The notes beneath the pieces were generated by a model, which was not told where the DNA came from, searched no databases, and saw nothing but the letters and a program-made list of their open reading frames with translations. Shown here in pieces: positions 1 through 23,551 of a stretch of DNA of 23,551 nt. Each line of letters begins with the position of its first letter. The stretch's first letter is position 1. Position numbers and translations under genes: made by a program. Source of the DNA: a virus; IMG/VR virus record IMGVR_UViG_3300021962_000669, positions 1-23,551 of that record. The stretch is one strand, 5' to 3'.

Positions 1-531
1 AACTTGATACCAAACAAGTTTCCTAAAATTGAGAATGACCATCCTCGTTTATTGATACCTTTCTTTGATAAAAATAATAAAATGTTTGCATTTCAAGGTC
101 GTGCATTTGGTAAAGAAACCCCTAAATACATAACGATTCGTTTAGATGACAAACAGAAAAAAATATTTGGGCTTGATCGTCTAAACAAATCAAAACATAT
201 ATACATAGTAGAAGGACCAATCGACAGTCTTTTTATCGACAACTGCATTGCAATGGCTGGTGCAGATTTAGAACTTGATTATGACAAAGACAAATGTACA
301 GTTATCTTCGATAACGAACCTAGAAACACAGAGATACTAAAACGAATGAATAAAGTAATTGATCAAGGCTATTCTATCTTTATTTGGCCAAGTGAGATTA
401 CACAAGAAAAAGATATTAACGATTTAGTGTTATCTGGTTATACAAAACAAAAAATTCAAAAACTTATCAATGACAATACCTATTCTGGTTTGTCAGCAAA
501 ACAACAATTTATTAACTGGAAAAAGAAGTAG
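1..531 (+). CDS. 61: DNA primase, T4 gp61-like (5'-truncated)
   Basis: This is the C-terminal part of a T4 gp61-type primase, which makes RNA primers for lagging-strand synthesis with the gp41 helicase. The frame is open to the window edge, so the true start lies upstream; the TTG at base 4 is only an internal codon. Counting residues from that codon, the Toprim core is visible: IYIVEGPIDSLF at 66-77 (catalytic Glu70), then the acidic FDNE at 102-105 (Asp103, Glu105) and KDIND near 136-140. The N-terminal zinc-binding part would be upstream. It ends 8 bases before nrdA, whose GGAG-type ribosome site lies in the gap, so the two genes are probably co-transcribed. Toprim assignment is strong; gp61 rather than another phage primase rests on the overall pattern and T4-like context. 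Confidence 0.8.
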   Translation, partial: NLIPNKFPKIENDHPRLLIPFFDKNNKMFAFQGRAFGKETPKYITIRLDDKQKKIFGLDRLNKSKHIYIVEGPIDSLFIDNCIAMAGADLELDYDKDKCTVIFDNEPRNTEILKRMNKVIDQGYSIFIWPSEITQEKDINDLVLSGYTKQKIQKLINDNTYSGLSAKQQFINWKKK

Positions 532-539
532 GAGAAAGA

Positions 540-2846
540 ATGGCAGATGAAATCTATGTCGTCAAGCGTAACGGAAGAGGAAAAGAAAAATTAGACATTA
601 ATAAAATACATGATATGATGCAACACGCCTGTGATGGTATATCAGGAGTGTCTTCATCACAAGTACAAATGACATCTGGTTTACAATTTGCAGATGGCAT
701 GACCACAGATGACATTCAACAAATATTAATTCGTTCTGCTTCAGATTTAATTTCATTAGATACACCAAACTATCAGTATGTCGCTGCCAGACTGTTACTT
801 TTTAGTTTAAGAAAATCTTTATTTGGTAGATTATGGGATCATCCTAAACTTGCAAAACAAATTGACATAGGTATTGAAAGAGGTATCTATGATCCTCAAA
901 TTAAAGAATGGTATTCAGAATCAGAAATTGATCGAATGGATCAATGGGTAGACCATGAAAGAGATTTTCTATTTACCTATGCAGGTCTTCGACAAGTCAT
1001 TGACAAGTATCTAGTACAAGACAGAAGCTCAGGTCAAATTTTTGAAACACCACAATTTATGTACATGTTAATTGCAGCCACACTGTTTGCACATTATCCA
1101 AAAGAAACGAGAATGAATTATGTTAAAAGATATTATAATGCTATATCGAAACACTTTATTAATATTCCTACTCCTATTATGGCAGGTGTTCGTACTCCTC
1201 TCCGTCAGTATGCTTCGTGTGTGTTGGTGGACAGTGATGATACTCTTGGTTCAATTTTTAGTTCCGATATGGCGATTGGTAGGTATGTTGCCCAGCGTGC
1301 AGGTATTGGAATCAATGCAGGCCGTATCAGAGGTATTAATAGTAAAATTCGTGGTGGTGAAGTTCAGCATACGGGAGTCATACCTTTTCTTAAAAAGTTT
1401 GAAGCAACCGTTAAATGTTGCACACAGAATGGTGTTCGTGGTGGTAGTGCGACTGTTCATTTCCCTATTTGGCACCAAGAAATAGAAGACATTATTGTAT
1501 TAAAGAACAATAAGGGCACCGAAGATAACAGAGTTAGAAAACTTGACTATTCTATTCAGATATCTAAATTATTCTACTCCAGGTTCATTAAAAACGAAGA
1601 AATCACCCTATTTTCACCACATGATGTGCCTGAACTCTATGAGGCATGGGGTACACCAGAGTTTGATGAGATATATGAAAAGGCAGAAAGAAAGACATCT
1701 GTAACAAAGAAAAGAATTAAAGCATATGATTTATTCATGGACATTCTCAAAGAACGAGCAGAAACAGGTCGTATCTATATTATGAATATTGACCACTGTA
1801 ATGATCATAGTTCTTTTAAAGATAGAGTTTATATGTCAAACTTATGCCAAGAGATTACTTTACCAACTGATCCTATTGATCATATCGATGGTGATGGTGA
1901 GATTGCATTGTGTATTTTAAGTGCAATCAATATTGGTAAAATGAATAGTCCAGAAATGATGGAAGAATATTGTGACTTGGCAGTTCGTGGTTTAGAAGAA
2001 CTGATTGATCATCAAAACTATCCTGTTGAAGCTGCAAAGAAATCTACTTTGGCAAGACGTTCATTGGGTATTGGTTATATTGGATTGGCACACTTTCTGG
2101 CAAAGAATGGTGTGAAGTATGATGATCCAGAAGCATGGAAATTAGTTGATGAATACACAGAGGCATTTCAATATTATCTATTACATACATCAAAAGAAAT
2201 TGCAAAAGAAAAAGGTAAATGTGAATACTTTGAAAGAACAAAATATGCAGATGGTATTCTACCAATTGACACATACAAAAAAGATGTAGATAATTTAGTT
2301 AAAAGAAAACTATCTTATGATTGGGATGGTTTAAGAAAAGAAATTAAGAAACATGGTTTAAGACATTCAACATTAACAGCACAGATGCCAAGTGAATCAT
2401 CGAGTGTTGTTTGTAATGAAACAAATGGCATTGAACCACCAAGAGATTTTCTATCAGTAAAGAAGTCAAAGAAAGGTCCATTGAAACAGATTGTACCAAG
2501 TTTTCCTAGATTGAGAAACAACTATACTTTACTATGGGATATGAAATCAAACGAAGGTTATATTAATATTGTTGCAGTCATGCAGAAATACTTTGATCAA
2601 TCTATCTCAGGCAACTGGTCATACAATCCAGAAAACTATGAGAACAACGAAGTACCATTATCTGTTATGGCAAAAGATTTATTGACAACTTATAAACTCG
2701 GTTGGAAAACAAGTTATTATCAAAATACATATGATGCCAAGAAAGATGCTGATGAACCTCAACACAACATTGGATGGCATGATGCTGTACCTGAAACAAC
2801 TGATACACCAACTGATGAAGCAGACTGTGAGGCTTGTGCTATTTAA
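540..2846 (+). CDS. nrdA: ribonucleoside-diphosphate reductase alpha subunit, class Ia
   Basis: This is the large subunit of aerobic ribonucleotide reductase, which reduces NDPs to dNDPs for phage DNA synthesis. At 768 residues it is full length. An ATP-cone (YVVKRNGRGKEKLDI, residues 6-20) opens the protein, so allosteric activity control may be retained. The catalytic set is present: Cys227 in SCVLVD, Asn434-Cys436-Glu438 in NLCQEITLPT, Cys458 in ALCILSAIN, and the radical-transfer pair Tyr726-Tyr727 in SYYQNTYD. The tail CEACAI carries the redox pair Cys763/Cys766 that thioredoxin or glutaredoxin re-reduces. The ATG follows GGAG (532-535). Its stop overlaps the next ATG by one base. Codons 201-316 differ in codon choice from the rest of the gene (see findings). 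Confidence 0.97.
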   Translation: MADEIYVVKRNGRGKEKLDINKIHDMMQHACDGISGVSSSQVQMTSGLQFADGMTTDDIQQILIRSASDLISLDTPNYQYVAARLLLFSLRKSLFGRLWDHPKLAKQIDIGIERGIYDPQIKEWYSESEIDRMDQWVDHERDFLFTYAGLRQVIDKYLVQDRSSGQIFETPQFMYMLIAATLFAHYPKETRMNYVKRYYNAISKHFINIPTPIMAGVRTPLRQYASCVLVDSDDTLGSIFSSDMAIGRYVAQRAGIGINAGRIRGINSKIRGGEVQHTGVIPFLKKFEATVKCCTQNGVRGGSATVHFPIWHQEIEDIIVLKNNKGTEDNRVRKLDYSIQISKLFYSRFIKNEEITLFSPHDVPELYEAWGTPEFDEIYEKAERKTSVTKKRIKAYDLFMDILKERAETGRIYIMNIDHCNDHSSFKDRVYMSNLCQEITLPTDPIDHIDGDGEIALCILSAINIGKMNSPEMMEEYCDLAVRGLEELIDHQNYPVEAAKKSTLARRSLGIGYIGLAHFLAKNGVKYDDPEAWKLVDEYTEAFQYYLLHTSKEIAKEKGKCEYFERTKYADGILPIDTYKKDVDNLVKRKLSYDWDGLRKEIKKHGLRHSTLTAQMPSESSSVVCNETNGIEPPRDFLSVKKSKKGPLKQIVPSFPRLRNNYTLLWDMKSNEGYINIVAVMQKYFDQSISGNWSYNPENYENNEVPLSVMAKDLLTTYKLGWKTSYYQNTYDAKKDADEPQHNIGWHDAVPETTDTPTDEADCEACAI

Positions 2847-3439
2847 TGTTAATGACTGATTCGACAGTATGGCAAGAATTAGAACGAGAAGACTTGTGGG
2901 TCTATGATAAACTTATTCTATCTAAAAAGTTAGGATATAATTGTGGTCCTGCAGAAGTGCCAGTACCAAAACCTGGTTATTATATTGTACGACCTATTAC
3001 AAATCTTGCTGGATTAGGACTAGGTGCAACAAAACAATGGATAGAAGATGACACAAGTCACATACCTCCAGGATATTTTTGGTGTGAATGGTTTGATGGT
3101 CAACATTTAAGTATTGATTATGAAAATGGTAAATGTAAATTATCAGTGGTGGGTCATCGTTCATCAACTGATTTAACAAAATGGGATAGATGGGAAAAAG
3201 TAAATTACTATATGGATTTTCCTACTGTTCTATGGAAGTTTCTTAGATATCCAATTGTGAACTGTGAGTTCATTGGAGGTAAATTAATCGAGGTTCACTT
3301 TAGAGGTAATTCTGATTTTAGACATGGAAACAGTGAGTATATACCAGTGTGGGAAGGACAAGATATAAATCCACCAGAAGGATATACATACATAGAAGAC
3401 GAAGATATACACGGAAGAATAGGAGCATATATTAAATGA
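2846..3439 (+). CDS. unknown protein between nrdA and nrdB, possibly ATP-grasp-like
   Basis: This protein has 197 residues if it starts at the ATG fused to the nrdA stop (TAATG); an in-frame TTG 12 bases upstream is less likely. I do not recognise the family with certainty. The N-terminal half has GYYIVRPITNLAGLGLGA, which resembles the nucleotide-binding strand and glycine-rich loop of ATP-grasp enzymes. The C-terminal half has NCEFIGGKLIEVHFRGN, resembling the metal- and ATP-binding E...EVH.R.N strand pair of the same fold. If so it would ligate a carboxylate to an amine or thiol, substrate unknown. It overlaps nrdB by ATGA, so the three genes form one translationally coupled unit. The ATP-grasp reading is inference from motifs; a fold comparison would decide. 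Confidence 0.85.
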   Translation: MLMTDSTVWQELEREDLWVYDKLILSKKLGYNCGPAEVPVPKPGYYIVRPITNLAGLGLGATKQWIEDDTSHIPPGYFWCEWFDGQHLSIDYENGKCKLSVVGHRSSTDLTKWDRWEKVNYYMDFPTVLWKFLRYPIVNCEFIGGKLIEVHFRGNSDFRHGNSEYIPVWEGQDINPPEGYTYIEDEDIHGRIGAYIK

Positions 3440-4536
3440 GTAGTGTGTTTAACAGGAGTGAGGTTGACTTTACAAAACAACCAATGTTTTTTGGTGAAGA
3501 CCAGAATACACAACGTTATGATCAATTCAAATATCCGATATTTGATAAACTAACACAACAACAATTAGGTTACTTTTGGAGACCTGAAGAAGTTTCATTA
3601 CAAAAAGATAGAAATGATTTTCTCACATTAAGAGAAGAACAAAAACATATCTTTACATCTAATTTAAGATATCAAACTCTTTTAGATTCTGTACAAGGTA
3701 GAGGTCCAGCAATTGCATTTGTACCATTCTGTTCATTACCTGAACTAGAAGGTTGTATGATTGCATGGGATTTCATTGAAACAATTCACAGTCGTTCTTA
3801 CACATACATTATTAAGAATGTATATCCTAATCCTGCAGATGTGTTTGATGATATTCTCAAAGATAAACATATCTTAGAACGTGCAGAAGCTGTTACCAAG
3901 ACATATGATGAACTGATTGAAGCAGGTCATCGATATGCATTAGATGGTGTTGGTTCTACAAAAGAACTCAAAAGAAAATTATGGTTAGCAATGACCAATG
4001 TAAATATCTTAGAAGGTCTGAGATTCTATGTTTCTTTTGCTTGTACTTTTGCATTTGGTGAATTAAAGTTAATGGAAGGTAGTGCAAAGATTGTTTCTTT
4101 TATTGCAAGAGATGAATCATTACACCTACAAATATCTCAAAGAATTATCAATAATTATAGAGAATATGAAAACGATAAAGAGATGTTAGAAGTTATTAAA
4201 GAAGAAGAACAAAGAGTAACCGATATGTATGCAGATGCAGTACAACAAGAAAAAGATTGGGCAAACTATTTGTTTAAAGATGGTTCGATGATTGGTTTGA
4301 ATGATAAACTATTACATAATTTTGTAGAGTTTATGGCAAACAAAAGAATGAAATCTATTGGACTGAAACCTATTTACGATCAACCTGCAAATCAGAATCC
4401 ATTACCATGGACTGATCACTGGTTAAACAGTCGTTCTTTACAAAACGCACCACAAGAAACAGAGATTGAATCTTATGTAATTGGTGGTCTAAAACAAGAT
4501 GTAAAAGAAGATGCCTTTAAGGACTTTGATTTATAA
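3436..4536 (+). CDS. nrdB: ribonucleoside-diphosphate reductase beta subunit, class Ia
   Basis: This is the small, diiron-tyrosyl-radical subunit that supplies the radical to NrdA. At 366 residues it is of normal length. Every key residue is visible: iron ligands Asp84 (LLDS), Glu115 and His118 (ETIHSRSY), Glu193 (ILEGLRFY), Glu227 and His230 (RDESLH). The radical tyrosine is Tyr122, at the same number as in Escherichia coli NrdB. It is therefore an ordinary Tyr/Fe-type R2, not one of the R2c or metal-free variants that lack the Tyr or ligands. The start overlaps the preceding stop by ATGA and its stop overlaps the next ATG. The glutaredoxin that could reduce the holoenzyme is 10 kb downstream. 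Confidence 0.97.
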   Translation: MSSVFNRSEVDFTKQPMFFGEDQNTQRYDQFKYPIFDKLTQQQLGYFWRPEEVSLQKDRNDFLTLREEQKHIFTSNLRYQTLLDSVQGRGPAIAFVPFCSLPELEGCMIAWDFIETIHSRSYTYIIKNVYPNPADVFDDILKDKHILERAEAVTKTYDELIEAGHRYALDGVGSTKELKRKLWLAMTNVNILEGLRFYVSFACTFAFGELKLMEGSAKIVSFIARDESLHLQISQRIINNYREYENDKEMLEVIKEEEQRVTDMYADAVQQEKDWANYLFKDGSMIGLNDKLLHNFVEFMANKRMKSIGLKPIYDQPANQNPLPWTDHWLNSRSLQNAPQETEIESYVIGGLKQDVKEDAFKDFDL

Positions 4537-4679
4537 TGCCTAAAATACACCACGAATGTGAGGAATGTAGTAACGCATATATAGTTATAACAAAAGAAGA
4601 TATTGATGTGCGTTTCTGTCCTCACTGTGGTGAAGTAATTCATATTGAGGAAGAATATGAAGACGATGATGAAGATTAG
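4536..4679 (+). CDS. 47-residue zinc-ribbon protein
   Basis: This is a tiny gene whose ATG overlaps the nrdB stop (TAATG). The product has two CxxC knuckles: Cys8-Cys11 (CEEC) and Cys28-Cys31 (CPHCGE), 16 residues apart, a textbook zinc-ribbon layout. It ends in a strongly acidic tail (EEEYEDDDED). Such mini zinc ribbons bind nucleic acid or protein partners; no more specific role can be read. The fusion to nrdB and the 2-base gap to the nuclease gene support real translation. Confidence 0.75.
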   Translation: MPKIHHECEECSNAYIVITKEDIDVRFCPHCGEVIHIEEEYEDDDED

Positions 4680-4681
4680 TT

Positions 4682-5020
4682 ATGAAAACACAAAGTGCAA
4701 AAGCAAAAGGTAGAAGACTTCAACAAGAGTTTCGTAATCTACTCATAGAGAAGTTGAATATACATCCTGAAGATATTGAAAGTCGTTCAATGGGTGCATC
4801 TGGTGAAGATTTAATTATGGCTAGAGCTGCACGAGAAAAGTTTCCCTATTCAATTGAGTGTAAAAATACCGAAAAATTAAATGTTTGGGCTGCTTACGAA
4901 CAAGCATCATCAAACAAAGGCAATTATGAACCAATTGTCGTAATGAGAAAGAATAATAAAAAGGCATTAGTCGTTGTTGATGCTGAATACTTTGTGAAAT
5001 TACATAAAGATAATGAATAA
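4682..5020 (+). CDS. small PD-(D/E)XK nuclease (resolvase-like)
   Basis: This is a 112-residue protein with the minimal PD-(D/E)XK nuclease core: an N-terminal helix with Glu16 (QQEF), Asp43 in SGEDLIMA, and Glu59-Cys-Lys61 in YSIECKN. A following helix (VWAAYEQA) and a strand with VVMRKNNKKALVVV complete the fold. The size matches small phage Holliday-junction-resolvase-like or VRR-NUC-like enzymes, so a role in recombination or structure-specific DNA cleavage is likely. The exact substrate cannot be read. It starts 2 bases after the zinc-ribbon stop and overlaps the first glycosyltransferase gene by 8 bases. Confidence 0.75.
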   Translation: MKTQSAKAKGRRLQQEFRNLLIEKLNIHPEDIESRSMGASGEDLIMARAAREKFPYSIECKNTEKLNVWAAYEQASSNKGNYEPIVVMRKNNKKALVVVDAEYFVKLHKDNE

Positions 5021-5681
5021 AACATTTATAACAGGAGTTGATACTTCACACGAATGGTTATTAAAGTGGTGGTATAAAAAATTAGTTGCAAACAATCCTG
5101 ATACTCATGTCACTATTTGCGATTTTGGTATGTCAGAAAATGTTCGTGTTTGGGCAAAAACAAATGCTGATCATTTTGTATCATATCCTAAACATCCTCA
5201 AAACGCATGGTTTTATAAGACACAATGTTTGTTAGACAGCCCATATGAATATACTTGTTGGATTGATGTTGATTGTGAGATACATAAAAATATACAAGAT
5301 GTATTTGATTATGCACAACCTAATAAAATATGTCTAACAAAGGATTGGGTAAGAGAAGGTGCAAGAACAAATCAAACTTGGTGGGCAACAGGATTTAATC
5401 TCATTAAAGGTTATTCTGATTTGTTATATGATTGGCACAGTATTTTAAAACAAGCAAAAGTTCGTGGCGACCAAGAAGCATTACATGAATTGATGATGAA
5501 TAATCCTGTGCGAAATAAAGAAGTCATTGAATTACCACAAATTTATCAATGGTTGAGAATCTCATTACAACAAGGAAAAGACACACCCGATAAACGAGTG
5601 ACACACTGGACAGGTCCTGTCGGTAAAAATCACATTAAAGAAAGGTTGATGAATGAAGACGATATCAATTTTAACACCTAG
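5013..5681 (+). CDS. GT-A glycosyltransferase (GT8-like)
   Basis: This 222-residue protein has the marks of a metal-dependent GT-A sugar transferase. TCWIDVDCEI (81-90) carries the DxD motif Asp85-Val-Asp87 that holds Mn2+ and the nucleotide sugar. GDQEAL at 152-157 and the late HWTGPVGK (198-205), whose His198 would be the third metal ligand, are typical of GT8-like families. There is no signal peptide, so it acts in the cytoplasm. It is the first gene of the sugar cassette and overlaps both neighbours (8 and 29 bases). Acceptor and donor are unknown; candidates are a phage DNA base, a virion protein or a host surface glycan. Confidence 0.75.
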   Translation: MNKTFITGVDTSHEWLLKWWYKKLVANNPDTHVTICDFGMSENVRVWAKTNADHFVSYPKHPQNAWFYKTQCLLDSPYEYTCWIDVDCEIHKNIQDVFDYAQPNKICLTKDWVREGARTNQTWWATGFNLIKGYSDLLYDWHSILKQAKVRGDQEALHELMMNNPVRNKEVIELPQIYQWLRISLQQGKDTPDKRVTHWTGPVGKNHIKERLMNEDDINFNT

Positions 5682-6381
5682 TCGCAATCGACCACAAAGA
5701 CTAGATACATTTGTTCGGTCTATCTATGAAACTGCTGATAAACCTGAACGAATTGAAATACTAAACTATATTGACAGTGATGATCCTGCAATTAATGAAT
5801 ATAAAAAATATGAAGATACTTATGTCAGTGAAATGTATGAATTATTAAACTTTAGAAATTTATACGGACCACCAATGTCTGTATCTAAATCATGGAATGA
5901 AGTAGCAAAGTTATCATTAGGTGATATATTAATTATGGGCAACGATGATTTAATTTATCGTACAAAGTATTGGGATACAACATTAGAAAACGAATTAAGA
6001 AAATATCCAGACAATGTATATTGCGCTTGGTTTGAAGATAAAATCAATGGCCCAAAACACTGTGCCTTTCCTATCATCAGTCGAACATGGTATGACACAG
6101 TAGGATATTTTGCACCTGGTGTATTTAACTTTGGTTATAATGATACATGGGTTTTTGATATTGCAAAGAAAGTTGGTCGAACACATTTTATTAAAGATGT
6201 TGTTGTAGAACATATGCATTTTAGTAAACAAAAGGCAGAGTTTGATGATACCTATGCAAGAAATAGAACACAAGAAAAAGGTAATCTCTATACAAAAGAT
6301 AAGATTATCTTTGAAGAAACAGATAAATTAAGACAAGAAGACGCAGACAAATTAAAAGATATAATTAAAAAAAGTTGGTAA
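5653..6381 (+). CDS. GT2-family glycosyltransferase
   Basis: This is a 242-residue GT-A fold protein. It opens with ISILTPSRNRP (4-14), the classical first strand and loop of GT2 enzymes that contacts the nucleotide. The metal-binding acidic motif is MGNDDL (95-100, Asp98/Asp99), and EHMHF (186-190) is a plausible late His ligand. The start lies 29 bases inside the upstream glycosyltransferase gene, which suggests translational coupling. Its stop overlaps the next ATG (TAATG). Donor and acceptor cannot be inferred from sequence. Confidence 0.75.
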   Translation: MKTISILTPSRNRPQRLDTFVRSIYETADKPERIEILNYIDSDDPAINEYKKYEDTYVSEMYELLNFRNLYGPPMSVSKSWNEVAKLSLGDILIMGNDDLIYRTKYWDTTLENELRKYPDNVYCAWFEDKINGPKHCAFPIISRTWYDTVGYFAPGVFNFGYNDTWVFDIAKKVGRTHFIKDVVVEHMHFSKQKAEFDDTYARNRTQEKGNLYTKDKIIFEETDKLRQEDADKLKDIIKKSW

Positions 6382-7172
6382 TGTATAGAATTGCAATATA
6401 TAGAATACACTATGGATTAGATTTCTTAGAACAATCTGTTAAATCAATTATCAATGATGTTGATTGGGTTTATATTTTTCATTCATCACAACCTTGGTCA
6501 AAAAGACAATCATTATCTTATCTAGGTGAACATATCAAATTACCTAAATTAGAAGAAAATGTTGAATCTTTTATTGATCAAAAATTTGATAATAAAATAA
6601 CATATATTGCAAAAGAATATGATACACCGGATAATCAATATGCAAATATGTATCATTACATTAGACGACATTATCATAGTCAACACCCACAAACTTTAAT
6701 GATGGAACCTGATATGGTATTTGCACCAGGTGATGCAAAGAAATTATTAGAATATAAAGGTGATCATGTGAGTACAAAACAAATTGAATTATGGAAAGGT
6801 ATGCATCATCGAGTTCCACAAAGAGATAGAGTGGGGCCAACATTGTGGAATGTTCCATTTGATCATACATTAAAAGGAACACATTCAGAAATTAATGTTC
6901 ACCCCACAATACAGAATTATAATTTTGGGTTTTGTTTATCAGAAAAGATAATGTTATATAAACATCTTGTTGCCATTATGGGTTCACAAGATATAAAAGA
7001 TTCTATACCAAGTGAAAGATGGTATGAAGATAAGTGGTTAAATTGGAAACCAGAAACTACTGATTTAGAAATATCAGAAAAATTTAAACACTACATAAAA
7101 CAAATAGTAAAGTTTGACCCACCGTCAGATATATTGGAGTACATGAATGGTTTTGAGAATAAAGGAATATAA
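6381..7172 (+). CDS. probable GT-A-like glycosyltransferase, family unclear
   Basis: This protein has 263 residues from the ATG fused to the preceding stop; an in-frame TTG 6 bases upstream is unnecessary. The opening MYRIAIYRIHYGLDFL with a following helix and VDWVYIFHSS looks like a GT-A first half. MMEPDMVFAPGDA (107-119) sits where the DxD-type metal site should be, with Glu109/Asp111. The C-terminal part (PPSDILEYM) is not recognisable. It lies between a clear glycosyltransferase and the radical SAM gene with 1- and 26-base overlaps. I read it as a third, divergent sugar transferase; the family evidence is weaker than for the two upstream genes. Confidence 0.6.
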   Translation: MYRIAIYRIHYGLDFLEQSVKSIINDVDWVYIFHSSQPWSKRQSLSYLGEHIKLPKLEENVESFIDQKFDNKITYIAKEYDTPDNQYANMYHYIRRHYHSQHPQTLMMEPDMVFAPGDAKKLLEYKGDHVSTKQIELWKGMHHRVPQRDRVGPTLWNVPFDHTLKGTHSEINVHPTIQNYNFGFCLSEKIMLYKHLVAIMGSQDIKDSIPSERWYEDKWLNWKPETTDLEISEKFKHYIKQIVKFDPPSDILEYMNGFENKGI

Positions 7173-8505
7173 CGAAGTAAGAATTATAGACCAAGAACAA
7201 GTCACAATTGGTCTATATGAAAAAGAAGGACAATATGTCATTCATCGATTTGCAGCCAGAGGAAAGATTAATAACTTTGTTGCAAACTATGAGTTCATTG
7301 ATAATAACAATGTATCTCACTTAAAACCTATTGATTTAGAACACGGTAATAAAATATTAGACAGAGTTGAACAAGGTATAAAATATTCAAACATCTTTAT
7401 TTTCTATGATGAAAAATCATCTGATACTAAACTACCTGATGAGAAAAGTGCGGAGGAACATAAGTTCACATCAACAGGTATTAAGTTCTGGCGTCACCAA
7501 GAACAAATGTTTAATTATAAGAATGGTGATCCCAATACAATTATTTCTACTCACATATCTCCCGAAGGTGCTTGCAATTTAAAATGTCCATATTGTAGTG
7601 TGACATATAGAGATACACATAGTCGTATACCAATGGAGATTATTCAGGACTATGTAACAAAATTAAAGACGAGAGGCTTAAAGGCAGTCATATTAACAGG
7701 TGGTGGAGAACCAACCGCATATAAACATTTTAATGAATTAGTGCGTTGGTTGAAATCACAAGACTTATCAGTTGCATTAATTACGAATGGTTCTGAACAA
7801 TATTGGAAACGCATTGACGAAGATGTGTGTAAAATGTTTTCATGGGTTCGTGTTTCAATTAATGTATTTAAAGATTGGGATACAAGAATAGGGTTGCCTT
7901 TAGAAAAATTTGATACAGAGAAAACAGTGATTGGTTGTTCTATGGTTTATACAGTTGAACATGAACTATCGGAAGAAGTCATGGCAGATAGAGTTGGATT
8001 ATTAAATAAAGTTTCTAAAGTAGCAGATAAGTGTGGTGCAAAATATATTCGTATGTTGCCGAACTGTTTATTAGAACAAGAACATTTAATACGTCAACAT
8101 AAATCATTAGACAATGTTTTAGCACAAATTAATGATACAAGATTCTTTCATCAATATAAAATACATGGTGCTCCAAAGTGTGATACTTGTCATCAATCAT
8201 ACTTTAGACCATATCTAAGTGAAGAAATACACAAAGAAACAGGTGTTGCAGGAACAGTTTATCCTTGTGATAGTGTTGTTTTAAATGATACTTATCAGTT
8301 CTTTGCTGAAGAATATCAACTATGTCATGCAAGTGACATCTTAGATTACTTAGATAAAAAGATTAAACCAAAGTTTGATCCAAGAGAAAGATGTAAAGGC
8401 TGTGTCTTTACTGAAAATGTTAATATGTTAGACGATTGGGTAAATGGTAAAATTGATAGATTTGACGAGTTCAAAGACCCATTAATGCATGAGGAGTTTG
8501 TATGA
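7147..8505 (+). CDS. radical SAM enzyme with C-terminal Cys cluster
   Basis: This is a 452-residue protein. The radical SAM signature is CNLKCPYC, with Cys143, Cys147 and Cys150 holding the 4Fe-4S cluster that cleaves SAM, followed by the SAM-binding GGGEPT at 185-190. About 130 residues of unrecognised beta-rich sequence precede this core. The C-terminal third has Cys345/Cys348, Cys374 (YPC), Cys393 and Cys416/Cys419 (CKGC), resembling the SPASM or twitch auxiliary cluster domains of peptide- and carbohydrate-modifying members. The start lies 26 bases inside the previous gene; no strong ribosome site was seen, so the exact start is less sure. Between glycosyltransferases and a methyltransferase, it probably modifies a sugar or a peptide. 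The substrate is unknown. Confidence 0.85.
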   Translation: MVLRIKEYNEVRIIDQEQVTIGLYEKEGQYVIHRFAARGKINNFVANYEFIDNNNVSHLKPIDLEHGNKILDRVEQGIKYSNIFIFYDEKSSDTKLPDEKSAEEHKFTSTGIKFWRHQEQMFNYKNGDPNTIISTHISPEGACNLKCPYCSVTYRDTHSRIPMEIIQDYVTKLKTRGLKAVILTGGGEPTAYKHFNELVRWLKSQDLSVALITNGSEQYWKRIDEDVCKMFSWVRVSINVFKDWDTRIGLPLEKFDTEKTVIGCSMVYTVEHELSEEVMADRVGLLNKVSKVADKCGAKYIRMLPNCLLEQEHLIRQHKSLDNVLAQINDTRFFHQYKIHGAPKCDTCHQSYFRPYLSEEIHKETGVAGTVYPCDSVVLNDTYQFFAEEYQLCHASDILDYLDKKIKPKFDPRERCKGCVFTENVNMLDDWVNGKIDRFDEFKDPLMHEEFV

Positions 8506-9131
8506 TTAAAGCAGATTATTATGATGAGAACTATTTTGAGCGTGGTGCTGAAGTAGGTAAATCTCTATATTCACACTATCGTTGGATGCCAGAACTAACG
8601 ATACCAATGTGTCATCACATTATACAGTATTGTAATATTGGGCGAGAGAAAGTATTAGATTTTGGTTGTGCCAAAGGTTTCTGTGTTTATGGATTACGAT
8701 TATTAGGTGTTGATGCCTACGGTGTTGATATGTCAGAATATGCAATTAGTGAAGCACCAAGAGCAATAGAAAAACGAGTAAGGGTAATAAAACAGTATGA
8801 AGATTTAAATCAACAATATGGTTTAATAATTGCAAAAGATGTTTTAGAACATATACCATATGAAGATTTAGAAAATCAATTAAGAATATTCTATCGTAAT
8901 TCACAGAAAGTATTCATTATTGTTCCATTAGGTACAAATGGAAAATACTATATAGATAGTTATGAAGCTGATAAAAGTCATTTCATACGAGAAGACTTAT
9001 ATTGGTGGACAGAACAAGTAGAGAATGTCGGTTATACAATCACAAAATCTACATATGATTTAGGACCATTCAAAAAGAATTGGCAATTTAATCAAAGAGG
9101 TAATGGATTAATTATAGGAGAAAAGAAATGA
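8502..9131 (+). CDS. class I SAM-dependent methyltransferase
   Basis: This 209-residue protein has a Rossmann-type methyltransferase core. Motif I is VLDFGCAKG (51-59), which binds SAM; motif II is YGVDMS with the acidic ribose contact; motif IV is DVLEH (113-117), as in the Methyltransf_11/23 families that methylate small molecules or sugars. No DNA-methylase (D/N)PPY motif is visible, so a restriction-evasion role is less likely. Its ATG overlaps the radical SAM stop (ATGA) and GAGGAG lies just upstream. It overlaps the dehydrogenase gene by 4 bases. An O-methylation step on the glycan made by this cassette is the simplest inference. Confidence 0.8.
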   Translation: MIKADYYDENYFERGAEVGKSLYSHYRWMPELTIPMCHHIIQYCNIGREKVLDFGCAKGFCVYGLRLLGVDAYGVDMSEYAISEAPRAIEKRVRVIKQYEDLNQQYGLIIAKDVLEHIPYEDLENQLRIFYRNSQKVFIIVPLGTNGKYYIDSYEADKSHFIREDLYWWTEQVENVGYTITKSTYDLGPFKKNWQFNQRGNGLIIGEKK

Positions 9132-10315
9132 AAGTTGGATTTGTTGGTCTAGGAAACTTAGGTAGAGAAGCCGCTGAAGTTATGGCCGAACATTATGATG
9201 TTATAGGATATGACATCAAAAAAGTAGAAACAACAGTAAAATTAGCAAGTAATTTGCAACACGCAGTAGATGATAGAGATATCGTATTTTGTGCTGTACA
9301 AACCCCACACGATTCAGATTATGATGGTAGATATCCTACTAGTCATTTACCACCAAAAGATTTTAACTATGATATAGCAATTAGTGCTATACAAGAAATT
9401 GATAAGTATGTTAAACCTGGCACCATGATTGTCTTAATTTCTACTTGTTTACCTGGTACTGTAAGAAAAAGAATTGCACCAGTTGTAAAGAATGGTCGAT
9501 TCATTTACAATCCATATTTGATTGCTCAGACAACTGTTAAGTGGGATATGAAGAATCCTGAAATGATTATCATTGGTACTGAAGATGGTACAGAAACAGA
9601 TGAGGCATTAGAGTTGTTTAATTTCTACAAACCAATCTGTGAAAGAAATACACGAGTTGAAATTGGTACATGGGATGAAGCAGAAGCAATTAAGATTTTC
9701 TACAACACATTCATTACAACTAAATTGTGTCTAGTAAACATGATACAAGATTGTGCTATGAAAATAGGCAACATCAATGTTGATATTGTGACAACAGCCT
9801 TAAAAGATTCTACAATGAGAATTATGGGACCAAGTTATATGAAAGCAGGACTTGGTGATGGCGGTGGATGTCACCCACGAGATAATATTGCTTTAAGATG
9901 GTTGGCACAAGAATATAACTTTGGTTATGATATCTTTGATGCGATTGTACAAGTACGAGAACTACAAGCAAAAGAAATGGCAAAGTTTATGGTAGAACAA
10001 AACGAGAACGAGATAGTCATTCTTGGTACAGGTTTCAAACCAAAGACTGACCAGTTACATGGATCACCTTCAATACTTGTGGGATATTATTGTGAACTAC
10101 TTGGTAGAAAAGTTCATTATACAAACGATACAAAGAATATTGAGCCAGATTTAGAAAATAGTAAATACACATATCTCTTAGGACATTTTGACGGCACTTA
10201 TGATAACTATAATTTCGCAGTTGATTCAACAATCATTGATCCTTGGAGAACATTTAAAAACGAATCCAGACCAGATTTAAAGGTCATTCCTTACGGAAAT
10301 ACACGCAAAAAGTAA
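9128..10315 (+). CDS. UDP-glucose/GDP-mannose dehydrogenase family enzyme
   Basis: This 395-residue protein is an NAD-dependent oxidoreductase that oxidises C6 of a nucleotide sugar to the uronate. The N-terminal NAD fold starts at once with GLGNLG (7-12). The catalytic residues of the family are placed as expected: Lys189 and Asn193 in EAIKIFYN, the nucleophile Cys248 in DGGGCHPRD (usually G.GG.C..KD) and Lys305 in GFKPKTD, the UDP-binding C-terminal motif. It should be active, but the sugar (UDP-Glc, UDP-HexNAc or GDP-Man) cannot be told. It is the last gene of the sugar cassette, coupled by ATGA to the methyltransferase with GGAG upstream, and a hairpin follows. It would provide an acidic sugar donor for the nearby transferases. 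Confidence 0.85.
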   Translation: MKVGFVGLGNLGREAAEVMAEHYDVIGYDIKKVETTVKLASNLQHAVDDRDIVFCAVQTPHDSDYDGRYPTSHLPPKDFNYDIAISAIQEIDKYVKPGTMIVLISTCLPGTVRKRIAPVVKNGRFIYNPYLIAQTTVKWDMKNPEMIIIGTEDGTETDEALELFNFYKPICERNTRVEIGTWDEAEAIKIFYNTFITTKLCLVNMIQDCAMKIGNINVDIVTTALKDSTMRIMGPSYMKAGLGDGGGCHPRDNIALRWLAQEYNFGYDIFDAIVQVRELQAKEMAKFMVEQNENEIVILGTGFKPKTDQLHGSPSILVGYYCELLGRKVHYTNDTKNIEPDLENSKYTYLLGHFDGTYDNYNFAVDSTIIDPWRTFKNESRPDLKVIPYGNTRKK

Positions 10316-10331
10316 TAAAATATTACCAAAT

Positions 10332-10375
10332 AGGGGTGGGCAATTCTGTCGCACCCCTTAAAACCCCTTATTTTT
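10332..10375 (+). terminator. probable intrinsic terminator after the sugar cassette
   Basis: A GC-rich stem AGGGGTG (10332-10338) pairs perfectly with CACCCCT (10352-10358) across a 13-base loop. A second copy of the right arm, ACCCCT (10363-10368), is followed at once by TATTTTT, so the left arm can pair with either copy, and the second pairing puts the U tract in place. It is the only GC-rich patch here and separates the dehydrogenase from the next promoter. Confidence 0.55.
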
Positions 10376-10401
10376 CAACAAAAATTAATTTGGTTAAATC
10401 C

Positions 10402-10436
10402 TTGACATATTGCTAGAACCTGGTAATCTAGCTATA
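10402..10436 (+). promoter_or_regulatory. sigma-70-like promoter, leaderless, for gene 10436
   Basis: TTGACA (10402-10407), a 16-base spacer and an extended TGG-TAATCT (-10 at 10424-10429) lie only 6 bases before the ATG at 10436. Transcription would start at about the A of the ATG. There is no ribosome site. A 6-bp inverted repeat GCTAGA/TCTAGC (10412-10417 and 10427-10432) overlaps spacer and -10 and could be an operator. The promoter shares CCTG-R-TA and ATATG with the one at 17197. Confidence 0.65.
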
Positions 10437-11020
10437 TGATTAAAAGTCAGAAATCAGTTCTTGCAAAAAAAGATGTATTGACAGACAACGCAAGACATAA
10501 CCAATTACAATACATCAAAAATACATCTAAAAGTGTTCGCAGACAACATAATAAACGAGTTGTTGAAAACGAAATTTTAGATTATTATGATACTGGTGAT
10601 TCTTGGTCACCTATTCAAAAACAATCTAACAATTTCCATGTTGTTTATCACAGAGGATATGATGATCCTGAAGATGGTTATTTTGAGAACTCTTGGACTG
10701 TTTTTAGAAATGTACCATTTAGTTTCAAAAGATTACAAACTCTTTTAAACAAAAAGAACACAATAAAGAAATATTGTGATCGAAAATATGAAGAATATGA
10801 CAGAGTAAAACCTGTTAATTATGTTCGTAGTAGGGTTTCAATAATCTATGATGATGAATATTATATGACATATAATGACAAATTTGGTAGTGATTTATAT
10901 GGTGCAGATGGTTATTACTATGATTATGGTCAAAAACACGATTTTATGTTGAAATATGATTTTGGTCATTATTGTCGCACCTATAAAAAAGAGATTGACA
11001 ATGTACAGAAAGTGTGTTAG
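10436..11020 (+). CDS. unknown 194-residue basic, Tyr-rich protein
   Basis: I do not recognise this family. The N-terminal 45 residues are rich in Lys, Arg and Asn (for example KSVRRQHNKRVV), suggesting contact with nucleic acid. The C-terminal half is strikingly Tyr/Asp-rich (YGADGYYYDYGQ near 152-163). There is no signal or membrane segment. It is the first gene after the terminator and has its own leaderless promoter, so it is probably expressed early, possibly as a host-takeover protein. That role is inference from position only. Confidence 0.7.
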   Translation: MIKSQKSVLAKKDVLTDNARHNQLQYIKNTSKSVRRQHNKRVVENEILDYYDTGDSWSPIQKQSNNFHVVYHRGYDDPEDGYFENSWTVFRNVPFSFKRLQTLLNKKNTIKKYCDRKYEEYDRVKPVNYVRSRVSIIYDDEYYMTYNDKFGSDLYGADGYYYDYGQKHDFMLKYDFGHYCRTYKKEIDNVQKVC

Positions 11021-11030
11021 AGTTTAGATA
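10995..11030 (+). promoter_or_regulatory. sigma-70-like promoter, leaderless, for the sigma-4-like gene
   Basis: TTGACA (10995-11000) inside the end of the previous gene, a 17-base spacer, then extended TGT-TAGAGT (-10 at 11018-11023). Exactly 6 bases separate it from the ATG at 11030, the same spacing as at 10436, 17231 and 21757. The -10 matches the consensus at 4 of 6 bases. Confidence 0.5.
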
Positions 11031-11302
11031 TGATTTATTTTGATAGTGAAATTAACAATCCAATAAGTGTTGCTAGAGATATCATTAAAGAATGTAAAAT
11101 ATCTCTTTATACAAACAAAGAACCTTCTTCTTACAGAAATCAATTAATGACTGTTTTTGAAGAAAGAGTTATTAAAAACAAAACTCTCAAGCAAGTTGCC
11201 AATTTGTTAAATCTTAAATCTTCCGAAAGAGTTAGACAAATTGAATTCAGATTATTAAGAATTTTAAAACATCACATGAGAGATATTAGAAAGATATATT
11301 AA
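11030..11302 (+). CDS. sigma-70 region 4-like (HTH) small protein
   Basis: This 90-residue protein has a C-terminal half that reads as sigma-70 region 4, the helix-turn-helix that recognises the -35 element and binds the RNA polymerase beta flap. FEERVIKNKTLKQVANLLNL leads into SSERVRQIEFRLLRIL (64-79), where ERVRQIE is the hallmark of the recognition helix. Regions 1-3 are absent, so it cannot be a complete sigma factor. It may bind the flap or -35 DNA as a co-sigma or anti-sigma-like regulator of host polymerase. Its own gene has a near-consensus -35 and a leaderless start. Together with the gp33-like gene at 23172, the window encodes two candidate polymerase-binding factors. Confidence 0.75.
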   Translation: MIYFDSEINNPISVARDIIKECKISLYTNKEPSSYRNQLMTVFEERVIKNKTLKQVANLLNLKSSERVRQIEFRLLRILKHHMRDIRKIY

Positions 11303-11304
11303 TT

Positions 11305-11508
11305 ATGATAGCAGAAATTATGACACTAGAAAACATGAAGAAACTGATTGATGTTTCTGATGAACTTAGAGAAGATAACGCCAGAGATTGGAAACAGAAA
11401 TACGATTTATTAGTAGGTGCAATCAGAGGTTTAGAAGATCACCTAGAAAGACAGTTTGCTGAAATGGAAGCACAATACGAAAAAGAACACGGAGGTTCAA
11501 TACATTAA
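11305..11508 (+). CDS. small coiled-coil protein, unknown
   Basis: This is a 67-residue acidic protein, almost wholly helical in appearance, with heptad-like spacing of Leu/Ile (EDHLERQFAEMEAQYEKE near 44-61). There is no signal or membrane segment and the family is not recognised. It begins 2 bases after the sigma-4-like gene and its stop overlaps the next ATG (TAATG), so it belongs to the same transcript. An internal ATG at 11320 is an alternative start. Confidence 0.65.
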   Translation: MIAEIMTLENMKKLIDVSDELREDNARDWKQKYDLLVGAIRGLEDHLERQFAEMEAQYEKEHGGSIH

Positions 11509-11804
11509 TGAATAAGTTAGAATATGCTCAGTTTAAATTAGAAGATTACGAACCAAGTCCATATAGAAATTATTTGGTTTCTTGGGCAGATAGATGTTAC
11601 CAATTATACTGCAATGGTAAAATACAAAATGAACAATATGGTTCAGAGGTACTTGCAGGTTGTGATGAAGTTGGTAAATACTTTACAAAATTTTTATCGC
11701 AAGACATGAAAAAAGATCAAAACTTTGATGTTTTATTAGATGATCTGATGTTATTTGTCGATGAAAACAACGCAAAACTTGCCGCTTGGGCATTAGTGAG
11801 ATAG
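11508..11804 (+). CDS. unknown 98-residue protein
   Basis: This is a soluble, acidic protein with no recognised domain. It has a Trp/Tyr/Cys patch (WADRCYQLYCNG, near 26-37) and a Leu/Asp-rich helix (DVLLDDLMLFVDE). The start is fixed by the one-base overlap with the preceding stop. It lies in the run of small genes behind the 10402 and 10995 promoters. Confidence 0.65.
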   Translation: MNKLEYAQFKLEDYEPSPYRNYLVSWADRCYQLYCNGKIQNEQYGSEVLAGCDEVGKYFTKFLSQDMKKDQNFDVLLDDLMLFVDENNAKLAAWALVR

Positions 11805-11812
11805 GAGAAACT

Positions 11813-11992
11813 ATGATTAAATTCTTTTTTATTGTGTCGGGTATTTCAATGATTTCAACAATAGGTTTTATCAATGAACTGGGCGATACAAATTGGGCAT
11901 ATGTTGCCCTATCAGCATTTATAGGTGTATCATTCTTTATATTTGCTATAATTACAATGATACAGAAAGATAATGAACTTGACAATGAATAA
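11813..11992 (+). CDS. small two-helix membrane protein
   Basis: This is a 59-residue protein with two hydrophobic segments (about 2-20 and 27-48, the latter including VALSAFIGVSFFIFAII) and a charged tail (QKDNELDNE), giving an inner-membrane hairpin. I chose the ATG at 11813 because GGAGAAA lies 5-10 bases upstream; an in-frame TTG at 11786 would add nine residues overlapping the previous gene. Function is unknown. Small phage membrane proteins of this kind include superinfection-immunity and lysis-control factors, but nothing here tells which. Confidence 0.65.
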   Translation: MIKFFFIVSGISMISTIGFINELGDTNWAYVALSAFIGVSFFIFAIITMIQKDNELDNE

Positions 11993-12140
11993 AAAAACTG
12001 ATACAGTAAAATACAAATATACACATATTACAAATATATTAAAACAAAAATATGGTTGGATTCAGATTCCATTAATAACAAAAGATTCTGTTATTGTGAC
12101 AGAGTGGGAAGGTGAACCAATTAAAACAGTTAAAATATAA
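11985..12140 (+). CDS. 51-residue unknown protein
   Basis: This short gene begins with an ATG 8 bases before the upstream stop and ends in a TAATG overlap with the next gene. The product is basic at the start (MNKKTDTVKYKY) and then strand-like (GWIQIPLITKDSVIVTEW). The family is not recognised. Support is the gapless fit between two genes that would otherwise leave about 150 bases empty. Confidence 0.6.
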   Translation: MNKKTDTVKYKYTHITNILKQKYGWIQIPLITKDSVIVTEWEGEPIKTVKI

Positions 12141-12478
12141 TGGGATTAATTTATATTCGACATAAAACAAAAAAGAGAAACAGATTACCTTTAACTGATT
12201 CTCTTAAAAAAGCAAGAGAAGACCATGCAGAATATCTTAAATCTCTTGGCTATAAGAAAATACCAAAGTCAGAATATACTGCCTTTAATGATATCAACAC
12301 ATTGAACGCAGACAGAACAAGACAGACAGTTGTTGTTGAAAAAAGAACAGTTCCTCATATGGGTAACGGTGCGCCAAAAAGAAAAAGAATAGAACATAAC
12401 TTTACAGTGGCACCTGCATATAACAAAGGGGCATATCAAGTCATCAATAAAGATGATATCAAAGATATCGGGAGATAA
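12140..12478 (+). CDS. conserved-looking basic phage protein, unknown
   Basis: This is a 112-residue basic protein. The N-terminus is Lys/Arg-rich (RHKTKKRNR), and a mid-section PHMGNGAPKRKR is followed by a distinctive C-terminus, APAYNKGAYQVI then KDIGR. I associate this C-terminal block with a recurrent uncharacterised protein of marine and other phages, from memory only. There is no catalytic motif. The ATG overlaps the previous stop. The basic charge suggests nucleic-acid binding. Confidence 0.7.
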   Translation: MGLIYIRHKTKKRNRLPLTDSLKKAREDHAEYLKSLGYKKIPKSEYTAFNDINTLNADRTRQTVVVEKRTVPHMGNGAPKRKRIEHNFTVAPAYNKGAYQVINKDDIKDIGR

Positions 12479-12482
12479 TATT

Positions 12483-12707
12483 ATGAATAATTTGCAAGAA
12501 AGTTTTAGTGATTTACTCAATAGAACTTCAATTGAAAATGACCTAGAATTGCGATATTGGTCAGAAAAGTTTCGTGGTAAGATACCAAAAAGTGTGAAGA
12601 ACAGAATATCAAAATTAAAATACATTCTTTCATTACAGTATCAAGCAATGAAAGAACGAGAGAAAATCGAAAAAGAACAAAAACAAAAGGAGAGTGAAAA
12701 TGCCTAA
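12483..12707 (+). CDS. small helical charged protein, unknown
   Basis: This protein has 74 residues from the ATG at 12483, chosen because GGGAGA lies just upstream; an in-frame ATG at 12453 would run back into the previous gene. The C-terminal third is a long Glu/Lys/Gln helix (KEREKIEKEQKQKE), probably a coiled coil. The family is not recognised. It overlaps the Api92-like gene by 8 bases. Confidence 0.65.
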   Translation: MNNLQESFSDLLNRTSIENDLELRYWSEKFRGKIPKSVKNRISKLKYILSLQYQAMKEREKIEKEQKQKESENA

Positions 12708-13248
12708 TTGGTGTAGCAATAGTATTGAAATATCAGGTCCAAAAGAACAGATAGAAAAACTTTGGAATGTAGTTCAATCGTATGAGAGTGATGAAGGTAA
12801 AGGTTTATTAACTGCCATGTATCCAAATCCGTCAGGTGAATGGGATTATGGATGGTGTGTTGATAATTGGGGTACAAAGTGGGATGTTAACACTGAGGGT
12901 CTTGGATTAGTAAATGATGGTGAAAATGATTCTTCTATCACTGGTTATTTTGATAGTGCCTGGTCACCTCCAATTGGTGCATATGACAAATTCTTAGAAC
13001 AGAATCCAGATTGTAGTATATCGGCATCTTATGAAGAACCTGGTATGGATTTTGCAGGAGTATATGATAATGGTGAAGATCGTTATTTAGAAGGCATCTC
13101 CGAATATGCAGATGAAGTTATTAAAAACAATTTAGAAAAAAGTGATAATGAACTTTATAATGAATTAGATGATATCTATGATTTAACAGAACAAAGGCGT
13201 GAATGGTTAGAATTTAACGAGGAAGAGAATGAGGAAACCAATGTCTAA
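12700..13248 (+). CDS. Api92-like / DUF1281 ferredoxin-like-fold protein
   Basis: This is a 182-residue acidic protein. The opening MPNWCSNSIEISGP is the signature start of the Api92-like/DUF1281 phage family. Further along it has Trp- and Gly-rich stretches (GEWDYGWCVDNWGTKWDV) and a YFDSAWSPP segment typical of that family. The role of the family is unknown despite wide occurrence in phages and plasmids. I chose the ATG at 12700 (AGGAG at 12688-12692) over a GTG at 12694. The C-terminal tail is very acidic (EFNEEENEETNV). Confidence 0.75.
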   Translation: MPNWCSNSIEISGPKEQIEKLWNVVQSYESDEGKGLLTAMYPNPSGEWDYGWCVDNWGTKWDVNTEGLGLVNDGENDSSITGYFDSAWSPPIGAYDKFLEQNPDCSISASYEEPGMDFAGVYDNGEDRYLEGISEYADEVIKNNLEKSDNELYNELDDIYDLTEQRREWLEFNEEENEETNV

Positions 13249-13552
13249 AGATATCAAACCATTAGAGATGATTCATAATGAATGGAGAGAAATCAAAGAT
13301 GCTGATGTGGAAACAAAAATCAAATGGTTAAAGAAACATCAACGAATGGAATTACCATATGATATTCATTGGGAAAATCTGATTAAGTTTAATGAAACAG
13401 GTAACTGGCCAATAATTGTAAAACACAGATCAAACGAAGATGATTTATCTGATAGTGAAGAAAATCTCTATGAACAAATTATGGCAGATGATGTTGGTCT
13501 AACAGATGCAGAGGAAAGTTTAACAGATGAGGAACTTGAAGCTATTCTTTAG
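13241..13552 (+). CDS. acidic unknown protein
   Basis: This protein has 103 residues from the ATG at 13241, preceded by GAGGAAACC; an in-frame ATG at 13229 is possible. The N-terminal half is Trp/Lys-rich (IKWLKKHQRMELP), and the C-terminal half is strongly acidic (SNEDDLSDSEENL, TDEELEAIL). The family is not recognised. Its end overlaps the lipoprotein gene by 26 bases. Confidence 0.65.
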   Translation: MSKDIKPLEMIHNEWREIKDADVETKIKWLKKHQRMELPYDIHWENLIKFNETGNWPIIVKHRSNEDDLSDSEENLYEQIMADDVGLTDAEESLTDEELEAIL

Positions 13553-14018
13553 TATTATACTTGCAACAACTTTAATTAGTTGCTCACAGAATAGAAATGT
13601 ATCAAGTCATTTTGGTGCAGTTATTGGTGGTGCGAGTGCAGGTGCAACCTGTTATCAATTGATATCACAAAGTGCTCCTTTAGTTGCTACCTGTGCGGTT
13701 TTAGGAAGTTTTGCAGGTGCAGAATTGTTTTATAAATCAGATAGAAATGTACACAATGCAGTTTTTGTTGATCATTTAAATACAGCACCATCTAATCCAA
13801 GTTATGTAACCTGGTTTAATCCAAGAACAGGTAATAAAGGTGATATTAAAATCAATCGCTCTTATGTCACCGATACAGGAATGAAATGTTCTGATTATCA
13901 ATCGACAGTTGATATACAAACATCTTGGCCAATATCCGGACTTGATAGATCGACAGAATTTGGTATTGCATGTCAACACCCAGACGGAGTGTGGGAGGTA
14001 GTTGATGCGACATCTTAA
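13527..14018 (+). CDS. 17-kDa-surface-antigen-like lipoprotein
   Basis: This is a 163-residue exported protein. A signal sequence ends in a lipobox TLISC, with Cys19 as the lipidated residue. It is followed by a glycine-zipper pair (GAVIGGASAGA near 31-41; VLGSFAGAEL) that could span or insert into the outer membrane. The C-terminal domain has WFNPRTGNKGDI, a conserved KCSDYQ and GIACQHPDGVW. This order (glycine zipper, then a W.N..TG..G / C..Y / AC...DG.W domain) matches the rickettsial 17-kDa antigen family of alphaproteobacteria. It suggests capture from a host and a job in the infected cell's outer membrane, perhaps blocking superinfection. The role is inference. Confidence 0.75.
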   Translation: MRNLKLFFSIILATTLISCSQNRNVSSHFGAVIGGASAGATCYQLISQSAPLVATCAVLGSFAGAELFYKSDRNVHNAVFVDHLNTAPSNPSYVTWFNPRTGNKGDIKINRSYVTDTGMKCSDYQSTVDIQTSWPISGLDRSTEFGIACQHPDGVWEVVDATS

Positions 14019-14352
14019 AAATAGTTTCTTTTGGTATATTGTAACAATTGTTGTAGTGTACCTTGGAGTTTTGTTTTGGGGATTGATTGCTCAGGCAAAT
14101 GAAGTTCCTCATACAAAAAGTAATTGTGTGATTACACAAGAAATAGATCCTGATACTATGATCGTTTTACGAGAGAAAATGGTTTGTAGAGATGGATATA
14201 TCGGTCCTAGTTATTGGGAAATCTTTGCCCAATTCTATTATCGTAATGTTGATACACCTAGTTATTGTAGATATATCGACAGAGCAGACCATATATTTCA
14301 CACACCAGTGAAAGTATGTTTAAAAGAAAACGGAGAGTGGGTATATGATTAA
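14005..14352 (+). CDS. exported or membrane-anchored unknown protein
   Basis: This protein has 115 residues from the ATG at 14005, which follows GGGAGG by 6 bases. One hydrophobic segment (about 9-29, WYIVTIVVVYLGVLFWGLIA) is followed by AQANE, a plausible signal-peptidase site after AQA, so the remainder is periplasmic. The mature part has four Cys residues, enough for two disulfides. The family is not recognised. It sits between two lipoprotein genes and probably acts with them at the envelope. Confidence 0.65.
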   Translation: MRHLKNSFFWYIVTIVVVYLGVLFWGLIAQANEVPHTKSNCVITQEIDPDTMIVLREKMVCRDGYIGPSYWEIFAQFYYRNVDTPSYCRYIDRADHIFHTPVKVCLKENGEWVYD

Positions 14353-14446
14353 TTTTATATTTGGTGCAATTGTGGGTGGTTTTATAGTTTATATTAATCC
14401 TTCAATTGTAAATACTTTAATGAATATCGTAAAGGGGGTAATCTAA
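14345..14446 (+). CDS. 33-residue membrane peptide
   Basis: This tiny gene overlaps the previous stop by 8 bases and ends immediately before the ATG of the next lipoprotein gene. Residues 3-17 are hydrophobic (NFIFGAIVGGFIVYI), with a GxxxGG-like helix-packing pattern. GGAG lies 9 bases before its ATG. Function is unknown; the exact fit in an otherwise empty 94-base gap supports it. Confidence 0.5.
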   Translation: MINFIFGAIVGGFIVYINPSIVNTLMNIVKGVI

Positions 14447-15040
14447 ATGCGATACTTAATGATGATGATTCTTGCAATGTTTGTAGCTTCTTGTAGTTCT
14501 ACATATCAAGTTAAACAAGAATCAAGTGGTAATAATGAGATGCTAGAAGAAGTGCCAAAGTGGTTTGTAATGAAACCAACGAGTGATAACTTTCTCTATG
14601 GGGCTGGAGTTGCAACAAGTCCAGACTTAAATCTAGCAATTAAAAAGGCAAATCTAATTGCGAAAGCAGAGATTGCTGATGTGATCAATGGTGAAATGAA
14701 TGAACGAGCCACATATTTCTCAACTGAAGTGGGTAGAGATAAAAACAAAAGAACTGTTCAGGAGTTTGATAGAACTATTGTCAATGTGATAAAAAAGACT
14801 GCTGTCGTTGGATACGAAGTTGCAGAACAAGATATCTATACAACCGCATATGATGAATATAGAGTGTATTTACTATTAAAATTCTCATATGATGACCAGA
14901 ATAAGTTGTGGAATAAGATACTTGACGACAGTATCAGTCAGTTCAATACCGATTCTATTAGAGATAAAAATATTGACATGATTGATCAAGAATATATAGA
15001 TAGATATAATAAAATAATTCAACAAGAGGAATTAAACTAA
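14447..15040 (+). CDS. LPP20-family-like lipoprotein
   Basis: This is a 197-residue protein. The signal peptide has a lipobox FVASC with Cys16. The mature part opens with PKWFVMKP, then LYGAGVA and a helical AIKKANLIAKAEIADVI (about 64-80). This P.WF..P / GvG.A / A...A.A.ai pattern is characteristic of LPP20-like lipoproteins, which in bacteria sit in the outer membrane. The strong ribosome site GGGGG lies 7 bases before the ATG. It is the second lipoprotein of the island; a role in altering the infected cell surface is inference. Confidence 0.7.
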   Translation: MRYLMMMILAMFVASCSSTYQVKQESSGNNEMLEEVPKWFVMKPTSDNFLYGAGVATSPDLNLAIKKANLIAKAEIADVINGEMNERATYFSTEVGRDKNKRTVQEFDRTIVNVIKKTAVVGYEVAEQDIYTTAYDEYRVYLLLKFSYDDQNKLWNKILDDSISQFNTDSIRDKNIDMIDQEYIDRYNKIIQQEELN

Positions 15041-15041
15041 A

Positions 15042-15338
15042 GTGTCTATACAAGTATATACGAAACCGGGTTGCACCTATTGTGATCAAGCAAAAGCTTT
15101 ATTAAATAAGTGCAATCTACAATTTGAGGAATTTACTGTAGGTGTTCACATTTCAAAAGAAGAACTGATTGAACACCTTAAACGCAATGTAAAAACAGTA
15201 CCTCAAATTGTAATTGATAAAGAAGTAATAGGTGGTTTTAATCACCTAAAAGAATATTTACTAGATAAAGGTTATGTAAATTTTAAAGGAGAGGTTATTG
15301 CAAATAGAGAACGAGAAACAATACAATCAGATATATGA
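15042..15338 (+). CDS. glutaredoxin
   Basis: This is a 98-residue thioredoxin-fold protein. The active site is CTYC (Cys11, Cys14) in a KPGCTYC context, with the cis-proline loop TVPQI (52-56) and the glutathione-binding GGF after it. It can supply electrons to the phage NrdA/NrdB enzyme, as T4 NrdC does. It starts with GTG at 15042, two bases after the previous stop, with AGAGGA upstream. About 20 residues at the C-terminus extend beyond the fold and overlap the next small gene. Confidence 0.9.
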   Translation: MSIQVYTKPGCTYCDQAKALLNKCNLQFEEFTVGVHISKEELIEHLKRNVKTVPQIVIDKEVIGGFNHLKEYLLDKGYVNFKGEVIANRERETIQSDI

Positions 15339-15480
15339 AAAATACAAAATTTACAAACAAAAAGCATTTCAAAAAGAATTAAATTTAAATGGTATTATTG
15401 AATATTTTGAATTGCGAGAGATAGTAAAAGATTATGACAGCAGAAATAATAGACCTAAAAACAAAAAAACAATTAAATAA
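15298..15480 (+). CDS. small Lys-rich unknown protein, TTG start
   Basis: This is a 60-residue open frame with a TTG start. It is supported by a strong AGGAGAGG (15287-15294), whose GGAG is 6 bases before the TTG. The product is highly Lys/Tyr/Asn-rich and helical (KYKIYKQKAFQKEL). It overlaps glutaredoxin by 41 bases and the following gene by 47, unusually much on both sides. It is real if the TTG is used; otherwise this stretch is only the spacer between its neighbours. Confidence 0.45.
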   Translation: MQIENEKQYNQIYEKYKIYKQKAFQKELNLNGIIEYFELREIVKDYDSRNNRPKNKKTIK

Positions 15481-15847
15481 AAAATCTGAAATTGATGTCG
15501 ATAATCGTATGCTGGAACAACAATCCAGAGATTATGCTAATGCATTGGTTGATGATTACATGGTTCGTTTGATACACGAATTTCAATCAGAAGGTTTAGG
15601 TATTGGTTCTACTGAATGGCAAGATTCAAAGAAAACATTTAAAGAAATAGGTTTCTTTATTGAGGCTTTAAGAGCATTGATACATAAAGAATTTGATTTA
15701 AAACATCCTATGCATCAAATTATTGATAGAATGATGACAATAAAGTATGATAAAAGACAAAATAAATATTATTCACAAATACAGTATTATATTTCAAAAG
15801 ATAAAACAGAAAAAACTGTGGAATTTGAAGGCGAAGAATTAGAATGA
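15434..15847 (+). CDS. unknown 137-residue phage protein
   Basis: This is a soluble, helix-rich protein. A central amphipathic block includes FIEALRALIHKEF and then KHPMHQIIDRMM, a pattern I associate with small uncharacterised proteins of marine T4-like phages. The last 40 residues are strand-like and Lys/Glu-rich. No catalytic motif is visible. It overlaps RNase H by ATGA, which suggests a linked function in replication. Confidence 0.7.
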   Translation: MTAEIIDLKTKKQLNKKSEIDVDNRMLEQQSRDYANALVDDYMVRLIHEFQSEGLGIGSTEWQDSKKTFKEIGFFIEALRALIHKEFDLKHPMHQIIDRMMTIKYDKRQNKYYSQIQYYISKDKTEKTVEFEGEELE

Positions 15848-16680
15848 TTTTAGTTGATTTAAATCAAGTGATGATATCTAACTTGATGGCACAAGTTGGT
15901 AGAGATTCTGATATCAGTGAAGATTTAGTTCGACACATGGTATTAAACTCACTAAGAAGTTATAATACAAAGTTTAAAGATGAATATGGCGAAATTATAA
16001 TATGTTGTGATTCCAGACATTATTGGCGTAGAGAAGTATTTCCTAATTACAAATCAGGTAGAAAGAAAACAAGAGAAACTGATTCACATGATTGGGATAA
16101 TATCTTTACTATCTTTAATAAAGTGCGAGATGAACTCAAAGAACATATGCCTTACAAAGTTGTAGATGTTTATGGTGCAGAGGCCGATGATATCATTGCA
16201 ACTTTGGTTAAAAATTCAAAAGAAAAAGTCTTAATATTAAGTGGTGATAAAGACTTTATACAATTACAAAAATATGGTAATGTAAAACAATATGCACCCA
16301 TTCAAAAGAAATGGATTGATGGTGTGGATCCTAATAGATATATTAAAGAACATATATTAAAGGGTGATCGTGGTGACAGCATTCCAAACTTCTTATCACC
16401 TGATGATACTTTTATTAATAGTATTCGTCAAAAACCTATTAATAAGAAGAAGTTGGACTATTGGATTGATAGTGATCCAAAAGGTTTCTGTAATGAATAT
16501 CAATATAGAAATTTTCAACGAAATCAGCGCCTTGTTGATTTTGACTATATACCTAAAGAGGTAGAAGAAAATATTTTGTCAGAATATGAAAACATTAAAG
16601 TTTCAGGACGACATAAGATATTAAACTACTTTATTACAAATAGATTAAAAGACCTAATTGGTCAAATACAGGAGTTCTAA
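15844..16680 (+). CDS. rnh: RNase H / 5'-3' exonuclease, T4 type
   Basis: This is a 278-residue FEN-family nuclease that removes RNA primers and adjacent DNA from lagging-strand fragments. The metal-binding acids are in place: Asp5 (LVDLN), Asp56 (CCDSRHYWRRE), Glu113, Asp115 and Asp116 (GAEADDIIA), Asp135 and Asp137 (SGDKDF), and Asp175 and Asp178 (KGDRGDSIPN). The helical arch segment WRREVFPNYK is present, followed by the helix-hairpin-helix region. Length and motif spacing match T4 RNase H rather than bacterial RNase HI. The ATG overlaps the previous stop, and the next gene begins 2 bases after its end. Confidence 0.92.
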   Translation: MILVDLNQVMISNLMAQVGRDSDISEDLVRHMVLNSLRSYNTKFKDEYGEIIICCDSRHYWRREVFPNYKSGRKKTRETDSHDWDNIFTIFNKVRDELKEHMPYKVVDVYGAEADDIIATLVKNSKEKVLILSGDKDFIQLQKYGNVKQYAPIQKKWIDGVDPNRYIKEHILKGDRGDSIPNFLSPDDTFINSIRQKPINKKKLDYWIDSDPKGFCNEYQYRNFQRNQRLVDFDYIPKEVEENILSEYENIKVSGRHKILNYFITNRLKDLIGQIQEF

Positions 16681-16682
16681 AA

Positions 16683-17150
16683 ATGGCATTTGATGAAGAC
16701 GGAAAGTTTGGACCAACATTAACTTTCCACGAAATTTTAGTGAAAGTGAATAACGCTAAGGATAAACCTAAAAAGTTATCAGTATTAAAACATTACGACA
16801 CAGCAGAATTAAGAATGATTCTTAAAGCTGCATTTGATCCTAATATAGAATGGTTATTACCTGAAGGAAAACCACCATTCAAAGAAAATGAAGCACCAGA
16901 AGGTACTGAACATACTTATCTAAAACGAGAAGCAAGACGATTATATCATTTTATTAAAGGTGGTAATCCAAATCTATCACAGAATAAACGAGAAGCAATG
17001 TTTGTTCAGATACTAGAAGGATTGACAAAAGAAGAAGCAGACTTATTAATTTCAACGAAAGACAAAGAATTGAATAAAAAATATAAGGGTTTGACGGCAA
17101 ATCTAATTAAAGAAGCCTTTAATTGGAACGATTCTTTTATGAAAAAGTAA
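16683..17150 (+). CDS. DUF6433-like conserved phage protein
   Basis: This is a 155-residue protein without known activity. Diagnostic segments are LKAAFDPNIEWLLPEG (48-63), PPFKENEAPEGTEH and QNKREAMFVQILEGL. They match my memory of the DUF6433 family, found widely in T4-like cyanophages and marine relatives. It ends in a basic helix (KKYKGLTANLIKEAF). It directly follows RNase H, suggesting a replication or transcription accessory role. No catalytic residues can be named. Confidence 0.75.
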   Translation: MAFDEDGKFGPTLTFHEILVKVNNAKDKPKKLSVLKHYDTAELRMILKAAFDPNIEWLLPEGKPPFKENEAPEGTEHTYLKREARRLYHFIKGGNPNLSQNKREAMFVQILEGLTKEEADLLISTKDKELNKKYKGLTANLIKEAFNWNDSFMKK

Positions 17151-17196
17151 GTAAAATCAACACTTTTAGCTGCGACATTTTGGGCCAATTTTATCC

Positions 17197-17231
17197 TTGA
17201 CTTTTATTCATATCCTGATACATTATAGATA
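17197..17231 (+). promoter_or_regulatory. sigma-70-like promoter, leaderless, for gene 17231
   Basis: TTGACT (17197-17202), a 16-base spacer and extended TGA-TACATT (-10 at 17219-17224) lie 6 bases before the ATG. There is no ribosome site. Aligned without gaps to the 10402 promoter it shares ATCCTTGAC, CCTGRTA and ATATG. The rest of the 80-base gap (17151-17196) holds no gene; TTGGGCCAA there is too short for a terminator. Confidence 0.6.
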
Positions 17232-17467
17232 TGAAAAAAGAAAAATATAAGATAATTTACAAAAAACATGGTTCTAAAGTTTGGGACACATGGTCTGTTT
17301 ATTCATATAGAGAAGTGATTAAGGTTAAAGACCTTATGTTAAGTTCTTATATGTATTCTGATATTAAGATTTTTCACTATGATTTAGTGAAAAACATTGG
17401 AATGCCAAAGTGTGTTTTCAATGCAGTAGATTTAATTGACTTATATGATTTGAAAGAGGTTGCATAA
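17231..17467 (+). CDS. unknown 78-residue protein
   Basis: This is a basic, Tyr/Lys-rich protein (KYKIIYKKHGSKVWDTWSVYSYREV), probably alpha-beta, with no recognised family, signal or membrane segment. It is the first gene of the transcript from the promoter at 17197. Its translation would be leaderless. Its stop shares one base with the next ATG. Confidence 0.65.
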   Translation: MKKEKYKIIYKKHGSKVWDTWSVYSYREVIKVKDLMLSSYMYSDIKIFHYDLVKNIGMPKCVFNAVDLIDLYDLKEVA

Positions 17468-17676
17468 TGGGAAAAGTTAAAGAGTGGTTATATGATGAAG
17501 TTGAAAGTCAGATTGAAAAAGTCTGTCAGGCTTTTAAAGATGAGATTGTTACTAAAGATGAGGCAATCGATTCTATAATGAAAATTCAAAACATCGATGT
17601 TTGGATTGGTGATCAGATAGATTATTCTATTGCCGCCGAAATACTTGATGGTGAGATTGGTGGTGTTTATGCTTAA
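17467..17676 (+). CDS. unknown 69-residue acidic protein
   Basis: This is a small acidic helical protein (KEWLYDEVESQIEKVCQAF, then QNIDVWIGDQIDYSIAAEIL). The family is not recognised. The start overlaps the previous stop by one base and the next gene begins 8 bases before its end, consistent with translational coupling. Confidence 0.65.
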   Translation: MGKVKEWLYDEVESQIEKVCQAFKDEIVTKDEAIDSIMKIQNIDVWIGDQIDYSIAAEILDGEIGGVYA

Positions 17677-17884
17677 TTTTAAAGTAACTTGGTTATCTGG
17701 TTATGGTGATGCCGATGGTACATCTCAGGTTGTTTCATTTGAAGAAATGAAAGATTTTGGTTTAGATGCCTATATGGGTGATGATTGGGAAAGAGATTTC
17801 TTAATGTTAAATGTAGGTGAGGAATTACTTGTGAGTGGTCCTTGTGGGATTGAAGAAGTAAAATACGAAAGGTTGTCAATATGA
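17669..17884 (+). CDS. unknown 71-residue protein
   Basis: I chose the ATG at 17669; a longer in-frame reading from a TTG at 17630 would overlap the preceding gene by 47 bases and looks less natural. The protein is acidic and beta-rich (FKVTWLSGYGDADG near 4-17, and LNVGEELLVSGPCG). No family is recognised. Its stop overlaps the next ATG by ATGA. Confidence 0.65.
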   Translation: MLNFKVTWLSGYGDADGTSQVVSFEEMKDFGLDAYMGDDWERDFLMLNVGEELLVSGPCGIEEVKYERLSI

Positions 17885-18201
17885 ACGATTGGATTAAAAA
17901 TTCAGTAATGACAGCTATTATTTTAATTTTCTTTGTATTGTTTTGGGAATTTGCATTAAGTAAAAGTGCAAAGGCACAAACTTACAATGAGGCAGTTCTT
18001 GGTCATGTAATTACTGAGAACATTCGTGGTGGTATTGACAATCAAGCAGTCATGGAAGCAGAAATGCAACGTGCCGCTTATCTATTTGCAATACAGTCTA
18101 TTAACATATTAGAATCTTATTTACCTGCAATTTTAGATGGTGTCAAACGAGATATGCAGATAGTTGCAGAGGAAAAATATAAAGAGGTTCTAACCGATTA
18201 G
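17881..18201 (+). CDS. exported unknown protein
   Basis: This is a 106-residue protein. It has a typical signal sequence: Lys6, a hydrophobic core at about 9-26 (MTAIILIFFVLFWEFAL), then SKSAKAQ with a good cleavage site after AKA. The mature part is a mostly helical periplasmic domain (EMQRAAYLFAIQSINILESYL). No family is recognised. It is followed by a small membrane peptide and, two genes on, by an exported wall hydrolase, so a lysis-related or spanin-like role is conceivable. It has no lipobox, so it is not a classical o-spanin. Confidence 0.65.
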   Translation: MNDWIKNSVMTAIILIFFVLFWEFALSKSAKAQTYNEAVLGHVITENIRGGIDNQAVMEAEMQRAAYLFAIQSINILESYLPAILDGVKRDMQIVAEEKYKEVLTD

Positions 18202-18210
18202 GAGTATATT

Positions 18211-18324
18211 ATGACCTTGACAAATTTTTTATTATTTGCCAATTTAGCAACATTAGGATATATTGCATTAATGGTTTATGCAATTGGTGAGAAAATGAGT
18301 GAATATGACAAAAAAGAAAAGTAA
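18211..18324 (+). CDS. 37-residue single-span membrane peptide
   Basis: This is a short gene with a good ribosome site (GGAG, 6 bases before the ATG). Residues 5-25 form one hydrophobic helix (NFLLFANLATLGYIALMVYA), followed by a charged tail ending EYDKKEK. It occupies a gap of about 100 bases that would otherwise be empty. Its size and position next to the exported protein and the SleB-like hydrolase would suit a holin-like or regulator peptide, but that is speculation. Confidence 0.55.
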   Translation: MTLTNFLLFANLATLGYIALMVYAIGEKMSEYDKKEK

Positions 18325-18610
18325 AAAATTCAAAGACGAAGTACCTGAAATACCATTTACCTATGACTTCTATTTGGTGTATTGGGAAGATATTCAAAGT
18401 GATAGTGGTTGGCGAGATATGAAAGATATATTAGATTCTACACCCGCAACCTGTGTTTCTACTGGTTGGTTAGTAAGAGCTGATAGAAAAGTTCATGTTC
18501 TGATGAGTGATTACTCATATGATGATAAAAATGATTTATCTGATGGTGGTAATACTACTGTTATTCCGACAAAGAATGTTATTAAGAAATATAAGATTGA
18601 AGGCCTATGA
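18305..18610 (+). CDS. unknown 101-residue protein
   Basis: This soluble protein starts at the ATG at 18305; a GTG at 18299 would add two residues. After a basic start (MTKKKSKKFKDE) it has YDFYLVYWEDIQSDSGWRD (20-38) and ATCVSTGWLVRADRKV (48-63), then an acidic loop and VIPTKNVIKKYKI. The W.D..SDSGW / TCVSTGW pattern recurs in uncharacterised phage proteins as far as I remember. Function is unknown. It overlaps the membrane peptide and the wall hydrolase genes. Confidence 0.65.
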   Translation: MTKKKSKKFKDEVPEIPFTYDFYLVYWEDIQSDSGWRDMKDILDSTPATCVSTGWLVRADRKVHVLMSDYSYDDKNDLSDGGNTTVIPTKNVIKKYKIEGL

Positions 18611-19125
18611 ACGATCAGAAACCTTTAATGTTCTTTCTGATTTTAATTTTTACAATCCTTTGGTGGGGTTATGCAAAATCAGAAGTTATTGTTCCTAAAG
18701 ATAATGATTTACACTGTCTAGCACAAAACATTTATTTTGAGGCAAGAACAGAATCCGATGCAGGTCAAATCGCAGTTGGTCAAGTTGTTTTAAATCGTGT
18801 AGATCACCCTAGATATCCTAATAATGTTTGTGATGTAATTCGACAAGGTCCGACATATACATTTGATCCTGATTTTCCTGTAAGAAACAAGTGTCAGTTT
18901 AGTTGGTATTGTGATGGTAAATCTGATAATATAAAAAATGTTGAAGCATGGAATCATGCAAAAGCCATTGCAGGTATTCTTTTGGCATTACCAGATATGG
19001 TACCAAAAATTGTAGAAGATGCAACACATTACCATGCAGACTATGTAAAACCCCATTGGGCAGATCATTTAGAACGAGTTACAAGAATTGAATCACATAT
19101 ATTTTATAAAGTTATTGACAATTAA
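18607..19125 (+). CDS. SleB-family cell wall hydrolase, exported
   Basis: This is a 172-residue peptidoglycan hydrolase of the Hydrolase_2/SleB family. A hydrophobic N-terminal helix (about 8-22) would carry it to the membrane or periplasm. The catalytic domain begins LAQNIYFEART with the presumed catalytic Glu45, then GQIAVGQVVLNRV (53-65), CQFSWYCDG (96-104) and THYHADYVKPHW (140-151), all family hallmarks. It overlaps the previous gene by ATGA and is the last gene before the promoter at 19115. It is the first of two wall-degrading enzymes in the window and may be a signal-arrest-type endolysin or a remodelling enzyme. Confidence 0.88.
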   Translation: MNDQKPLMFFLILIFTILWWGYAKSEVIVPKDNDLHCLAQNIYFEARTESDAGQIAVGQVVLNRVDHPRYPNNVCDVIRQGPTYTFDPDFPVRNKCQFSWYCDGKSDNIKNVEAWNHAKAIAGILLALPDMVPKIVEDATHYHADYVKPHWADHLERVTRIESHIFYKVIDN

Positions 19126-19152
19126 TCAAAACTGTGATATAATACAAAATAA
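19115..19152 (+). promoter_or_regulatory. perfect sigma-70 consensus promoter, near-leaderless
   Basis: TTGACA (19115-19120), a 17-base spacer and extended TGA-TATAAT (-10 at 19138-19143) match the sigma-70 consensus at 12 of 12 bases. Only 8 bases separate the -10 from the ATG at 19152, and no ribosome site is present. The -35 overlaps the end of the SleB-like gene. The GTGATATAAT block is identical to that of the promoter at 21722. Confidence 0.8.
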
Positions 19153-19730
19153 TGAATATATTTTACTTAGATAGAGATCCTAAAAAATGTGCTGAAATGC
19201 ATTGTGACAAACATGTGGTGAAAATGATTGTTGAATATGCTCAAATACTTTCTACTGCTCACAGAATGTTAGACGGCACTAAATATATTGATACTTCCAA
19301 GAACGGAAGAAAAATTACAAGATATAAATTAAAAGATAACTTAGAAAACATTGTTTACAAAGCGTGCCATTTTAATCACCCTTCTACTGTTTGGGCAAGG
19401 ACTTCTTTTCAGCACTATCAGTGGTTGTATGAGTTGTGGCGTGAACTATCAGGAGAGTATCGACATCGATACGGAGGAAAAACAGGTAGAGATCACTCCA
19501 GCTGGACATTGCTCGGCGAAATTCTAAAATATACTCCTACAAACATAACACACAAAGGTTTTACAGAACCACCTCAAGCCATGAAAAAATATCCTGAATG
19601 TATGGTTGAAGGTGATTCTATACAGGCATATAAGAACTACTATATAATCGCAAAGAGTGAATTTGCAAAATGGACAAATCGACAGATTCCGGAATGGTAT
19701 ACAAATGGACTTGCAACAGAAATTATTTGA
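19152..19730 (+). CDS. recurrent unknown phage protein, His/Trp-rich
   Basis: This is a 192-residue soluble protein. I associate its start (MNIFYLDRDPKKCAEMHCDKHVVKMIVEYAQ in two blocks, 1-15 and 16-31) with a family common in marine phages, but I know no established function. Cys13, Cys18, His17 and His21, and later His43, His74 and His87, could bind a metal. The middle has CHFNHPSTVWAR and the C-terminal part EPPQAMKKYPEC, suggesting an enzyme pocket. It is transcribed from a perfect promoter with a near-leaderless start and overlaps the acyl carrier protein gene by 26 bases. Confidence 0.75.
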   Translation: MNIFYLDRDPKKCAEMHCDKHVVKMIVEYAQILSTAHRMLDGTKYIDTSKNGRKITRYKLKDNLENIVYKACHFNHPSTVWARTSFQHYQWLYELWRELSGEYRHRYGGKTGRDHSSWTLLGEILKYTPTNITHKGFTEPPQAMKKYPECMVEGDSIQAYKNYYIIAKSEFAKWTNRQIPEWYTNGLATEII

Positions 19731-19938
19731 AATAATAACACCCTATACTGAAGACGGTATTGAACTCAATTCTCATTTTATTGATGATTTGGGTTTTGAT
19801 AGTTTAACTGTTGTGGAATTTGTTATGCAATTAGAAGATGAGTTTAATATAGAAATTAATGATGATGAAGTGTCACAAATTGCTAGAGTACAAGATTCAT
19901 TAAACTTATTAAAAAGTAAATTAAATGCCAACATATAG
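19705..19938 (+). CDS. acyl carrier protein
   Basis: This is a 77-residue acidic four-helix protein. DDLGFDSLTVVEFVMQLE contains the DSL motif with Ser33, the site of 4'-phosphopantetheine attachment by host AcpS. Helix II is acidic (VEFVMQLEDEF), as needed to dock partner enzymes. I chose the ATG at 19705, preceded by GGAA; an in-frame GTG at 19657 would add residues unlike ACP. No acyl transferase, ketosynthase or ligase is recognisable in the window, so it probably diverts host acyl groups or partners with an unrecognised enzyme, perhaps the gene upstream. Confidence 0.85.
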   Translation: MDLQQKLFEIITPYTEDGIELNSHFIDDLGFDSLTVVEFVMQLEDEFNIEINDDEVSQIARVQDSLNLLKSKLNANI

Positions 19939-20230
19939 ATTTAAAAATCACAAGACAGGTGAAGTGTGGGAAGAACTGATGATGATTGCTGAAATGGAAG
20001 AGTTTAAAAAACAAAAACACATTGAACTCTTACCACCAACACAAATGAATATTGTTTCAAGTGTTGGTACAATTGATAGTAAAACCGACAATGGCTGGAA
20101 AGAGAATTTACAACGAATTGCAGCTGCTCATCCAGAATCACCATTGGCAGAACGTTATGGTTCGGGTGAAACAAATGCAAGAAAGAAGGCAAAAGAGATT
20201 GTTAAAAAGCATCGAGCAAGGAAATTATAA
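19925..20230 (+). CDS. small MPTY-type phage protein (FmdB-like start, no Cys)
   Basis: This is a 101-residue basic protein. The first strand MPTYRFKNHKTGEVWEE resembles the start of FmdB-type zinc ribbons and of small marine T4-like phage proteins, but it has no Cys, so it binds no zinc. A linker with SVGTIDSKTDNGWKENL leads to a basic tail (ARKKAKEIVKKHRARKL) suited to binding nucleic acid. It overlaps the ACP gene by 14 bases and precedes the phoH leader. Function is unknown. Confidence 0.7.
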   Translation: MPTYRFKNHKTGEVWEELMMIAEMEEFKKQKHIELLPPTQMNIVSSVGTIDSKTDNGWKENLQRIAAAHPESPLAERYGSGETNARKKAKEIVKKHRARKL

Positions 20231-20233
20231 ATA
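20226..20233 (+). promoter_or_regulatory. possible T4-type late promoter (TATAAATA)
   Basis: The octamer matches the T4 late -10 consensus exactly and overlaps the stop of the upstream gene. It would start a transcript near 20240 carrying the structured leader and phoH. In sequence this AT-rich a few such octamers are expected by chance, so only its position supports it. Confidence 0.35.
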
Positions 20234-20239
20234 ATTATG

Positions 20240-20358
20240 TATCTGTCTGAATAGATTAGAGAGCAAAAGTAGGGTTAACTATAGCCCAAAAGTCAGCTGG
20301 GACTGATCCAAGACTAGATAAAGGCCCAACTTATGTTGGGCCGCACTAAAGGATAAAC
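20240..20358 (+). promoter_or_regulatory. structured 5' leader of phoH
   Basis: This is the longest gene-free stretch near phoH. It holds three hairpins. Hairpin A: GGGTTA/TAGCCC (20272-20277, 20282-20287; one G-U pair). Hairpin B, in 20291-20306, can form as AGTC/GACT or TCAG/CTGA. Hairpin C is a perfect 8-bp stem GGCCCAAC/GTTGGGCC with loop TTAT (20323-20342). TTGGGC of C could instead pair with GCCCAA at 20284-20289, so two folds exclude each other. No U tract follows C, so it is not a simple terminator. AAGGA at 20349-20353 is the ribosome site for phoH. Confidence 0.5.
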
Positions 20359-21072
20359 ATGGCGAAAAAGAAACTTGAAATTACCGACAAAGAACTAGTC
20401 AATATTAAACCAATCACAGAAAATCAAAAAAGAATGGCAGAAGCCTGGAGAGCAGGTAAACATCTATTTTTATATGGTGTTGCAGGAACAGGTAAAACCT
20501 TTCTATCTTTATATCTTGCATTAAAAGAAGTCTTAAACGATAAGTCAGAACAACATCGAGTGTATCTTGTACGAAGTTTATTACCAACACGAGATATTGG
20601 TTTTCTTCCTGGTGATGAAGAAGATAAAGCGTTTCTTTATCAAATGCCATATCAAAACATGGTGCGTTTTATGTTTTCAGCACCAACCGAAACTGCTTTT
20701 GAAAGACTATATGTTGATTTAAGAAATCAAGGTACTATTGAATTTTTATCTACATCATTTCTCAGAGGTATTACAATTGATAATGGCATCATTATTGTTG
20801 ATGAGTGTCAGAATCTTAACTTCCATGAACTAGACACAATCATTACAAGAGTTGGTCAGAATAGTCGAATTATATTCTGTGGTGATTTTCAACAAACTGA
20901 TTTAAATAAGACCGCTGAGAGAAATGGTATCTATGATTTTCAGAGAATACTATTCGAAATGGGTGAGTTCGAAAATATCGAATTTGACCTAGGAGATATC
21001 GTAAGAAGTGGTTTCTTACGAAACTATTTAATTCAAAAAATAAAGTTAGGATTGCACTATGACCAGAGCTAA
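20359..21072 (+). CDS. phoH: PhoH-like ATPase
   Basis: This is a 237-residue P-loop ATPase of the PhoH family, widespread in marine phages. Walker A is GVAGTGKT (40-47), Walker B is IIIVDECQN (144-152, Asp148/Glu149), and GDFQQTD after it is the third helicase-like motif. It has only the core ATPase domain, with no PIN or KH domain, as is usual for phage copies. RNA-related ATPase or helicase activity is suspected for the family; the link to phosphate stress in phages is unproven. It is preceded by a structured leader and overlaps the next small gene by 14 bases. Confidence 0.93.
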   Translation: MAKKKLEITDKELVNIKPITENQKRMAEAWRAGKHLFLYGVAGTGKTFLSLYLALKEVLNDKSEQHRVYLVRSLLPTRDIGFLPGDEEDKAFLYQMPYQNMVRFMFSAPTETAFERLYVDLRNQGTIEFLSTSFLRGITIDNGIIIVDECQNLNFHELDTIITRVGQNSRIIFCGDFQQTDLNKTAERNGIYDFQRILFEMGEFENIEFDLGDIVRSGFLRNYLIQKIKLGLHYDQS

Positions 21073-21226
21073 AGAACTAAAACAACAACACAAATACTAC
21101 AAAAAGAAAGTTGAAGAAATTGAACAAGACAGAAATGTTGATCGTTCATCAGACTTATGGCGAATACTAAAAGAACATAAGAAACTTAAATTACACTATA
21201 AAACGGAGTTATTAAATGCAAAATAA
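21059..21226 (+). CDS. 55-residue coiled-coil protein
   Basis: This short gene overlaps the end of phoH by 14 bases and the start of the endolysin gene by 11. The product is very basic and helical (ELKQQHKYYKKKVEEIEQD, then LKEHKKLKLHYKTELL). The second helix resembles DUF465/YdcH-type small coiled coils, a weak similarity. The overlaps at both ends and the AT-free reading across the gap support translation. Confidence 0.6.
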   Translation: MTRAKELKQQHKYYKKKVEEIEQDRNVDRSSDLWRILKEHKKLKLHYKTELLNAK

Positions 21227-21725
21227 TTGGATTAAATGTTTAGAAACAATACTTCACCATGAAGGTGGGTATGTCAATCACCCCAAAGATCCTGGTGGTG
21301 AAACAAATTTAGGTGTCACTAAAAGAGTATATGAAGAATTTGGTGGTACTAAAGATATGAAAGATTTAACAAGAGAAGATGTAGAACCTATCTACAAAAA
21401 GAACTATTGGGATAGAGTAAAAGGTGACGATTTACCTGCAGGATTAGACCTATGTGTCTTTGACTTTGGTGTTAATGCTGGTACCGGTCGTGCTGCCAAA
21501 TATCTACAATCATTAATTGGTGCAACACCAGATGGTGGTATTGGTCCAAACACACTAAAAAAACTAAATGATTTTATTGAAGAAACTGGATTGACAGAAA
21601 CAATTCGACTTTACCAAGATGAAAGACAAAATTATTATGAATCATTGTCAACATTTGAAACATTTGGTAAAGGGTGGACAAGACGAGTAAAAGAAACTAC
21701 TGAACTAGCATTAGAATTAGTTTGA
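21216..21725 (+). CDS. GH108 endolysin (muramidase)
   Basis: This is a 169-residue glycoside hydrolase family 108 lysozyme that cuts the glycan strands of peptidoglycan during lysis. The catalytic Glu16 lies in HHEGGYVNHP, followed by the family signature DPGGETNLGVT (25-35). YWDRVKGDDLPAGLD and FDFGVNAGTGRAAKYLQ form the conserved core, and DGGIGPNT resembles a peptidoglycan-binding turn. There is no signal peptide, so it would need a holin; candidates are the membrane peptides at 11813, 14345 or 18211. CGGAG lies just upstream of the ATG. Confidence 0.92.
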   Translation: MQNNWIKCLETILHHEGGYVNHPKDPGGETNLGVTKRVYEEFGGTKDMKDLTREDVEPIYKKNYWDRVKGDDLPAGLDLCVFDFGVNAGTGRAAKYLQSLIGATPDGGIGPNTLKKLNDFIEETGLTETIRLYQDERQNYYESLSTFETFGKGWTRRVKETTELALELV

Positions 21726-21757
21726 CATTTGTGTCAAATTGTGATATAATTATATTA
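21721..21757 (+). promoter_or_regulatory. perfect sigma-70 promoter with palindromic operator, leaderless
   Basis: TTGACA (21722-21727), a 17-base spacer and extended TGA-TATAAT (-10 at 21745-21750) match the consensus fully. The ATG is 6 bases further, with no ribosome site. The -35 is one arm of a perfect inverted repeat, TTTGACA-TTTG-TGTCAAA (21721-21738), which could be an operator or, as RNA, a hairpin ending the lysin transcript. Confidence 0.8.
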
Positions 21758-22446
21758 TGTTTAATCATTTACCTAAAATTGAGTTTCCTGAACTCAAAGC
21801 AAAAAATATAGACGGAAAGAGATTCTATGAAAATCTGGAAACAAATCAGTCATATCCTTCAATTACAACTGTTCTTTCTATCAGAGATAAACAAGGATTA
21901 CACGAATGGCGTCAAAAGGTTGGTGACGAAGTGGCGAACTATATTGCTCGTACCTCCGCTAATCGTGGAACTGCTGTTCATAACATGGTTGAGGATTATC
22001 TCAACAATTTAGATAAAGAAGCATTAGACGAAAAACACAAGAAGAACTTCCATGCCTGGTGTATGTTTAACGAATTTAAACCTATCCTTAATAATATAAA
22101 TAATATTCATACACAGGAAGCACAAATGTTTTCTGAAAAATATACTGTCGCTGGTAGAGTTGACTGTATTGGTGAGTATGAAGGAAAACTGTCAGTAATA
22201 GATTTTAAGACATCTTCTGGTGAAAAGAAAGAAGAATGGATTAGTAATTACTTTATACAAGGCTCGGCATATGCAGAGATGTATGAAGAACTTACAGGCA
22301 CACCTATTGAACAAGTCGTTATTCTAGTGATTACATCTGATGGCTCAACCCAAGTATTCAAAAAGAATAAGAACGATTATCTACCACAATTAAAAGAGGC
22401 AGTAGAGAACTTTTACAAGTGGATAGAAAATGAAAAAACTAATTAG
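21757..22446 (+). CDS. PD-(D/E)XK exonuclease, RecB/MGME1-like
   Basis: This is a 229-residue nuclease. The RecB-type motif set is complete: RGTAVHNMVEDYL with His75, VAGRVDCIGEY with Asp136, LSVIDFKTS with Asp149 and Lys151, and the QxxxY motif Gln168-Tyr172. It resembles the single-strand exonuclease MGME1 and homologues common in marine T4-like phages. It probably processes DNA ends in recombination or host-genome degradation. It has its own consensus promoter and leaderless start, apart from the replication operon, and overlaps the next gene by 17 bases. Confidence 0.85.
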   Translation: MFNHLPKIEFPELKAKNIDGKRFYENLETNQSYPSITTVLSIRDKQGLHEWRQKVGDEVANYIARTSANRGTAVHNMVEDYLNNLDKEALDEKHKKNFHAWCMFNEFKPILNNINNIHTQEAQMFSEKYTVAGRVDCIGEYEGKLSVIDFKTSSGEKKEEWISNYFIQGSAYAEMYEELTGTPIEQVVILVITSDGSTQVFKKNKNDYLPQLKEAVENFYKWIENEKTN

Positions 22447-22786
22447 TGTACTATTATGTTCAATTCTTTTATCATGTACTTTTACATTTGAAAATGCTAA
22501 CAGTGAAGAATTTTCAAAAAGTTTCAATGAAGTATTTACCAACACGAAAGAAGTTAATATCTTTTGTGGAAATCCAATTGAGGTTGGTTATTACATGGGT
22601 TTTAATTATGGGTTATTACCCATATCTATTGGTCAAACATATGATTTCTTCGAAGAAGAATATCAAACAACGATTTTTACGGCAACGAAGGACTTTAAAA
22701 CAATCGCAATTTTATTATTAAATGATGATGAATTATGTGTTTCAAGTATCAGTTTGAATCACATATTATATGAGGAGAAAAAATAA
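22430..22786 (+). CDS. phage lipoprotein, unknown
   Basis: This is a 118-residue exported protein. MKKLISVLLCSILLSC is a full lipoprotein signal with Cys16 the likely lipidated residue (lipobox LLSC). The mature part is a small alpha-beta domain with two further Cys (IFCGNP; ELCVSS) that could form a disulfide. The GYYMGFNYGLLPISIG stretch is Gly/Tyr-rich. No family is recognised. It is the third lipoprotein in the window. Phage lipoproteins often act in superinfection exclusion or as spanins, but nothing here decides. Confidence 0.75.
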   Translation: MKKLISVLLCSILLSCTFTFENANSEEFSKSFNEVFTNTKEVNIFCGNPIEVGYYMGFNYGLLPISIGQTYDFFEEEYQTTIFTATKDFKTIAILLLNDDELCVSSISLNHILYEEKK

Positions 22787-23175
22787 TGCACAAATACACA
22801 CATCGATTTTATGAACTACTTGAGGAAATCAAAAATCTACATGATAAGAAAAGACACGATTATGCTCAAGAATCAGATCCATTTGCAAACTTTAGATTAT
22901 CAGAGTTAGGTGGAATTGAAGCATGGAAAGGTATTGCAGTTCGACTAGGTGATAAGTATAGTCGATTAATGTCTTTTATTAAAAAGGGTAAATTAAAGTT
23001 TAATGATGAATCAATCAAAGATACATTAATGGACAATGCTGTCTATTCTCTTATTGCACTTATTCTATATGAAGAATCACAAGAAAATTCTGATCAAATG
23101 ACTTTTACATTTCATGGTGATAATAATGTTGCAAGTACAGCTTCAACGACACAATCGACAGGAGAACAAGGTTGA
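22786..23175 (+). CDS. Nmad1/DUF1599 or MazG-like all-alpha protein
   Basis: This is a 129-residue protein whose first 100 residues form an all-alpha domain. It has Glu13/Glu14, KKRHDYAQ (21-28), AVRLGDKYSRL (51-61) and DTLMDNAVYSLIAL (79-92). This E / DY / RLGDK..R / D..MD.A.Y pattern fits the DUF1599 (nucleotide modification associated domain 1) and MazG/dUTPase-like superfamily, which binds or hydrolyses nucleotides. A Ser/Thr-rich tail follows. It may handle an unusual dNTP or clear non-canonical nucleotides. The ATG overlaps the previous stop (TAATG) and follows GGAG. Confidence 0.7.
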   Translation: MHKYTHRFYELLEEIKNLHDKKRHDYAQESDPFANFRLSELGGIEAWKGIAVRLGDKYSRLMSFIKKGKLKFNDESIKDTLMDNAVYSLIALILYEESQENSDQMTFTFHGDNNVASTASTTQSTGEQG

Positions 23176-23381
23176 CCCCAAAAGATTTTGCTATCTTAAT
23201 TGATCAAAAAGTTCAAATGAAACAAATGTCACATATGGATGCTGTCTTAGAATATTGTAAAGAGAAAGAAATAGAACCTGATACAATTACTCATTTAATT
23301 AATCGAACATTAAAAGAAAAGATTAAATTAAATGCAGAGGAATTACACTATTTACCAAAGAGTGGTATATTACCTATTTGA
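23172..23381 (+). CDS. 33: gp33-like late transcription coactivator
   Basis: This is a 69-residue protein with TTG as start, supported by AGGAG 7 bases upstream and a TTGA overlap with the previous stop. The sequence SHMDAVLEYCKEKEI, then LKEKIKLNAEEL and the end HYLPKSGILPI, matches my memory of gp33 homologues in marine T4-like phages. These bind the beta flap of RNA polymerase and link it to the sliding clamp through the hydrophobic C-terminus for late transcription. Position directly before gp59 is as in T4. The mechanism is family knowledge; identification rests on pattern and synteny. Confidence 0.75.
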   Translation: MTPKDFAILIDQKVQMKQMSHMDAVLEYCKEKEIEPDTITHLINRTLKEKIKLNAEELHYLPKSGILPI

Positions 23382-23551
23382 TGGATGGATTTGAAGTATA
23401 TAAAACATATCTGGCACTAAAACTACACTTCACCAGAGAAGATTATAATATAGATCAATATAATGGAAAAACAAGAGCGTCATACGATTCGTTCAACAAA
23501 AGAAACGACAGATTCTTCTTTCATCGAGTTGCCAAAAAGTATAAAAGTGAT
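23381..23551 (+). CDS. 59: gp59-like helicase loader (3'-truncated)
   Basis: This is the first 57 residues of a protein cut by the window end. The ATG overlaps the gp33-like stop (TGATG). EVYKTYLALKLHF, YNGKTRASYDSFNKRNDRFF and FHRVAKKYK correspond to the N-terminal DNA-binding domain of T4 gp59, which loads the gp41 helicase onto forked or single-stranded DNA. The basic and aromatic residues suit DNA contact. Synteny with gp33 is as in T4. The rest of the protein is outside the window. Confidence 0.75.
   Translation, partial: MDGFEVYKTYLALKLHFTREDYNIDQYNGKTRASYDSFNKRNDRFFFHRVAKKYKSD

Follow-up and report, generated by a model that had tools for sequence, protein, structure and literature searches.

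Five promoters of one design were read directly from the sequence of the window, the 23.5 kb fragment of an IMG/VR record that was analyzed here as a whole (23,551 nucleotides). Each promoter carries a TTGAC –35 box, a spacer of 16 or 17 nt with an extended –10 element (TGN), a TAnnnT –10 box, and a short gap to an ATG. The promoters and the predicted genes that follow them are listed below in order of position.

10402..10435, + strand: promoter TTGACA-N16(TGG)-TAATCT-agctat-ATG, extended –10, 6 nt gap, ATG at 10436
10436..11020, + strand: predicted leaderless gene, 194 aa, begins MIKSQKSVLAKKDVL, no family match
10995..11029, + strand: promoter TTGACA-N17(TGT)-TAGAGT-ttagat-ATG, 6 nt gap, ATG at 11030
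11030..11302, + strand: predicted leaderless gene, 90 aa, sigma-70 region-4-like (Pfam PF04545, E 1.8e-5)
17197..17230, + strand: promoter TTGACT-N16(TGA)-TACATT-atagat-ATG, 6 nt gap, ATG at 17231
17231..17467, + strand: predicted leaderless gene, 78 aa, no assigned function
19115..19151, + strand: promoter TTGACA-N17(TGA)-TATAAT-acaaaata-ATG, consensus boxes, 8 nt gap, predicted leader of 1–2 nt, ATG at 19152
19152..19730, + strand: predicted near-leaderless gene, 192 aa, pyrimidine-dimer glycosylase-like (Pyr_excise; phrog_624)
21722..21756, + strand: promoter TTGACA-N17(TGA)-TATAAT-tatatt-ATG, consensus boxes, 6 nt gap, ATG at 21757
21757..22446, + strand: predicted leaderless gene, 229 aa, PD-(D/E)XK exonuclease (phrog_298)

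The positions, spacers, extended –10 elements, and distances to the ATG (6, 6, 6, 8, and 6 nt) that the sequence-only reading had given for these promoters were all confirmed. The promoters at 19115 and 21722 match the sigma70 consensus at 12 of 12 positions and rank as the top two on both strands of the scanned region. The last codons of the upstream gene, whose stop lies at 11020, fall within the promoter at 10995. The other plus-strand TTGAC/TAnnnT matches (1543, 10188, and 11979) have no ORF-opening ATG in reach. Four sites with the 6 nt gap are present in the window, compared with 0.19 expected from dinucleotide-preserving shuffles, and none of 100 shuffles reached four. When gaps of 6–8 nt were allowed, five sites were found and 0.41 were expected from shuffles of the same kind. 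Chance alignment of promoters and ATGs was ruled out by these shuffles together with the scrambled –35 controls given below. A Shine–Dalgarno (SD) core is found at none of the five promoter-linked starts and at 27 of the 40 other starts in the window, as had been claimed for these genes and for the SD-led majority around them. Three positions in the 40-start count were misplaced by a few bases, an error judged to have no effect on the result. No Rfam match to an intrinsic RNA element was obtained in the window.

The nearest isolate in protein searches is Pelagibacter phage HTVC008M (PhoH 70%, exonuclease 69%), followed by Methylophilales phage Melnitz and Pelagibacter phage Mosig. By protein similarity, the window is assigned to a pelagimyophage-like relative of T4, for which SAR11 is a likely host group.

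Approximately 160 relative loci together with HTVC008M (1.6 Mb, near-copies removed) were scanned with the pattern TTGACN-N16..18-TAnnnT, and x was taken as the distance to the first ATG that opens an ORF of at least 40 codons. The histogram of x exhibits a sharp spike of 38 dereplicated sites at x = 6 and a second, broad, SD-led mode of 69 sites at x = 19–35, with a trough at x = 12–18 between them. Near the spike, 12 sites in total appear at x = 0–5, and 7, 10, and 6 sites appear at x = 7, 8, and 9, respectively. The background amounts to about 1.7 sites per position, compared with the 38 at x = 6. Control scans with seven scrambled –35 words, matched in composition, gave 0 or 1 site each at this distance; an eighth scrambled word, TGACT, is unfair as a control because of its overlap with the real box. 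The start codons at x = 6 are 38 ATG, 0 GTG, and 1 TTG. The sites at x = 6 fall into 21 protein families, and the spacing is therefore not a property of one inherited gene. A scan of relatives for an excess of the 6-base spacing had been set beforehand as the test of the proposed gene class. The excess was found, far above the controls, and the exact spacing across relatives supports a leaderless phage gene class as real.

The HTVC008M genome also shows two modes, with gaps of 7–13 nt for nine genes and 25–35 nt for several others. Its short gaps are mostly 7–13 nt and not 6 nt, which indicates that leaders of 1–7 nt would also be used. Some excess of the spacing over a reversed-pattern control was obtained for Melnitz, Mosig, and S-PM2, and SD-bearing leaders follow several of the Melnitz and Mosig promoters. 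No excess over the same control was detected in T4 or Caulobacter phage Cr30. A sample of consensus extended –10 promoters from the whole of IMG/VR, where each of the two spacings had at least 120 matches, was compared by the fraction of the matches listed in which an ATG opens an ORF: 66 of 94 at 6 nt and 20 of 86 at 14 nt. The comparison suggests that leaderless genes driven by strong promoters are a frequent feature of environmental viruses.

HTVC008M and Mosig both infect members of SAR11. The SAR11 genomes retain the anti-SD sequence (ACCTCCTTTCT), and an SD core is present at only 11% of SAR11 ORFs. Boxes resembling the –10 element are weakly in excess at x = 5–7 in two of the three SAR11 genomes tested. 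From the few SD-bearing ORFs and this weak excess, leaderless initiation is probably within the host repertoire. Host habit as the sole cause of the arrangement was rejected. TTGAC promoters located 4–13 nt from an ATG are not in excess in the SAR11 genomes, the –10 excess is weak and limited to two of three genomes, and few such extended –10 sites occur in Mosig, a phage isolated on the strain that also hosts HTVC008M.

The sequence around the ATG bears on the position of the transcription start. A T or C directly precedes the ATG at 36 of the 38 sites at x = 6, compared with 41 of the 69 at x = 19–35 (Fisher p 8e-5). An SD core within the predicted leader appears at 0/38 and 44/69 of these sites, respectively, and an SD core within 18 nt upstream of the start at 3/38 and 45/69. 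The extended –10 element TGN is present at 32 of 38 sites at x = 6 and at 32 of 69 in the distal mode. The pyrimidine at –1, the missing SD, and the TGN element are as predicted by a start at the A of the AUG. We infer from the position of the boxes that the transcripts would start at the A of the AUG; against an exact assignment, RNA polymerase with sigma70 can start 6–9 nt from the –10 box. The possibility that a 5'-AUG is simply part of the promoter consensus was ruled out because the promoters located 19–35 nt from an ATG have no ATG at +1. The sequence-only reading had placed the transcript starts at or near the start codons. The leaderless architecture is supported by the sequence, and the gene behind the 19115 promoter, with its 8 nt gap, is better described as near-leaderless.

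Plain genome compaction would bring promoters onto gene starts as a saving of bases; an exact leaderless 5' end would not be under selection, and the resulting short leaders would be read by ordinary SD-independent 30S initiation. The intergenic gaps in pelagimyophages are short (mean of about 21–25 bp according to Table 1 of PMC7029224), SD sites are scarce in SAR11 itself, as given above, and the 7–13 nt gaps of HTVC008M are of the kind that compaction would produce. However, the distances are spiked at 6 rather than smeared over 0–12, a pyrimidine precedes the A, and a trough at 12–18 lies ahead of the SD-led mode. Compaction is thus considered an improbable explanation.

Misplaced starts were also considered, such that translation would really begin at an internal SD-led codon and the promoter-near ATG would be incidental. 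This is probably true for a minority of sites. Three of the 38 sites at x = 6 have a later in-frame SD-led ATG 18–66 nt in and are ambiguous, and several HTVC008M genes (87354 and 89838) have an in-frame SD-led ATG at the same distance. However, a check of the window sites or their near-copies revealed no such codon in any of the five window genes. The N-terminus of the 10436 gene is conserved in two relative loci (L089 and L164), and in the families of 10436, 17231, and 21757 the homology extends to the first Met, so that the native N-termini noted earlier stand. As a general account of the class, misplaced starts are most unlikely.

The 6 nt gap was followed in orthologous loci. The 10402 promoter has counterparts in L164 (7741) and L089 (335), in which the sequence is altered and the 6 nt gap is the same. 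For the 17197 promoter, the gap is 6 nt in every one of the orthologs in L086, L087, L091, L096, L100, and L164. The orthologs of the 19115 promoter show gaps of 8 or 9 nt in L008, L010, L019, and L066 and of 6 nt in L072, L124, and L129. The promoter at 8335 of L164 has gtgtgttagagtttagatATG in common with the 10995 promoter of the window and a different gene behind it. In L164 and other relatives, a homologue of the window gene at 11305 lies 6 nt behind a 10995-type promoter. In the window, the sigma-like ORF at 11030–11302 is located between the 10995 promoter and the 11305 gene, again at 6 nt. By this comparison, the sigma-like gene seems to have entered between the promoter and the 11305 gene. 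In these exchanges, the 6 nt gap is constant while the gene behind the promoter changes.

The exonuclease gene switches between two states. Its promoter is of one type in all near relatives, and the 21722 form is kept in the close relatives. In the window clade the ATG lies 6 nt from the box. Members of the HTVC008M clade and its neighbours keep this box and have a lengthened leader, a gap of 22–33 nt with AAGGA or GTGAG ahead of a homologous start. The exonuclease tree splits the two states, with support of 99/97 for the SD-led clade and 80/82 for the leaderless clade. When a few deeper rows are included, five changes account for four states, compared with 18 in shuffles. As read from the promoter-to-start sequences, one clade has a leaderless version of the exonuclease and its sister clade an SD-led version.

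A second switch depends on gene order. The small MSKVKEWL gene carries a GGAGG- or AGAGG-type SD when it is second, behind a 17231-type gene (the window, L087, and L100). In L099 the 17231-type gene is missing, and the MSKVKEWL gene is leaderless at 6 nt. This pattern is relevant to insulation from read-through, an addition to the leaderless reading in which cistrons with no SD would be silent on polycistronic RNA and made only from their own promoter. The presence of an SD in MSKVKEWL relatives when second in the operon, and its absence when first, favors insulation, as do the three of five window genes that start 9–31 nt past the upstream stop, all with no SD. Translational coupling over 9–31 nt could still permit read-through translation, however, and insulation is regarded as possible, with the balance somewhat against it.

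It had been suggested that leaderless genes are immune to a takeover of normal initiation, such that they would evade a phage or host block. Leaderless mRNAs use a distinct initiation route, which would make such evasion feasible, and HTVC008M, Mosig, and Melnitz have a gene for S21, a 30S protein, along with a gene annotated as a translational repressor or regulator. However, most genes of the same phages are SD-led (27 of 40 in the window), orthologous genes in the sister clade carry an SD, and no takeover agent is present in the window. With no sign of a takeover, the suggestion of immunity found no support and is judged very improbable.

The five sites are, with high probability, host-type (sigma70-like) promoters that have an extended –10, belong to a T4-like pelagimyophage, and give leaderless mRNAs or mRNAs with a leader of 1–2 nt. 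The sequence itself shows the promoter shape, the exact spacing, the missing SD, the conservation, and the gene exchanges. Transcription by host RNA polymerase carrying a sigma70-type factor would start at the A of the AUG or 1–2 nt before it, and with a start at this position the genes would be expressed as leaderless mRNAs. The ribosome would load on the 5'-terminal AUG, and an SD would not be needed for recognition. The promoter and ATG would constitute a compact module behind which genes are exchanged with the 6-base gap retained, and the SD of a gene would be gained or lost depending on whether the gene holds the first place behind the promoter. A leaderless cistron may also be poorly translated from read-through polycistronic RNA, a step that is likely and is put forward more weakly; poor translation of this kind would tie expression to the gene's own promoter. 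A wider reading, itself unlikely, is that marine T4-like phages divide initiation in a programmed way between parallel leaderless and SD-led modes. Promoter-proximal early genes would then make up the leaderless class and be selectively favoured or silenced at an infection stage, for example via phage S21 or a repressor that targets SD-led mRNAs.

With the same proteins present as leaderless and SD-led forms in sister clades, and with genes exchanged behind a fixed promoter–ATG module, these phages offer a clean system in which leaderless translation can be compared. The arrangement accounts for some annotated HTVC008M gene starts that are placed upstream of the promoter, and it suggests the need for promoter-based start prediction in marine phage genomes.

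The promoters differ from the specialized types of T4. The late type has a TATAAATA –10 and no –35, and in the MotA middle type a MotA box (TGCTTtA) replaces the –35; all five window sites carry both a canonical TTGAC –35 and a TAnnnT –10. The early promoters of T4, Melnitz, and Mosig are of the sigma70 type with –35 and –10 boxes and are presumably used by host RNA polymerase, as here. T4 and Cr30 differ from the window relatives in the spacing result given above, and several Melnitz and Mosig promoters differ from the five in the window by their SD-bearing leaders. Phage lambda cI, transcribed from PRM, is a leaderless phage mRNA that begins at the AUG. The lambda cI type concerns single regulatory genes of temperate phages, and the genes found here are replication, repair, and small genes of many families.

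The first example of leaderless initiation came from lambda (PMC3160421), and a phage study describes transcripts that lack a leader as frequent in phages (PMC5312081). The accepted mark by which leaderless (TA-led) genes are recognized in many bacteria is a TANNNT box about 12 bp before the start codon (Zheng et al. 2011, PMC3160421), and the idea that the class is a phage speciality is not sustained. At the window sites the first T of TANNNT likewise lies about 12 bp before the start codon, with a gap of 6 nt in four of five and 8 nt in the fifth, and as in the bacterial genes there is no SD and the arrangement is read as leaderless. Unlike the bacterial TA-led genes, the window sites belong to a lytic T4-like phage and have a near-consensus –35 and an extended –10. 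In Sinorhizobium meliloti, an alphaproteobacterium, 171 transcription start sites were mapped on the A of AUG and are leaderless (PMC3616915). The 5' end at A and the use of AUG only are common to both systems, by mapping in S. meliloti and by sequence-based prediction here. In a pelagimyophage survey, the prediction of middle and late promoters failed, and the words leaderless and Shine–Dalgarno are absent from its text (PMC7029224). No earlier description of such a class for these phages was found in the searchable literature. Leaderless genes, including those of phages, are already established; what is new is their systematic, modular class in marine T4-like phages.

The annotated start codons at 89857, 100690 and 133488 of HTVC008M (NC_020484) are located inside or upstream of the promoter, and the ATGs at 89878, 100702 and 133539, just past the -10 box, are the more likely starts. 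Paired in-frame ATGs, the first near the transcription start and the second led by a Shine-Dalgarno (SD) sequence 21-27 nt further on, were found at four loci of relatives and in HTVC008M:

L166, 19377
L106, 2777
L110, 2858
L046, 17
HTVC008M, 89838

The N-terminus MKKKGYIMN exemplifies this arrangement, which possibly represents a dual-start design. At position 8586 of another relative (L092), a mini-ORF of 12 codons begins 6 nt from the -10 box and overlaps the SD of the next gene.

The gp33-like late transcription regulator is predicted to be leaderless or near-leaderless in L120 (10453) and L146 (5974), with -10-to-ATG distances of 6 and 7 nt, respectively, whereas the gp33-like gene of the window (23172) starts with TTG and is SD-led. 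Another ORF of the window is scarce among the relatives, with two weak matches:

11030-11302, sigma-70 region-4-like ORF of 90 aa, exactly behind an existing leaderless promoter

In the 80-nt stretches preceding the leaderless promoters of the relatives, TGTCGCAC(C), counted in either orientation, shows the strongest enrichment of any word, approximately 10-fold, and shared descent accounts for part of the count. The copies upstream of promoters in the window, and those in HTVC008M, are:

Window, 10347-10354, 10973-10980 and 17171-17177 (reverse strand)
HTVC008M, 133436 and 89768

Some copies form a hairpin, such as GGGGTG...CACCCC at about 10334-10356, and others do not. The word could be a regulator box or a piece of a terminator. 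A separate hairpin is located inside a 128-base non-coding gap and corresponds to no Rfam family at threshold:

20323-20342, strong hairpin GGCCCAACttatGTTGGGCC, directly 5' of the PhoH gene's SD (20359)

In the SAR11 genome stretches (L374-L441) an SD core is present at only 11% of ORFs, with the anti-SD of the 16S rRNA intact. The SD content of the phages is far above that of these bacteria.
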